A stretch of 64,000 bases of DNA from Nocardia brasiliensis (GTDB lineage Bacteria > Actinomycetota > Actinomycetes > Mycobacteriales > Mycobacteriaceae). Within the stretch, counting starts at the first letter, position 1. Each line of letters starts with the position of its first letter. The notes under the pieces are model-generated. The model had not been told where the DNA came from, made no database searches, and worked only from the letters and a program-made list of their open reading frames with translations. The stretch spans positions 5,952,001-6,016,000 of the forward strand of contig NZ_CP046171.1 of the NCBI RefSeq assembly GCF_011801125.1, read 5' to 3'. The position numbers and the translations under genes are program-made. Positions 1 through 64,000 of this stretch are shown in pieces.

Positions 1-114
1 CGCCACCGAAGCACAGGTCGCGGCGTGTGCGACGGGCGCGACACCGGTCAAGACCCCGGCACCGAGCAGCCCCGCGCACAGCAGCACGACACCGTCAACC
101 ACCCACCTGGACAT
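1..114 (-). CDS. Secreted protein, N-terminal part only
   Basis: A reading frame on the minus strand starts at an ATG at position 114 and stays open to the window edge (38 codons). The peptide has a short charged start, a hydrophobic core (VVLLCAGLLGAGVLTGVA) and an AHA-A cleavage-like site followed by Thr-Cys, so it reads as a signal peptide. An A-rich run next to the start codon serves poorly as a ribosome site, and a GTG at codon 5 is an alternative start. The mature TCASVA start recalls actinobacterial cutinases, but only six mature residues are visible, so no function is assigned. Confidence 0.5.
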   Translation of the reverse strand, partial: MSRWVVDGVVLLCAGLLGAGVLTGVAPVAHAATCASVA

Positions 115-253
115 CCCCCTGGCAATACCTGGTCGCACAGTTTCGCATCCCTTCGATTTCGGTAGCCGACACCATCGACCAGCCAGTATCGCAAGGGAAA
201 TACGATTACTTCGCGCGGGCACGCGGAGGAAATTCCGGTATTGCCGTGCCGCG

Positions 254-1222
254 TCAGGAATCCGGGGTGGAATTCGTCCGGCGGGCGCGGGCGCGGCGTT
301 TACCCTCGTGCATTGCCTGGACCCGGGCGATCGGGATGGTGTGGCCCTCGACGATGAGATCGGCGGGCAGGGATTGGGGCGCGGGCATTTCTTCGGCCCA
401 TGGGTCGCGGTCGCCGAGTTGCGCGACGGCATTGCGCACGGTGAAATCCTGCGGGGTGATCTGCTCGAGGTCCGACCAGGCGAGCGGGAAGGACACCGTA
501 GTTCCCGGCCGGATGCGCGGGCTGTAGGCGGCGACGACGGTCGCGCCGCCGGCCCGGGTGGAGTCGAGGAATACCCGCCCGCCCCGGTCCTCCCGGATGA
601 ACGCGGTGGTCGCCAACGCCGGATCGATCCGCTCGGCGCGGGCGGCGATGGCCCGGGTCGCCGCCGCGACGTCGTCGATGGCAAGCCCCGGCGCCAGCGG
701 CACGAAGACGTGCACCCCTTTGGCGCCACTGGTTTTCACCGCACCGGCGAGCCCGTCGTTGCCGAGGGCTTCGCGGATCAGCTGTGCGGCGCGCACCGCC
801 TGCCCGAACGGCTGCTCCGGCGCGGGATCGATGTCGAGCACCAGGTGGGTCGGCCCCCTGTCGTGCTCGGCGGGCAGCAATGTCGTGTGGTACTCGATGG
901 CGCGCTGGTTGCCGAACCACACCAGCGTGCGGACGTCATCGGCCAGCGCGTAGGTGACCTCGCGCCGCGAGCTCTCGGCCCACATCGTCACCCGGTGCAT
1001 CCACCCCGGGGTGTACTTGGGCAGATTCTTTTGCATGAACGGGTCCTGCCCCGGCCGCACCCGAAGCACCGACAGCGGCCGGTCCCGCAGCTGGCGCACC
1101 ATCCGTTCACCGACCGCCGCCAGGTAGTCGATCAGATCGCGCTTGGTCGCCTCGGCGCCGTCGAAGAGCGGTTTGTCGAGGTTGGTCAGCGTAATCCCCG
1201 CACGGACCTCCGCACTGCCCAT
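254..1222 (-). CDS. LigD-type DNA polymerase/primase domain protein
   Basis: The 322-residue protein matches the polymerase domain of bacterial NHEJ ligase D, an archaeo-eukaryotic primase fold that adds nucleotides at DNA ends. The family motifs are visible: LTNLDKPLF near the N-terminus, the metal-binding LDIDPAP, the SGAKGVHVF nucleotide-binding motif, and a late SFPLAWSDL segment. It is a stand-alone polymerase domain. No ligase or phosphoesterase domain is fused and no Ku gene lies nearby, as for the extra Pol domain paralogues known in mycobacteria. No good ribosome site precedes the ATG. It may act in break repair or gap filling with a ligase encoded elsewhere. Confidence 0.88.
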   Translation of the reverse strand: MGSAEVRAGITLTNLDKPLFDGAEATKRDLIDYLAAVGERMVRQLRDRPLSVLRVRPGQDPFMQKNLPKYTPGWMHRVTMWAESSRREVTYALADDVRTLVWFGNQRAIEYHTTLLPAEHDRGPTHLVLDIDPAPEQPFGQAVRAAQLIREALGNDGLAGAVKTSGAKGVHVFVPLAPGLAIDDVAAATRAIAARAERIDPALATTAFIREDRGGRVFLDSTRAGGATVVAAYSPRIRPGTTVSFPLAWSDLEQITPQDFTVRNAVAQLGDRDPWAEEMPAPQSLPADLIVEGHTIPIARVQAMHEGKRRARARRTNSTPDS

Positions 1223-1330
1223 CGGCCAACCATGCCCGTCGCACGCACCGGGGTCAACCCGGATGCTTCCCGGTCTGTACCGCAGCGAACGCGTCCGCCA
1301 CGGTGCGGGCCTGCTGCCGTTCCCGCCCGC

Positions 1331-2512
1331 TCAGCGCAGGGTGACCGAGGTGGGCAAGGACGCGAAGCCGCGGTTGTTCGACGCGTGGATGCGGCGCACG
1401 CCGGCCGGGTCGATCTCGTACTCGGCGACCTTGCCCGCGATCTCGGTCAGCGCGACGCGCAGCTCCAGCTGGCCGAGGTTGGCGCCGAGGCAGTGGTGCC
1501 TGCCGCTGCCGAAGACCAGGGCGTCGCTGGTGTCGCGGTCCAGATCGAACGTGTCCGGCGCGGGGAAAACGTCCGGGTCACGGTTGGCCGAGCCGAGCAG
1601 CAGCAGCATCCGCGCGCCCGCGGGCACCTTGGTGTCGTGCAGGTCGAATTCCTCGGTGGCGGTGCGCAACACGGTCTGGGTGGCCGGGTCATAGCGCATC
1701 CCCTCGGCGATCCAGTCGTCGATGCGCCCGTCGAAGGCCTTGCGCCGCTGGTCCGGATGCCGCCACGCGGCGTGCCAGAGGTTGCCGAGGGTGAGCATGG
1801 TGGTCTCGATGCCCGCACCGATGAGCAGGATGAGCACACCGACGATCTCCTCCGGGGTGAGCCGGTCGGTGCCGTCGGCCGCGTCGAGCAGGCCGGAGAG
1901 CAGATCGTCGCGCCGGTCCTTGCTGCGTTCGATGGTCAGTTCGGTGTAGTAGCCGATGAGGGTGCCGATCGCCTGGATCGCCTCGGGCCGCAGGTCGGTG
2001 GACTGCTCGTCGGAATACATGATCTCCATGCCGAGCTTGCGCAGCATCTCGCGGTCGCGCTCGGGCACGCCGACCAGCTCGGCGACCACCTCCGTCGGGT
2101 ACGGGCCGGCGAACTCGGCGATCAGATCGAATTCACCGCGCTCGAGCAGCGGCGCCAGCAGCCCGCGAGCGATCTCGCGCAGCCGCGGTTCCAGCGCCTG
2201 TACCCGGTGCTGGGTGAACGCCCGGACCACCAGCCCGCGCATGCGGGTGTGCCGGGGCGGGTCCATCGCGACGAAGGAGAACATCTGCTCGGCCTGCGGC
2301 CCCCAGAACGCGGGCTCCATCCGGATGGCACCGTTGGCGCTCGAGAATCGATCCGAATCCCGCAGCGCGGCAAGAATATCCGCGTGCCGGGAGAGCGCCC
2401 AGAAGTCGTCGGTCTCGTTCCGGTAGACCGGCGCCTCGGCGCGCAGCCTGGCGTAGGCCGGATACGGGTCCTCGTGGACGGCGAAGTCGTACGGGCTGTA
2501 GTGCAGTGGCAT
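1331..2512 (-). CDS. Cytochrome P450
   Basis: A soluble bacterial class I P450 of 393 residues, a normal length. The haem-binding loop FGSGRHHCLG places the thiolate cysteine at about residue 341. The I-helix carries the oxygen-activation motif GAGIETT and the K-helix has EGMR (ExxR). It needs a ferredoxin and reductase, and none is encoded next to it. The ATG follows a GGGAGG ribosome site. It is divergent from the methyltransferase gene at 2608, with about 95 bp between them holding both promoters. The substrate cannot be read from sequence. Its position without other pathway genes gives no clue. Confidence 0.93.
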   Translation of the reverse strand: MPLHYSPYDFAVHEDPYPAYARLRAEAPVYRNETDDFWALSRHADILAALRDSDRFSSANGAIRMEPAFWGPQAEQMFSFVAMDPPRHTRMRGLVVRAFTQHRVQALEPRLREIARGLLAPLLERGEFDLIAEFAGPYPTEVVAELVGVPERDREMLRKLGMEIMYSDEQSTDLRPEAIQAIGTLIGYYTELTIERSKDRRDDLLSGLLDAADGTDRLTPEEIVGVLILLIGAGIETTMLTLGNLWHAAWRHPDQRRKAFDGRIDDWIAEGMRYDPATQTVLRTATEEFDLHDTKVPAGARMLLLLGSANRDPDVFPAPDTFDLDRDTSDALVFGSGRHHCLGANLGQLELRVALTEIAGKVAEYEIDPAGVRRIHASNNRGFASLPTSVTLR

Positions 2513-2607
2513 GATGGAGCCTCCCGGGGCGGCACGATGTCACCCTCGCTACTGGTTCGCAACTCGAGCTGACATGATGACCATAGTCGAGATGAATTGA
2601 GGGCGTT

Positions 2608-3417
2608 GTGGACTCGGAATCGACGGCGGCGAGAATCGATATCTCGAAGCCGCATCCGGCGCGTCGGTACGACTACTGGCTCGGCGGCAAGGACAACTTC
2701 CCGGCCGACCGCGAGTCCGCCGACATGGTCGCGCAGGCCTTTCCTACCATCCGGCTGGCCGCGCTGGAGAACCGCAATTTCCTGCGTCGCGCGGTCGGCT
2801 ACCTGGCCGATGCCGGCGTCCGGCAGTTCCTCGACATCGGCGCGGGCCTGCCCACCGCGGGCAACGTGCACGAGATCGCGCAGGGCATCGCCCCCGAGTC
2901 CCGCATCGTCTACGTGGACAACGACCCGATCGTGCTCGTGCACGCCCGTGCGCTGCTGAACAGCTCTCCCGAGGGCGCGACCGCCTACCTCGACGCCGAC
3001 ATCCGCGACCCCGACCGCATCCTGACCCACCCCGACCTGCGACGGGTGCTCGACATGGACCAGCCGGTCGCCCTGATGCTGGTGGCCATCATGCACTTCA
3101 TGACCGACGACGACGGCCCCTACGAGCTGGTCGGCAAGCTGTGTTCGGCGCTGCCCTCCGGCAGCTACCTGGTGATGACGCACGCGACCAGCGACCATCT
3201 CTCCCCCGACGAGCTCGCCGAGACCAACGCGGCCAACAAGCGCAGCGGCGTCCCGTTCCGCCTGCGCACCAGCGAGGAGTTCGCCCGCTTCTTCACCGAC
3301 CTCGAGCTCGTCGCGCCCGGTATCGCGTCGGTGACCGCGTGGCGGCCAGAGGAGTACCGGCCGCACCCGAGGGCCGAGGCGGTCTCCATGCTCAGCGCGG
3401 TCGCCCGCATCCCCTGA
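2608..3417 (+). CDS. SAM-dependent methyltransferase, DUF574/Methyltransf_19 type
   Basis: The 269-residue protein begins with the characteristic ISKPHPARRYDYWLGGKDNF segment and contains FLDIGAGLPT, the SAM-binding glycine loop, followed by VYVDNDPIVL, the acidic end of strand beta2. This family is abundant in actinobacteria, usually as many paralogues, and its substrates are mostly unknown. The GTG start at 2608 is the first in-frame start. The gene is divergent from the P450, which may mean shared regulation but does not prove a shared pathway. Confidence 0.87.
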   Translation: MDSESTAARIDISKPHPARRYDYWLGGKDNFPADRESADMVAQAFPTIRLAALENRNFLRRAVGYLADAGVRQFLDIGAGLPTAGNVHEIAQGIAPESRIVYVDNDPIVLVHARALLNSSPEGATAYLDADIRDPDRILTHPDLRRVLDMDQPVALMLVAIMHFMTDDDGPYELVGKLCSALPSGSYLVMTHATSDHLSPDELAETNAANKRSGVPFRLRTSEEFARFFTDLELVAPGIASVTAWRPEEYRPHPRAEAVSMLSAVARIP

Positions 3418-3519
3418 CCCGCGCGCCGGGGCCCGAAACCCTTGTGCGCTCGGCATTCCCGCTCCTGATCGACCGACCGGACGCGGGCGGCGACCGGCGC
3501 ACGCGGTACCGTCCTCGCC

Positions 3520-4440
3520 ATGACGCCACCACCGTCCGGACAGCAGTTCTCCATCGGCCACGGCGAGCAGCGGGCGGTGATCGTCGAGGTCGGCGGGGGC
3601 ATTCGGCAGTTCCGGGTGGGCGATCGTGACGTGCTCGAGCCCTACCACGTCGCGGCGATGCCGGACGGCGGCCGCGGCGCGGCGCTGATCCCGTGGCCGA
3701 ACCGGCTGGCCGACGGCAAGTACCGCTTCGACGGCGTCGACCACCAACTCGCGCTGTCCGAACCGGCCAAGCAGAACGCGATCCACGGGTTGCTGCGCTG
3801 GCGGCCCTGGTGCGCGACCGAGCACAAGCAGGACGAGGTCACCATGCGGACCACGCTGCATCCGCGCAAGGGCTATCCGTTCCACCTCGACGTCGCGATC
3901 CGCTACGCGCTCTCCGACGCGGGCCTGACGGTGACCACCACGGCGACCAATCTCGGCGACACTGCGGCGCCGTACGGCTGCGGCCACCACCCGTACCTTT
4001 CGCCGGGTACCGGACCGATCGATGCGGCCGTGCTGCGCTTCGACGCCGCGACCCGGATCATCGGCGACCCCGACCGGCAGTTGCCGATCGGCACCGAATC
4101 GGTCCGCGGCACCCCGTTCGACTTCGCCGCGGCGAAACCGCTCGGCACGGTCTCGATCGATCACCCGTTCACCGATCTGGCGCGCGCGGACGACGGGCGG
4201 GCCTGGGTCCGGCTGACCGGCGCCGACGCGGCGGTCGCCGAATTGTGGGTCGACGACTCCTATCCGGTGATCCAGCTGTTCACCGGGGACACGCTGGCGC
4301 CGGCACGGCGCAGGACGGGGCTGGCCGTGGAGCCGATGACGTGCCCGCCCAACGCTTTTCAGAGCGGCGACCGGCTCATCCGGCTGGCCCCCGGCGCTAC
4401 CGTCGCGACCCGATGGGGCGCACGACTGACCCGGGCCTGA
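3520..4440 (+). CDS. Aldose 1-epimerase family protein (GalM-like)
   Basis: A 306-residue cytosolic protein of the galactose mutarotase fold, which interconverts alpha and beta anomers of hexoses. Diagnostic segments are LIPWPNRLADG, KQNAIHGLLRW with the conserved His, and GCGHHPYLSPG with the second catalytic-type His. A C-terminal glutamate within LAVEPMTCPPNAF fits the general base of the family. It lies about 100 bp after the methyltransferase gene and about 100 bp before the metallophosphoesterase, all on the plus strand, so co-transcription is possible but not shown. Confidence 0.9.
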   Translation: MTPPPSGQQFSIGHGEQRAVIVEVGGGIRQFRVGDRDVLEPYHVAAMPDGGRGAALIPWPNRLADGKYRFDGVDHQLALSEPAKQNAIHGLLRWRPWCATEHKQDEVTMRTTLHPRKGYPFHLDVAIRYALSDAGLTVTTTATNLGDTAAPYGCGHHPYLSPGTGPIDAAVLRFDAATRIIGDPDRQLPIGTESVRGTPFDFAAAKPLGTVSIDHPFTDLARADDGRAWVRLTGADAAVAELWVDDSYPVIQLFTGDTLAPARRRTGLAVEPMTCPPNAFQSGDRLIRLAPGATVATRWGARLTRA

Positions 4441-4545
4441 CCGCGGCCCGCGTGGGCACCGCGCGTTCAGCTCTCGACGAACGCGGCGAGACCGCGCGGT
4501 CGGCAACGGGTAGCCTCGACGGGGCCCGCGCCGGGCGGAGGCACC

Positions 4546-5718
4546 GTGCGCACCGCGCCCACGAGGATGGTCTCTGTGAAGTACGTGCCCCGCGTTGCCC
4601 TGTTCCTGGCGATCCCCGCCGTGCTGTTCCTGCTGCCGTGGTGGACGCTGGTCGCCGCGCCGACCACCGGCGCCGGGCCGCTGTTCTGGCTCGGCACCGC
4701 GGTGTTCGGGCTCGGCTTCGCCGTCCTGCCCGCGTCGATGCTTCTCGGTCACGGCCCCGCGCAATCGGATGCCGCCTCGATCGTGGGCGACACCCTGCTC
4801 GGCGTGATGTGGGTGGTGTTCAGTTGGTCGGTGCTCGGCAATGTCGCGGGCCTGGCGCTGGCCGCGGGCGGGGTGCAGGATCCGGCGCGCTCGCGCGGGG
4901 TCGCGCTCGGCGTGTTCGTGATCGCGGCGGCGCTGGTCGCGTGGGGTGTGTACGAGGCGCGCCGGGTACCGCGGGTGCGCACGGTCGAGGTGCCGATCCG
5001 CGGCCTCGGGCCGGGGCTCGACGGGTTGCGCCTGGTGGTCGTCACCGACACGCACTTCGCCGCGCTCGATCGGCTGCGCTGGTCGGAGCGGGTGGTCGAG
5101 GTCGTCAACGCGCAGCGCCCCGATATCGCCTGCCACGCCGGCGATCTCGCGGACGGTTCGGTCGCGAAGCGGCACCCGCAGGTCGATCCGCTCGGCAAGG
5201 TGGACGCGCCGCTCGGCCGGTTCTACATCACCGGCAACCACGAATACTTCGGCGACGCGCAGGGCTGGATCGAGCACATGACCTCGATCGGCTGGCAGCC
5301 CCTGCACAACCAGCACGAGACGGTGACCCGCGGCGGCGACCGGCTGGTGATCGCGGGCATCGACGACCCGACCGGTGTCGGCCTGCCCGGGCACGGCCCG
5401 GATCTGGCCACCGCGCTGGCCGGCGCGGATCGCGAGCTGCCGGTGGTGCTGCTCGCCCATCAGCCCAAGCAGATCACCGACACCGCGGCGGCGGGCATCG
5501 ATCTGCAGATCTCCGGCCACACCCACGGCGGCCAGATCTGGCCGTTCCACTACCTGGTCCGGTTGGATCAGCCGGTGGTCGCGGGTCTGACCAGGCATGG
5601 CGAGAAGACCCAGCTCTACACCAGTCGCGGCACCGGATTCTGGGGTCCGCAGCTGCGCGTGTTCGCCCCAAGCGAGATCACCGTGCTGGTGCTGCGCGCC
5701 GCCGCGACCGCCGGATAG
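4546..5718 (+). CDS. Membrane-anchored metallophosphoesterase (YkuE/YaeI-like)
   Basis: The first 140 or so residues form four hydrophobic segments, followed by a calcineurin-type phosphoesterase domain. The metal ligands are in order: VVTDTHF (D-x-H), HAGDLADG (GDxxD-like), TGNHEYF (GNHE), LLAHQP and SGHTHGGQ (GHTH). Family members hydrolyse phosphodiesters or lipid phosphates at the membrane. The GTG start is chosen because GGAGG lies five bases upstream (4536-4540). ATG 4567 is an alternative start with poorer spacing. No stem-loop separates it clearly from the importer operon downstream. Confidence 0.9.
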   Translation: MRTAPTRMVSVKYVPRVALFLAIPAVLFLLPWWTLVAAPTTGAGPLFWLGTAVFGLGFAVLPASMLLGHGPAQSDAASIVGDTLLGVMWVVFSWSVLGNVAGLALAAGGVQDPARSRGVALGVFVIAAALVAWGVYEARRVPRVRTVEVPIRGLGPGLDGLRLVVVTDTHFAALDRLRWSERVVEVVNAQRPDIACHAGDLADGSVAKRHPQVDPLGKVDAPLGRFYITGNHEYFGDAQGWIEHMTSIGWQPLHNQHETVTRGGDRLVIAGIDDPTGVGLPGHGPDLATALAGADRELPVVLLAHQPKQITDTAAAGIDLQISGHTHGGQIWPFHYLVRLDQPVVAGLTRHGEKTQLYTSRGTGFWGPQLRVFAPSEITVLVLRAAATAG

Positions 5719-5856
5719 CCGCGGCCGCCGCCCCCGCCGCGAAGATCCGCGATACCGCGCCAAGATCGGTTTCGCGGCCTAAACTCCTCCCACCACCGCA
5801 GTCCTCGGCAGGTTCGGTGAGTTGGGTTGCGGGGTATCGCGTTTCAGGAGGCAAGA

Positions 5857-6951
5857 ATGGGCAGGTCGCTACGCACCCTCACCGCCGCCGGTGTGCTCGT
5901 GCTGACTGTCGGTGCGTGCGGTAGTCCGCCCGCCGAACAGGACAGCGCCGGTGCTCCCGGTGCCAAGGACTTCAAGGCGTGCATGGTCTCGGACTCCGGC
6001 AAATTCGACGACAAGTCGTTCAACCAGACCTCCTTCAAAGGCGTCTCCGACGCGGTCGCCGAACTCGGCATCTCGAAGGCGCAGCTGGAATCCAAATCCG
6101 ACAACGACTACCCGACCAACATCAACACGATGGTCCGGCAGAAGTGCGACATCATCGTCACGATCGGGTTCAAGCAGGGCGATGCGACCTACGCCGCCGC
6201 GAAGGCCAATCCGGACATCGATTTCGCGATCGTGGACTACGCCTACACCGATACGCAGAAGAACCCGCCGCTGCCCAACCTGCAGGGCCTGACCTTCAAC
6301 GCGGCCCAACCGGCGTTCCTGGCGGGCTATCTGGCCGCGGCGCAGACCAAGACCGGCAAGGTCGGCACCTTCGGCGGCATCAACATCCCCACCGTGGCGA
6401 TCTTCATGGACGGCTTCGCCGAGGGCGTCGCGCACTACAACAAGGTGAAGAACAAGCAGGTGCAATTGCTCGGCTGGGACGAGGCGACCCAGCAGGGCGT
6501 GATCACCAACGACTTCCAGGACAAGAACATCGGCAAGACCAAGGCCAACGATCTGATCAGCCAGGGCGCCGACATCGTGCTGCCGGTGGCCGGTCCGGCC
6601 GGTCTCGGCGCGCTCGAGGCGGCGCATTCCTCGGGCGGCAAGGTACTGGCGATCTGGGTCGACACCGATGGGTGCGTCAGCGCCGCCGAGTACTGTTCCT
6701 CGCTGCTCACCAGCGTCGAGAAGGCGATGGACGTCGCGGTGCAGAAGGCGATCACCGACGCGTTCCACCAGCGGTTCACCAACCAGGCCTACGTCGGCAC
6801 GCTGGCCAACAAGGGCGTCGGCCTCGCCCCGTACCACGAGTTCGACGCCACCATTCCCGCCGAACTCAAGAGCGAGATCACCGCGCTGTCCGAGGACATC
6901 GCGAGCGGAAAGATCACGCTGGCATCGAAGGCACAGCCCGCAGCCAAGTGA
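5857..6951 (+). CDS. BMP-family substrate-binding lipoprotein (nucleoside ABC importer)
   Basis: The start at ATG 5857 follows AGGAGG with five-base spacing. An upstream TTG at 5827 is less likely. The signal peptide ends with the lipobox TVGAC, so the protein is lipidated and extracellular. The mature part matches the basic membrane protein (BMP/PnrA, Med) family that binds purine nucleosides: ACMVSDSGKFDDKSFNQ at the start of the domain and a GTFGG strand near the middle. It is the first gene of an importer operon with an ATPase and two permeases, so nucleoside or related uptake is the likely job. Confidence 0.93.
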   Translation: MGRSLRTLTAAGVLVLTVGACGSPPAEQDSAGAPGAKDFKACMVSDSGKFDDKSFNQTSFKGVSDAVAELGISKAQLESKSDNDYPTNINTMVRQKCDIIVTIGFKQGDATYAAAKANPDIDFAIVDYAYTDTQKNPPLPNLQGLTFNAAQPAFLAGYLAAAQTKTGKVGTFGGINIPTVAIFMDGFAEGVAHYNKVKNKQVQLLGWDEATQQGVITNDFQDKNIGKTKANDLISQGADIVLPVAGPAGLGALEAAHSSGGKVLAIWVDTDGCVSAAEYCSSLLTSVEKAMDVAVQKAITDAFHQRFTNQAYVGTLANKGVGLAPYHEFDATIPAELKSEITALSEDIASGKITLASKAQPAAK

Positions 6952-6978
6952 GCCGCGGCCGTCACAACGGGGAGCGAT

Positions 6979-8529
6979 ATGCGGCTCGAATTACGCGGTC
7001 TCACCAAAAGATTCGGTTCACCCTTACCCACCCCGCCGACTGCGTCGGCTGCCGTCCCCCTGGTGGCCAACGACCACATCGACCTCGTGGTCGAGCCCGG
7101 TGAGATCCACTGCCTGCTCGGGGAGAACGGCGCGGGCAAGAGCACGCTGATGAACATGCTCTACGGCCTGCTGCAGCCGGACGAGGGCGAGATCCTGCTG
7201 GACGGCGAGGCCGTGGTCTTCTCGTCCCCCAGCGACGCGATCGACGCCGGGATCGGCATGGTGCATCAGCACTTCATGCTCGTTCCGGTGTTCACCGTCG
7301 CGGAGAACATCATCCTCGGCCGGGAGCCGACCAAGGGCCCCGCGGTGCTCGACCGCGCGGCCGCCCGGCGGCAGGTGCGCGAACTGTCCGAGCGCTACGG
7401 GTTTCCGGTGCGACCGGACGCGCTGGTCGCCGATCTCTCGGTCGGCGAGCAGCAGCGGGTGGAGATCCTGAAGGCGCTGGCCAACAACGTCGAGGTCTTG
7501 ATTCTCGACGAGCCGACCGCGGTGCTCACCCCGCAGGAGATCGACGAGCTGATCGAGGTGCTGCGCGCCATCGCGGCCGAGGGCACCTCGATCATCTTCA
7601 TCACGCACAAGCTGAAAGAGGTCACCAGGATCGCCGACCGGATCACCGTCATCCGGCGCGGCAAGGTGGTCGGCACGGTCGAACCCGGCACTGCCGAAAC
7701 CGATCTCGCGGAACTGATGGTCGGCCGATCGGTGGAGTTGGTGGTCGCCAAGTCACCCGCCGCGCCGACCGGGCCCACCCTGGTCGTCGACGGGCTGTCC
7801 GTGCTCGACGCGGCGGGCTCTGTCGTGGTCGACGACGTGTCGTTCCAGGCGGACGGGGGCGAGATCGTCGGCATCGCCGGCGTGGTCGGCAACGGTCAGT
7901 CCGAATTGGTCAGCGCGCTGCTCGGGCTGCGCACCCCGGCGGCGGGCACCGTGACCGTCGGCGGCTGGCAGGTGACCGGGCGCTCCCCGCGCAGGCACCT
8001 GGCGGCCGGGATCGGCTATGTCCCCGAGGATCGTTCGCACGACGGGGTCATCGGCACGTTCAGTGTCGCCGAGAACCTGGTGCTCGATCTGATCGACCGC
8101 CCGGAGTTCTCCCGGCACGGCGTGCTCTCCATCGCCGCGGTGAAACGCAACGCAGCCAAGCGGATCGAGGAGTTCGACATCCGCACCGCAACCATCGCCG
8201 ATCCGGTGCGCACGCTCTCTGGCGGCAACCAGCAGAAGGTAGTACTGGCCAGGGAGTTGTCCCGGCCGCTCGAGGTGCTGATCGCCGGTCAGCCGACCCG
8301 CGGCCTCGACGTCGGGTCGATCGAGTTCGTGCACAAACGCATTGTCCGCGAACGGGATCAGGGCACCGCGGTGCTGATCGTCTCGACCGAGCTGGACGAG
8401 ATCTACGCGCTCTCCGACCGCATCATCGTCATGTATCGGGGCCGCATCGTCGGCATCGTCGGCCCCGACACCCCGCGCGATCGACTCGGCCTGATGATGA
8501 CGGGCGCCGCACCGGAGGTCGACGCATGA
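6979..8529 (+). CDS. ABC importer ATPase, two nucleotide-binding domains
   Basis: The 516-residue protein holds two fused ATPase domains, as in NupA/YufO and RbsA-like proteins that energise BMP-type importers. Domain 1 has the Walker A GENGAGKS, the signature LSVGEQQRV and Walker B LILDEPT. Domain 2 has the degenerate Walker A GVVGNGQSE, the signature LSGGNQQKV and a changed Walker B, IAGQPTRG, where the usual Asp-Glu is absent. One degenerate site is common in this family. The stop overlaps the permease ATG (ATGA), indicating translational coupling. Confidence 0.94.
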   Translation: MRLELRGLTKRFGSPLPTPPTASAAVPLVANDHIDLVVEPGEIHCLLGENGAGKSTLMNMLYGLLQPDEGEILLDGEAVVFSSPSDAIDAGIGMVHQHFMLVPVFTVAENIILGREPTKGPAVLDRAAARRQVRELSERYGFPVRPDALVADLSVGEQQRVEILKALANNVEVLILDEPTAVLTPQEIDELIEVLRAIAAEGTSIIFITHKLKEVTRIADRITVIRRGKVVGTVEPGTAETDLAELMVGRSVELVVAKSPAAPTGPTLVVDGLSVLDAAGSVVVDDVSFQADGGEIVGIAGVVGNGQSELVSALLGLRTPAAGTVTVGGWQVTGRSPRRHLAAGIGYVPEDRSHDGVIGTFSVAENLVLDLIDRPEFSRHGVLSIAAVKRNAAKRIEEFDIRTATIADPVRTLSGGNQQKVVLARELSRPLEVLIAGQPTRGLDVGSIEFVHKRIVRERDQGTAVLIVSTELDEIYALSDRIIVMYRGRIVGIVGPDTPRDRLGLMMTGAAPEVDA

Positions 8530-9680
8530 AGGCGGCGCCCACCGGCCGGACGGCGAGCCGCGCCTGGGTCCGCGAGGTGATCGTCAGCGCGCTGGCGCTG
8601 GTGCTCGCGCTGGCCGTCGGCGCGGTGCTGATCATCGTCAGCGATCCGAACGTGACCGCCGCACTGGGCTATTTCTTCGCGCGACCGATGGATACGGTGT
8701 CGGCGTCGGGCACCGCGGTCGGCGAGGCGTACCGGGCGCTGTTCCTCGGGGCGTTCGGCGGCACCCATCAGATCGCCGAAACCCTCGTCGCCGCAACGCC
8801 GTTGATCTGCACCGGGCTCGCGGTCACGCTGGCGTTCCGTACCGGCCTGTTCAACATCGGGGCGCAGGGGCAGCTCATCGCCGGGGCGTTGTTCGCCGGC
8901 TGGGTCGGCTTCGCGCTGCATCTGCCGCCGGTGCTGCACGTGGTGGTCGCACTGCTCGCGGGGGTCGCGGGCGGCGCGCTGTGGGGCGGTCTGGCCGGGC
9001 TGCTGAAGGCGCGCACCGGCGCGCACGAGGTGATCACCACGATCATGGGCAACTACGTCGCGCTCTACGCGCTCACCTGGTTGCTCACCACATCGACGTT
9101 GCAGCGCCCCGGGCGCAACGAGCCGATCAGCCCGGTGGTCGACGAGACCGCGCAGTTGCCCCGCTTCGGCGACACCAGACTGCATCTCGGCCTGCTCGTC
9201 GCGCTCGGCGCGGCCGCGCTGGTGTGGTGGCTGCTGTCGCGATCGACGCTCGGCTTCCGCCTGCGGGCCGTCGGCGCCAATCACGACGCCGCACGCACCG
9301 CGGGGATGAGCGTCGGCAAGGCCTATACCCTCGCGATGCTCATCGCGGGCGGCCTGGCCGGGCTCGCCGGAGCGCAACAGGTGCTCGGCACCGCGCTGCC
9401 GCTGACCAACGGCATCGCCGGATCGTTCGGCTTCGACGGCATCACCGTCGCGCTGCTCGGGCGCGGCAGTCCGATCGGGACTGTCTACGCCGCACTGCTG
9501 TTCGGCGCGCTGAACGCGGGCGGCAACGAGATGCAGGCCGCGACCGGTACCCCGCTCACCCTGGTCACCGTGCTGCAGGCGGTGATCGTCGTGCTGGTGG
9601 CGGCGCCCGCGGTGGTGCGCAGCGTGTTCCGGATCAAGGCCGAGCGCGCGGACGCCGTCCTCGCGAAAGGGTGGAACTGA
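8526..9680 (+). CDS. BMP-type ABC importer permease 1
   Basis: A 384-residue polytopic membrane protein of the BPD_transp_2 class, as used by nucleoside and simple-sugar importers. Recognisable parts are the long first transmembrane helix after a basic start, LAFRTGLFNIGAQGQ, EVITTIMGNYVA and the late loop RAVGANHDAARTAG, which fits the cytoplasmic coupling loop touching the ATPase. It overlaps the ATPase stop (ATGA) and the next permease start (TGATG), so the four importer genes form one transcription and translation unit. Confidence 0.93.
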   Translation: MKAAPTGRTASRAWVREVIVSALALVLALAVGAVLIIVSDPNVTAALGYFFARPMDTVSASGTAVGEAYRALFLGAFGGTHQIAETLVAATPLICTGLAVTLAFRTGLFNIGAQGQLIAGALFAGWVGFALHLPPVLHVVVALLAGVAGGALWGGLAGLLKARTGAHEVITTIMGNYVALYALTWLLTTSTLQRPGRNEPISPVVDETAQLPRFGDTRLHLGLLVALGAAALVWWLLSRSTLGFRLRAVGANHDAARTAGMSVGKAYTLAMLIAGGLAGLAGAQQVLGTALPLTNGIAGSFGFDGITVALLGRGSPIGTVYAALLFGALNAGGNEMQAATGTPLTLVTVLQAVIVVLVAAPAVVRSVFRIKAERADAVLAKGWN

Positions 9681-10960
9681 TGGTGACAACCGCGTCCGAG
9701 ACCACCGCGACCGCGCTGGAATCACCGGAGAAACGCAATCGCCGACTGCGCCTCGGCATACTGCTGCTGGTGCTCGCGCTCACCGCGGTGGCACTGGCGC
9801 TGTACACGCGCTCGGGCATCGTCGACTTTCGTTTGGCCGCACCGGAGGCCGCGGGGCCTTCGGATATCGAGGTGCCCGCCAAACCGACGGCCCTGGTGCT
9901 GTCGGTGCTCGCGCTCGCCATCGCGGTCGCGCAGCTGTGGCGCGGTTTGTCCGGGCGCTGGGCGGCCCTGGCGTTCACCGTGTTCGGCTTCGCGTTCGTG
10001 GTGACGTTCGTCTGCTGGGCGGCCTCGGGCAAGATCTTTCCGCTCACCAATCAGATCCAGGGCACGCTGGCGCTGTCCACCCCGCTGATCCTCGGCGCGC
10101 TGGCCGGCGTGCTGTGTGAGCGCGCGGGCGTCATCAATATCGCCATCGAGGGTCAGCTGCTTGCGGGCGCGTTCGCCGCCGCGACCATCGCCACGGTCAG
10201 CGGCAGCTTCGTCGTCGGCGCGGTGGCCGCCGTGCTGGCCGGGGTGTTCGTCGCCTGGCTGCTCGCGGTGTTCTCGATCCGCTACCTGGTCAATCAGATC
10301 GTGCTCGGCGTGGTGCTGGTGGTGTTCGCCACTGGCATCACCGGCTTCCTGTTCGATCAGCTCGGCGATCTGTCGAACGGACCGGCGCGGTTCAACAACC
10401 CGGGTACCTTGCAGCCCATCGCGATTCCGGTGCTGTCCGCCATTCCGATCATCGGTCCGACCGTGTTCGACCAGACCGCGCTGGTGTACGCGATGGTCGT
10501 CGCGGTCGTGCTGATCGGCTACGTGCTGTACCGGACGCGCTGGGGGCTGCGGGTCCGGGCGGTCGGCGAGCACCCGCGCGCCGCCGCCACCGTGGGGATC
10601 AAGGTGCTGCGCGTCCGGTATCAGGCCGTGCTGCTCGCGGGCGCGGTGGCCGGCCTCGGCGGCGCCTACTTCACCATCGGCTCGACCGGCGGTTTCACCA
10701 AAGAGATGACCGCGGGCAACGGCTTCATCGCGCTCGCCGCGGTGATCATGGGCCGCTGGCATCCGATCGGCGCGACCTGCGCCGCACTGTTTTTCGGCTT
10801 CACCAAGGCGTTGCAGGGACAGCTGCAGGTGCTCGCGACGCCCATCCCGACCGAGGTGCTGCAGATGACGCCGTATCTGCTCACGGTGATCGCCGTGGCG
10901 GGTGCGGTCGGGCAGGTGCGGCCGCCGAAGGCCGACGGCGAGCCCTACATTCCGGGCTGA
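9680..10960 (+). CDS. BMP-type ABC importer permease 2
   Basis: A 426-residue permease pairing with the preceding one. The N-terminal 40 residues are hydrophilic, then about ten hydrophobic segments follow. CERAGVINIAIEGQ is the family's NIGxEGQ-like motif and RAVGEHPRAAATVGIKV is the coupling loop. The reading frame is open far upstream (from 8981), but the ATG at 9680 overlapping the previous stop is the sensible start. It ends at TGA 10958-10960. No cytidine deaminase or nucleoside phosphorylase follows, although such genes often do in related operons. Confidence 0.93.
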   Translation: MVTTASETTATALESPEKRNRRLRLGILLLVLALTAVALALYTRSGIVDFRLAAPEAAGPSDIEVPAKPTALVLSVLALAIAVAQLWRGLSGRWAALAFTVFGFAFVVTFVCWAASGKIFPLTNQIQGTLALSTPLILGALAGVLCERAGVINIAIEGQLLAGAFAAATIATVSGSFVVGAVAAVLAGVFVAWLLAVFSIRYLVNQIVLGVVLVVFATGITGFLFDQLGDLSNGPARFNNPGTLQPIAIPVLSAIPIIGPTVFDQTALVYAMVVAVVLIGYVLYRTRWGLRVRAVGEHPRAAATVGIKVLRVRYQAVLLAGAVAGLGGAYFTIGSTGGFTKEMTAGNGFIALAAVIMGRWHPIGATCAALFFGFTKALQGQLQVLATPIPTEVLQMTPYLLTVIAVAGAVGQVRPPKADGEPYIPG

Positions 10961-11176
10961 TCAGCGGCCGAACAGCACCGACGGCACCGCGACGGCGGCA
11001 GCCGGCTTCGGCATGCGCCCGCTACCTCAGTTCCCGGTCAAGGCAGGGAGATCCCTGCATTACCGCCCTGTTTGAATCCGAGTTCTTCCTACAGGTAGTC
11101 TCCGGCAGCAAGTTTTCAGCAGCCGTAAATTCGGACAAAACGGACTTAAAAACTAAAAAGGACAAATGGCAACGGG

Positions 11177-11192
11177 CGGTGACACGTCACCG
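11177..11192. promoter_or_regulatory. Inverted repeat, possible operator
   Basis: CGGTGAC and GTCACCG are perfect 7-base arms separated by AC. The site lies about 350 bp upstream of atpI and is the only compact palindrome of this kind in the gap. It could be an operator for the F0 genes. No cognate regulator is adjacent. Confidence 0.35.
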
Positions 11193-11337
11193 TTCAGTAA
11201 GCGAACACGAACTGTCGTGTTGCCATCGATTTACCCTTTGATGGCGTACTCTTGGCCAGCCGGTGACCGCCCGCCCGATCGCGCAGGACCCGGCTCCACG
11301 ATCTCCGGAAAACGCGCAGTTCAACACGTTTCACGAA

Positions 11338-11379
11338 AGAAGAAGAGGCCCCGCCGGAATGGCGTCGGGTCCTTCTTCT
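11338..11379 (+). terminator. Long hairpin in the atp leader (terminator or leader RNA)
   Basis: AGAAGAAG-A-GGCCC pairs with GGG-TCCTTCTTCT with one bulge and a G-T wobble, and an inner CGCC/GGCG stem extends it to roughly 17 pairs. No long T-run follows, so this may be a structured leader or processed element and not a classical terminator. Confidence 0.4.
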
Positions 11380-11530
11380 GTGCACTTGCATTACAACGCG
11401 TTTGGTAACCAGAGGATATCTAGAACGCTTTTCAAGATCACCGGAATGCAAGATCAAAAACCTTGGTACGCAAGCAGGTTGAGATGTGTATGCTGTGGAT
11501 CAATCACGACCCCCACTACAAGGTGGGCCG

Positions 11531-11928
11531 ATGGACGAAGGCGGTGTCTGTGTGGACGTGAATAGGCTCCAGATACGGCGTTCGGCCATTGTCGCGATCG
11601 CTCTGGGTGTGCTGGCATTGGCCATAACCGGGATGATCGATCGACTACTGCTCGGCACATTCATCTGCGCCGGATTGTTCGTCGGTTGGCTGAACGCGCA
11701 GCTCACTCTCTGGGCCATCACCCGAATAGCCAACTCGACCGCACCGAGTAAGCAGCGCCTGGTAGGTTCTTCCGCCGTGCGACTGCTCGGCATCACGGCC
11801 GTAGCGATCCTGGTGGCTTTCCTCGCGCGCCCCAATGGCGTCGGGATCTTCTTCGGCCTGGCCCTCTTTCAAGTCGCCCTGGTCTTCAATACCGTTGTGC
11901 CTGAATTGAAAGGGCTCCGCCAAACGCC

Positions 11929-11932
<4 letters not shown>
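11531..11932 (+). CDS. atpI: ATP synthase protein I-like membrane protein
   Basis: A small membrane protein of about 133 residues with four hydrophobic segments ([55 protein letters not shown]). Layout and the late [15 protein letters not shown] segment resemble mycobacterial AtpI, a helper in c-ring assembly encoded first in atp operons. ATG 11531 is taken as the start. GTG 11552 is a fair alternative, and an upstream frame to 11486 lacks a ribosome site. Its stop overlaps the atpB start (ATGA). Confidence 0.8.
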
Positions 11933-13036
<1,104 letters not shown>

Positions 13037-13042
13037 CCGGGC

Positions 13043-13552
13043 ATGTCTCCGAGAACAGATGTGGTGGCCGAGGGGAACTTCCTCATCCCCAATGGCACCT
13101 TCTTCGTCGAGCTGCTGATCTTTCTGATCGTGCTCGGAGTCATCTGGTTCTTCGTCGTTCCGCCGATCCGCAAGGTATTGGCGGAACGCGAAGAGCGCGT
13201 TGCCGAGACCTTGACGAGGACCAAGGAGGCTCGGCAGCTGTTCGCCGAGGCCGAGGCCAAACATCAGGCGGCGCTGGAAAAGGCGCGGACCGAGGCGGCC
13301 GCGATCCGGAATCAGGCGCGCGCCGAGGGCCGCGCCATTCTCGAACAGATGCGCGGCGAGGCGCAGCAGGAGGCCAACGCGATCGTCGCGGAGGCCGAGG
13401 CGCAACTGCGGGCACAGGCCGATCAGGTCGCCGCGGACTTGCGTGAGGCTGTCGAGCCGCTGGCCCAATCACTGGCCACCCGCATGGTCGGCGTCAACGA
13501 TCGGCGCGCCGGCACCGGCCACGGCCATCAGACAGGACGGGCGTCGTCATGA
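13043..13552 (+). CDS. atpF: F0F1 ATP synthase subunit b
   Basis: A 169-residue peripheral stalk subunit. EGNFLIPNGTFFVELLIF matches the start of mycobacterial AtpF, followed by one transmembrane helix (LLIFLIVLGVIWFFVV), the PPIRKVL turn and a long Ala/Glu/Arg-rich coiled coil. The C-terminus LATRMVGV is typical, with a His/Gly-rich extension. The stop overlaps the next start (ATGA), coupling it to the b' gene. Confidence 0.93.
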   Translation: MSPRTDVVAEGNFLIPNGTFFVELLIFLIVLGVIWFFVVPPIRKVLAEREERVAETLTRTKEARQLFAEAEAKHQAALEKARTEAAAIRNQARAEGRAILEQMRGEAQQEANAIVAEAEAQLRAQADQVAADLREAVEPLAQSLATRMVGVNDRRAGTGHGHQTGRASS

Positions 13553-14127
13553 CCTACCGCAGCACCGACATCCTCGCCGAGGGCATCTATCAGATCAAGT
13601 TCGAATGGCCGGTCTTCGTCAGCCAGCTGTTCGGCTTCGTGGTTATCGTCTGGGTCATCGTCAAATACGTTGTGCCGCCGGTCAAACGGATGATGGCCAA
13701 GTCACAGGACACGATCCGCAAGCAGCTGGAGGAGAACCAGGAGGCCGCGGATCGGCTGACCAAGGCCAAAGAGGTCTACGACAACGGCATGGCCGACGCG
13801 CGCGCCGAACTCGCCCAGCTGGTCGAGGACGCGCACGCCGACGCCGAGGCCATCGTCGTGCAGATGCGCGAGGCCGCGGCCGCCGAGGTCGAGCGGGTGC
13901 GCAAGCAGGGACGCGACCAGATCGAGCTGGCCCGTAGGCAACTGATCCGCGACCTGAAAGACGACTTCACCGAACTGGTGCTGGTCCGCACGACCGAAGA
14001 CGTCCGCGAACAGGTCCGCTCGCCCGAGATCAAGGCGGATGCGGTCGAGAAGTTCCTGGACGAGCTCGAAACCATGGCGAACGCGGGCGCCGAACTCCGG
14101 GCCCGCAGCCAATCACAGTGGAACTGA
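13549..14127 (+). CDS. Second b-type stalk subunit (b' part of b-delta), lacking the delta domain
   Basis: In mycobacteria and relatives this position encodes AtpH, a b'-delta fusion of about 445 residues. Here the protein has 192 residues. A membrane helix (FVSQLFGFVVIVWVIVKYVVPP) is followed by a coiled coil matching the b' half up to the EKFLDELETMA segment, and it stops just where the delta domain should begin. The final residues are RSQSQWN. A hairpin follows within 25 bp. The lost delta domain means this stalk cannot dock on F1 in the usual way unless a separate delta is supplied. The rest of the protein looks intact. Confidence 0.88.
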   Translation: MTYRSTDILAEGIYQIKFEWPVFVSQLFGFVVIVWVIVKYVVPPVKRMMAKSQDTIRKQLEENQEAADRLTKAKEVYDNGMADARAELAQLVEDAHADAEAIVVQMREAAAAEVERVRKQGRDQIELARRQLIRDLKDDFTELVLVRTTEDVREQVRSPEIKADAVEKFLDELETMANAGAELRARSQSQWN

Positions 14128-14147
14128 TTGCTTTTCAGGTGAACTGA

Positions 14148-14175
14148 GCCCTGCCCCACAGGCAGGGCCCTCACT
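14148..14175 (+). terminator. Terminator of the F0 operon
   Basis: GCCCTGCC (14148-14155) and GGCAGGGC (14161-14168) form a perfect 8-bp GC stem with loop CCACA, followed by a C/T-rich stretch. It sits 20 bp after the b' stop and closes the operon before any F1 gene. Confidence 0.75.
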
Positions 14176-14293
14176 GTTTCTCCGATGTCGCTGTCCCCCG
14201 CGGGATTTCGCCCACGGCGAAGTGCGCACGGGCCGGTATACCCGATAGTCTGACGCTGTTCGAATCACAGCTTGTCGGATCGGAGTCGGCACA

Positions 14294-14788
14294 ATGACGG
14301 AGGCAACTGGGGCGGCGGAGCAGACCGCCGATGCGGTGCCCACCCTGTACGAATGGGCCGGGGGCACTGCGGCTTTCGAGTCGCTGACCGAGGTCTTCTA
14401 TCGACAGGTGCTGCAGGACGACCTGATCGGGCCGCTGTTTCGCGGCATGGATCCAGGGCATCCGAAGTACGTCGCGATGTGGCTCGCCGAGGTATTCGGC
14501 GGCCCGGAAACCTACAGCACCGAGCGCGGCGGCTACGCGCACATGGTCCGCCAGCATCTGGGCAGGGCGATCACCGAACCGCAGCGGCGGCGCTGGGTGA
14601 ATCTGCTGATGGACGCCGCCGACGAGGTCGGGCTGCCCGACGACCCGGAGTTCCGCGCCGCCTTCGCCTCCTACATCGAATGGGGCACCCGGCTGGCCCA
14701 CGCCAACTCGCAGCCGGACGCCACCCCGCCGCTGGAAGCGCCTATGCCGCACTGGGGTTGGGGCGTCGCGCCGCCCTATCGCCCGTAG
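14294..14788 (+). CDS. glbO: Group II truncated haemoglobin (trHbO)
   Basis: The 164-residue haem protein has the 2-on-2 globin pattern: LYEWAGGTAAF at helix A, VFYRQV with Tyr B10, PLFRGMDPGHPKYVAMW over the C-D region, HMVRQHLGR with proximal His F8, and QRRRWVNLL with the group II-specific Trp G8. These proteins bind oxygen and are linked to respiration and protection against reactive nitrogen species. The N-terminal 15 residues are an extension. The gene's last 13 bases overlap the 3' end of the convergent gene at 14776. Confidence 0.94.
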   Translation: MTEATGAAEQTADAVPTLYEWAGGTAAFESLTEVFYRQVLQDDLIGPLFRGMDPGHPKYVAMWLAEVFGGPETYSTERGGYAHMVRQHLGRAITEPQRRRWVNLLMDAADEVGLPDDPEFRAAFASYIEWGTRLAHANSQPDATPPLEAPMPHWGWGVAPPYRP

Positions 14789-15711
14789 GCATCGGCCGGT
14801 CCCGCCGCCGCGGGTGGCGGCGGGAAGTAGTCCTTGAACAGGATCTCGCCCACCTTGGTCACGGTCTTGCGGCCGACCTGGTAGCCGTTCTCGATCACCC
14901 GGGTGTTGTTCATGATCGCGACGGTGAACTGCTCCCGGGGACCGACGAAGCCCACCGAGTTCATCAGCCAGGAGCCGTCGTCGTTGTCGTCGGCCCAGCC
15001 GTTCTTGTTGCCGGGCAACGCGTCCGCACCCGCACCCCACACGCCCCACTGCTGGTTGGTGTCCTCGGAATCGCTGCCGTCGACCGAGCGCATCTCGCGC
15101 ACGAGGTAGGCCCGATCGCGGGCGGGCAGATTCTCCAGCGCGTAATTCATCAGGCGTTCGAGGTCGTTCGCGGTGACCATCATCCATCCCCACGAGTCGG
15201 GGTGGCCCGGGGAGAAGCTGAACTCCGTCATGCCGAAGGAACGGAACCGTGGCGCGAACACCCGCTCACCGCCGTATCGCTCCCACAGCGTGGTGGCGGC
15301 GTCGTTGTCGCTGCTGTGCAGCATGCGGTGCATCAGCTCGCGATCGTCGGCACTCAGCGTCACGGTGCCCGCGTCGGCGCGCAGCAGCAGATCGACCACC
15401 ATCGCCAGCTTCGGCGTCGAACACGCCGAAATCGGCGTCGCCGCATCGGCATTGCGCCACACCGCGCCGGTGCGCCGATCCCGGACGACGATCGCGGTGA
15501 AGCCGGGCCGCTGCGCGACGTAGGCCTCGGCCTGCGCGATCCGCGCGGTGAAGGCCGGATCGAAGCCGAGCGGGGCGCCGATGTCCGGCGGCGACGGCGG
15601 GGCAGGCCGCTCGGGTTGCGGCGGATCGTAGAGCAGGGCCGCGGCGAACACCGACGCGACGATCAGCACGCCGGACGTCACTATGGGAAACCGTCTCCTG
15701 ACCAACCGCAC
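14776..15711 (-). CDS. Membrane-anchored beta-lactamase-fold serine hydrolase
   Basis: The GTG at 15711 is chosen because a GAGGGA site lies just upstream. The longer frame to 15996 has none. The resulting 311 residues start with a basic stretch and one hydrophobic helix (signal anchor), then a class A-type domain. CSTPK gives the SxxK nucleophile motif and SSDNDAA the SDN motif, while the third KTG-like motif is replaced by NKNGW. It may be a beta-lactamase, a D,D-peptidase relative or a non-hydrolytic homologue, so resistance is not asserted. It is convergent with glbO, overlapping by 13 bp with no terminator between. Confidence 0.82.
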   Translation of the reverse strand: MRLVRRRFPIVTSGVLIVASVFAAALLYDPPQPERPAPPSPPDIGAPLGFDPAFTARIAQAEAYVAQRPGFTAIVVRDRRTGAVWRNADAATPISACSTPKLAMVVDLLLRADAGTVTLSADDRELMHRMLHSSDNDAATTLWERYGGERVFAPRFRSFGMTEFSFSPGHPDSWGWMMVTANDLERLMNYALENLPARDRAYLVREMRSVDGSDSEDTNQQWGVWGAGADALPGNKNGWADDNDDGSWLMNSVGFVGPREQFTVAIMNNTRVIENGYQVGRKTVTKVGEILFKDYFPPPPAAAGPADAYGR

Positions 15712-16025
15712 GCGTTCATCCCTCGCTTCATATCGCAAAGGTCCTGCTCGGCGCTCTGCATCTTGCCCAGCCCGCGCCACGCGGGCAACCCGACACCCGG
15801 CACCGGCGCCGATTGATTGCCTGGCCCACCCGCGCGCCGCCCCGAGACCTGGGGGCACTATTTTTGAGGTGGACGAACATGTGTGAAACTTTGTAACAGC
15901 ATTCGGGCGGCCGCCGATCTCCAGATGTCTCCCGAGCGCGCGGGAGTGGAGGCTTGCGCGCACTGACCCGGAACCGGGGCAGCGGAAGCACGCCATGATC
16001 CACCAACCGATTTCGGGGGTTTCGA

Positions 16026-16727
16026 ATGAACGTCAAATCGTGGGGTTTCGCCGCACTGGCCGCGAGCGTGGTGCTCGGCGCGACCGGCTGTACCGACTCG
16101 AGCCCGGCGCCCCAGGCCACCAGAACGCCGATCCCGTCGCAAGCACCGTCGGCACCGGGCGGGACCACGCAGGCCTCCGCCGACCACAAGCCGCCCGCCG
16201 AACCGGCCGCGCCACAGCCGAGTCCGCCGCCTGCACCGGCACCGGCGCCGGCGCCGAACGATGCACCGCCCGCGGCCGATCCGCCCGCCTCGGATCAGGG
16301 GCCCAACGGCAGCGGGAACGGCCTGTGCTTCGACTCCGGTTCCGATCTCGCCCGCTCCGCGGTCGCCGGGCTGGCGCCCAACAAAGAGGGCTACCCGTGG
16401 GTGATCCGGGAGGCGAGCAGCGATCCGATCGCCGCGGGCTGCGCCGGCGTGCTGTCCTGGATGCTGGTGGACTGGAACGGCAGCCACCCCGGCTACCACG
16501 TCCTGTTCTTCACCAACGGCGCCTACCTCGGCACCGCGACCTCGAAGTACTACGGCTACACCACGGTGCTCGGCAAGACCAGGAACACGGTGTCGGTGCA
16601 GTACCGCTGGGTGAAACCACAGGACGCGCTGTGCTGCCCCTCCGGCGGCCCGAACGTGGTGACCTACACGCTGACCGACAACACGGTCCGGGCCAAGGGC
16701 GAATTCCCGCCGGATCCGGACAAATAG
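16026..16727 (+). CDS. LppP/LprE-family lipoprotein
   Basis: The signal peptide ends in LGATGC, a lipobox, followed by a Pro/Ala/Gln-rich linker of about 80 residues and then a compact domain. The domain carries conserved features of the actinobacterial LppP/LprE family: a lone Cys early in GLCFDSG, GYHVLFFTNG, the VSVQYRW strand and the vicinal cysteines in CCPSGGPN. Function in the family is unknown. It is a surface protein, possibly cell-wall associated through the proline-rich linker. Confidence 0.85.
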   Translation: MNVKSWGFAALAASVVLGATGCTDSSPAPQATRTPIPSQAPSAPGGTTQASADHKPPAEPAAPQPSPPPAPAPAPAPNDAPPAADPPASDQGPNGSGNGLCFDSGSDLARSAVAGLAPNKEGYPWVIREASSDPIAAGCAGVLSWMLVDWNGSHPGYHVLFFTNGAYLGTATSKYYGYTTVLGKTRNTVSVQYRWVKPQDALCCPSGGPNVVTYTLTDNTVRAKGEFPPDPDK

Positions 16728-16823
16728 ACCGAGCCACGAGTCCGGCCGACTGCCCCCGACCGGACTCCACCGGGCGTCGGTGCCCGCGCGGCCCGCTGAG
16801 CACGCCGCGCACCGACCCACCCG

Positions 16824-16867
16824 CGAAGCCCCTGTGCCTCCCCCTGCTCCGAAGCACGGGGGCTTCG
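16824..16867. terminator. Bidirectional terminator between convergent genes
   Basis: A 14-base arm at 16824-16837 pairs with GCACGGGGGCTTCG at 16854-16867, with one T-G wobble. It lies between the lipoprotein gene (plus) and the ydcF-like gene (minus). Confidence 0.8.
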
Positions 16868-16887
16868 TCTTGTCGCTGCCTTACGAC

Positions 16888-17517
16888 TCAGCGGGCCAGG
16901 GCCGCAACCGCTTTCGGCGCTGCCAGCCATTCGCGAAGGTTGTTGCGCACCTTCGTGCGGCGGCGGCAGACGCAGCCCGCGGTGACGCCGTCGGCATCGA
17001 TCCCCGCCGCGCGGCACAGGGCGACGGCCCGCGGCACGTGCCGGTACTGGGTGACCACGAGCGCCCGGTCTATGCCGAACAACCGCCTGGCCCGCTCCCC
17101 CGTCGCCCTGGTCGACAACCCGGCGCCGTCGGTGCGCACGACCGCGGGATCGACCCCGTGGTCCACTAGATACCTTGTCATCGAGGCGATTTCGTCACCA
17201 GACGTGCCCGACGCGTCGCCGGAGACCAGGATCTCGCGCACCGTGCCCGCGCGCAGCAGTTCGATCGCGACGTCCAGCCGCCCGCGTAGATACGGCATGG
17301 GCGTGCCGTCCGGGGCGACCTTCGCGCCCGGCACGATCACCACGGGCGCGCCGGGTGCCGTCGCCGCGTCGAACCGATGCCCGGCCGAGAGCCGCCACAG
17401 CCGGAGGTTCGCACCGGCCACCACGACCATCAGACCCGTCGCGGTCGCGGCCAGCAGACCGGATGCCCGCCATGACTGCACGCCGACCGCCCGCTTCGCA
17501 TCACCCGGCACCGTCAT
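16888..17517 (-). CDS. YdcF/SanA-family (DUF218) membrane protein
   Basis: The 209-residue protein has one N-terminal hydrophobic helix (LLAATATGLMVVVAGA) and then the DUF218 domain. VVIVPGAKVAPDG starts the domain, REILVSGDASGTSGDE carries the conserved nucleotide-like loop, and VVTQYRHVPRAV is the helix with the conserved basic residues. SanA and ElyC relatives act in envelope barrier function and peptidoglycan precursor metabolism. The exact reaction is not known. The tail is basic with two cysteines (GCVCRRR). Confidence 0.87.
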   Translation of the reverse strand: MTVPGDAKRAVGVQSWRASGLLAATATGLMVVVAGANLRLWRLSAGHRFDAATAPGAPVVIVPGAKVAPDGTPMPYLRGRLDVAIELLRAGTVREILVSGDASGTSGDEIASMTRYLVDHGVDPAVVRTDGAGLSTRATGERARRLFGIDRALVVTQYRHVPRAVALCRAAGIDADGVTAGCVCRRRTKVRNNLREWLAAPKAVAALAR

Positions 17518-17667
17518 CTCTTTCCGTCGACCTCCGCGCGCCCCGCATCCACACGGCGACCATCGTAGTGTCGTGCCCGCCGCACCGAGCCCGCGCTACC
17601 GTGCCGCCGGTTGCCCGCGAGCCACCTCGGCACACCGGTGGGAACCCACAGGTGCCGCGCTGCGCCG

Positions 17668-18690
17668 CTAGGCGATCCGCGCGTTGCTGCCCAGATCGCC
17701 CTCGAGCAGGGCAACGCCGAGGGTGGTGAGTTCGTGGCGCATGGCATTGCGGTGCCGCCAGCTCTCGATCAGCCCGGCCTCGCGCAGGATCGACGCGTGC
17801 TCGCTCGCCGTGGCGGGCGAAACCCCCAGGCTGCGTGCGAGTTCGGTGGTACTGCACCCTTCGGCGATGACCTGCAGCGCGGCCGCCCTGGTGCGGCCGA
17901 GCAACGCGGTGAGCGCTTCGTTAGTGCCGCGCGGTCCCCATGCGGCGGCGAAGTCGCCGATATTCCGCAATACCGGAACGACCAGCATCATCGGCGCCGC
18001 CTCGTCGACAGTGGAGTGCAGGGTGATCGGCTCGGGCCAGGCGAACAGCGACGGCACGATGAGCAGCCCGCGTCCGCCGAGATGCTCGTCGTGGCAATGC
18101 TTCGCGCGCAGCACCTCGAGCACCGGCGCACGCCAGCGCGCGTGCGGCATGAGCCCGGACAGCAGTCGTTCCACGCCCTCGGCCGCCATCGTGCGGGCCA
18201 TCCGCTCGGCGGCGACCTCCAGGTAGGTCTGGATGTGCGTCCAGCGACCGGCGAAGGCCACCGAGTGGAACGCCTCGACGGCGCTCGCGACGCTCTGCCT
18301 GGTGCCGCTGTCGCGTTCGAAGAGTTCGGCGGTCCAGGCGGGCAGCGGGGACTCGCCGCCGATCGCACGGCGACGCACCACGGTCTCCACCTCGTTGCGC
18401 AACTCCACGCGGGAGGCCAGATGCAGCGCCTCGACGCCGCCGGACATCGTGCGCGCGCCGCGGGTCGGCGTGATCAGATCGAGGAAGTTCTCGTCGGCGG
18501 GGAAGATCTCGGCGATCCTGCCGAAATCGGCCGGGATCGCGGCGCTGACCTGCTGCCGCCAGCCGGCGTAGACGGCGACGTTCGAGCGTTGCAAGGCCCG
18601 AGTGGCAAGCATCGTCTCGCCGAGGGCGCCGAGCGGGGCCCCGATCCTGATCCGGATGAGATCCTCGGGCGTGAAGATGATCCGCTTCAT
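17668..18690 (-). CDS. ArsR-type regulator with DUF5937-like N-terminal region
   Basis: The 340-residue protein starts with IIFTPEDLIRIRIG, typical of actinobacterial fusions of a ligand-sensing region to a C-terminal winged helix. The DNA-binding part is at residues 265-330: CSTTELARSLGVSPATASEH is the helix-turn-helix and LREAGLIESWRHRNAMRH the wing. No metal-binding cysteine motif of classical ArsR is present. The ATG follows GAGGT. The small gene at 18728 lies immediately upstream on the same strand, and they may form one unit. Confidence 0.85.
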   Translation of the reverse strand: MKRIIFTPEDLIRIRIGAPLGALGETMLATRALQRSNVAVYAGWRQQVSAAIPADFGRIAEIFPADENFLDLITPTRGARTMSGGVEALHLASRVELRNEVETVVRRRAIGGESPLPAWTAELFERDSGTRQSVASAVEAFHSVAFAGRWTHIQTYLEVAAERMARTMAAEGVERLLSGLMPHARWRAPVLEVLRAKHCHDEHLGGRGLLIVPSLFAWPEPITLHSTVDEAAPMMLVVPVLRNIGDFAAAWGPRGTNEALTALLGRTRAAALQVIAEGCSTTELARSLGVSPATASEHASILREAGLIESWRHRNAMRHELTTLGVALLEGDLGSNARIA

Positions 18691-18727
18691 GGGCGACTAC
18701 CTCGTTTCGCTCGATCCGCCGCGGGAC

Positions 18728-18955
18728 TCATCGAACCCCTTGCCACCGCACGGCCATGAAGGGATCGACTCCCTCCCACAGTTCCTCGCTGGTGGCCGGA
18801 CGAGGCACGTCCCGGCGCGCCGGCTCGCCCCTGCGCGACCACATGATCTGCCACCGCCGCCTGCCCCGATTCCACTCCGTCGCCACCCCGTCCGCGCACC
18901 GCGCCACCACCAGCGCGACCTCGCCACCGCCGGGCGCCGCTACATCCTTCATCAT
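18728..18955 (-). CDS. Small conserved-looking protein, unknown
   Basis: A 75-residue basic, Trp/Arg-rich protein. The start ATG (second of two adjacent MM codons possible) has GAGGAG seven bases upstream, which makes the frame credible despite its size. The segment GVATEWNRGRRRWQIMWS is distinctive. No signal peptide or membrane helix is seen. It lies 37 bp upstream of the ArsR-type regulator on the same strand and is probably co-transcribed with it. I do not recognise the family. Confidence 0.6.
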   Translation of the reverse strand: MMKDVAAPGGGEVALVVARCADGVATEWNRGRRRWQIMWSRRGEPARRDVPRPATSEELWEGVDPFMAVRWQGVR

Positions 18956-19075
18956 CGCTGCACTCCTCATAGTTACTGCTCGGCAGCCTATGAAGCAGAG
19001 GGGAGGCGCCGCATCATGTTTCGGCCCAGGCCGAAACACCCCACGAATTCGGGGCTCAGGGCGCAGACGCGGCGA

Positions 19076-19285
19076 TCAGCGCTTGTGCGCGATGTCGTAC
19101 CACTGGTGCGGCACCGACCAATCCCACTCGTCGGTACCGAATTCGACCGGCTCCCCGGCGCGGGCCGCCTCGATCCGCTCGGCTTCGATGAAGCAGCGCA
19201 CCGACCCGCCGACGCAGGCGCCGTACAAGAGCAAACCCCGGACGATATGCCGCCGGAACACCTGCCACGAGATGCGCCTGTGCAT
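19076..19285 (-). CDS. Small hypothetical protein
   Basis: A 69-residue protein whose ATG follows a strong GAGGAGGT ribosome site with four-base spacing. The N-terminal half is basic with a weak hydrophobic segment (GLLLYGACVGGS). The C-terminal half is acidic and aromatic (GTDEWDWSVPHQW). The good ribosome site is the main support. No family is recognised. A gap of about 120 bp separates it from the small gene at 18955. Confidence 0.5.
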   Translation of the reverse strand: MHRRISWQVFRRHIVRGLLLYGACVGGSVRCFIEAERIEAARAGEPVEFGTDEWDWSVPHQWYDIAHKR

Positions 19286-19502
19286 CGGTACCTCCTCGCC
19301 GAAGGTGCTTGCGGTACTACGGATTCCGAGCCTGAACCACCGCGCTGAGCAGGCTGGATCCAGTCACGATACCTCCGAGGTCGGCGATTTCGGACCGAAA
19401 TCGGAACCGAATCCGGACGAACCGCAACGGTGGACCCGCAGCCCCGATGTCTCGGAAAAGATGCGGGCCCGGCGTCTTCCGACACCGGGCCCGCGTCCAG
19501 GC

Positions 19503-20501
19503 TCACGCGTGGGTGCGCACCGGTTCGCCGCGATAGCGCGACCGCGGACCATCGATCCGCAGTGCCCGCCAAGCCAGCTTGGCCACCGGATTCATCAGCC
19601 CGATCTCCTCGGCCAGCATCCTGGCCTCACCGAAGAAGTCACGCCGCCGGGCCCTGGCCTCGGCACTGCGCCAGAACAGTTCGCGCCGAATGCCCTTCGG
19701 GATGTCGAACTCGCGGAACAGCGAGCGCGGCGGTTTCACGATCAGGTCGCAGGCGATGAACATGATGACCGGGTAGGCCAGCGAGAGGGTCGCCCGCTGC
19801 ACCGGATGCTGCCGCGGCACCCGGTGGCGCAGGTATTCGTGCGCGAAGGCGATGTGGCGGGCCTCCTCGGCGATGTGGATCCGCATCACGTCGCGCAAGA
19901 TCGGATGCACGTCCTCGCCCGCGCGCAGCACCTGCTTCTGCACGTGGTCGATCGGTTCCTCACCGGCGAGCACCGCGACGAAGAAGGTGGTCGGGAAGAA
20001 GCGGCCGAGCAGCGGCACCAGCGGGCCGAGCACCCGCATGATCGAGCCCATGCCCGGCACGTCCGCGCCGATCCGGTTGACCATCTCCTGGAACATCTGT
20101 GTGTGGTTGACCTCCTCGGCGACCTCGTGATTGAGGTAGCGGAACTCGGCCGAACCGTTGGGCACCTTGGCGAACAGATAGTTCATCACGCCGCCGATCA
20201 GCAGCTGCTCGAACTGCAAGCCGACCTTCGCGACATTGGCCTGCCGCCACATGCCGATCTCGATCTTGCGGCTTTCCGGCAGGGCGAGATACCAGGGATG
20301 CGCACCGAGCGGATCGGTGGCGGGCGGGAGGATCCAGCGCGGGTCGTTCGAGATCACCGCCCATTCGGCGGACTCCCAGTCGATCTCGGTATACGGATCG
20401 AAGTGGCGATTGACCGAGCCTTCGGACAGCGTGGTCAGGATCGCGGTGTACTCGCCCTTTGCCGCGGTGCGAGACGGCGCCGTTGCCGACTGTGTTGCCA
20501 T
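19503..20501 (-). CDS. AurF-type diiron oxygenase family protein
   Basis: The 332-residue protein resembles the AurF (p-aminobenzoate N-oxygenase) family. Two Glu-x-x-His iron-binding motifs are visible, EEVNH (in LNHEVAEEVNHTQMF) and EEARH (in HIAEEARHIAFAH), with further carboxylates in QFEQLLIGG and AGEEPIDH. Most actinobacterial members have no known substrate, and some act in lipid or secondary metabolism. GAGGT lies seven bases before the ATG. No biosynthetic partners adjoin it. An imperfect inverted repeat at 20541-20554 precedes the gene. Confidence 0.85.
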   Translation of the reverse strand: MATQSATAPSRTAAKGEYTAILTTLSEGSVNRHFDPYTEIDWESAEWAVISNDPRWILPPATDPLGAHPWYLALPESRKIEIGMWRQANVAKVGLQFEQLLIGGVMNYLFAKVPNGSAEFRYLNHEVAEEVNHTQMFQEMVNRIGADVPGMGSIMRVLGPLVPLLGRFFPTTFFVAVLAGEEPIDHVQKQVLRAGEDVHPILRDVMRIHIAEEARHIAFAHEYLRHRVPRQHPVQRATLSLAYPVIMFIACDLIVKPPRSLFREFDIPKGIRRELFWRSAEARARRRDFFGEARMLAEEIGLMNPVAKLAWRALRIDGPRSRYRGEPVRTHA

Positions 20502-20540
20502 GACGTCTACCTCATATCGGGTCGAGGTTAATGTGACACA

Positions 20541-20554
20541 TGTTTACAGTAACA
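20541..20554. promoter_or_regulatory. Possible TetR-type half-site repeat
   Basis: TGTTTACAGTAACA has TGTT/AACA ends in inverted orientation and lies about 40 bp upstream of the diiron oxygenase start, preceded by a related TGTGACA. It resembles operators of TetR-type regulators, but it is weak and unsupported by an adjacent regulator. Confidence 0.25.
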
Positions 20555-20638
20555 TCCCGTCTCACTCATTTCTAGATTGATCCGACCGCCGAGCAAACCG
20601 CTCGGCCGCGCTGCGCCCCCTGAACAAGGCCGCACACG

Positions 20639-20684
20639 CGAATCGCCCCCGAGCGGTAGCGCACTACCGCTCGGGGGCGATTCG
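20639..20684 (-). terminator. Terminator after the secreted lipase gene
   Basis: A perfect 21-bp inverted repeat (20639-20659 and 20664-20684) with a CGCA loop, about 12 bp beyond the lipase stop. This is the longest perfect hairpin I found in the window. Confidence 0.85.
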
Positions 20685-20695
20685 GGAGCTGCGAG

Positions 20696-21943
20696 TCAGG
20701 CGCAGTTGCTCGGCGCCGGCTTGCCCGCGAAGCGGCCGTCGAGCCAGTTCATCATCGAGGGCAGCCCGAGTTCGGCGGCCGTCAGATGATCGGGCGTGGG
20801 GTACAGCTCCGCCTGCACCTTGACACCCGCGCGGCAGTATCGGTGCACTGTGTTGGTGATCGCGTCCAGCGGGATCAGCCCGTCCTGCGGCGAGTGCCAT
20901 TCGAAGATCGGCGCGTCCGGCACACCGTCGTAGAGCTCGACGCTGTTCTCGTCCGCCACCGCCCAGGCCTTCGGATCATGGGCGAGCACAATGTCTTTCG
21001 CGTAGTCGTCGAAGCTGTGCCCGACCCCGCGCGCAATGAGATCGTTGGTGCAGCTGTTCGCCATACCCCTGGCCGCGGCGAGACCGCGGTCGTTCAGCGC
21101 GCTGGTGATCGGCAGCCGGTCCGGGTACTCCCGCTCCAGGCCGAGCACGGCGGCGAAGCCGAGCCCGAAGGCCGGATGCTGGTTGTGCCCGATCGCCCAG
21201 CCCATGGTGGTCAGGTTCATCGGCACCCCACCCTCGGCGGCGCCGACGAGATTCAGTTCCGGCGCGTACTTCGGGGCCAGCGCGGCGGCCCAGGCGGTCG
21301 CCATGCCGCCGCCGGAGTAACCGGCCACCGCGGCCGGGCTCTTGCCGAGGCCGAGCTGCGGCAGCCGCTGCGCGGCGCGGATCCCGTCGAGGGTGATCCG
21401 GCCGCCCAACTTCGCCGCGCCGTAGGCACTGGTCGGACCGAGGTGGTCGGGCAGCGCGACGCTCCAGCCGCGAGCCAGCGCGACGTTGAGCACCGGCGCG
21501 AACGGCACGATGAAGTTGGTGTCGTTGGCGTAGAGCCCGTGCGAGATCGCGCACTGGGTGCCGAGCCCGTTGATGATGTGCTGGAACGACAGCAGCGGGG
21601 CGTCCGGGCGGTGACCCAGCGGCGTGAGCACCGTCGTGGTCGCCGCGATCGGCTCGCCCTGCGAGTTGGTGGAACGGAACTTGATCAGCGTGACCGCGGC
21701 GCCGGGGAAGTAGAACAGCGGCGGCATCGGCCTGCTGTCGAGCACGTCACCGGGGGCCTTGCTCGCGATATCGGCGGGCGCGGCATAGAACGGATCCGGG
21801 TCCGCGACCGGCCAGATCGGCTCGGCGCTCGCGGTCGTCGTCCCGGTCGAGCCCATGGCCACGCTGATCGCCAGCGCACCGAGGATCGCGCGGATCGGTC
21901 TGATTTTCCGGCCACCGTCCGACCGGAAGAAACGTCTGCCCAC
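20696..21943 (-). CDS. Secreted lipase, LIP (secretory lipase) family
   Basis: The 415-residue enzyme starts at a GTG with GGAGGT nine bases upstream. A basic start and hydrophobic core end near TTTASAEP, a signal peptidase site. The domain matches actinobacterial secretory lipases: FYFPGAAVTLIKFRS, LSFQHIINGLGTQC, the nucleophile elbow GYSGGGMA and the late VHRYCRAGVKVQAELYP, with the catalytic His likely in TPDHLT. It probably hydrolyses triacylglycerols or other esters outside the cell. It is transcribed alone, with its own strong terminator. Confidence 0.9.
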   Translation of the reverse strand: MGRRFFRSDGGRKIRPIRAILGALAISVAMGSTGTTTASAEPIWPVADPDPFYAAPADIASKAPGDVLDSRPMPPLFYFPGAAVTLIKFRSTNSQGEPIAATTTVLTPLGHRPDAPLLSFQHIINGLGTQCAISHGLYANDTNFIVPFAPVLNVALARGWSVALPDHLGPTSAYGAAKLGGRITLDGIRAAQRLPQLGLGKSPAAVAGYSGGGMATAWAAALAPKYAPELNLVGAAEGGVPMNLTTMGWAIGHNQHPAFGLGFAAVLGLEREYPDRLPITSALNDRGLAAARGMANSCTNDLIARGVGHSFDDYAKDIVLAHDPKAWAVADENSVELYDGVPDAPIFEWHSPQDGLIPLDAITNTVHRYCRAGVKVQAELYPTPDHLTAAELGLPSMMNWLDGRFAGKPAPSNCA

Positions 21944-22468
21944 TGGTGCTTTACCTCCACTGCTTCACAAGAATTGTCGGGCGATCGGCATTCAGCTGCT
22001 TCTACCGTAGTATTTCAGCTGCGCTTCACTCTTTTAAGTAATGCCTTGCAAATTGTGCACACTGCCGATCACCGGCCGATAGTAGCGCGATTCCGGTGAA
22101 TTATCGCCGCGTACCGAACCGACGTTCCCGATCCGACAACGACCCGGCGGAGCATCGCCGTACCAGCACTGAACATGTTGCTATACAACGGTGTTCGAGC
22201 ACGTCAAGGACGCGGCACACCACTGTCGGTTGGCCGGATCACCGAAGCGGATGCCCGATCATCAACCGGGCCGACCGCACTCGGCGAGTCTATCTCTTCG
22301 TTTCCTTCGCCCGGACAGCGTAATAGCGGCAACCATATCGGTCCATTCATAGGTCCGGCGTCACAGAGAATTCACACCAGCCTAACGAGGTACACCGAAG
22401 GAATTCATCGGGCGGGCGGCGCAGGCCGGCGCGGGAATAATGTACGGCCCGCGCGCGATGGACCCGGC
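21944..22468. other. Non-coding gap between divergent genes
   Basis: About 525 bp between the lipase gene (minus) and the DinB gene (plus). It contains AT-richer tracts at about 21960-22090 where promoters are likely. The open frames crossing it have no ribosome site or protein-like composition. No tRNA, hairpin or repeat stands out. Confidence 0.5.
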
Positions 22469-22981
22469 ATGACCAGTGCTGAGTTGTTGATCGATGCCTT
22501 CGGCCGCGTCCAGGAGAACGTGCACGGCGCCGTCGCCGACCTCACCCCCGACGAGCTGGGTGTGCGCCTGGATCCCGGCGCCAACTCCATCGCCTGGCTG
22601 CTGTGGCACCTGACCCGGGTCCAGGACGATCACATCGCCGATGTCGCGCAGCGGGACCAGGTGTGGACGACCGCGGGCTGGGCCGATCGGTTCGGTCTGC
22701 CCTTCGCCGACGCGGCGACCGGCTACGGGCACAGCTCGGCCGATATCGAGCAGCTCGGGCGGGTATCCGTCGAGCTGCTGCTCGGGTACTACGACGCGGT
22801 GCACGCGCAGACGATCGACTACCTGCGCGACCTCACCGACGCCGATCTTCCCCGCATCGTCGACACCCGCTGGGATCCGCCGGTCACCCTCGGCGTCCGG
22901 CTGGTCAGCGTCGTCGACGACGACATCCAACACGCCGGACAGGCGGCGTTCATCCGCGGAATTCTGTTGCGCCGCCGATGA
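22469..22981 (+). CDS. DinB-superfamily protein (DUF664)
   Basis: A 170-residue four-helix-bundle protein. ATG 22469 is preferred over an open frame from 22175 because the upstream peptide is low-complexity and the DinB domain begins right here. The three metal-ligand-type histidines are in WLLWHLTRVQ, DDHIADV and DDIQHAGQA. In actinobacteria such proteins include mycothiol-dependent transferases and maleylpyruvate-isomerase relatives, so a thiol-S-transferase role is possible. No partner genes help to narrow it. Confidence 0.87.
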   Translation: MTSAELLIDAFGRVQENVHGAVADLTPDELGVRLDPGANSIAWLLWHLTRVQDDHIADVAQRDQVWTTAGWADRFGLPFADAATGYGHSSADIEQLGRVSVELLLGYYDAVHAQTIDYLRDLTDADLPRIVDTRWDPPVTLGVRLVSVVDDDIQHAGQAAFIRGILLRRR

Positions 22982-23180
22982 TCAGGCTCTACACACAGTG
23001 CTGAGCAACGTGTGGGTGGCTGTCGTAGCAGAGCGCGGATAACCGGGTACGCAACGCGGTGGGAGACCCGTGAGCGGTTCGATGCCGCGTCGGCCGAACT
23101 CGCCGCGCTGTTCCCGGAAACCGCGCGTCGCACCCGCGCCGGACCGCCCGAGCGCGCCTCGACCGCAGTAAGGACCAGCA

Positions 23181-24350
23181 ATGCCCGACTGGATCACGAC
23201 CCCGATCGAACCACTGATACACGGCGCGCTCGACGTCGAGCACACGGCCAACGGCCTGGTCCCGCACCGGCTTCCAGCCCGGGCCCGCAAGCAGTTCCCC
23301 GACGACTATCTCGCCTCGGTCGAGGCACAGCCCGCAGGCGTGCGGTTGCTGTTGCGCACCGAAGCGACCGACATCGCGCTGGACGTGCTCTCGACCCGGG
23401 CGTGCTATCCCGGTGTCCCGGCACCGTGCGCCGGAATCTACGAGTTGCTCATCGACGGCCGCCCGGCCGGCCAGGCGAGCGCGCCGGGCACCGGCCGCCT
23501 CGTCGACATGACGACCCAGGCGACCGTCACCGAGAGCCTCGCCCCCGACACTGTCCGGTTCACCGGCTTGCCCACCGGTGTCAAAGACGTCGAGATCTGG
23601 TTGCCGCACACCGAGATCACCGAGTTGGTGGCGCTGCGTACCAACGCTCCCGTCCGGCCGACACCGCAGCGCGACCGGAAAGTCTGGTTGCACCACGGCA
23701 GTTCGATCAGTCACGGCTCGAACGCCGACCGCCCGAGGGCGAGCTGGCCCGCGGTGGCGGCCGAGCACGGTGACGTCGCACTGCTCAACCTGAGCCTGCG
23801 CGGCAACTGCCTGCTCGATCCCTTTGTCGCCCGAACCATCCGGGACACACCGGCGGATCTGATCAGCCTCGAGCTCGGCATCAACCTGGTCAGCGGCGAC
23901 GTGCTGCGCCTGCGCGCGTTCCTCCCGGCGGTGCACGGATTCCTCGACACTATCCGCGACGGCCACCCCGGCACGCCGCTGCTGGTGGTCTCGTCCATCC
24001 TGTGCCCCATCCACGAGGACACCCCCGGTCCCGGCGCGCTCGAATTCGACGGTGCGCAGGTGCGTTTCCGCGCGCTCGGGGATCCGGCGGATCGGGCGAA
24101 CGGCCGACTGACCCTCAACGTCGTGCGCGACGAGCTCGTCGGCATCGTCAAACAGCGCGCGGCCGACGACCCGAACCTGCACTACCTCGACGGTCGATGC
24201 CTTTACGGCGAACAGGATTTCGCCGAGCTGCCGCTGCCGGATCGACTGCACCCGGACACCGCGACGCACCATCGCATCGGCACCCGCTTCGCCGAGTTCG
24301 CCTTCGGCGCGGCCGGGCCACTGGCCACAGCGGGCCGAACGCACCCGTGA
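23181..24350 (+). CDS. SGNH/GDSL-type esterase
   Basis: The 389-residue protein has an N-terminal beta-rich region of about 170 residues and a C-terminal SGNH hydrolase. The blocks are visible: HHGSSISHG (block I with the nucleophile Ser), LRGNC (block III Asn region), LELGINLVSG and DRLHPD (block V, catalytic Asp-His). There is no signal peptide, so it is probably cytosolic. The N-terminal domain resembles those of carbohydrate-ester-type SGNH proteins. A 200-bp gap separates it from the DinB gene. Confidence 0.86.
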   Translation: MPDWITTPIEPLIHGALDVEHTANGLVPHRLPARARKQFPDDYLASVEAQPAGVRLLLRTEATDIALDVLSTRACYPGVPAPCAGIYELLIDGRPAGQASAPGTGRLVDMTTQATVTESLAPDTVRFTGLPTGVKDVEIWLPHTEITELVALRTNAPVRPTPQRDRKVWLHHGSSISHGSNADRPRASWPAVAAEHGDVALLNLSLRGNCLLDPFVARTIRDTPADLISLELGINLVSGDVLRLRAFLPAVHGFLDTIRDGHPGTPLLVVSSILCPIHEDTPGPGALEFDGAQVRFRALGDPADRANGRLTLNVVRDELVGIVKQRAADDPNLHYLDGRCLYGEQDFAELPLPDRLHPDTATHHRIGTRFAEFAFGAAGPLATAGRTHP

Positions 24351-24358
24351 ATGGCGGA

Positions 24359-24389
24359 TGCCGCCGGACACGTCATCGGTCCGGCGGCA
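24359..24389. terminator. Terminator between convergent genes
   Basis: TGCCGCCGGAC (24359-24369) pairs perfectly with GTCCGGCGGCA (24379-24389) around a nine-base loop, nine bases after the SGNH stop and ahead of the convergent CAP gene end. Confidence 0.75.
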
Positions 24390-24483
24390 CCCTCGCGTGC
24401 TGATGCGAAGCCCCCGCGGGGTGCGGCCCTACCCGCGAAGACCCGGTAAACCGCCAAGCGAGTTTGGTGGCTTACCTAACGAA

Positions 24484-25455
24484 TCAGCGAAGACTTGTCC
24501 GAGCAGCCAACTGCTCGAAGACATTTCGCACCGGAGCGTCGAACCCATCGCGCCACGGATCCCACGACGACGGCACACTGTCGCCCGAATCCCAAGGATC
24601 CCAAGACGATTCACCCCACGGATCCCAGGAGTCACCGGTGTCCTCGGCACCGTCGCCCCACGGATCCCACGAATCGCCGCCACCATCGGAGCCGTCACCC
24701 CACGGATCCCACGAATCGCCGATGCCATTGAACCAATCGCGCCACGAATCCCAGGGCGAGCCACCACCGGGCGTACTCCCACAGTCACCGTCGGACGGAT
24801 CCCCGCCACCGGGTTGACCGGGCCGGCCGGGCTCGGGGCGGCCGGGCTGCTCGGGTTCACCCGGCTGCCCGGGTTGACCCGGCTGCCCGGGTTGACCTGG
24901 TTGATCGGGTTTTCCGGGCTGGTCGGGCTTGCCTGGCTGGTCGGGCTTGCCGTAATCCGGCGTGCTCGAGGTGCCGAAATTCTGCGTCCAGTAGGGAGTT
25001 CCGTTGCGCGCCTTCGCATACCCGACACCGATGTCACGCAGGCCGCAGTTCAGGATGTTGGCGCGGTGGCCGGGGCTGTTCATCCAGCCGTCGACCACCT
25101 CCGACGCGCTGCGATACCCGGCGGCGATATTCTCCGCCCAGGTCTGCGGCTTGTAGCCCGCCGCGCGAATCCGCGCGCCCGGATCACCCTTGGACGAGTT
25201 GTGGTCCATGAATCCGCCGGCGGCCATGTCCTCCGAATGCCCCTGAGCGGCTCGGGTGAGATGGGTTTCCGCCTTCAGGGCGGGGCAACCTGCCTTGGCC
25301 CGTTCATTGTTGGTGAGGGTGATCACCGAATCGGCGGGGGATTCGGCCGATGGCGCGGCGTGCGCCGCGGGGGCTCCGGCAAGGGCGGCCACGGCGATCG
25401 CCGAGGCGCCGACAGCGGTGGACAGAGACAGCATGGTCGCTGGCGAGAAACGCAC
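24484..25455 (-). CDS. Secreted CAP-domain protein with Pro/Gly and Trp-Asp repeat tail
   Basis: GTG start with AAGGA upstream and a signal peptide cut near AAHAAPS. Residues 42-162 form a CAP/SCP (PR-1-like) domain with NNERAKAGCP, HSEDMAAGGFMDH, WAENIAAGY and HRANILNC, including the His/Glu residues of the family. The tail is unusual: residues 168-217 repeat KPDQPG and QPG units, then residues 234-303 carry five or six SWDPW copies separated by acidic and glycine residues. CAP proteins act at cell surfaces and in host contact. The tail may bind wall or partner molecules. It lies 42 bp after the acidic-repeat gene on the same strand. Confidence 0.88.
   Translation of the reverse strand: MRFSPATMLSLSTAVGASAIAVAALAGAPAAHAAPSAESPADSVITLTNNERAKAGCPALKAETHLTRAAQGHSEDMAAGGFMDHNSSKGDPGARIRAAGYKPQTWAENIAAGYRSASEVVDGWMNSPGHRANILNCGLRDIGVGYAKARNGTPYWTQNFGTSSTPDYGKPDQPGKPDQPGKPDQPGQPGQPGQPGQPGEPEQPGRPEPGRPGQPGGGDPSDGDCGSTPGGGSPWDSWRDWFNGIGDSWDPWGDGSDGGGDSWDPWGDGAEDTGDSWDPWGESSWDPWDSGDSVPSSWDPWRDGFDAPVRNVFEQLAARTSLR
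24547..24954 (-). repeat. In-gene tandem repeats of the CAP protein tail
   Basis: Two repeat blocks are visible at DNA and protein level: Pro-Gly-Gln/Lys units at 24805-24954 and SWDPWGDG-type units at 24547-24756 (the DNA repeats an 11-12 base GGATCCCA-containing unit). Copy number is likely to vary between strains. Confidence 0.8.
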
Positions 25456-25497
25456 AATTTCCTTCGTTAAGTTGTTGATTACCTTGCTATTCGGTTG

Positions 25498-26307
25498 TCA
25501 GCCGACGCTCGGCCCGAGGGCGAGCGGAAGCCACTCGGCATCGTCGTCGGTCACGTAGGCCGAATCGTCGGCCGCATAGGCCGAGTCCTCGGTCCGCGCT
25601 GCCGAGTCGTCCTCGGCGTCGGGCGAGTCCTCGGTCTCGTACGCCGAGTCCTCGGTCTCGTCGGCCGAATCGTCGGCCTCGTATGCCGATTCCTCGACGT
25701 CGTCGACCGATTCTTCGGTCTCATACGCCCACTCCTCGGTGTCGTCGGCAGCTTCCCCCGGGTCGGCCTCGTCGTCCGGCACGACGGCCGCGTGCCTAGG
25801 CGCCGGAGTGGGCGCGGCCGGTCGCGGTACGGCACGCGCGAGCAGCTGATCGATCCCCTTGGCCACCTCCGGACCGATCGTGGCGCCACTGGCGTTCAGC
25901 GCCGTCCGCAGTGCCTCGAGCACCACGCGCATCGGCTCCTGCAAAGCCGTGCCACCCAGGTCGAGCAACTGCTGAGCACTCTCGATCAGCGCCGTGGTGC
26001 CGCCGGCCACCGGCGCGTCCGGCTCGGCGCGCCGCGACCCGGGACGGTGCGGCTGCCGAGCGGGCGCACCGATCTCCGGCTGCTGCGTCCGCGAGTGTCG
26101 AGCGGCCACCGGAGTCGCCGAATGAGGCAGGGCCGCTAGCGGTTTCGGCGCGGTAGCGGCGCCATCGCCCACCGTTCCCCCTTGGTGCGGCACCGGCGCA
26201 CCGGCACCCGCGTTGGCCGAGACCGCCATGCCGATCAGCGTCACCGTGGACAGCATCGCCATCCGGGCGGGGACATAGGTATTTCTCGGTGCGCTGTGCT
26301 TACCCAA
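25498..26307 (-). CDS. Secreted protein with C-terminal acidic repeats
   Basis: The start is taken as TTG 26307 because AAGGA lies eight bases upstream and the peptide then begins MGKHSAPRN, an N-terminus common to small secreted proteins of Nocardia and relatives. The longer frame to 26373 lacks this. A signal helix (MLSTVTLIGMAVSANA) is followed by a Pro/Ala/Arg-rich linker, a predicted helical segment at about residues 105-160, and from residue 184 an acidic tract built of ESAYE/DSAYE-like seven-residue units to the near C-terminus. No family is recognised. It is probably co-transcribed with the CAP gene downstream. Confidence 0.7.
   Translation of the reverse strand: MGKHSAPRNTYVPARMAMLSTVTLIGMAVSANAGAGAPVPHQGGTVGDGAATAPKPLAALPHSATPVAARHSRTQQPEIGAPARQPHRPGSRRAEPDAPVAGGTTALIESAQQLLDLGGTALQEPMRVVLEALRTALNASGATIGPEVAKGIDQLLARAVPRPAAPTPAPRHAAVVPDDEADPGEAADDTEEWAYETEESVDDVEESAYEADDSADETEDSAYETEDSPDAEDDSAARTEDSAYAADDSAYVTDDDAEWLPLALGPSVG
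25531..25758 (-). repeat. In-gene acidic heptad-like repeats
   Basis: The tract encodes repeated Glu/Asp-Ser-Ala-Tyr-Glu-type units, and the DNA shows repeated TCCTCGGTCTCGT-like blocks. It lies entirely inside the secreted protein gene. Confidence 0.7.
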
Positions 26308-27180
26308 GACGTGTTCCTTCGAAAAATCGCCGATCGTCCGTCGGAGCGGCCGAGTCGAATTGATCGCCGACACCGACCGGCCGCGACGCTGCGACCGGCC
26401 GGACCGGCTAGCCGCGACTCTGCGGTCTAGTACACGGTTCCAGTGTGCTGGCTTCCGATTCGAAGCCTACGAGCGCCACGGACCCGCAACAAGGCCGCTC
26501 GAGCATTCTTACAGCGAATCAAGATCCCAATTAACAGGGACTGGATCGGCGATCACAGACAGATCACGCCCGACGTGAAAACGGACATTTCCCCGATCAC
26601 GACCGGATCACGCCGGACCGGCCGATTCATAGCCGTTCCGCTATATCACGAGAGTTGTCGAAAAGAACAAGCTCGATTGTCATCCGGCACAAGCTGTACA
26701 TCGGTTGTTAGCGGGTCTAACATTGCGTTAAGTTTCGATTGAATAAGCACCCCACAACCCATACTTCGAGACCGACGCGGTTACGATCCAGTATCCGATG
26801 AGCACGGCGCAGGGGCGCGCTCGACGGACCCAGAAGGCGGTTCAGCAGCCATCACTCCAGGTAGCGAGAGCAAGCGAGTCAGTGTGCGAAGTGGCAAGGT
26901 GATCCAGATAACAGAACGATAAATACTTCCACGTTGACGTATCCTGCACCCGCGTAGATACTGACTCCGCGCAAGTCGGCACGATCTCCGAGTTAGTTCT
27001 TTCCCGGCCATCGCCGAACCATTCGAGAAATGAACGTACGGTAAACGGAAAGAGCTCGAAGTCGCCGCCGATCGACGCTGATCGGCAACTGCCACGACTC
27101 GGCGACGGATGCTCACTTAATTTTCAGTGATGGACCGCAAGTGCGGTAGATGAGCCGAAGGCTCGATATGAAGGTTGCCG
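26308..27180. other. Long AT-rich non-coding region
   Basis: About 870 bp between the acidic-repeat gene (minus) and the LysR gene (plus), clearly more AT-rich than the rest. Open frames here (for example 26781-27116 minus) have no ribosome site and an unstructured Arg/Ser-rich composition. I see no tRNA or strong hairpin. It may hold the promoters of both genes and could have been acquired. Confidence 0.5.
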
Positions 27181-28194
27181 ATGTCTGATTATCCCTTGCT
27201 CACTTCCAACACGATCACGTTGCGGCAGTTCGATTACTTTGTGAACACGGTGCAACTGGGTTCGCTGTCCGCGGCGGCACGAAGGTTCGGAATAACGCCG
27301 TCCGCGATGTCGCAGCAGATCGACTCGCTGGAGAGTTCGCTCGGCCGGAAACTGTTCGACCCGCGATCTCGAAGATCCAGGCTCACCAAGTTCGGCCGCG
27401 AGTTCTTCACCCAGGCCTCCGATGTCGTCGACTCGGTCCGGCAGGCGATGGCCATGGGCCAGACGTTCGGCGACGGCGTCATGACCGTCGGCACGACGCC
27501 GACGATCGCCCAGAAACTGTTGCCGCCGCTGATCTATCGAATGCGCCTGGAACGCAATATCGACAATATCGAGGTCCGCTCGTTCACCGATATCCGCGAA
27601 CTGCACTCCACGCTCGACGAGGGCGCGCTCGATCTCGCCGTCGGTCCGCTGGAGCGCTCGACCGCGAAGGTCTTCCACTGCTTCGGCGAGGAAGAGCTCG
27701 TCGTCGTGTGCCACCACAGCCACCGCAACAGCTTCGACGGTTCCTGGAAACAGCTGATCGAGGCGCCCTGGATTCGCTGCGGCGCGAATTCCGATCTCAC
27801 CGATATCCTTTCGCGCGAGGCGGGCCGGGCCGGTGTGCATATCCGCTTCGCGGTGCGCGCCCCCGACGTGTCCACCGCGTTGAGCCTGGTGGAGCACGGT
27901 GTCGGCGTGGCGCTGGTGCCGCGCATGGCCCTGCACGGTTCCTCGCGCCTGGTGTCCATCGTCCGGCTGCCCCGCCCGATCCGGCGTGAGCTGACGGTGC
28001 ATGCCAGGGACAAGTCTCCGTATGTGGAGAAGTTCCTGGACGCGATCACCGACACCGAGCTCGTCCGAAAGTTCGGGGCCGCAGGGTTGTTCGATATCCG
28101 GCGGCCGAAATTGGAATCGGCGTCGCGACCGCAGGTGCCTGCCCAGATCGGCGCCCGGGACGCGACGTTCATCCCGGAGGCCAAGGCGCAGTGA
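27181..28194 (+). CDS. LysR-type transcriptional regulator
   Basis: The start is taken as ATG 27181 with AAGG seven bases upstream. A TTG two codons earlier is possible. Residues 15-75 are the LysR winged helix (LRQFDYFVNTVQLGSLSAAA, then GITPSAMSQQIDSLE as the recognition helix). The effector domain follows to about residue 300, and a 35-residue C-terminal extension is unlike most family members. It is convergent with, and abuts, the secreted hydrolase gene. Targets are unknown. LysR genes usually act on a divergent neighbour, here the long non-coding region upstream. Confidence 0.9.
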   Translation: MSDYPLLTSNTITLRQFDYFVNTVQLGSLSAAARRFGITPSAMSQQIDSLESSLGRKLFDPRSRRSRLTKFGREFFTQASDVVDSVRQAMAMGQTFGDGVMTVGTTPTIAQKLLPPLIYRMRLERNIDNIEVRSFTDIRELHSTLDEGALDLAVGPLERSTAKVFHCFGEEELVVVCHHSHRNSFDGSWKQLIEAPWIRCGANSDLTDILSREAGRAGVHIRFAVRAPDVSTALSLVEHGVGVALVPRMALHGSSRLVSIVRLPRPIRRELTVHARDKSPYVEKFLDAITDTELVRKFGAAGLFDIRRPKLESASRPQVPAQIGARDATFIPEAKAQ

Positions 28195-28198
28195 GGCG

Positions 28199-29224
28199 TT
28201 ACGGCCGCACCATCGAGTTCGCCCAATCGATGACGGCCGCTTGGTAGTCGCGAGCGTTGCGCGCCAGATTGACCGAGTGCCCGCTACCGGGCAGTACGAA
28301 GGCGCGCAACTTCGCGGCCGGGCCGAAGTACGGGGACTCCGCGGCCAGCAGGGTGGCCGAGTCCGCGCAGATCGAATAGCCGGTGCCGCAGGACAACCGA
28401 TCCTTGCCGCCGTTGACGAGCAGCACCGGTGCGGTGATGAGGCTGGACATGCCCGGCAGCGTGGAGGTCAGGCCGTCGGGGTACTCGGTGAGCGAGAAGA
28501 CCTCCTTGTTCTGCTCATCGATGGCGAGGACCTGCGGGTCGACATTGTCCGGGTCGAAGAAGTCGTGCAGGCGGGTACCCGGTCGCGACACCAGGTACCC
28601 GGAGTCGAGGCCGCGCCCGGCGAACTTGGGGTCGTTGACCGCCGGGTAGTAGGTGGAGATCACGCCGAGGGTCTCCGGGATGTTCAGCGAGTGGGAATAT
28701 CCGGTGAGCACAACGCCGTCCACGTCGTGGTGCGCGGTCGCCTCGATCACCGCGGTGCCCGAGGTCAGCGAGTGTCCGACGCTGATCACCTTCGCGAACG
28801 GCTGCGCGCCGGCGAGTCCGGCGCGCAGCGCCTGGACGATCTCGTGCAGCGCGTCCGCGGTGGCCGTCGCGGTGAGCGACAGACTCGGCGGATGCGTGCT
28901 GGCGCCGTTGCCGAGCCGATCGACCACCAGGGTCGCGAAGCCCGCCGCGTTCATCGCCCGCCGGAAGTTGTAGGTCTGTGGTTCGTACTGGAAATCCCAA
29001 TAGGTGCCGTTGTAATTGGAGCCCGACATGAGCACCATGACCGTGTCGGCCGCGCCACCCGCGGGCATGCACAGGGTCGAGGCCAGCTGACCCCGGGCTA
29101 CGTCGAAGGGAAACGATCGGCAATTGTCCGAGGCGGGCGCGGGATCAGCCTGCGCCGCCGCCGGAACAACGCTGAGCAATGCCGCTGCCGCCAACGCGGC
29201 CAATGTTCGAACCGAGATCCGCAC
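28199..29224 (-). CDS. Secreted alpha/beta-hydrolase
   Basis: GTG 29224 is chosen as the start because GAGGAG lies eight bases upstream. It gives 341 residues with a signal peptide ending near AAAQADPAP. The hydrolase fold shows the nucleophile elbow VGHSLTSG, an oxyanion segment around MSGSNYNGTYW, an acid-bearing PVLLVNGGKDRLSCG and a late His in LPGSGHSVN. A disulphide-type cysteine pair is plausible (SCG and SICAD). Substrate unknown. It is transcribed alone, ending four bases from the convergent LysR stop. Confidence 0.87.
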   Translation of the reverse strand: MRISVRTLAALAAAALLSVVPAAAQADPAPASDNCRSFPFDVARGQLASTLCMPAGGAADTVMVLMSGSNYNGTYWDFQYEPQTYNFRRAMNAAGFATLVVDRLGNGASTHPPSLSLTATATADALHEIVQALRAGLAGAQPFAKVISVGHSLTSGTAVIEATAHHDVDGVVLTGYSHSLNIPETLGVISTYYPAVNDPKFAGRGLDSGYLVSRPGTRLHDFFDPDNVDPQVLAIDEQNKEVFSLTEYPDGLTSTLPGMSSLITAPVLLVNGGKDRLSCGTGYSICADSATLLAAESPYFGPAAKLRAFVLPGSGHSVNLARNARDYQAAVIDWANSMVRP

Positions 29225-29547
29225 GCGCCGAGCTCCTCGAAGTGAGATGCGAAGAACGCCCAACCGGCGTCCCTGTCCAGCCACTAGTCAGGCAGGCTAT
29301 CGCCAGCGGCGAGCAGACCGCAAGACTTACCGCGGATTCGTGCGCCTCGACCGGGCAATTCGGCAGCCACCACCGTAATGCGCTCTCCGCCAAGCTGATC
29401 ACGGCCGGCCACGGCGCGTCCCGATCCGGCACCGACCAGTTTGGAACGCGCATGTTTCGAGCCATGTTGCGGCGCAGATCCATCACGACGCACGGCACGG
29501 AAACCCTTGCGGGACAAGCTTCCCCGCACACCGGTCGCGAAAACGAA

Positions 29548-29578
29548 CGAACCGCCCCCGAGCGACGGGGACGGTTCG
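29548..29578 (-). terminator. Terminator after the glycine-rich secreted protein gene
   Basis: A 13-base arm at 29548-29560 pairs with CGGGGACGGTTCG at 29566-29578 with one mismatch, about 20 bp beyond the stop at 29599. Confidence 0.7.
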
Positions 29579-29598
29579 TGTTCGACCTGGACCGAGTA

Positions 29599-30303
29599 CT
29601 ACTTGGCCGGGTTGAACGGCTGGTTGATCGTGGTGAAGTACTGGATCACCGCACCGATCGTCACCGGCGCGGTGATGAAGATCTGGCCGGCGACGGTGCC
29701 GAGCGCGCCCATGGCGGCCGCGCCACCGAGGCAACCCGCGGCGATGCCGCCGAGGAACGGACCGAACAGGCCGACGATGGTGCCACCGACCACGGCGCCA
29801 CCGACGATGCCGCCGAGGACACAGCCGACGGCCGCGCCGCCGAGCCCGCCGACCAGGGTCGCGATGCTGGCGCCGAGGCTGATCGTGCCCGTCATGCGCG
29901 CCCAGGCGGCCTGCTCACGGTCGTATTCGCTCTTCCACGGGGCCTTGTCCTCGAACGGCAGCGCGACCGGCTTGTAGACGGCCTTGCTCATGTCCAGCTG
30001 CGGGGTCAGGGTCGCGGTGCGGCCCGCGATGTCGGCCGCGATGGGGAACTCGAAATCGTCGAGCCGGAACTTCAGCGGGGTGCCCGCCACGACATTTCCG
30101 TTGGCGGCCTTGATCTTCAGCGCGTCGTCCTCGACGACGATCGAGCCGGCGTCCAGGGAGACGATGGCCTGGGTGTCGGTGCTCTCGGCGGTGAAATTGA
30201 TCGGCGCGTCGGCAGCGACCGGGTCGGCGGCCGCGGTGCCCGCGGCGACACCGAGTGCGGCGATCAGCATGGTGGCTGTCGCGGCGAGGTTCCTCATCAG
30301 CAT
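29599..30303 (-). CDS. Secreted glycine-zipper protein, probably iron-regulated
   Basis: A 234-residue protein with a signal peptide ending near GTAAADP. Residues 25-125 form a hydrophilic, probably beta-rich domain. Residues 138-215 are a glycine-zipper-like hydrophobic region (GGLGGAAVGCVLGGIVGGAV) containing two cysteines, and the tail is hydrophilic. Such zippers often insert in or associate with membranes. The start ATG has AAGGA eight bases upstream. An iron box 43 bp upstream (30346-30364) and the adjacent siderophore genes suggest a role during iron limitation. I know no function for the family. Confidence 0.75.
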   Translation of the reverse strand: MLMRNLAATATMLIAALGVAAGTAAADPVAADAPINFTAESTDTQAIVSLDAGSIVVEDDALKIKAANGNVVAGTPLKFRLDDFEFPIAADIAGRTATLTPQLDMSKAVYKPVALPFEDKAPWKSEYDREQAAWARMTGTISLGASIATLVGGLGGAAVGCVLGGIVGGAVVGGTIVGLFGPFLGGIAAGCLGGAAAMGALGTVAGQIFITAPVTIGAVIQYFTTINQPFNPAK

Positions 30304-30345
30304 TCTTCGAAGTCCTTCGTAGGGTGTGGTCGGGATGCCGAGAGC

Positions 30346-30364
30346 TTAGGATAGCCACACCTTA
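30346..30364 (-). promoter_or_regulatory. IdeR/DmdR-type iron box
   Basis: TTAGGATAGCCACACCTTA matches the palindromic consensus TTAGGTTAGSCTAACCTAA at about 14-15 of 19 positions. It lies 43 bp upstream of the glycine-zipper gene start, in the gap after the hydroxylase gene, so it would control the former. IdeR with Fe2+ represses at such sites. Confidence 0.6.
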
Positions 30365-30483
30365 TTTTGTCAACATGTTCGTTGTCACTGTTCAGTTTTG
30401 CTTAACTGCGCGCGAGCAGCCCGAATGCCAAGTCCGACATCGGGTTTCGTCTACGCCGCCAGACGGCACCGAGAACGCCGCGA

Positions 30484-31788
30484 CTACCTCCCCGCGCGGT
30501 CGGCCGTGCGATCGGTCCGCGCACCAGTCCTCGCTCGAGCGACCGAGCGCACGATCTCGCCGGTGCGCACCGCGATATTGGACAGCAGCGACGAGGAGAG
30601 GCCGTGCGTGTGCTCGGTACCGCCCTGCAGATAGATGTCGCCGGGCAGCGGCGCGGTCGGCACCAGCTGATAGTCCCTGGTCACCTGCACCTGCCCGGCC
30701 TCGAACGCGACCGATTCGGCCAGTTCGCCGAGCACGGCGCGAACGTCGCCGGGCCGGAAGCCGGTGGCGCACACCACCGCATCGCACAGCAGGGTCTCGG
30801 TGAGGCCGGTCGGCCCGTGCGTCACGTCGACCCGCACCCCACTGCCGGAATCCTCGATGCCCGCGACCGTCGAGGCCCCGTGCATGAACAACCGCCGATC
30901 ACCGGCGACCCGCTCGGCATACTCCTGCGCGTAGAGTCGCTCGATCAGCGAGGGCTCCACCGCGGAATAGTTGGTGCCGCGATGGTAGGTCAGCAACTGC
31001 TGCCGCAACTGCGGTGAGGCCGCGTAGAAGTCGTCCACGGCGGCCGGGTCGAAGATCCGGTTGGCGTACGGGCTGTCGTCGGCCGGGCTGAGCCCGTACT
31101 TGCCGAACACCGCGTGCACCCGCGCGTCCGGGTAGCTCTGATGCAGATGCCCGACCACCTCGGCCGCGCTCTGCCCCGCGCCGAGCACCACGAACCGGTG
31201 GTGGCGCGACCGCGGCAGCGCTTGCAGGCTCGGCAGCAGGCGATGACTGTGGAACACCCGCGTACTGGCCGTCACCCCCTCCGGCAATCGTGCCGAAAGG
31301 CCAACGGCCACCACGATGTTGCGGGCGCGCAGCACGCCGGGCGCGGCTCCGTCGAGCTGGATCTCGAAACAATCGCCCGCGGCCGCCACCGACACCGCGG
31401 TGGTACCGAAGGACACCTCGGCCGCCACCGTGCGCGCCGCCCACCGCAGATAGTCCTGGAACTCGAGCCGGGTGGGCCGGAAGGTGGACAGGTTGATGAA
31501 GTCGGTCAGCCGGTCGTGCTCTTTGAGATAGTTCAGAAAGCTGTACCTGCTGCGCACATTGCGCTGCGTGACAAGGTCTTTCAGGAACGAGATCTGCATC
31601 GTTGCGCCGGGCAGCAGCATGCCGGGATGCCACTCGAAGCGCGGTTTGGTCTCGACGAACCGGGCGCTCAGCCGCCCGTGCTCGCGGCCCTGGTTGTGCT
31701 CCTCCAGGGCGATCGCCAACGCGAGATTCGAAGGCCCGAAACCGATCCCGGCGATATCGACGATCTCGTCACCGGCGCCGCCCGTCAT
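30484..31788 (-). CDS. L-ornithine N5-monooxygenase (siderophore hydroxylase)
   Basis: A 434-residue flavin-dependent N-hydroxylase of the SidA/PvdA/IucD group. It converts ornithine (or lysine) to its N-hydroxy form for hydroxamate siderophores. GIGFGPSNLALA is the FAD-binding loop with the family-typical FGPSN, HPGMLLPGATMQISFLKDL is a diagnostic block, VLGAGQSAAEV binds NADPH and CATGF is near the C-terminus. The ATG overlaps the aryl carrier stop. The longer upstream frame is a shadow. The third NRPS adenylation code predicts hydroxyornithine, which supports ornithine as substrate. Confidence 0.93.
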   Translation of the reverse strand: MTGGAGDEIVDIAGIGFGPSNLALAIALEEHNQGREHGRLSARFVETKPRFEWHPGMLLPGATMQISFLKDLVTQRNVRSRYSFLNYLKEHDRLTDFINLSTFRPTRLEFQDYLRWAARTVAAEVSFGTTAVSVAAAGDCFEIQLDGAAPGVLRARNIVVAVGLSARLPEGVTASTRVFHSHRLLPSLQALPRSRHHRFVVLGAGQSAAEVVGHLHQSYPDARVHAVFGKYGLSPADDSPYANRIFDPAAVDDFYAASPQLRQQLLTYHRGTNYSAVEPSLIERLYAQEYAERVAGDRRLFMHGASTVAGIEDSGSGVRVDVTHGPTGLTETLLCDAVVCATGFRPGDVRAVLGELAESVAFEAGQVQVTRDYQLVPTAPLPGDIYLQGGTEHTHGLSSSLLSNIAVRTGEIVRSVARARTGARTDRTADRAGR

Positions 31789-32039
31789 GCCCGATCCGCG
31801 TGACCGGGCACCAGGACATCGAGCCAGGCATCGAGCACCGGCTCGGCGGCCAGGGTGGCGAAGTCCGCCTCCGTCGCGCCGTTGGCCCGCCACTTCTCCA
31901 CCAGCGACATCAACCGCACCGAATCCAGGCCCGCGTCGGTGAGATCGCCGTCCGCCGGCACCTCGTGCGGTGCGACACCCAGCGCCGCCGCGATATCGGC
32001 GATCACATCCTGACGGCCGATGGTAACCGGCTCGGTCAT
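31785..32039 (-). CDS. Free-standing aryl carrier protein
   Basis: An 84-residue carrier with the phosphopantetheine site in DAGLDSVRLM, resembling the C-terminal ArCP of EntB (the GLDS-VR form is typical of aryl carriers). It would carry 2,3-dihydroxybenzoate loaded by the AMP ligase and deliver it to the first condensation domain of the NRPS. The ATG has a GGAGGAG site. In EntB and DhbB the carrier is fused to isochorismatase. Here the two are separate genes 31 bp apart. The stop overlaps the hydroxylase start. Confidence 0.9.
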   Translation of the reverse strand: MTEPVTIGRQDVIADIAAALGVAPHEVPADGDLTDAGLDSVRLMSLVEKWRANGATEADFATLAAEPVLDAWLDVLVPGHADRA

Positions 32040-32070
32040 AACAACTCCTCCAACTTGTCCAGAGCCCGGG

Positions 32071-32718
32071 TCAGGCCGCATTCGATTGCCGCAGCGCGTA
32101 ATCGAGCGCTTCGGTGGTGGTCACCGCGCCACAGCGGCGGGCGACGTAGTCCATGGCCATCACATGCTCGTCACGGCCGAAGTCGGCGGTCGCGTCCAGC
32201 ACCAGGAACGGCTGGATGTCGTTCATGAACGCCTCGGCGGCGCTGAGCATGCAGCCCATGTGCGCGTAGACGCCGGTGATGATCAGCTGGTCGCGGTTGT
32301 AGTGGTTCAGCAACTCGCGCAGATCGGTGCGCTGGAACGCGGAGTAGCGCCACTTGGTGACCTGGATATCGGAGGGGCCGGGCGCCAGTTCGGCGACGAC
32401 GTCGGCCTCGGGGCCCTCGCGCAGGCCGCTGCCCCAGAAATCGGCGAGAATGCCGCGCCGCGAAGGGTGCTGGTCACCGGGCTGCATGGTGAACACGACC
32501 GGAACACCGGCCGCGGCGCACTGCCCGCGCAGGCGTTTGATGTTCGCGACGGCGGTCGAGATCGGCTCCTGGTCGAGCTGGTAGGCGTCGATGAAGTACC
32601 GCTGCATGTCGTGGATCAGCAGCGCGGCGCGCGAGGGATCCAGCGACCATGGCACTCGATTGCTGGCGACGTCTTCGCGCGCCGGAATCGAATACGGTGC
32701 GATCGGCGGGATGGCCAA
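32071..32718 (-). CDS. Isochorismatase (2,3-dihydro-2,3-DHB synthase)
   Basis: A 215-residue isochorismatase that hydrolyses the vinyl ether of isochorismate, giving 2,3-dihydro-2,3-dihydroxybenzoate and pyruvate. LIHDMQRYF carries the catalytic Asp, VTKWRYSAF the Lys, and [12 protein letters not shown] the loop where EntB-type enzymes have Gly in place of the hydrolase Cys. It is the N-terminal half of EntB without the carrier, which is encoded separately next door. It is second in the dhbA operon and needs isochorismate from a synthase not present in the window. Confidence 0.94.
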
Positions 32719-32751
32719 CAGTTATCTCCTTTTGGGTCAGAACAACAGCTG

Positions 32752-33558
32752 TCATGCGTCGAACGTCGCGCCGCCATCCACCCGCAGATCGTGCATGGTG
32801 ATATGCCGGGCGCGCGGTGAGGTCAGGAAGTAGATGCCCTCGGCGACATCCTCGGGCTGGGCGACGCGGCGCAGCGGGATGCCGAGCCGGAACCGCTCCG
32901 GGTCGCCGGCGAGCACCTGATCGCGTGCGGCGGCGGGCAATTCGGTCGCGGCGTGGTCCCACATGCCGCGCAGCATGGCGGTGTCGGTGGAACCGGGCGA
33001 CACCATGTTCACCCGCACGCCCGCGGCGGCCACCTCGAGTCCGAGCGCCATCGCGAACGCGGCCGCAGCGGCCTTGGACGCGCTGTAGGCGGCCATGCCG
33101 ACCCTAGGGGTGTTGGCGGCGTTGGAGGTGACGACGACGATCGAGCCGCCGCCACGCTCGGCGAGCAGCGCGGCGGCCCGGCGGGTGACGTTCATCGTGC
33201 CGGTGGCGTTCACGGCAAGGCACCGATCCCATTGGTCCCCGGTCAATTCCGCGATCGCGCCGGTCTCGAGCACGCCCGCGGCGTGCACCACCGACTCGAG
33301 CGGGCCGATCCGCGCGACGGCGGCGAAGGCGCGGTCGACGGACGCGGCATCGGTCACGTCGACCTGCTCGGCGTGCGCGTCGACCCCGTTCCGGCAGGCC
33401 CGGATCTCGTCCGCCGTGCGGTGCACCGCGGGATCGTGGTCCCATAGCACCACGGGCGCCGCGGACCTGGCCGCGAAAATCTGCGCCGCGGCCCGCCCGA
33501 TGCCACCAGCAGCACCGGTGATGATCACACCGCCACCACTTTTACCATCTCGAGACAT
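32752..33558 (-). CDS. dhbA: 2,3-dihydro-2,3-dihydroxybenzoate dehydrogenase
   Basis: A 268-residue short-chain dehydrogenase that oxidises 2,3-dihydro-DHB to 2,3-DHB with NAD+. ITGAAGGIGRAAA is the Rossmann loop, VVTSNAAN contains the catalytic Ser region and YSASK the Tyr-x-x-x-Lys pair. MVSPGSTDTAM fits the EntA/DhbA subgroup, and context with isochorismatase and DHB ligase makes the assignment firm. The ATG touches the iron box, so the ribosome site would lie inside the operator (AAGG). It is the first gene of the minus-strand operon. Confidence 0.93.
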   Translation of the reverse strand: MSRDGKSGGGVIITGAAGGIGRAAAQIFAARSAAPVVLWDHDPAVHRTADEIRACRNGVDAHAEQVDVTDAASVDRAFAAVARIGPLESVVHAAGVLETGAIAELTGDQWDRCLAVNATGTMNVTRRAAALLAERGGGSIVVVTSNAANTPRVGMAAYSASKAAAAAFAMALGLEVAAAGVRVNMVSPGSTDTAMLRGMWDHAATELPAAARDQVLAGDPERFRLGIPLRRVAQPEDVAEGIYFLTSPRARHITMHDLRVDGGATFDA

Positions 33559-33576
33559 ATGCTTAGCCTAACCTTA
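33558..33576. promoter_or_regulatory. IdeR-type iron box in the divergent dhb promoter
   Basis: On the minus strand TAAGGTTAGGCTAAGCATA matches the iron-box consensus at about 15 of 19 positions. It overlaps the dhbA start codon and lies 50 bp upstream of the DHB-AMP ligase start, so one box can repress both directions when iron is sufficient. Confidence 0.75.
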
Positions 33577-33625
33577 ATTCTTGATGAAAGTAAACCAGGT
33601 GTGATCAGCACGTAAGGAGCTCGTC

Positions 33626-35275
33626 TTGTCCACGCAATCCGACCTAACCCCTTGGCCGGCAAACGAAGTCGAAACCTATCGGGCCCTGGGCTACTGGTCC
33701 GGAGAAACCTTCGGTGACATGCTCACCAGCCGCGCGGCCGCCACCCCGCAGGCCATCGCGGTGCTCGATGACCACAACCGCTGGACCTACGCCGAGCTCG
33801 AACACCGGGCCAGGTCGCTGGCCTCGGGTTTTCTCGATCTCGGTATCCAGCGCGGCGATCGGGTGCTCGTGCAGCTGCCCAATATCGCCGAGTTCGTCGA
33901 AGTGATCTTCGGCCTGTTCTACGCGGGCGCGCTGCCGGTCTTCTGCCTGCCCGCGCACCGGCAGGCCGAGCTGCTCCCGATCGCGCAGGCGAGCGGAGCG
34001 ATCGCGATGATCACCTGCCATCACCACCAGGGCTTCAATCACGCCACGCTCGGCGCGGTGCTGCGCGACAGCGCACCCGAGCTGCGGCATCTGATCCTGG
34101 TGCCGGAACACCGCAAGCCCGCCGTGCCGCCGGGCGGCACCCACGGGCTCGACGACCTGCGCGCCACGCCGCGGCAGCTGCCCGAGGTCGACCCGTCCGG
34201 CGTCGCGTTCCTGCAGCTGTCCGGCGGCAGCACCGGCACGCCGAAGCTCATCCCGCGCACCCACGACGACTACCTGTACAGCGTGCGGCGCAGCGTCGAG
34301 ATCTGCGGACTCGACGAGACCAGCGTCTACCTGGCGGTGCTGCCGGTCGCGCACAACTTCCCGATGAGCTCGCCCGGCATCCTCGGCGTGCTGTACGCGG
34401 GCGGCACCGTGGCGATGGCCATCGAGCCCTCCCCCACCACCGCGTTCGGCGCGATCCAGCGTTTCGGCGTGACCATCACCGGCCTGGTGCCGCCGCTGGC
34501 CCGGCTGTGGGTCGAACGCGCGGAAGCCGGGACCGACTACGACATTTCGAGCCTGCGGGTGCTGCTGGTCGGCGGCGCTCGCTGCCCCGACGAGTTGGCG
34601 CGGCGGATCGGACCCGCGCTCGGGGTCACCCTGCAGCAGGTGTTCGGCATGGCCGAGGGACTGGTCTGCTACACCCGTCTCGACGATCCCGAGGACGTGG
34701 TCCTGGCCACCCAGGGCCGCCCGATGTCGGACCACGACCGGATCGCCGTGGTCGACGAGCAGGGTGAGCCGGTGCCGCCCGGCACCGACGGCCTGCTGAT
34801 CACCAAGGGCCCGTACACGATTCGCGGGTACTACCGCAATCCCGAGGCCAACGCGTCGTCGTTCACCGAGGACGGCTGGTACCGCACCGGTGACGTGGTC
34901 AACCTGCGCCCGGACGGCAACCTGGTGGTGAAGGGCAGGCTGGGCGATCGGGTCAACCGCGGCGGCGAGAAGATCTCGGCCGAGGAGATCGAGGCACATC
35001 TGCTGGACCATCCGTTGATTCGGGACGCGATCGTCGTTTCGGTGCCGGACGAGCGGCTCGGCGAACGCAGTTGCGTGTTCGTGCTGGCGACCGATCCGGC
35101 GACCCCGCCCGCGCTCGGCCAGATTCGTCAGTTCGTGCGCGAGCGCGGCGTGGCGACCTGGAAGATCCCGGACCTGCTCGAGGTGGTCGAGAGCTTCCCG
35201 GAGACCGGGGTCGGCAAGATCAGTCGCCGGTCCCTGCGTGCCGCGCTCACCGCGCAGGCGGCGCGGTCCGCCTGA
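33626..35275 (+). CDS. dhbE: 2,3-dihydroxybenzoate-AMP ligase
   Basis: A 549-residue aryl-acid adenylating enzyme that forms DHB-AMP and loads the aryl carrier. LSGGSTGTPKLIPRTH is the P-loop, GYYRNPE and RTGDVV are later core motifs and the catalytic Lys sits in GVGKISR. The substrate pocket segment HNFPMSSPG keeps the Asn and the Ser at the place where salicylate enzymes often have Cys, which fits DHB. TTG start with AAGGAG seven bases upstream. It is divergent from dhbA across a shared iron box. Confidence 0.95.
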   Translation: MSTQSDLTPWPANEVETYRALGYWSGETFGDMLTSRAAATPQAIAVLDDHNRWTYAELEHRARSLASGFLDLGIQRGDRVLVQLPNIAEFVEVIFGLFYAGALPVFCLPAHRQAELLPIAQASGAIAMITCHHHQGFNHATLGAVLRDSAPELRHLILVPEHRKPAVPPGGTHGLDDLRATPRQLPEVDPSGVAFLQLSGGSTGTPKLIPRTHDDYLYSVRRSVEICGLDETSVYLAVLPVAHNFPMSSPGILGVLYAGGTVAMAIEPSPTTAFGAIQRFGVTITGLVPPLARLWVERAEAGTDYDISSLRVLLVGGARCPDELARRIGPALGVTLQQVFGMAEGLVCYTRLDDPEDVVLATQGRPMSDHDRIAVVDEQGEPVPPGTDGLLITKGPYTIRGYYRNPEANASSFTEDGWYRTGDVVNLRPDGNLVVKGRLGDRVNRGGEKISAEEIEAHLLDHPLIRDAIVVSVPDERLGERSCVFVLATDPATPPALGQIRQFVRERGVATWKIPDLLEVVESFPETGVGKISRRSLRAALTAQAARSA

Positions 35276-35280
35276 GTCCT

Positions 35281-35320
35281 GGCCCGTCGGGGCGAGCTCG
35301 CCTGCTCGCCCCGACGGGCC
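35281..35320. terminator. Bidirectional terminator between dhbE and the exporter gene
   Basis: A perfect 17-bp stem (35281-35297 with 35304-35320) and a six-base loop lie between the convergent stops at 35275 and 35328. Confidence 0.85.
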
Positions 35321-35327
35321 CGCGGCG

Positions 35328-36584
35328 CTAACGGGATTCGGCGGCCTGTTGCTCGGCCGCCGAGGTGGCCAGCCACACCGGACGCGAGAGCGCGCACAGC
35401 AGCAGTCCGAAAACCGCCGCACCGCAGCCATAGACGAGCAGGGCGGTGTCGGGCGCGAAGTACTGCCCGAGCACGCCCGCGACCAGCGAACCGACGGCGG
35501 TGCCGGAAACCGCCTGCACCAGCCACAGACTCGATACCCGGCCGCGCAGCTCGTCAGGTGTGTGCTGCTGGAGCACCGCGAAGCGGAAGGTGTCGTTCAC
35601 CGCGCGCCCCAGGCCGAAGCCGGCCAGGCCGAGCACCGCGAAAACGACTGTGCCGCCGAGCCCGACGACGATCAACGCGACCGGCAGCACCACCACCGAG
35701 GCGAGCAACGCCCGTCCGTTGCGGTGTACCCGCCCGGTCCAGCCGCTGGTGAACAGCCCGACGAGCGCGCCAGCCGCCGGCGCGCCGTACAGCCAGCCGA
35801 GCACGGCCGGGCCCGCACCGAGCACCGTGTCCGCGTACGCGGGCAACAGCACCAGCGGACCACTGACCAGCATCACGGCCAGCCCGACGAGCAGTGTGCC
35901 GCGCACGATCTGATGGCCGAGCGCGAAGCGCAGGCCGGTGCGCAGCGCCCGCAGCGGTGGCTCGTGTACCGAACCGCTCGGCGGGTGCGCGCCCACCTCT
36001 TGGAACAGCGTCACGGTGAGCGCCGTGGCGGCAGCGGCGACGAAATAGGTCACCGAAACCCCACTGGCGGCGATGATCACGCCCGCAATACCGGGCGTGA
36101 CCACGGTGCCCAGCTCCGTGGTGAGCGTCATCAGCGCGCCCGCCGCGGCCAGCCGCTGCCTGCCGACCAGCGCCGGGGTCAGCGCCATCAGCGCCGAACT
36201 GCTCACCCCGCCCGCCACCCCGTCCAGCGCCGCGGCGCCGTAGATGACCCACAGCAGCGGATGATCCAGCAGCGAGTTCGCGCCGAGCACGAGGAAGCCG
36301 AGCCCGGCCAGCGACCGCGCCAGCTGGATGGTGCGCCTGCGATCGTGCCGGTCGGCCAGCACTCCGCCGGACAGGCTGCCCACGAACATCGCGACCGCGG
36401 TGACCACCGAGACGCCCGCGACGTGCAGGCTCGACCCGGTGAGCTGATAGACCTGCACCGGCAGGGCCACCATCAGCAACCCGATGCCGAGCAGCGAGAT
36501 CAGCCGGGCCGCGAAGACATAGCGAAACGCCCGGCTGTCCCGCAACGGCGAGACATCGATGACGAGGCGACGCAGCACGCTCAT
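35328..36584 (-). CDS. MFS transporter, EntS-like siderophore exporter
   Basis: A 418-residue major facilitator with about 12 hydrophobic segments. The start SPLRDSRAFRYVFAARLISL matches EntS-type exporters. GVLADRHDRRRT is the conserved loop 2-3 motif. EntS exports enterobactin, and here the substrate should be the product of the adjacent NRPS. The ATG overlaps the stop of the binding-protein gene (ATGA), and that gene overlaps the NRPS stop, so synthesis, uptake and export are translationally linked. Confidence 0.92.
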   Translation of the reverse strand: MSVLRRLVIDVSPLRDSRAFRYVFAARLISLLGIGLLMVALPVQVYQLTGSSLHVAGVSVVTAVAMFVGSLSGGVLADRHDRRRTIQLARSLAGLGFLVLGANSLLDHPLLWVIYGAAALDGVAGGVSSSALMALTPALVGRQRLAAAGALMTLTTELGTVVTPGIAGVIIAASGVSVTYFVAAAATALTVTLFQEVGAHPPSGSVHEPPLRALRTGLRFALGHQIVRGTLLVGLAVMLVSGPLVLLPAYADTVLGAGPAVLGWLYGAPAAGALVGLFTSGWTGRVHRNGRALLASVVVLPVALIVVGLGGTVVFAVLGLAGFGLGRAVNDTFRFAVLQQHTPDELRGRVSSLWLVQAVSGTAVGSLVAGVLGQYFAPDTALLVYGCGAAVFGLLLCALSRPVWLATSAAEQQAAESR

Positions 36585-37588
36585 CCGAACGCTTTCGCGA
36601 TGCTGTCGAGCGTGGTCAACGCGCCGTGGTAGTCCGGGCGGTAGCTGGTCGCGGGCAGCTCGTAGACCTTGCCGTCACGGAACGCGGGCAGCCGCGCGTA
36701 CAGCGGGTTCTGACCGAGTTCGGCCGCGCTCGGCCCGCCGACCGGGATGACCACGGCCACCGGCGCGTCGGCGACCTTGTCCAGCAGCTCGAGGCTGACC
36801 TGGAAGGAGTCACCCGAGCCGTACAGCGCCGGGTTGCCCGCCTTGGTCAGCACATCGTCGGCGACGAAACCCAATTCGCCCAGCTGGCTGGGCAGTGCCG
36901 CGGTCTGCGGCACCACGAACGGCTCCTTGTTCGCGACCGAGAGCAGGTAGACCACCTTGCCGGTCGGCACCTTGCTCGACGCCTTCACCCGGGCGGCCTT
37001 GTCCTGGTAGGCGCTCAGCAGCGCGGGCACCCGGTCGGCGCGGCCGGACGCGTCCGCGACCATCCGCAGCTGCTCCTGCCAGTCGGTCACCTTCGTCGGG
37101 ACCAGCACGGTCGGGGCGATCGCGGTGAGCTTGTCGAACAGCTCCCCCGCCTGCACCGCGGTGATGCCCTGCCCGCCGCCGATGATCAGGTCCGGGTTCG
37201 CCTCGGCGACGGCCTCGATGTTCAGCTCCGCACCGGCCGGTAATTGCTTGGTGCCCTGGGCTTTCGCCTTGTCCGCCCAGTGCGGTGGGAAGCCGCCGTC
37301 GAGGTTGGTGATGCCGATGACCCTGGTGTCGGTGGCCACCACCGGCGCGTCCAGCGCGTAGAGGTAGTCGGCCAGGCTGCCGCTGAGCACCACGATGCGC
37401 TTCGCCTCGTGCGGCACGGCGACCGCGCCGCGGTCGGTGGTGATCGTCCTGGTCTGCTCGCTGTCCGCGACGGTGTCCGCCGTGGACGAGCAGCCGACCA
37501 CGAGGCCGAGCGCCATGGTCAGTCCGGCGAGCAGGGCCCCTGCCCGCCGCATGCGGCCGGTGCGGCCGGACGTTCGGGTCGACATCAT
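36581..37588 (-). CDS. Siderophore-binding lipoprotein (FepB/FecB-like)
   Basis: A 335-residue periplasmic-binding-type protein. ATG 37588 overlaps the NRPS stop (ATGA) and has AGGAG upstream. The lipobox is LVVGCSS, so it is lipidated. [17 protein letters not shown] and [12 protein letters not shown] are typical of the helical-backbone ferric siderophore binding proteins. It should capture the ferric form of the local siderophore for an ABC importer. No permease or ATPase gene of this type lies in the window, so those parts must be elsewhere. Confidence 0.92.
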
Positions 37589-40500
37589 CGGTCTCCTTGT
37601 GTTGAACGGACTTTCTTCCCCAACTCCTGCTCGAGCAGCGGGGTGAGCTGTGCCCAGCCCGCCGTGGTGACGAGCCCGGCATGGTCGAAGGGCAGATGGT
37701 GCACCACCGGATCGAGCCCGAGCCCGCGCCAGCCCTCTGCCAGCGCCCGGCCGGGCGCCGCGCAGGCACCGCTCGGTCGATCGGCGGTGAACAGGGTCAG
37801 CGGGCCGGAGTAGTCCGGAACCGTGGACGCCGCGAGCAATCGCACGCACTCGGCGAATCCGGCACGCAACGCGGCCCGCAGTTCTGGGTCCGCGGCGCCG
37901 AGCCGCGGTGCGAGCACGGCCAGTAGTTCGTCGGCCTCCGCGTCGGCCTCGGGCGCGCCACCGGCCCGACGGCCGAGCGGCGCGCTATCGATCAACCCCG
38001 CGAAGGCGATCTCCTCGCCTGCCGCGCTGAGCTGAGCGGCCATGGCGTGCACGACATTTCCGCCGAACGAGTAGCCGAGCAGGTGATACGGCCCGCTCGG
38101 CTGGTGCGCGCGCACGGTCTCGACGTATTGCGCGGCGAGCTCATCGATCGTCGAGGCGGTCGACGGCGCTCCGCTCAGCGTGGGCAACTGCAAGCCGAGC
38201 ACCGCGCGCCCCGCGGACAGCCGCGTCGCCAACGGCAGGAACTGCCAAGCGAATCCGCCTGCCGGATGCACGCAGAACAGCGGAGCCTCGGCACCGCCTT
38301 CGCGCAGCGCGAGCACGTGCTCGCGGCCGAACACCGGTGCTTGCGGCTCAGGCGCGACGCCCGACGTCTCGTCCAGATAGGCGGCCAGCTCGGCCACGGT
38401 CGGCCGCGCGGTCAGCGCGGCGAGCGAAATGGTCACGCCGAGTGCGCTGTCCAGCGCGCCGAGCAGGCGCATCGCGCGCAGCGAGTCGCCGCCCAGGTCG
38501 AAGAAGCTGTCCTCGATGTCCACCTCGGCGAGCTCGAGCACCTGCTCGAACACCGCGCACACCGCGCGCTCGCGCGCCGTGCGCGGCGCCCGCCGCACTG
38601 TGCGGTGAGCCGGTTGCGGCAGTGCCGCCCGGTCCAGCTTTCCGTTCGGAGTCAACGGGATCGCGTCGATCACCACGATCTGCGCGGGCACCAGCGCCGC
38701 AGGCACCTTCGCCCGCACCTCGGGACGCAGGTCCCGCGGCGGGCAGTCCGGGTCTAGAACCACGTAGCCGAACAGCCGTGCGGTGCCCGCGGCGTCGGCG
38801 CGCACCGTCGCGGCGGCGCGGCGGACACCGGGCAGCGCGGCCAGGGCGGTCTCCACCTCGGCCAGCTCGATGCGCACGCCGCGGATCTTGACCTGGTGAT
38901 CGACCCGGCCGAGGTATTCCAGTTCACCATCGGCCCTGCGGCGCACCAGATCTCCGGTCCGGTACATCCGGCCGCCATCGGGCGCGAACGGATCCGCGAC
39001 GAACGTGCCCGCGGTCAGACCCGACCGATCTCGATAGCCGATCGCGATGCCGTCGCCGGACAGGTAGAGCTCGCCCTGCGCGCCGACCGGCACCTCGGCC
39101 AGACCCGAATCGAGCACCCGTACTTTCGCATTGCGCACCGGCCGCCCCAAACAGGGTGTGGCGCTGCCGGATACCGGGGAGCCGAGCGCGTTGATGGTGA
39201 ATTCGGTCGGCCCGTAGAGGTCGTAACCGGTGGCGACGGGATGCTCACGCAGCAGAGTCCACAGATCCGGCGGCACCGCCTCGCCGCCGAGCAGCACGAG
39301 GGCGGGCACGTGCGCCCCGGTGAGCAGGCCCGCCGCGAGCAATTCCCTTGCGTAGGAGGGAGTCACGTTGACCGCGTCGATGCCGACGTCCTGATAGTGC
39401 GCGACCAGCGCGGTGGGCTCCAGCCGAGCCTGTTCGTCGATGACGTGCACCTCGTGCCCGGCCAGCAGCCAGAACAGCTCCTCCCACGACATGTCGAACG
39501 AGAACGAGACGGTGTGCGCCACACGCAGCCTGCCCCGGTTCGCCCTGCGGTCGGTCGGACCGAAGATCTCGTCGAGGTGGTTGTGGTACATCGTGGTCAG
39601 GCCGCGATGCCCGATCATCACGCCCTTCGGGCGGCCGGTCGAACCCGAGGTGTAGATGACGTAGGCGGGTTGATCGGCATGACTCGGGCCGGCCACCGCG
39701 GGCGCGGCCACCACGGGCGGCGCCACCGCGCCGTCGAGCACGCTCGCCACCTCGGGCCGATCGATCAGCAGTTGCACCCGCGGCCCGCCGTCGCCCACGA
39801 TCACGCTTTCCCGATGGACACCGGTGCTGATCAAACCAGACGCGGCGCTGTCGGCGAGCAGCTCACGCAACCGCGCCGGTGGATGCGTCAGATCCAGTGG
39901 CAGATAGGCCGCCCCGGTCCGCATGACCGCGAAGATCGCCACCACGTGATCGGCGATGCGCGGCAGCGCGAGGGCGACCACGTCCGAGACCCCGATACCC
40001 TCGCTCGCGAGCAACCGCGCCATCCGGTCGACCCGATCGTCGAGTTCCCGCACGGTCAGTGCGACCGGCCCGCATACCAGCGCACAGGCGTCCGGGGTCG
40101 CCGCCGCACGTTCGCGCAGCAGCGCGTCGACGCTGCCGCCGGGCTCGCCGGGCAGCGGCACGTGCACCCGCTCCGGGGTGAACTCCGGCGAAGCGGCAAC
40201 CGGCACAGCGGTATCCGCGACGACGCCGCGCCCCGCCGCGGTCTCCGGCGCGGCGAGCTGTTCGAGGATCGCGACCAATCGCGCGAGCATGTCCTCGGCC
40301 AGTCCGTCCGGGATCAGATCCGTCCGGTGCTCGAGCGTGATCCGCAGCGGATCGGCCCCGACGCCGGGATCGACATCCAGCGTCAACGCGTAGTGCGTGC
40401 CGTCGACCGCTTCCCGGCCCACCACGCCGGTGCGGGCAAAGACATCCGCGGCGCCGCTCTCGTCGCGCGGCAGGTTGCGGAAGACGTAGAGCGTGTCGAA

Positions 40501-43500
40501 CAGCGTCGGATACCCGGCCGCCCGCTGGATGCGGCCGAGGCCGAGCTGCTGATGGGCGAGCAGCCCGCCCTGCTCCCGCAGCATCCGGCGCAGCAGTTCC
40601 AGCAGCGACTCCCCCGGGCGCACCCGCACGCGCACCGGAATCGTGTTGAGCACCAGGCCGATCATCCGTTCCGCGCCGGGCACCTCGGGCGAGCGCGCGG
40701 ACACGGTCGAGCCGAACACCACGTCGTCGAGCCCGGTGCTCGCGCGCAACGTCAAGCCCCACGCGGTGGACACCACCGTCGACAAGGTCACTTGGCCGTG
40801 AACGGCCAGCGCACGCAGCGCGGCGGAGGTCCGCGCGTCGAGTTCGATCCGGGTCCGGCCGGGCAGCGGGGACCGGTCCGTCGCGCCGGTACCGATCAGG
40901 GTCGGCTGACGCAGCTCGGACAGGTATGTCCGCCAAGCTTTTTCGGCGGCGCCGTGGTCCAAGCCGGCCAACCAGCGCAGTTGGTCGCGGAAGTCCGCGG
41001 CGGGCTCGAGCGTCGCGTCGAGTTCGGCGGCGACGCCTGCTTCGGCCCGCTCGTAAAGGGTGAACAGTTCGGTGAACAGCAGGGCCAGCGACCAGCCATC
41101 GATCAGCAGGTGATGCAGCGTGAAGACGGCGCGGCTGGTGCCGTCCGGCAACCGCACCAGCACCACCCGGATCAGCGGAGGCGCGCCGAAATCGAACGGC
41201 GTGCGGTACTCCTCGTCCGCCAGCGCCGCCACCGCGGCCGCGGCGTCCTCGGCCGCGCTCAGATCCACTTCCCGGCAAGGGGTTTCCCAGGTGCCCGGAA
41301 TGAACTGCACGGGTGCGGCGAAGCCCGCGTTGGTGAATCCCGCGCGCAGATTGGCGTGCCTGCGCAGCACCGTGTCCAGCGCTACCCGCAGCAGGTCGGC
41401 GCGCGCCGGCCGGGCGGCCTCGAACACGAAGCTCACCTGCATGTGATACGCGTCGGAGCCGGCGGCGCGGTCGACCACGGACTGGAAGTACATGCCCTCC
41501 TGCAGCGGACCGAGCGGCAGCACCTCCTGCCACGCCGGGCACAGCGCGTCCAGTCGGGAGCGCTGTTCGGCGTCCACGGTGACGAGGTCAGCGGTGGCGG
41601 CCAACGGTGCTGTGGTGTCCTGGCGTGTCGCGGCAGCGGCCAGCTCGCCGAGGGTCGCGTGTTCGAAGACGTCCGCGACGGTGAGCACCAGGCCGTGCCG
41701 CCGGGCCCCGGTGACCAGCCGCACCGAGGAGATGCTGTCGCCGCCGAGCGCGAAGAAGGCGTCGTCCGGGCCCGGCATCGCGATGCCCAGCACCTCGGCG
41801 GCCAACCCGCACAGCGTTTGTTCGGCGGCCGTGCGCGGCGCGCGGCGCGCGGTGTCGGCGCGTGTCGGTTCGGGCAGCGCGGCCCGATCCACCTTGCCGT
41901 TGAGGGTCAGCGGCAATGCGTCGAGCACCGCGATCGCCTGCGGCACCATGTATTCGGGCAGCAGCGCCGCGACCGCGGCACGCACCGCGGCCGGGTCGAG
42001 CGTCCCGCCCGGCGCGGCGACGACGTAACCGAACAGCCTGCCGGTGCCCGCGCTGTCCGCACGAACGGTGGCCGCAGCTCTGGCGACCCCCGGCACCGCG
42101 CGCAACGCGGTCTCGACATCGCCGAGCTCGATCCGGAAACCGCGCACCTTCACCTGATCGTCGCCGCGACGCAGGTACTCCAGCCGTCCGGCCCGCTGCC
42201 GGACCACGTCTCCGGTGCGGTACAGCCGCAGGCCCGGTCGCTGCGGATCCGGCACGAAGCGCGCGGCGGTCAGTCCGGGCTTGCCGAGATAGCCGCGAAC
42301 TACCTGGGCCCCACCGAGATACAGCTCGCCCGCGACACCAGGTGGCACCGGGCGCAGGTGCTCGTCCAGCACCCGGGTGTGCACATCGGTCCACGGCGCG
42401 CCGATGGTGACCTGATCACCGGGCCGCAAATCGCTTGCCGTCGCCCACACGGTGGCCTCGGTGGGCCCGTACACGTTGCGCACCGATCGGCAACTGGCGA
42501 CCAGCGCCACCGCGAGGTCCGCGGGCAGCGCTTCACCGCCGACCAGCGCGCGCACGGCGGCGAGCCGTGCGGCGTCCTCGTGTTCGACCAGCACCCGCCA
42601 CAGCGAGGGCGTCGCCTGCACGACGGTCGCGCCGCTGTCGGCGATCAAGGCGTGCAACGCGTCCGGATCACGCACGGTGGCCCGGTCGGCCAGCACCACG
42701 GTCGCACCGACGGTCAACGGCAGCAGCAATTCCAGAACGGCGATGTCGAACGAGACCGTCGTCACGGCGACGATCCGGTCGCCACGACCGAGCCAGCCCT
42801 CGCCGCCAACGGTTTCGGCGAACGCGGCGAGATTGGCCGCGCTGACCATGACGCCTTTGGGTTTACCGGTCGAGCCGGAGGTGTGGATGACGTAGGCCAG
42901 GCGCTGATCGGCCGGGCGCGGCTGCGGCAGGGCCGGTGGGTTCGGTTGCGCCGCGGCATCGGTCAGCACCGCGGGCGGACCGCCCGCGGGCAGCCGATCG
43001 GCGAGCTCGGAGCTGGTCAGCACGCACACCGGTGCGGCGTCGGCGAGCATGTACGCCAGCCGATCCGCCGGGTAGTCCACATCGAGCGGCAGGTAGGCGG
43101 CGCCGAGGCGCAGCACGGCGAGCAGACCGGCGACCAGATCCGTCGAGCGGGCCAGCGCGACACCGACCACCTGCTCCGGCCCCGCACCGGCCGCCAGCAG
43201 CCGGGTGGCGAGATCGTCTGCCCGGCTGGCGAGTTCGGCATAGGTGACCGTCTCCGCGCCACAGCGCAGGGCGATCGCGTCGGGGGCATGGCGCACCTGC
43301 TCGGCGAAGCGCACCGCGACACCGGGCGGCGTGGTCGCGCGACGCGCCGGATCACGCGCCGGATCCGGTGCGGCGAGGGCGGTTTCGAAGATACCCGCCG
43401 CAGGCTCGCGCACGACGCGGTCGAGCACGGCGATCAGTCCGTCGACGAGCGCGGCCGCGGTGGCCGGATCGAAGAGGTCGGCGTCGACCACCAGGCGCAG

Positions 43501-46500
43501 GTTCGCCGTGTCCGGCGTCGCGGCATCGGCCAGCCACACCGCCGCGTCGAAGCGCGCGGCGGTGGTGACCGGCGGCACCGGCTCGCCCGCGAGCCCACCG
43601 AGGGTCGGTGCGGCCGTGGCCGGTTCGTAGGCGACCATGGTCTGGAAGAGCGGGTGCCTGGCCAGCGAACGAGGCGGGGCGACGGCGTCGACGACCCGCT
43701 CGAACGGCACGTCCTGGTGTGCCAGTGCGGCCAGCGCGGCGGCCCGCACCCGCCCGAGCAGCTCCACGAAGCTCGGACGTCCGGTCAGATCGCAACGGAT
43801 GACCAGCGTGTTGACGAAATACCCTACGGTGTCGCCATATTCGCCCGCGTCGTCGTCCAGCGCGCTGTCGCGATGGGACACGGTGCTGCCGAGCGGGATG
43901 TCGCGACCGGCGCCGAAGGCCGACCAGGTGGTGGCCACCGCCGCCTGCACCACCATCAACGGGCTGACGCCGTAGGCGGTGCACAGCTCGGTGATCGCCG
44001 CGCGCAGCCCGGCGGGCAGTGCCCTGAGCACCGTGTGGCCGCGGTAGGCGGCCCGCGCCGGGCGCGGCCGATCGAACGGCAGCTCCAGCTCGGCGGGCAG
44101 ACCCGCGAGCGTTTCGCGCCAGTACGTCAATTGCTCGGCGTAGGCATCCTCCTGCTGCCTGCGGCGTTCGCGCGCCGCGTACTCGCGGTAGTCGGCGCGC
44201 ACCGGACCCCGTTGCGGTGCTTCACCTTTCACCCGCGCTTGGTACGCGATGTCCAGATCGTCGAACAGCGGACGCAGCGAGGTGGCGTCGAAGGCGATGT
44301 GGTGCACCACGATGACCAGGACGTGGTCCGCCGGGGCGACCTCGAGCAGCGTGGCCCGCGCCGGCGCGGCGGCGGTGATGTCCACCGGCCGCGCGAGGCA
44401 GGACGCGATGGCCGCGTCGAGGCCCGCCGCACCGACCGCGTGCCGATCCAGCCCTGCCGCCGCATCGGCCGAAAGCAGCCGCAGCGTGGCCGATCCGGCC
44501 GCGTCCTGCGGATAGGTGGTGCGCAGCACCGGATGTCGATCCAGCACGTCGCGCCAGGCGGCGGCGAGGGCGGCGTAGTCGAGCGCACCGCGCAGCCGCA
44601 CGACCACGGGCACGTCATAGGTGGTGGACGGGCCCTCCAGCCGGTGCAGGAACCACAGGCGCTCCTGGGCGGGTGACAACGGCGCCGCGGTACCCGCGCG
44701 GTCGAGCACGGCGGGGATGAACTCCGCTGGGGCCGTTGCCACTTCGCCGGTCTCGGCTGATCCTTCGACGCGCTCGGCTACCTCGCGCCCGAAACGCCGG
44801 GGATCGATCTGTGCTCGCGTGGCGAGAGTACGCGCCGTCGGCGCGTCGAACACGTCGGTGATCGCGACCCGCACACCGAGCCTGCGCAGCCTGCCCACCA
44901 GCCGCATGGCCGTCAGCGAATGCCCGCCCAGCGCGAAGAAGTCGTCGTCGGGGCCGATCGAATCGAGCTCCAGCACACCGGCCGCGCCCGCGCGAATCGC
45001 CGCGAGCACCGCCGCGTCGGCGGTGTCGGGAGCGGCGAGCGCCCGCGGCCGCTCCGGCGTGCGAGCCCGCGGCGCAGGCGCGACCCAGCCGGACATGTCG
45101 AGCAGCGCGCCGGCGCGGACGTCCTCGTCCTCGACCACCGCGCGCAGCACCCGCGTGATCCGATCGATGATCCGGCAGACCGTCGCGTCCGGGACAGCGG
45201 CCCGGTTGTGGTAGACCACCAGCTCCAACCGGTCGCCGGGCGGCGCGAGCAGCGTGACCGGGTAGTGCGTGAGCCCGTGGTTGTGGAAGCCCGCGACCCG
45301 CAGCTCGTGCGATTCGGGCTGGTGCGCACCGGAATTCGGGAAGTTCTCGAAAACGACCAGGGTGTTGAACAGCTGGCCGAGCCCGGCGGCGCGCTCGATC
45401 TCGGCCAGGCTCGCCTGCTCGAACTCCTGCATGGCGAACTGCGTTTCCTGCAGCGCGGCGAACAGGTCGAGCAGCGCGCGCTCGGGCGTGATCGCGCACC
45501 GCACCGGGATGGTGTTGGTGAACAGCCCGACCATCGTCTCGACGCCGGGCAACTGGGCGGGCCGCCCGGACACGGTCGCGCCGAAGACCACATCGGCCTG
45601 CTCGGTGAGTTCGGCGAGCACGATCGCCCATGCGCCCTGCACCAGGGTGTTCGGCGTCAGCCCGCGACGGCGGCCGAGCGCGACGAGGTCGGCGGACTGC
45701 GCCGCCGACAGCGGCACCGGCACCTGCCGGAACTCCGGCGTGCCGGTCGATGTCGTGGGGATCAGGCTGGGCGCGGCCAGCCCGGCCAGCCGGTCGGCCC
45801 ACGCGGCGCGCACCGCGTCCCGGTCCTGCTGGGCGATCCACGCCAGGTAGTCGCGGTACGCGGCGGGCGTGGGCAGTTCGGCGCCGTGATAGAGCGCGAG
45901 CAGCTCGCGCAGCACGATCGGCGTCGACCAGCCGTCGGTGAGCAGGTGGTGCGCGTTGAGCACCAGCCGGTGTCGCGCGTCCGGCAGATGAATCAGCAAG
46001 GCGCGCAACAGCGGTGACCGGTCGACCACGAAATGATGTGCGGCGGCCTCGGTTTCGAGCCGGTCGGCCGCGGCAACCGCGGCGCGCACGGGCAGCGCCG
46101 ACAGGTCGGCGTAGCGCCACGGCAGCCGCGGCGTCCGGGGAATGGCCTGCACCGGCCGGTCCAGCGCGGTGTAGTGGAACGCGGCGCCCAGGTTGGGATG
46201 CCGGGCGAGCACGGCGTCGAAGGCGCTCGCCAGCCGGGTTTCGTCGAGCGGGCCGGTGAGGTCGATCCGCGCGGTCAAGGTGTACACGTCGGCGGCGCCG
46301 TCGCGAATCGCGTGGAACAGCAGGCCCTCTTGCAGCGGCGAGAGCGGCAGCAGCGCGGCCAGCGGACCGTGCACGGCCTCCAGCTCGTCGATCCCGTCCT
46401 GCGTGGCCGAGACCTCGGGACAGTCCGATGGCGTCAGCCCGCCCTCGAACAGCACCGCGTGCGCGGCGAACGCCTCCAGGGCGAGTTCCCAATGGTGCTG

Positions 46501-49500
46501 CAGCGCGGTCACGGTGGCGGCGTCGAGCACCTCGCCCGCCGCCGTCCATTCCACGGCGAGCCGGGGCGCGCCCTGCTCGTGCACGAAGGCGTTGAGCGCG
46601 AGCACCTCCGAAAGGGCTTTACTCGCGGGCTCGCACACCGCGAACGGATCCTCGTGCGGCAGTTGCCAATCGCCGCCCGCCGACGCGGCGAACCGGCCGA
46701 GATAGTTGAGCAGCAGCTCCGGAGCGGGCCGGGCCGCGAGATCGGGTGCGGACGTCGGATCCAGGTGCCGCAGCACGCCGTAGCCGACACCGCCGTCGGG
46801 AACAGCGCGCTTGGCCTCCTTCACCGCACGCAGCAACCGGCCCGCCGCGGCGCCACCGGCGAGCGCCTCGGTTAGCCCGGCCGCGGTGTCGATGCCCTCG
46901 GCCGGAGCCCAGACCGGGTATTCGCTGGTGAACCAGCCCACGGTGCCCGCGAAGTCGGTATCCGCCGCCAGCGCGTCCCGCCCGTGTCCCTCGACCGTGA
47001 TCGGCCTGCCCGCCTCCAACGCCTCGCCGCGGCTGTACCGCCACGAGTTCACCGCGAGGAGCAGGGCGGCGAGCAGCACGTCGTCGGCGCCGGCCCGATA
47101 CGCCGCGGGCAGGGTGGTGAGCACTGCCTCGGTGAGCGTCGCGGACGCGAATGTCCTGGTGCGCACCGCGCTTCGCGCGTGATCGCGGGCCGGGTCGAGT
47201 GCCCGAGCACCCAGCGGCTCGGTCGCCTGGCCGAGCGCCGAGCGCCAGTGTTCGGCCTGCGCCGCGTAGCTGCCTTCGGCACCGGCTGCGGCGAGCATCG
47301 TGGCATGACGGCGCCACGAGCTGCCCTTCGACACCAGGTGAGCAGGCTGACCGTCGCGCGCCGCCCGGCATGCCGCATGGAGTTCGGGTAGCAGCACGCG
47401 CCAGGAAACCCCGTCGACCACAAGGTGATTGGCCACCACGAGCAGTCGATCCGGTGCGCCCGCCGGGGTCCTGGCCAGGGCGAGGGCCAAGCACCGGCCC
47501 GCACGCGGGCTCAGCCGATCCGCGAGATCCTGTGCCAGGGCGGGGATCCGGGCGGCGTCCTCGACGACCAGCTCGGTCAGCAGGTCCGCGGCCCGGACCG
47601 ATCCGGGGACGCCGATGGTGAGCGTCGGCGGGGTCGCCCGCTGGTCGAGCACCGCGCGCAGCGCGTCGTGCCGATCGAGTATTACCTGTAGTCCGGTGCG
47701 CAGGTGCTCGAGTTCCACGTTCTCGTGCAGCCCGAGCACGGTCCACTGGGCGTACCCGGCGATCGCCGCCTCGTCCTGGTTCGCGGCGAGTAGCGCGCGC
47801 ACGATCGGCGGCAGCGGGACGACGCCGACGGGCTCGTCCTCGGCCACCGTGTGCTCGGTGTCGACGAGACGGTCGGCGGTCGCGGCGATGGTGCCCAGAT
47901 CGCCCTGGGCCAGTATCGCTTTCGGCTGGACGAGCAGGCCGTGCGCGCGCAGCCTGCTGCTGACACTGATCGCGGTGATGCTGTCGCCGCCGAGCCCGAA
48001 GAATTCGTCGTCGATACTCACCGCGGGCCTGCCGAGCACCTCGGCGACCACGGCGCACACTGCCCGCTCCCGGTCGGTGCGCGGGGTACGCCCACTCGAA
48101 ACCAGTTGCGGCGCGGGCAGGGCCGCGCGATCCAGCTTGCCGTTCACCGTGGTCGGCAGGGCCTCGAGCACCACGAGCACGGCGGGAACCAGATGGTCGG
48201 GAACGGTTTTCGCGAGCCGATGGCGGATCTCGTCGACGCCGTCGAGCCGCTGCCCGGACGCGGGCACCAGATAGCCGATCAGCTGTGCCGAACCCGCGGT
48301 GCTGCGGATCACCGCCGCCGCGGCGGCCACACCGGGCACCGTGGCGAGAATCGCCTCGACCTCGCCCAGCTCGACCCGGTGACCGCGGATCTTCACCTGA
48401 TTGTCGCCTCGGCCCAGGAATTCGTAGCCGTGGCCGGCCCGCCACCTGGCGCGGTCGCCGCTGCGATACATCCGCTCGCCGGGCGCGCCGAACGGATCGG
48501 CGACGAACCGCTCCGCCGTCACCAACTGACGGCCGAGGTAGCCACGCGCCAATTGCGGTCCGGCAAGGTACAACTCGCCGATCTCGCCGTCAGGGACCGG
48601 CTGGAGGGCGCTGTCGAGCAGGTAGGCGCGTGTGCCGGCCAGCGGGCCGCCCAGGTGCGGGATCGACCCGGTCACCGGCGTGCTCAGCGCGTCGACGGTG
48701 GCCTCGGTGGGGCCGTACATGTTTCGCGCGAACACCCCGGAGGCGACGATGGTCTCCCAGAGCGCGGGCGAGGCCGCCTCGCCGCCGAAGAGCAACAGCT
48801 GCGGGCGATGTCGCACACCGAGCATGCCGTTGTCGATCAGCGCCGCGGCCATCGACGGCGTGGTGTCGACCACGTCGATCCGGTCGGCGGCGAACGCGGC
48901 CACCTGTGCCGCGGCGTCGCGCTGCACCTCGGTGTCGTAGAGGTGTACGCGATGCCCGCACAGCAGCCACAGCAGCTGATCGAGCGCGGCGTCGAAGGCG
49001 AAGGAGGCGGTGTGGGCGGTGTGTAATTGCCTGCCGCCCACCTGATCCGCCGCCTCGGCGTAGATGGTCGAGCGGTGGTGGTGCAGCAGATGCGCCGCGC
49101 CGCCGGAGCGGACCAGGACGCCCTTGGGCCGCCCGGTGGAGCCGGAGGTGTAGACCACATAGGCCAGATGCTCGGGATCGCGCGGCGCCGCCAGTTCCGC
49201 CGCGGCAAGCGGTCCGTCCGCTTCGCTCTCGATCAGATCTCGAATGGCGCGGTCCGACAACCGGATCGGGGTCGGGCGGCCGTCGCCTGCGAGCACCTCG
49301 GCCAGGGCGTCGGCCGCGAGTACCTGCGCCGGGCGGGCGTCGTCGACGATATCGCGCAGCCGTTCGATCGGATGCTCGGGATCAAGCACCAGGTGTGCTG
49401 CGCCCGCCTGCTGCACGGCGAGCATCGCCACCACGATCTCGGTGGTTCGCGGCAGCGCGAGACCGACGATGTCGTCCGGACCGACGCCCCTGCCCCGCAG

Positions 49501-51018
49501 GTAGCGAGCCAGCCGATGTACCTGTCTACCGAGTTCCGCCGCGCTGAGCCGGGTTTCGCCGCCGACCAGGACGGTGCGCTCCGGGTGCGCCGCGAGCATG
49601 CGATCGAATGCCGTGGACAGGTCTTCCGGTGTACCGGGCAGCGCCGCGCCCGCCCGCTCGGCGAGTATCCGCGCCGCGGCCGGGTAGGGCGTGACGCGCC
49701 CGACCGCGCGATCTTGCCCGTCGGTGAGCCCGTCGATCATCCGGACCAGCCCGGCCATCCGCCGCCGCACCGTGTCCGCGTCGAGCGAGCGCGCGTCGAC
49801 CTCGAAGCCGAGCTGGATCCGCCCGCCCGACAGCGGCGTCACGGTGAGCCCCAGGTCCTCGGGCGGGCCACCGGCCACATTCCGCAAAGTGCCGACGGCA
49901 CCGGCGAAGTCGAGGGCGACGTCGAACGCCTTGAGGTTGATGCCGATGCCGTGCAGCAGCGCGCCGGTCTGCGCGGCGCCGAACTCGCGCGCCAGGTTCT
50001 CGCCGCGGTAGCGCTGATGGGCGCGCAGCCCGCGCAGGGCCTCGGCGACCCGCCTGCTCAACGCGCCGATGCGGTCGTGGCCGGACACGGCCAGCCGCAG
50101 CGGCAGCACGTTGACCGCCATGGACGGGGTGGTCAGGGCGGTGCGCCCGACCCGGGCCATCACCGGAAGCGCGATCACCACGTCGGTCTCGCCGAGCAGC
50201 CGGTGCACGAATCCCGCGTAGCAGCCGACCAATACGTCCGCCCAGGTGGTGCCGGTCGCCTCGGCCACCGCACCGATCGCGGCCATGGCATCGGCGTCCA
50301 GCACGGCGCGCGCCTGATGCGTCAGCTCCGCGGGACCGTCCGGCCGGCCGCCCCGCCCGTCCAGCGACGGCAGCGGGGTGAGCAGATCGCGCCAGTACGC
50401 GCGGTCCTTTTCGAACTCGGGGCCCGCCAGATACGCGGCGTCCTCGGCGACCAGCGTCGCCATCGCGCCCCAGCGCACCGGCGCGACGGTGGTACCGCGC
50501 ACCAGCGCGGTGTAGTGCGCGGCGACCCGGCGCGACACCAGCGCCGCACTGTAGCCGTCGATGATCAGGTGGTGGTACAGCTGGATACACCACACCTCGG
50601 TGTCCGACAGGCGCAACAGGGTGTAGTTGAACAGTTGCCGGTCGACCATCCCCCGGCACGCCCGCGCGGCCCGCACCCGCTCCGCCTCGACCGCCAGATG
50701 CGCGGCGGCCGTCGGGTCCGCCTCCCCGCGCAGGTCGACGACAGGGCGCAGCTGCGCGGGGGCATTGGTGATCCGTTGCCGCGGCCCGTCCGGTCCCTCG
50801 CTGAAACGCAAACGCATGGTGTCGGATTCGGCGACGGTGCGGCGGATCGCGGTGTCAAGCAGATCGAGATCGATGGGCTCCGGTCCGGCGATCTCGAGCA
50901 CCTCGCCGACCAGATAGCCGAGCGTGTCGGGATCGAGGCGTTGGGCGTTCCAGATCCCGAGTTGCGCTCCGGTCAAAGCAAGTTCAGCGTGCCCGTCCAC
51001 CGCCGGGAGATCCGTCAC
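37585..51018 (-). CDS. Nonribosomal peptide synthetase of a heterobactin-like siderophore
   Basis: A 4477-residue assembly line. By eye the order is C1 (1-455, HHLIIDG), A1 (465-965), PCP1 (Ser 1013), E (1066-1520), C2 (1527-1985, HHLLTDG), PCP2 (Ser 2034), C3 (2105-2555, HHIAFDA), A2 (2565-3045), PCP3 (Ser 3095), C4 (3145-3600, HHLLIDG), A3 (3628-4135), PCP4 (Ser 4179) and TE (4225-4477, Ser 4317, His 4446). Pocket residues read DADDLGMVDK for A1 (acidic, suggests Arg/Orn/Lys), DILQLGVVWK for A2 (glycine) and DMENLGLINK for A3 (N5-hydroxyornithine). With DHB as starter this predicts DHB-D-cationic-Gly-hydroxyornithine. PCP2 has no adenylation domain. GTG start behind GAGGAT. No MbtH gene is seen. 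Confidence 0.95.
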
Positions 51019-51052
51019 AACCCATCCTCAATCTCTAGCCACACACGTTCAA

Positions 51053-51084
51053 CGCCTGCCGCATACGAGACTCGGCGGCAGGCG
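51053..51084 (-). terminator. Hairpin between the reductase and NRPS genes
   Basis: CGCCTGCCG (51053-51061) and CGGCAGGCG (51076-51084) form a 9-bp stem with a 14-base loop, in the 92-bp gap after the siderophore-interacting protein stop. It could end that transcript or attenuate read-through into the NRPS gene. Confidence 0.6.
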
Positions 51085-51110
51085 GGTAAAGCCGAAACCG
51101 ACGACCGCCG

Positions 51111-51965
51111 TTATCCGGCGTCGGCCTCGTGGTCCTCGTCGAAGTCCGCGTGCCCGCGCTTCCAGTAGGCCGTGACATCGGAATCACCGGGCTTGGCGCG
51201 CAACACTTCTCGTACCCAGCGACGCAGCGGGCGCACCACGCCCGCCTCGGCGGCGATCCAGGCGTAGATCCGTTCGCCCTCGGGCAGGGCCACCGCGCGG
51301 ACCGCGCGCTCGAGCAGGTCCGAACACCCCGGCGCGACATCGCCCCGGTACAACCAGTGCACCTCGACACCGGCGGGCGCGCTCAGCTCGATCTGCTCCG
51401 ACTCGTCGGTCACCTCGATGAAGGCCCAGCCCGCCGCGTCGGCGGGCAGCGCCTCCAGCCAGCGGGCGATCGCGGGCAGCGCGGTGATGTCCCCCGCCAT
51501 CAGGTACCGGTCGTAGGTGAACGGCACCACCAGTCCGCCGGGCGGACCCGCGATGTACACCCGCGTCCCCGGCGTCGCCGCCGCGGCCCACTCGGCCGCG
51601 TGACCACCGGGATGCAGCGCGAAGTCGATATCGAGCTCACCGGCCGTCGCGTCGTAGCGCCGCACCGTGTACTCGCGTGAAATCGGCAGCGGGCGCGGCC
51701 ATTTCAGGGCCAGATCGACCTGCTCGGGCAGGCGCAGCGTGCCGTCGGGATCGGGGTAGATCAGCCGGACGTGTTCGGTCGGGGCATGACTTTCGAAACC
51801 GGCCAGCTCGGGGCCGCCGAAGGTCAATCGCCGCAGCCCGGACCCGACCATCCTGGCGTCGAGCACGGCCACTTCGCGCAGTCCGATCGGGTACGGCACC
51901 TTGGCGCCGCCCGCCTCGCCGTCGAGCACCTCGGCGATCCGTTCGAGATGAGCCGCCCGGTTCAT
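51111..51965 (-). CDS. Siderophore-interacting FAD reductase (ViuB/YqjH-like)
   Basis: The 284-residue protein belongs to the SIP family, which uses flavin and NAD(P)H to reduce ferric siderophores in the cytosol. The flavin-binding motif is SREYTVRRYD, followed by an FAD-type barrel and a C-terminal SIP domain (WAFIEVTDESEQ, AWIAAEAGVVRPLRRW, AYWKRGHAD). ATG 51965 is preferred over the frame to 52049 and overlaps the stop of an eight-codon frame. A near-consensus iron box lies 100 bp upstream. It is the gene preceding the NRPS. Confidence 0.92.
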   Translation of the reverse strand: MNRAAHLERIAEVLDGEAGGAKVPYPIGLREVAVLDARMVGSGLRRLTFGGPELAGFESHAPTEHVRLIYPDPDGTLRLPEQVDLALKWPRPLPISREYTVRRYDATAGELDIDFALHPGGHAAEWAAAATPGTRVYIAGPPGGLVVPFTYDRYLMAGDITALPAIARWLEALPADAAGWAFIEVTDESEQIELSAPAGVEVHWLYRGDVAPGCSDLLERAVRAVALPEGERIYAWIAAEAGVVRPLRRWVREVLRAKPGDSDVTAYWKRGHADFDEDHEADAG

Positions 51966-52064
51966 GCGAGCGCGCCGATATTCGTCATTGTTGCGACATC
52001 CCTTGCGTTCCATGGAGATCCATCGGCCGATCGGGCCGACGTGCACCACCTCCGGCGCAAAGTC

Positions 52065-52083
52065 TGAGGTTAGCCTAACTTAA
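52065..52083 (-). promoter_or_regulatory. IdeR-type iron box, best match in the window
   Basis: TGAGGTTAGCCTAACTTAA agrees with the iron-box consensus at 17 of 19 positions. It precedes the siderophore-interacting reductase and perhaps drives the NRPS, binding protein and exporter genes downstream by read-through. Confidence 0.85.
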
Positions 52084-52126
52084 TATTCGGAGCAACACCA
52101 GCGTTTCAGATCGGCCGTAGCGGGCG

Positions 52127-53071
52127 CTAGCGGGCGTCCTGCAACAGGTGGTCGACCACAAGACGGCCGAGCGTGTAGCCGTTGTCCAGCGCCAGCCGGA
52201 ACCCGGCGGACTGCTGCTCGATGTGGTCGAGGACGCTCTGCCCCGGATAGGGCTGATCGAAGTTGCTGACGGTGCGCAACGACAGATACCGATCCAGCTT
52301 GCCGTGCCGCCGCAGCACCGCGGCGGTGGCGTTGTCCTCCATCTGCGTCGTGCAGTAGACGCCGCGGCCCTCGGTGCGCACGCCCATGATGTGGCGCGCG
52401 GTGTCGGAGAGCTGTTTGCCGGAGTACCAGTCGTCACCGGTCATGGTGTCGCACATGGCGACCGCGGGCGTACGCCCTTCCTGCCCCGGGAATTGCGCGC
52501 GCTCGGCGGCGGCCTCGGGGCTGTCGGCGAGCGCGGCGTGTTCGGTCAACCGGAACGCGGTCTCCACCAGCGACTCGTTCAAGTGGTAGGCGGCGGTGTC
52601 GTAGTTCTCGACGGGCCGGTAGCCGTACGGCAGATCCGGCGCCTCCGCGGGCACGAGGTGGTTACCGAGATCGAAGTCCACCACCCAGCGTGCCCAGGCG
52701 GCGCCGCCGAGCGTGCCCTGGTCCGGCGGCGCGCCCGCGGTGCCGACGGTGAGGAAGTAGGCATCGCGGAAATCGAGCTTCGGGCTGTCCAGCAGCGCCA
52801 TCATGGTCGATGCGGCATTGGTCTTGCCCTGCCCGGTCTGCGCGACGCAGAGGCCGGTGTCGTTGCAGCGCACCGGCTTGTACGCGGTGGGCAGGTCCAC
52901 GGTGACCGGCAACGTTTCGCGTTGCAACCACGGCTCGGTCTCCGGGTCGAACATGGTGATCACCAGCACCCCGACCTTGACCGGCTTCGCCTCGTCCGAG
53001 CCCGCGCATCCGGCGAGCGACGCGGCGAGGGCGAACACGATGCAGGCGACGACCCAGCGACGGAGCGGCAT
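52127..53071 (-). CDS. Purine nucleoside permease (NUP)-family lipoprotein
   Basis: The signal peptide ends in SLAGCAG, so the protein is a lipoprotein of 314 residues. The mature part resembles the NUP family: VKVGVLVITMFDPETEPW, LCVAQTGQGKTNAAST, FLTVGTAGAPP and MCDTMTGDDWYSG, sharing a fold with nucleoside phosphorylases. Members were described in fungal nucleoside uptake, and the bacterial role is unclear. It is the gene immediately beyond the iron box, but the box faces the reductase gene, and no iron link is asserted. Confidence 0.85.
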   Translation of the reverse strand: MPLRRWVVACIVFALAASLAGCAGSDEAKPVKVGVLVITMFDPETEPWLQRETLPVTVDLPTAYKPVRCNDTGLCVAQTGQGKTNAASTMMALLDSPKLDFRDAYFLTVGTAGAPPDQGTLGGAAWARWVVDFDLGNHLVPAEAPDLPYGYRPVENYDTAAYHLNESLVETAFRLTEHAALADSPEAAAERAQFPGQEGRTPAVAMCDTMTGDDWYSGKQLSDTARHIMGVRTEGRGVYCTTQMEDNATAAVLRRHGKLDRYLSLRTVSNFDQPYPGQSVLDHIEQQSAGFRLALDNGYTLGRLVVDHLLQDAR

Positions 53072-53349
53072 CGGATGATCCTATGTTATTCCGGCACCGC
53101 ATCGGGGCCGCCCGCCGCGCAGCACACCGATGAACCGGCCCGAGCACCGATGCGATCCAGGCCGAGCGCCGTGCCGCTCACCCCGCCCATGTAGGTTGGT
53201 CGGCAGGTTTCTCTTGTGGCACATGCGGCACCACCGGGCCCACCGACCTGCGGTTACGGTGCGCCCACCGCATCGAGCGAACTAGGCGCGCAGGTGCCGA
53301 CAGTCGGTTGAGCGCGGCCGGGTCCGCGCCGAGTGAAAGGCCAAGCAGC

Positions 53350-54804
53350 ATGACGTCATCGGCGGGATCGAACGCACGCGCCCACATCGGGGTCACCGGC
53401 CTCGCGGTGATGGGAAGCAATATCGCGCGCAACTTCGCCCGTCACGGACACACCGTGGCACTGCACAACCGCAGCATCGCCAAGACCGACGCGTTGCTCG
53501 CGGCGCACGGTGCCGAGGGCGATTTCGTGCGCACCGAGACGATCGAGGAGTTCGTCGGCGCGCTGCAGCGGCCGCGCCGCGTGCTGATCATGGTCAAGGC
53601 AGGCGCACCCACCGACGCGGTGATCGAGGAGCTCGCCGCCGCGATGGACGAGGGCGACATCATCATCGACGGCGGCAACGCGCTGTTCACCGACACCATC
53701 CGCCGGGAGAAGGCGCTGCGTGAGCGCGGCCTGCACTTCGTCGGCGCCGGCATCTCCGGCGGCGAAGAGGGCGCGCTGAACGGCCCCGCCATCATGCCGG
53801 GCGGGCCGAAGGAGTCCTACGAAACGCTCGGTCCGCTGCTGGAGTCGATCGCCGCCCAGGTGGACGGGACGCCCTGCTGCACCCACATCGGGCCGGACGG
53901 CTCTGGTCACTTCGTGAAGATGGTGCACAACGGCATCGAGTACGCCGACATGCAGCTCATCGGCGAGGCCTACCACCTGCTGCGCGACGCGCTCGGCTTG
54001 GGCGCCGAGCAGATCGCCGACGTCTTCACCGGCTGGAACCAGGGCGAGCTGGAAAGCTACCTGGTCGAGATCACCGCCGAGGTGCTGAACCAGACCGACG
54101 CCAAGACCGGCACCCCGCTCGTCGACGTCATCCTCGACGCCGCCGAGCAGAAGGGCACCGGCCGCTGGACCGTCAAGGCGGCGCTGGATCTCGGGGTGCC
54201 GGTGACCGGCATCGCCGAGGCGGTCTTCGCGCGCGCCCTCTCCGGCGCCGCCGCACAGCGCGCGGCCGCGGGTGGTCTCGCCGCCGGGCAGCTGGCCGCC
54301 AAGCCCACCGACGTCGAGCAGTTCACCGCCGACATCGAAAGCGCGCTCTACGCCTCCAAAGTGGTGGCCTACGCCCAGGGCTTCGACCAGATCGCCGCCG
54401 CCAGTGTCGAATACGACTGGAACCTGAAGCCGGGCGATCTCGCGACCATCTGGCGCGGCGGCTGCATCATCCGCGCCCGCTTCCTCAACCGCATCAAGGA
54501 CGCCTACGACACCAACCCCCAGCTGCCCAGCCTGATCCTCGATCCGTTCTTCCAGTCGGCCATCGAGAACGCCATCGACAGCTGGCGGCGGGTGGTGGCC
54601 ACCGCGGTGCGGCTCGGCATCCCCGTGCCCGCCTTCGCCTCCTCGCTCGCCTACTACGACGGCCTGCGCGCCAAGCGTCTGCCCGCCGCGCTCACCCAGG
54701 CACAGCGGGACTACTTCGGCGCGCACACCTACGAGCGCATCGACATGCCGGGCAAGTTCCACACCCTGTGGAGCGGCGACCGCAGCGAGGTCGCGGCCGA
54801 CTGA
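53350..54804 (+). CDS. gnd: 6-phosphogluconate dehydrogenase, decarboxylating
   Basis: A 484-residue enzyme of the oxidative pentose phosphate pathway that makes ribulose 5-phosphate, CO2 and NADPH. GVTGLAVMGSNIARNFARHG is the dinucleotide loop, NRSIAKTD fits NADP preference, and MVHNGIEYADMQLIGEAY contains the catalytic Lys-x-x-His-Asn region. The length is that of the long dimeric form. ATG 53350 is chosen with AAAGG upstream. A frame from 53308 adds a Ser/Pro-rich stretch without homology. A terminator follows at once. Confidence 0.96.
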   Translation: MTSSAGSNARAHIGVTGLAVMGSNIARNFARHGHTVALHNRSIAKTDALLAAHGAEGDFVRTETIEEFVGALQRPRRVLIMVKAGAPTDAVIEELAAAMDEGDIIIDGGNALFTDTIRREKALRERGLHFVGAGISGGEEGALNGPAIMPGGPKESYETLGPLLESIAAQVDGTPCCTHIGPDGSGHFVKMVHNGIEYADMQLIGEAYHLLRDALGLGAEQIADVFTGWNQGELESYLVEITAEVLNQTDAKTGTPLVDVILDAAEQKGTGRWTVKAALDLGVPVTGIAEAVFARALSGAAAQRAAAGGLAAGQLAAKPTDVEQFTADIESALYASKVVAYAQGFDQIAAASVEYDWNLKPGDLATIWRGGCIIRARFLNRIKDAYDTNPQLPSLILDPFFQSAIENAIDSWRRVVATAVRLGIPVPAFASSLAYYDGLRAKRLPAALTQAQRDYFGAHTYERIDMPGKFHTLWSGDRSEVAAD

Positions 54805-54813
54805 TCCCGCATC

Positions 54814-54841
54814 CGCACCCCGGCCACGCGGCCGGGGTGCG
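54814..54841 (+). terminator. Terminator of gnd
   Basis: CGCACCCCGGCC and GGCCGGGGTGCG form a perfect 12-bp stem with loop ACGC, ten bases after the gnd stop. The decayed transposase begins directly behind it. Confidence 0.85.
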
Positions 54842-55960
54842 TTGGCGATGGAAACGAATCTCAAAGGATTTGAACGGCAGGTTCCACATCACGGTGTCCT
54901 TGCCGGCGCGGATGCGGTCCTCGCGGCGGGCGCGGCGGCGGTGGCGCAGTTCCGATCCGGGGGTTGGCCGCGGCGGGTATTGGTGACGAAGGCGGTCAAC
55001 CGCAGCCCGTCGACGTCGGTGAATCGCAGCTGCGCGCCGGGGTGTGGGCGTTCCTTGCGCACGATAGTCGCATCTCGGCGGGCCAGCCGAAAAGATCGAC
55101 CAGACCGGTGATCTCGGCGAACCAGGCGTCCTCGTGCACGTGCCCGTCGGCGTCGTAGGCCGGGGTCCGCACCTTCTTCGGTACCTTGTCGACTGCTTCG
55201 ACGAGGGTGTCGGTGAGGGCGAACCCGTGTGAGTACTGCACCGCCCTTTGTGGCAGTAGTCCACGAATTCGTGGCTGCCGCCACCGGGGTCGGTGCGCAC
55301 CAGCACTTGACGGCCAACGCGCCACGATGGCTGCCACGGCAGCTGGGTGAGTGCTTGGGCGAGAACGGTTTTGTGGTCGGCGGCGGTGTTGGAGCCGGAA
55401 TGCCGGGGCGCAGCAGGATCGCGGCGGGCTCACCGGTGCCATCGGGTCCGTGGTCGATGAACGCGCACAACGGATGGAACCAAGTCCTTTTTCCAGGTCG
55501 GGTGGCGTTCTCCTTCTCGGAATGGGCGTCGAGCAGGGTGGCGTCCAGATCGATGATCAACGGATTCTCGGCGTCGATCCCGTGATCGGGGGTCGTGGGC
55601 TCCGGCGGGTTTCCATACCGCAGCCCGCGCCTGGCCGCGAGCTTTGGCTATGGCGGACAACGCTTTCGGCGCATCGGCGGCCCGCGTCGTGATCAGTCGT
55701 GACACGGTTGGATCGGAGGCGACCTGACCGAACATCACCGAACATCCCCAGCTGAGTACGCAACAGCGACACATCCGCCGCGCAGTCGGCTCCGGCCGCG
55801 ACCGCGATCGCCAAATCCAGCACGATCTTGCCCGGATTATGCGACGCCATGGGCTTGCGCCACGGCGCCAACGCTTCCGACAAGCCTTGACCAGGCCGAT
55901 CTTCTCCGCGGTCCGCACCAACAGCAGCGTCCCGGCCTGCGCCACCAACCCCGACCCCGC
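54842..55960 (-). pseudogene. Decayed IS1380-family transposase
   Basis: Pieces of one IS1380-type transposase lie in order on the minus strand but in different frames: AQAGTLLLVRTAEKIGL near 55930, PGKIVLDLAIAVAAGAD near 55830, FGQVASDPTVSRL near 55720, LIIDLDATLLDAHSEKE near 55540, GTGEPAAILLRPG near 55420, a VRTD-GG-HEF segment near 55290, and RCEDRIRAGKDT near 54910. At least five frameshifts are needed to join them, and the C-terminal part is cut off next to the gnd terminator. It is inactive. Terminal repeats were not found. Confidence 0.85.
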
Positions 55961-56419
55961 TCACGCTGTGATGCCCATCGCCGCCAGCGCGGCCGCGGGT
56001 TCCGGCATCGAGACAGTGACCATTCGACCGCTGGTCAAGGTCAAACGCAACGCAGGGCCCCAAGTCGGGGTCAGGAACCAACCGCGTTTACGCGTCCAGT
56101 ACACACCCAAGCGACTCCAAAACGTGACCGGCACATCGATGATCTCGGCGCGGGCGATGCTCGCTCGGGCAACGGAAACGCGAGGAAAGCCAAAGGCACT
56201 TAAAATCACCGTCAGGCCACCGGGCCCCACGCTGACACGCTGGCTGGTCCCGATTATCACCCTCACTAACACGATGATCCAGAGCGCGGTGAAAAGAACC
56301 CTCAGTACCGCAGAATGTAACACCGAACTGACGAAGATCGCGGAAACGAAACCTATGACATAGATCCACAACATCGGCCAATTGGTGACGCGGCAGGTGT
56401 AGACCATCGCAGCGGGCAT
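55961..56419 (-). CDS. Small membrane protein paired with the GntR regulator
   Basis: A 152-residue protein with two N-terminal hydrophobic helices (LWIYVIGFVSAIFVSSVL and VLRVLFTALWIIVLVRVII) and a hydrophilic C-terminal domain with SVGPGGLTVILSAFG and ALRLTLTSGRMVTVSM, like the tail domains of DUF1648/PH-like proteins found next to YtrA-type regulators. ATG 56419 forms a TGATG overlap with the GntR stop and has GAGGAG upstream. GTG 56422 is an alternative. Its stop lies at the edge of the decayed IS, so the native C-terminus might have been altered by the insertion. Confidence 0.75.
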   Translation of the reverse strand: MPAAMVYTCRVTNWPMLWIYVIGFVSAIFVSSVLHSAVLRVLFTALWIIVLVRVIIGTSQRVSVGPGGLTVILSAFGFPRVSVARASIARAEIIDVPVTFWSRLGVYWTRKRGWFLTPTWGPALRLTLTSGRMVTVSMPEPAAALAAMGITA

Positions 56420-56766
56420 CACATCAACTCCTCGATCAAGCCGAGCACCTCGGCCTTGCTGTAACCATTCACGCGCGCGGACTCGATCAACTGGTGAACG
56501 GCCTGCTCCACCGGCGCCGAGGTGGGGGCAGTCGCGGTGACCCGAACGCCACGCCCACGTCGGAAATCCACGACCCCCTCCTCCCGCAGCCGCCGATACG
56601 CCGCCAGTACCGTATTACGATCGACAGCCAACGCGTGCGCCAATTCCGTTGCGGGCGGGAGCTGTTCGTTGACCACCAACTCCCCGGCGGTGACCGCACG
56701 CCGGACGCAAGCCGCGATCTGGTCTTGCAGCGACACCCTGGAAGACTGATCAATACGCCACAACAT
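56419..56766 (-). CDS. GntR-family regulator, YtrA subgroup
   Basis: A 115-residue repressor. The winged helix covers most of it: SLQDQIAACVRRAVTAGELV, then LPPATELAHALAVDRNTVLA as the helix-turn-helix and YRRLREEGVVDFRRGRGVRV as the wing. The C-terminal dimerisation tail is short, which defines the YtrA type. ATG 56766 has no clear ribosome site and may be leaderless. The longer frame to 56991 adds unrelated residues. YtrA regulators usually control their own operon, here including the membrane protein. Confidence 0.88.
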   Translation of the reverse strand: MLWRIDQSSRVSLQDQIAACVRRAVTAGELVVNEQLPPATELAHALAVDRNTVLAAYRRLREEGVVDFRRGRGVRVTATAPTSAPVEQAVHQLIESARVNGYSKAEVLGLIEELM

Positions 56767-57042
56767 GGTGCCAATAAGACTAGCACTACTTCCGGAATCT
56801 GGCGACGCCAACGGCACGGTGCGAGCACCCCTGATGACGCCGTTATCAAAGACCCTCACACCCAATTCGCGTAGTGCCGTGGGGGTCATGAGCGGGCACT
56901 GCCGGTGGCCTATGACGCTCGGCGTCCAGTGATCCTTCGAGTGCCCGCACGCACCGATGCGGAATGAACGGGTCGCGGCATGCGGGCGCACTGCTTGGGG
57001 GACGACCTCTTCACCGGACGCCCTAGCACTCTCACTGCAGCT

Positions 57043-60000
57043 TCAACGCTGGGGCCCTGGAGTCCACAGAGGCCAACCGGGGGGTCTATATATATCCGAG
57101 GAACCGTCCTTGTTTTTGCCCAGTACAATCGCGCCAACCTGAATCCCGACTAGTGCAGCGGCTATCCCCGTCGGTATCGCCGCCGCCGGATTGACCGCAG
57201 CCAAAAGGCCAAGTACTGACATACTTAACAGCCCCCCGCCCTCCAGTTTGCTAACAATCCCGGACTCCAGGTGCAGATGTTCGAAGATCAAAACTCTCTC
57301 ATAGTAGCTGCCGTCGCCGAATTCCCACCGTGACGAACCGATCTCGTCACCTCGCTCGCTGCCAGATGGTTGAGTACCGAATATTTCGCCGATCATCGCT
57401 CCGATTTCAGCGACCGCGGACACCACATCCTGTATGGCACGCTCGATATCTTGTTGGGCCGTCGTGCCCGTGAGGTCGAAGGTGTTGATGGGGTCGGCGT
57501 TGACGTAGTCATAGCTGTTCGCGGATCCTCCAAGGACTGGGTCTACCTGAAGGAATCGACCAAGGATGGGCAAGTAGGTGCGTGCGCCCATTTCCAGTGC
57601 TTGCTGGCTGGCGACGTGCTCGACCGGGACTGTGTTTTGGCCGAGCCACCCGAAGTCCATGCCGCCCTCGGCAGTGGCTGGTTCCGGGATGTCGCCGAAG
57701 GCGCCGGTGGCCGGGTCGATGTTTCGACCGTATGGGTCATATAAGCGGATGGCGCCGGTACGGACGGCGGCTCCATCTGTGGTGAACAGGATGTCGCCGT
57801 GGATGTTGGGATAGGACCAGTTGGTTGCCTTGTCCTGGCTGTAGTTCTTGGTAAATACCGCCCCACCAGGCAGTTTCAGTACTCGTTGGCGAAGGTTGCT
57901 TGAGCTGTCGAGAATGAGATCGGGGCCACCTTCGTCGGAAGTGAAACCGTAACGGGTGACTTGTGCGGGGTTGCTACCGTCTTTGACCGTCCGCGCCACG
58001 ATGCGGTCGTCGACCCCGCGCGTGTAGGTGACCTTGCGGCCAGCGGCTGTACTGGTGGATACGTGCCGAAGAGTGGAATCGTAACCAAGGGTGTCAGTGC
58101 CGACCATGGTTGCGTTGCCATAGCTGTCGTAGGTGAACGACAGGTCAGTGGCGCCTGTGGTGGACAGGAGGCGGTCGGCGTCGTCGTAGCAGTAGTTGGT
58201 GGTGACTGCGGGGGCGCCGTTGAAGCTGTCGGTGAAGGAGGTGCGGTTGGTGTTCAATCCCGCCTTCTTGTTCGGCCCACAGCCGTTATCGCCATCGAAA
58301 CGGAAGGTCAACTGATGGAACGGCACGTTGGCCGCGACCAGGCGTCCCACACCGTCGTAGGTGTAGCTGTAGTCGTACGGTTTGCCGGGATTGGCTGTGT
58401 CAGTGACCTTTTCGTCGATGATGCGTTGGTCACGCAATCGGGTGACCGTGCTGGCGAGGGTGGAGCCCGATACCTTCCATGACAGGCCTGTCGTTGAGCC
58501 GGCGTCGTTGTGGGTGATCGCGAGGTTGGATCGGTTGCCGTAGACGACCCTGTCCAGGATTCCCGCGTTGTAGCCCGGGGTTGCGACCCGGGCCCCGTCG
58601 AGGTCTAGGCCGGTCAGCCGCGACGCGTCGTCCCAGTGGTAGTTCAGGGTGGAGGTAGCCGTCTTGACTGCGGTGGTTTCACTGATCTTGCGACCTGCAC
58701 CGTCGTAGGTGGTGGTGGTGACCCCGCTTGCGTCGGTGTAGGCCACGGTCTGGCCGAGTAGGTCGATCATGGTGGTGGTCGATCCGCTGTTGTCGCTGAC
58801 CTTCAGCTTGAGCGGGTTGCCGCCGACAGCATGGTCATATGTGACGGTCCGTGCCGGTTGGTCCCCCATCGCCGGGAACGACTTCTTGACAATGCGTCCG
58901 CGGGCGTCATAACTGACGCACGACCAGGGCTCGTTGTTGGTACGAGTGGCAACCATCAAGCCACGAGCGTCGTAGACCGTCTCGATGACATTCGCCGCTC
59001 CATCTGAGTTTTTGGCTCCAGTGGCTGTTTTCAGCTGGCCGCCCTGATAGACGGCTGCGGATTTGGCGTCACACGGATTAGCGCGGGATTCGTTGTCGCC
59101 GTAGTAGACCGAAGTGCCACGCTTGTCGGGGTTGGCGAGGTCGCCAGCCGGCAGGTTAGCGGCGAGTTCCCGCAGGAACCCCTGACCGGGCTTCTCGAAC
59201 AACTTGCGGCCCGTCAGGTTGACTCCGCCCGGGTCGCCGGTGGTGGAAACGGCCAGACCGAACACCGGGTCGATCCCGTTTTTCGGGTCTGAAAAGTCGG
59301 TCGATATCTTCTTCGAGGGTGCGCGTTCTGAACCGTTATGGCTGATGTTGCTTGTCTCCAACCCGTAACGGGGCTGGAGGTTCTGGCCCGGCACGGTCAC
59401 TGCGCTACCGGAACCTGGTGGTGTCCAGGTGAAGTCGAGTGCTCCGGTTTTGCCGCCGCGGTTGTAATAGTCGACGCGGATCCGATGCCAGCTGTCGGCG
59501 GTCTTGTTCGTGTAGGTGCGCGCGACTGCGGTGCTGCGTTTGTCGGTCCAGCTGTCCACGATCAGCACGTCGTCGATCCACAATCGGGCTCCGTCGACGA
59601 CGGTGAATCCGAGCTTGTACTCACCGGTCGCGGGGAATTTGACCTCGCCCATGAATCGGCCCGACCAGCCGTCCTTGTTCGCGATCGGCGGGGCCGATCC
59701 CCAGTTGCGTTTCAGGGTGCCGTCAGGGCTGCCGACACCGGTGCCCCACTCCTTCGGGACACCCGCGGTGAACGGGTTGTCGTAGAACGCGGACTCCAAC
59801 CCGACCAGATTCTCGTCATAGCTCTTGCTGACGTGCGGCATGGTTCGAGCGCACTCTGGTTTGGGCAATTGCCCGTTGAAGCAATGCTCGGGGGCCGGAC
59901 CGTACTCGCTAGACGGGCGATCGGCATGATCGTAGATCACCGTCGAACGCCGACCGGTCGTATCGACCGAGGCTGTCTGCTTGTCTTTGGCGTTCCATTC

Positions 60001-62262
60001 GGCGCGGACGGTGTCCCCGACGGCGTCGGTCGAGGCGAGCAAGCGTCCGGCATCGTCCCAGGTGACGGTGCGGTCCGGTGGCGAGTTGAGTCCGCCGGTC
60101 CCGTCGATGTTGACGATCGATTTCCGGTTGCGTAGGTCGTAGCCGTAGTAGTGGGTGGGCCGCTTTCCCAGGTTGCCGCCATCGGGGGACGGTCCGGTGA
60201 CAGCGACGGCGCGCAGGCGCTCGGGCACCCCGGGTTCTTCGACGAACTTTTTGTACTGGATTGCCGTGTGTACGAGCGCCTGGGAGGGGAACTGTTGGAT
60301 CGAAGCCCAGTCGTGGCCCAGGTTGCCGCGGACAAAGCTCAATGGCCCGATACTGGCGAGCAGTTCCTGGCGTTTGATTTCGCTGCTGGTCTCGCGATAT
60401 TCCTGCTGAACGTCGGCCAGGTTGAGGTAGCTGAAGTCCTGGATGGCCGCGCCCGGGTTCTCGATCCGAGCCAGCACGTTCAGCAGATACCACAACCGTG
60501 TTTCGGTGCCATCCCAATAGGTGATGCGGCACAACTGCTGTAAGGGAGCGGAATTGGCGCCCGGCGGTAGCGACGCCCCGCCGTAGCAGGCGTTACTGCC
60601 GTCCGTGTTGTAGTACAGCTTGTGCGAGCGGCCCGATACCGGATCGACGATCTCGGTCAGCCGTGACGGGGACCCGTTGTAGCGGTACTGCAACGACGCG
60701 GGTCTCTTGCTGTCGAGCACGGTCGAGACTTCGGCGAGGGTGCCGTCGGCATGAAACAGCGACACCACACCGTTCTCCGAAACCGACAGTCGGCCCTTGG
60801 TATCGAAGGCCACCACACCATCGCGGCCCGGCGGTGCGCGATAACCACCGGCAGTCTTGGCCCAGCTGTGTTTGCCGCCCGCACCGTCGGTGAGCACCAC
60901 CGCACCATCGAGCATCGCGGCGTGGCTGTAGGCACTGGCCGGCATCGCCAACGTCCAGCCCGCAGGCAACGGCGCCGGATCAGCGGGATACAGCCACTGT
61001 GACGGCACGATCCGCGGCACCAGATTATGTATGCGCAGACTCGGCGCGCCCTGAGTGCTCTTGACCCACAACACCATCGCCGGTGGGTCAGCGGAATGGT
61101 GATACAGCTCGACCTTGATCGGCACCCGCTGACCAGCGGCCAACGTCACCTCGTCGTCACGTTTCGGACCAGCCTCGGTAAATTTGTCATGGAAGATGCC
61201 CCCGGCCTCAGGGTTGTTGTAGACCAGTCGATCGCCGACCCAGATCTTCGCTCCAGGGGTGTGCGCTCCGGCGAAGCGATAGTCGCCGGCGACCGGGGCC
61301 TGGAAGTAGCCCTCCCACCGGATCACGTACCAGTCATCGACCAGCCCGGGCGGCAGCGGGTCCCGGTTGGTCTCGTCATTCCACTTGTTGCCCCAATGCA
61401 GATCCACCTGAGATTCGGTGCGCACCAGCACCGGAACGTCACCGGGGACCCCGTTGTGGGCGGGATCGTTGAAATAGGACGCCCGCACACCCCCGGGCGC
61501 ACTTTGGCGGGAGTTGTAGGCGAACGTCACCCCCGCGTGCCCACCCAACGCCGAGAAAATCGGTCCCGGGGCATCGAAACGGACATTGCCGTTGAACAGG
61601 TTCACCGTCACCGGCCCCAGCGAATCGGTCGGGGTCGGACCCGGATCACCCGTGCGCTGATCGATGGTGAAATGACCGACCCAATCCGCCGGTGTCGGTA
61701 TCTGCGCATCCTTGGCTACGGTCTCGACGGTCCAGGTGTACCGGCCGCCGTTCGCCACCACATTTCGAGGCACCGTCCACTGCGGATCCGGCAGACACCC
61801 CGACTGCGCCACACTGCCCGTACGGCCGTCGAAACCGGTCGAGACCTTGAAGCAATACTTCGTGCCCTCCGCAGCACCGGTCACGGCGACCTTCAACATG
61901 GGTGTCTCGGAAGCCAGAATGGCGTCATCGGCGGGAGCGACCAGCACCGTCTTCGGGCCCTCCTGTGCCCGCTGCCTCGGACCCACACCAGGACTGTCGA
62001 CCGTCCCAGCGCGCGCCAACGGCACGAAATCGGCATCGAGCAGAGGGGTATCCGGCTCGAGCTCGAGCTTCGAGGACGGGCTGTCCCCCGAGGCCAACAA
62101 CGGCACAGCCCGCGGCGTCAACGGAGCCGCCGTACCCGGCGGCGACACCATTATCTGCGCCAACGTCGCGACCAGCAGAACTGACAGCGCCACCGCGCTC
62201 GAGCGATACCAATTAGCAGGGAACCAACGCACCGAGGCGTTGCCCTGACGGCGAAGATTCAT
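57043..62262 (-). CDS. Large secreted RHS/YD-repeat protein with two PA14 domains
   Basis: A 1739-residue protein. The start at ATG 62262 has GGAG four bases upstream, and a signal segment (SAVALSVLLVATLAQIMV) follows. PA14-type beta domains lie at about residues 260-417 (ASYFNDPAHNG, FAGAHTPGAKIWVGDRL) and 820-952 (FYDNPFTAG, VVDGARLWIDD). They are separated and followed by YD/RHS repeats that should form a closed shell. The RHS core ends with ARTYLPILGRFLQVDPV and DYVNADPINTFDLTG. The last 140 residues form a tip unlike the core, with an aromatic acidic stretch and a long hydrophobic segment. Such tips are often toxins in polymorphic systems. No obvious immunity gene follows. Confidence 0.9.
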   Translation of the reverse strand: MNLRRQGNASVRWFPANWYRSSAVALSVLLVATLAQIMVSPPGTAAPLTPRAVPLLASGDSPSSKLELEPDTPLLDADFVPLARAGTVDSPGVGPRQRAQEGPKTVLVAPADDAILASETPMLKVAVTGAAEGTKYCFKVSTGFDGRTGSVAQSGCLPDPQWTVPRNVVANGGRYTWTVETVAKDAQIPTPADWVGHFTIDQRTGDPGPTPTDSLGPVTVNLFNGNVRFDAPGPIFSALGGHAGVTFAYNSRQSAPGGVRASYFNDPAHNGVPGDVPVLVRTESQVDLHWGNKWNDETNRDPLPPGLVDDWYVIRWEGYFQAPVAGDYRFAGAHTPGAKIWVGDRLVYNNPEAGGIFHDKFTEAGPKRDDEVTLAAGQRVPIKVELYHHSADPPAMVLWVKSTQGAPSLRIHNLVPRIVPSQWLYPADPAPLPAGWTLAMPASAYSHAAMLDGAVVLTDGAGGKHSWAKTAGGYRAPPGRDGVVAFDTKGRLSVSENGVVSLFHADGTLAEVSTVLDSKRPASLQYRYNGSPSRLTEIVDPVSGRSHKLYYNTDGSNACYGGASLPPGANSAPLQQLCRITYWDGTETRLWYLLNVLARIENPGAAIQDFSYLNLADVQQEYRETSSEIKRQELLASIGPLSFVRGNLGHDWASIQQFPSQALVHTAIQYKKFVEEPGVPERLRAVAVTGPSPDGGNLGKRPTHYYGYDLRNRKSIVNIDGTGGLNSPPDRTVTWDDAGRLLASTDAVGDTVRAEWNAKDKQTASVDTTGRRSTVIYDHADRPSSEYGPAPEHCFNGQLPKPECARTMPHVSKSYDENLVGLESAFYDNPFTAGVPKEWGTGVGSPDGTLKRNWGSAPPIANKDGWSGRFMGEVKFPATGEYKLGFTVVDGARLWIDDVLIVDSWTDKRSTAVARTYTNKTADSWHRIRVDYYNRGGKTGALDFTWTPPGSGSAVTVPGQNLQPRYGLETSNISHNGSERAPSKKISTDFSDPKNGIDPVFGLAVSTTGDPGGVNLTGRKLFEKPGQGFLRELAANLPAGDLANPDKRGTSVYYGDNESRANPCDAKSAAVYQGGQLKTATGAKNSDGAANVIETVYDARGLMVATRTNNEPWSCVSYDARGRIVKKSFPAMGDQPARTVTYDHAVGGNPLKLKVSDNSGSTTTMIDLLGQTVAYTDASGVTTTTYDGAGRKISETTAVKTATSTLNYHWDDASRLTGLDLDGARVATPGYNAGILDRVVYGNRSNLAITHNDAGSTTGLSWKVSGSTLASTVTRLRDQRIIDEKVTDTANPGKPYDYSYTYDGVGRLVAANVPFHQLTFRFDGDNGCGPNKKAGLNTNRTSFTDSFNGAPAVTTNYCYDDADRLLSTTGATDLSFTYDSYGNATMVGTDTLGYDSTLRHVSTSTAAGRKVTYTRGVDDRIVARTVKDGSNPAQVTRYGFTSDEGGPDLILDSSSNLRQRVLKLPGGAVFTKNYSQDKATNWSYPNIHGDILFTTDGAAVRTGAIRLYDPYGRNIDPATGAFGDIPEPATAEGGMDFGWLGQNTVPVEHVASQQALEMGARTYLPILGRFLQVDPVLGGSANSYDYVNADPINTFDLTGTTAQQDIERAIQDVVSAVAEIGAMIGEIFGTQPSGSERGDEIGSSRWEFGDGSYYERVLIFEHLHLESGIVSKLEGGGLLSMSVLGLLAAVNPAAAIPTGIAAALVGIQVGAIVLGKNKDGSSDIYRPPGWPLWTPGPQR

Positions 62263-62937
62263 CACACTCCACAATCCCCGAGCCCATAGACGGGCAGCGT
62301 AAATCCGACAGAACAGCAGCAACAGGATCAATCCATTCCAGACGGCATTCGTGATGCCAGAGCTACACGTGCCGCGACTCGCGGCACAGTCGCGGAATTC
62401 AGTGCCTTACTTCAAGCTCCCGTTCAGAACTGATTCTCCAATTCACTACCGGGCCAGCATGTTGGAATCGACGTACCGATCAGTCTGCGGCGCACTCGAA
62501 ATAAACATGCAGTCCATGCCGATTCGACACACCGGGCAGCCACCGACGCAGCAAACAGAAGAGACCGGACGTCAAATAGCCTGATCAGCAGGACATCCCA
62601 CAGACTCGGCCGTCGTGCCGATCAAGCACGCTCGAAGTGCAGGCGTACAACGTTGCTGCGCAACTGTTTGAAGACCTTTAAGGCGCTATTCATCTATGCA
62701 CGCTCCCCCGACACGGGATTGACTGATACCGAACGACATTAGGACGAATACCCCGCCCTCCGAATAACGGTACAGTTAGATCAAATGGGGAACCAGCGTC
62801 CATGCCGACTGGGGAGCCGGACACAGCAGCCGCGGCGACGTCCGGCGCCCTGGCGCACAGCCACCTACCGTCGGATGCCAAGATAGAACGAACCAGTGTC
62901 TCGTGGTTCTGTTTATCTTACAGGGTGATTGGGTGTG
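62263..62937. other. Non-coding gap between RHS gene and IS remnant
   Basis: About 675 bp with an AT-richer composition. Short frames (for example 62351-62584 plus) have no ribosome site or recognisable domain. It may hold the RHS promoter and the left end of the decayed IS630-type element near 62880-62937, but I could not define terminal repeats. Confidence 0.45.
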
Positions 62938-63578
62938 GTGTTTACTGTCGGAGTGGAGTTGGCGACGGATCAAGTGGCGGAGTTACGCGGGCTGGTGAAA
63001 AACCCGGATATACCTGCGTCGGTGGGTACTCGGGCACGGATCGTGTTGTGACGCGGAGAGAATCGGACGAAGACCGAGATCGCGGCGCTGGCCGGGGTGT
63101 CGCGGCCGACGGTCGATGCATGGCTGGCCCGCTACGAAGCGGACAGGATCGCCGGGCTGCTTGACCGCAAGCGCGGGGCTGGGCGTGAGCAGGTGCCCGC
63201 CCGGATCCGGGCTCGGATTCTGGCGGCGACGCGGACCAGCCCGCCGGCCGGTTGTCGCAGTGGTCGAGCCGGGAGATGGTGAAGTTCATCGCCCGCACCG
63301 AGGGCGTGACGGTGTCGCGGCATTACGTGGCCAAACTCTGGGGCGAGACCGGGCTGAAACCGCATCGCCAGGGCACGTTCAAACTCTGTCGCGACCCGGC
63401 CTTCGCCGACAAGGCCGCCGACGCCGTCGAGTTCTACCTGGACCCGCCCGGCGGGGCAGTGGTACTCACTGCATGGACGAGAACCCCAGGTCCAGGCCCT
63501 CGACAGGACCCAGCCGGGTGCTGCCGATCTGCTTCGAGATGACCGAGAAACGCACCCACGACAACATGACACTAGGCG
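62938..63578 (+). pseudogene. Decayed, truncated IS630-family transposase
   Basis: From GTG 62938 the frame reads an IS630-type N-terminus, stops at TGA 63048, then continues in another frame with TEIAALAGVSRPTVDAWL (helix-turn-helix) and DRIAGLLDRKRGAGRE. After a further shift near 63240 come LSQWSSREMVKFIARTEGV, HYVAKLWGETGLKPHRQG and AVEFYLDPPGGAVVL. The DE-x motif region DENPRSRPSTGPSR and EKRTHDN follow in a third frame, after which homology ends. The catalytic C-terminal third is missing. Confidence 0.85.
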
Positions 63579-63738
63579 GCAAGTCAATGGTCCTGCTGTG
63601 ATCCCGGACACGCTCCGGCCGGCGAAATTGCCCAGAGCTTGCGCTTTGCCTGCGGGGTCGATCGCCAGCGCATAGCGACAGCGGCCGTCTGGCGTGCCCG
63701 ACGCGAACTTCCCGGCCGCGACCGGCAGTATGTCGGCC

Positions 63739-64000
63739 ATGCGCGTACTCATCCAGCTTCGCCCATCCGTCGATGTGATTACCGCAGTGGCCGATCGCGC
63801 CGTTCCGGTCGCCACGGCCGATGTCGCCGGACACCTGTCCGGCATCACGCTCGACCAGTCCTACGCCCCGGTCGCGGTGCCGAAGCCGGTGCCCGCCGCG
63901 GCCGCCATCGAGCGACTTAGCTACTCACTGGACCCGGTGGACGCCACGGTGGTGGTGCGCGGCGAGATCGCCGACGACGACCTCGTCCGGGGCCTTACCG
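63739..64000 (+). CDS. Start of a protein, probably the propeptide region of an S8-type peptidase
   Basis: An open frame from ATG 63739 (or ATG 63730, three codons earlier) to the window end encodes 87 residues, MRVLIQLRPSVDVITAV onwards. The composition is protein-like, with alternating beta-type segments (VDATVVVRGEIADDD). I recall this kind of N-terminus from actinobacterial S8 serine peptidases, but the catalytic domain lies outside the window, so the function is tentative. No ribosome site is evident, and the start overlaps a minus-strand ATG (CATG). Confidence 0.55.
   Translation, partial: MRVLIQLRPSVDVITAVADRAVPVATADVAGHLSGITLDQSYAPVAVPKPVPAAAAIERLSYSLDPVDATVVVRGEIADDDLVRGLT

Follow-up and report, generated by a model that had tools for sequence, protein, structure and literature searches.

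A single glycine-activating domain may serve two carriers in a Nocardia brasiliensis siderophore synthetase

How does an NRPS load a carrier (T) domain that has no adenylation (A) domain of its own? The question is raised by a synthetase encoded in a 64,000-nucleotide stretch of Nocardia brasiliensis DNA (the window), in which an epimerisation (E) domain is followed by a condensation domain (C2), a carrier (T2), a second condensation domain (C3) and only then by an A domain (A2).

Domain layout of the synthetase

Pfam profiles found five condensation-type, three AMP-binding, four PP-binding and one thioesterase (TE) domain in the NRPS gene (Table 1), and by domain HMMs C2 spans residues 1533-1965, T2 residues 1985-2066 and C3 residues 2101-2539. 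The order described in the sequence-only reading, C2 and T2 followed by a full C3 and then A2, was thus recovered, and so was its statement that T2 lacks an A domain: the gap between C2 and T2 is 19 residues, which is too short for an A domain and also excludes a remnant of one. The chain holds a single glycine A domain, where a line of the type of FscG (the fuscachelin synthetase) would have two, and an A-less C-T unit with an intact carrier serine, as in NRPSs that share A domains. Codes were read with GrsA, which we took as the anchor; we take that of A2 to mean glycine and that of A3 to be of the N-hydroxyornithine class, and A1 is presumed to activate arginine, in part from homology and in part from general knowledge.

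Table 1. The NRPS, its domains and the neighbouring siderophore genes in the window
Feature	Coordinates	Strand	Layout or basis
Monooxygenase of the L-lysine/L-ornithine family, which probably supplies N-hydroxyornithine	30484..31893	-	sequence match
Free carrier protein, probable aryl carrier	31785..32081	-	
Isochorismatase domain, dihydroxybenzoyl (DHB) pathway	32071..32718	-	
Short-chain dehydrogenase, EntA-like, DHB pathway	32752..33558	-	
AMP-binding enzyme, probable DHB ligase	33626..35275	+	
EntS-type siderophore exporter	35328..36584	-	
Periplasmic-binding-protein-type siderophore receptor	36581..37849	-	
NRPS, 4477 aa	37585..51018	-	C1-A1-T1-E-C2-T2-C3-A2-T3-C4-A3-T4-TE
TE, GYSFGG	37624..38325	-	Pfam, domain HMM, motif
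T4, LGGDSL	38383..38607	-	domain HMM, motif
A3, code DMENLGLINK	38629..40146	-	domain HMM, code
C4, D-donor-like, HHLLIDG	40243..41541	-	domain HMM, motif, donor-type score
T3, LGGDSI	41638..41859	-	domain HMM, motif
A2, code DILQLGVVWK (presumed glycine), proposed to load both T2 and T3	41884..43332	-	domain HMM, code
C3, L-donor-type, HHIAFDA at 2239	43402..44718	-	domain HMM, motif, donor-type score
T2, A-less carrier, LGGHSL at 2030, Ser2034	44821..45066	-	domain HMM, motif
C2, D-donor-type, HHLLTDG	45124..46422	-	domain HMM, motif, donor-type score
E, epimerisation domain	46549..47856	-	domain HMM, motif; best match FscG E
T1, LGGDSI	47884..48105	-	domain HMM, motif
A1, code DADDLGMVDK	48127..49623	-	domain HMM, code; homologous to FscG A1 and heterobactin-type A1 (arginine)
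C1, starter-like (DHB to residue 1)	49714..51009	-	domain HMM; best match FscG C1
Siderophore-interacting (ferric reductase-like) protein	51111..52049	-	

FscG and the spread of the A-less order

Judged by domain matches, the closest template for the window NRPS is FscG of Thermobifida fusca (the ORF of L171), which we read directly as C-A-T-E-C-A-T-C-A-T and whose second T serine, at 2514, agrees with PMC8097023. All seven domains from C1 to C3 (C1, A1, T1, E, C2, T2 and C3) had their own FscG counterpart as best match, by wide scores for C2 (720, runner-up 142) and C3 (705, runner-up 248) and by narrow ones for T1 (131 vs 122) and T2 (139 vs 136). T3 was the exception, matching FscG T1 (156) above FscG T3 (152). 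Both enzymes share the C-A(Arg)-T-E-C-..-T-C-A(Gly)-T plan, the C types, near-identical T motifs (GGDSI, GGHSL and GGDSV in FscG) and HHxxxD(A/E) in C3. They differ in that FscG has two A domains with the code DILQLGVIWK, one sitting exactly in the C2-T2 gap of the window NRPS, and in that the FscG ORF stops after T3, whereas the window adds C4-A3-T4-TE. In the tree FscG A2 and A3 pair most closely with one another, as would be expected either of twin domains that were homogenised or of a late duplication.

The T2-C3 order was present in 7 of 150 Nocardia genomes, and the identical domain order was found in three Pseudonocardia sequences, two from Kocuria and one further sequence; because other species have the same order, it is real and not an artefact of sequencing or assembly. 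A family-level search (E 1e-150) gave 19/401, extra A-containing types included, while class and order searches at the same threshold returned 1/394 and 1/397, in both cases the window itself and no added family member. The best 80 of 535 relatives in a named-genome scan included no Rhodococcus, and no product of this domain order appeared among the matches listed from the open-licence literature. The slot between C2 and T2 varies by lineage: it is empty in the window's line, holds a glycine A domain in FscG, a non-glycine A domain (DVAEYGTVDK) in L070 and L071, and an A domain with the code DAMWLGFIGK in L063-L065. L070 and L071 might represent the ancestral full state; in the trees their extra A domain groups apart from glycine A domains, and the A-less Kocuria branch off first by C2.

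Loading of T2 and the state of C3 and T3

HtbG, the heterobactin synthetase, reportedly has a C-PCP-A second module. As heterobactin-type lines we used Rhodococcus sequences (the P0122 cluster, with 422 members, and L066-L069). These lines have kept T2 and A2 and lost T3, and of C3 they retain only part of its second half, lying between T2 and A2, so the order in the window is not common to all heterobactin-type synthetases. The tree identifies the surviving carrier of heterobactin-type and C-T-A lines as T2 and the missing one as T3. Since T3 is lost and the glycine code of A2 kept, T2 is left as the only glycine carrier for A2 in that chain. In Nocardia tenerifensis the catalytic histidine of C3 is gone (HA) and the T3 serine is replaced by Asp (LGGDD), with T2 intact; in strain NPDC052316 the C3 histidine is altered (HQ). 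From the constancy of T2 in the collapsed lines and N. tenerifensis, we infer that A2 is able to load T2 backwards, the option among those of the sequence-only reading that best explains the data. A fold search with a T2-relic-A2 model matched A domains and multidomain proteins of C-A type, to which we gave no separate weight. For T2-C3-A2 an AlphaFold model had a mean pLDDT of 73 and a pTM of 0.51 and speaks neither for nor against T2 reaching A2.

T2 could also receive another amino acid in trans, for instance from A1 (arginine), giving DHB-D-Arg-X-Gly-hydroxyornithine. Such a product would resemble cellulochelin, in which the second ornithine precedes glycine (Orn-Orn-Gly; PMC13251462), and the L-donor character of C3 and the DVAEYGTVDK domain of L070 and L071 would suit it. 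We hold it improbable, given that T2 is the sole glycine carrier of the collapsed lines and that FscG has a glycine A domain in that slot. In addition, an AMP-binding search (E 1e-40) of the window outside the NRPS returned only the DHB ligase candidate and no gene for a free-standing amino-acid A domain, against which many A domains lie elsewhere in the same genome.

Does the chain still pass through C3 and T3? The window's enzyme and those of its near relatives retain both C3 histidines and the T3 serine. HHxxxDA or HHxxxDE occurs in most full-length C3 copies of the family and in FscG, the histidine differing in two Nocardia relatives, and accompanies glycine acceptors according to PMC8097023 (16/41 vs 95/555 in our own count). 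Between the window and L055, L056 and L057, dN/dS was 0.19-0.20 for C3, 0.15-0.18 for C2 and 0.27-0.30 for TE; pairs with N. tenerifensis gave 0.32-0.41 for C3, 0.29-0.35 for C2 and 0.21-0.26 for C4. Within the clade of the window, purifying selection acts on both C3 and T3. Being the usual form in the family, the altered motif is no sign of damage, and on its distribution and the selection a decayed or silent C3, which the change from HHxxxDG had suggested at first reading, is disfavoured for the window.

These observations also weigh against a heterobactin-like bypass, in which A2 loads T2, C3 and T3 go unused or partly used, and C4 takes DHB-D-Arg-Gly from T2, leaving one glycine. The layout of the Rhodococcus and C-T-A lines leaves no other route, and the bypass is likely in N. 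tenerifensis and NPDC052316; C3 being dead by motif in these two relatives, the lineage is viable without Gly-Gly. FscG H2697Q retains about 1% activity (PMC8097023). In the window's line, too, the chain might by now go around C3 and T3, but with their catalytic residues intact and a C3 dN/dS close to that of C2 we consider this rather unlikely.

Donor types bear on how the chain enters C3. Our donor-type model recovered 68/68 D-donor domains in cross-validation and 46/74 of the context-labelled others; the L-donor training set is noisy, and D/L scores were used only where large. C3 is L-donor-like by 253 bits, while non-redundant C domains after E were D-donor-like in 153 of 153 cases (part of which trained the model). 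C1 scored weakly L-like, distant from both trained types. After glycine A-T outside the family, 26/33 C domains were L-donor-like, as C3 is, and 7/33 D-donor-like, which favours glycine on T2; this larger set reversed the impression from a smaller first one, where all 22 C domains after DILQ-type A-T (16 of them the family's own C4) had been D-donor-like. A-less modules are textbook candidates for skipping, and C3 could in principle join DHB-D-Arg on T1 directly to Gly-T3. With a C3 so unlike those that follow E, and the GGHS motif of T2 kept in 30/30 A-less rows, skipping is very improbable. Least credible of all is T2 as a relay or as the place where a second DHB would dock, raised initially by the second DHB on the arginine of heterobactin A: C2 is an ordinary D-donor domain and not starter-like, T2 falls in the tree among T2 domains served by an amino-acid A domain of their own, and the cluster encodes a separate free carrier protein.

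A proposed route and its relation to known synthetases

Taken together, the data suggest one glycine-activating domain with a carrier to charge on either side of it. A2 would load T3 with glycine in the usual way and would also charge T2 with glycine, reaching back across C3. C2 would then join DHB-D-Arg to Gly-T2, C3 would transfer the chain from T2 to Gly-T3, C4 would add hydroxyornithine and TE would release the favoured product, DHB-D-Arg-Gly-Gly-hydroxyornithine. We think it likely that the enzyme makes a mixed catecholate-hydroxamate siderophore in this way, extending the FscG peptide DHB-D-Arg-Gly-Gly by N-hydroxyornithine with A2 loading T2 and T3; the loading of T2, the use of C3 and T3 and the product itself we infer from sequence comparison. 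By a narrower balance we also favour a broader reading, in which one A domain charges one carrier forwards and another backwards past a complete C domain and so makes Gly-Gly, this layout was the parent of the heterobactin C-PCP-A by stepwise decay of C3 and T3, and the C2-T2 slot is an open socket that lineages fill with different A domains or leave empty.

If true, the C-PCP-A module of HtbG, so far an isolated oddity, becomes one end of a natural series, in which glycine A domains and glycines would number two and two in FscG; one and two in the window, Pseudonocardia and Kocuria; one and one with a C relic in Rhodococcus; and one and one without a relic in other Nocardia. Every step would presumably be a working machine keeping or losing a defined domain, of use to NRPS engineers, and lines with intact C3 and T3 are predicted to make products one glycine (57.02 Da) above those of lines without. 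For cyclised DHB-Arg-Gly-Gly-hydroxyornithine the calculated [M+H]+ is 537.24 and for its counterpart with one glycine 480.22, to which a second DHB would add 136.02.

Among known systems, the heterobactin-type lines share orthologous C1, A1, T1, E, C2, T2, A2, C4, A3 and last T domains (by tree or position) and, where read, the glycine code of A2. The kinship proposed in the sequence-only reading therefore holds for C2, T2, A2 and C4 by trees but not for the C-PCP-A unit without a following carrier, the window having T2-C3-A2-T3 in place of T2-(C3 relic)-A2. The cellulochelin synthetase of Cellulomonas sp. Leaf334 makes a DHB peptide of the fuscachelin kind, containing basic residues, glycine and hydroxyornithine, but its first NRPS reportedly has three modules, one each for D-Orn, L-Orn and Gly (PMC13251462). 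In SidC (ferrichrome-type) A3 loads T3, T4 and T5 (PMC10192304), and in capreomycin CmnA-A1 loads the A-less CmnI (PMC12400406); there too one A domain charges the carrier in a C-T or T-C unit that has none of its own. SidC differs in that the carriers loaded lie downstream, and CmnI in being a separate protein, whereas the A-less unit of the window lies upstream of A2 in the same chain.

Architecture and spread of the A-less order

In the translated synthetase, Pfam recognised five stretches of condensation type, three of AMP-binding, four of PP-binding and one of thioesterase. HMMs made from the domains of the window itself gave the order C1-A1-T1-E-C2-T2-C3-A2-T3-C4-A3-T4-TE (T, carrier domain), with the ten-residue A-domain codes DADDLGMVDK, DILQLGVVWK and DMENLGLINK and a C3 motif reading HHIAFDA. 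The sequence-only reading had claimed a C-PCP unit lacking an adenylation domain between E and the glycine module, and the HMMs bore this out: C2 runs to residue 1965, and T2 (serine 2034) begins shortly after it, at 1985. The cluster also encodes a lysine/ornithine monooxygenase, a free carrier protein, an isochorismatase domain, an EntA-like dehydrogenase, a candidate AMP-binding DHB ligase, an EntS-type exporter, a binding protein and a siderophore-interacting protein. No MbtH gene was found in the NRPS cluster; the genome, one contig of 7.95 Mb with Nocardia as kin, has two at other loci.

Features of the window and genome, with coordinates
Feature	Position	Strand	Description
NRPS ORF	window 37585-51018	-	4,477 aa, GTG start
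Large protein	window 57043-62331	-	1,762 aa; matches to PA14, GLEYA, RHS repeat
Weak transposase match	window 54889-55560		near the 1,762-aa protein
MbtH gene	genome 676991		outside NRPS cluster
MbtH gene	genome 7075271		outside NRPS cluster

Among the best 120 of 1,124 matches to the C2-T2 region, the same order was present in Nocardia brasiliensis (86% over the region), Nocardia sp. NPDC052316, N. iowensis, N. tenerifensis, P0053, Pseudonocardia acaciae and P. spinosispora, and a scan of named genomes gave the complete order in P. halophobica and in two Kocuria sequences, one from K. varians and one metagenome-assembled. Seven of 150 Nocardia genomes matched a T2-C3 query at E 1e-110 or better. 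The C2-T2 query matched 48/148 at 1e-120; the 30 of these 48 loci that were typed comprise 7 T2-C3, 2 C-T-A (A directly after T2), 10 E-C-A and 11 A-T-C-A. Because it is found across Nocardia, Pseudonocardia and Kocuria relatives, the A-less order is conserved and wide, and no lesion of this strain.

Other NRPS lines were also seen. Another E-C-T-C-A-T run occurs in L096, L098, P0124, P0158, P0160, P0166, P0168, P0173 and P0223 (mostly Streptomyces; P0223 is Actinoplanes), where several modules have only a stretch of A domain detected. A second common Nocardia type (L085-L092, L094, L095) is C-A-T-C-A-T-TE, of ~2,400-2,600 aa, its second C being 49-56% identical to the C2-T2 query. The short lines L063-L065 (C-A-T-E-C-A-T-TE) group with window-type Nocardia lines in a C1-C2 tree and have the second A code DAMWLGFIGK, so that their back half looks replaced.

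Motifs, selection and donor type of C3

In a motif survey of 35 rows, with some species entered twice, T2 carries GGHS in all 30 A-less rows; the T2 motif was not found with the pattern used in two C-A-T rows, L063 and L065. The C3 motif is HHxxxDE in three named Pseudonocardia and P0053, and HHxxxDA in the window, in the groups of N. brasiliensis and N. iowensis, and in Kocuria, L070 and L071. It begins HQ in NPDC052316, a C3 that should be nearly dead by analogy, since the H2697Q variant of FscG (fuscachelin synthetase, Thermobifida fusca) keeps ~1% of activity (PMC8097023). In N. tenerifensis (P0009) the catalytic His of C3 is Ala (HA) and T3 reads LGGDD for LGGDS, with T2 intact; both substitutions, again beside an intact T2, recur in L059, an assembly fragment with the same C3 scores as P0009. 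NPDC052316 and N. tenerifensis would show C3, and in the latter also T3, at different steps of decay. L059 consists of two overlapping ORFs, split between E and C2; P0009 is unsplit.

Between the window and its near relatives L055, L056 and L057, dN/dS was 0.19-0.20 for C3, 0.15-0.18 for C2, 0.10-0.12 for C4, 0.20-0.24 for E, 0.19-0.25 for T2, 0.19-0.24 for T3 and 0.27-0.30 for TE. In N. tenerifensis pairs C3 reached 0.32-0.41, which is only suggestive of relaxed selection because C2 is raised too (0.29-0.35). A non-glycine residue follows the motif aspartate in 16/41 C domains before a glycine A and in 95/555 before others (Fisher p 0.0014; non-redundant C domains outside the window's family, the sequences not being independent, with 56 others lacking a readable motif left out). 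The same trend, with glutamate beneficial in combination with glycine, is given in PMC8097023.

Donor-type HMMs, for which C domains following E and those following A-T served as training sets, scored C2 at +121 (D-donor), C3 at -253 (L-donor) and C4 at +86 (D-donor-like). Cross-validation was right for 68/68 D-donor domains and for 46/74 of the other domains, which were labelled by context. When the non-redundant set was enlarged, all 153 C domains after E were D-donor-like, some of them belonging to the training set, and 26/33 after a glycine A-T were L-donor-like. The C3 of FscG, acceptor of a glycine-ended chain, is likewise L-donor-like. Given its own L-donor score and these patterns, the window's C3 fits a chain coming from Gly-T2, and not D-Arg from T1.

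Heterobactin-type lines and the C3 relic

The second module of HtbG was reportedly described by Bosello in 2013 as an "unprecedented C-PCP-A". Comparison with Rhodococcus synthetases, which the sequence-only reading had suggested together with a C2/C3/C4 phylogeny, revealed a different order there: P0059, P0072, P0096, P0110, P0122 and L066-L069 are C-A-T-E-C-T-(relic)-A-C-A-T, with or without TE, i.e., a relic stands in place of the complete C3 and no T lies between A2 and C4. Against a C3-only HMM, eight T2-A2 spacers had total scores of 80-97 bits (best single stretch 36-66 bits) and that of P0122 had 100 bits, whereas among 240 shuffled spacers no best stretch exceeded 10.5; the L069 relic was found by the C3-specific HMM only. 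The match spans just the second half of C3, hence the HHxxxD motif is gone. With dN/dS of 0.17-0.29 versus 0.05-0.16 in its neighbours, the relic evolves faster than they do and is still under constraint; under such weak purifying selection, the half-C in the C-PCP-A spacer of L066-L069 and P0122 is perhaps retained as a platform. The C3-only HMM detected no relic in three Nocardia C-T-A sequences (P0091, P0092, L061).

In the condensation-domain tree C2, C3 and C4 each form one supported clade, Kocuria and L070/L071 included, and the C3 clade also holds the P0122 relic (only 43% filled, on a long branch). The carrier kept in collapsed lines, those that have lost T3, groups with T2 and not T3 in a T tree of 77 columns, hence weak in detail, and the glycine code is retained in those collapsed lines whose codes were determined. 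Heterobactin A is described with one glycine in the 2001 structure (PMC10972888). From these points together, T2 is in these lines the only carrier left for A2 to load.

Proposed loading of T2 and comparison with fuscachelin synthetase

In the proposed mechanism A2 would load glycine on both T2 and T3, C2 would join DHB-D-Arg to glycine on T2, and C3 would pass the T2-borne chain to glycine on T3. We infer that loading of T2 by A2 would run backward across a C domain. That a single A domain can load several carriers has been shown for SidC (PMC10192304) and for CmnA-A1 and CmnI (PMC12400406). Structure models of T2-C3-A2 from the window (mean pLDDT 73, pTM 0.51) and T2-relic-A2 from Rhodococcus L066 (70, 0.48), both of middling confidence, have by eye the helices and strands of a whole C domain and of a second half, respectively.

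A-less Kocuria are the first branch in the C2 clade. The A domains at the C2-T2 slot differ between lines (glycine in FscG, where the slot A is nearest to FscG's own third-module A; DVAEYGTVDK in L070/L071; DAMWLGFIGK in L063-L065), suggesting that the slot may have been filled more than once; repeated replacement of the A domain there is equally possible.

A PCP2-C3 didomain of fuscachelin synthetase has been solved (7KVW; PCP2 serine Ser2514; PMC8097023). A search with the C3 letters of that paper returned one genome at 100% identity, and its ORF was taken as FscG because the second T-domain serine falls at residue 2514. The order is C-A-T-E-C-A-T-C-A-T. The code DILQLGVIWK occurs twice, the T domains read GGDSI, GGHSL and GGDSV, C2 is of D-donor type, and C3 is of L-donor type with motif HHIAADE. 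Three more genomes from this query carry FscG-related lines, two with the same order and a third whose E position was called partial C. For the window's C1, A1, T1, E, C2, T2 and C3, the best FscG match was in all seven cases the counterpart, with clear margins for C1, A1, E, C2 and C3 and close ones for T1 (131 vs 122) and T2 (139 vs 136). A2 matched the two FscG glycine A domains with similar scores (1107, 1086), and T3 matched FscG T1 (156) slightly above FscG T3 (152). The A-less synthetase is real and conserved, and makes an instructive variation on known NRPS logic, with putative loading and product. Domain by domain, it looks like FscG, whose fuscachelin peptide contains arginine and two glycines (PMC13251462), with the first glycine A domain missing and a hydroxyornithine module and TE added.
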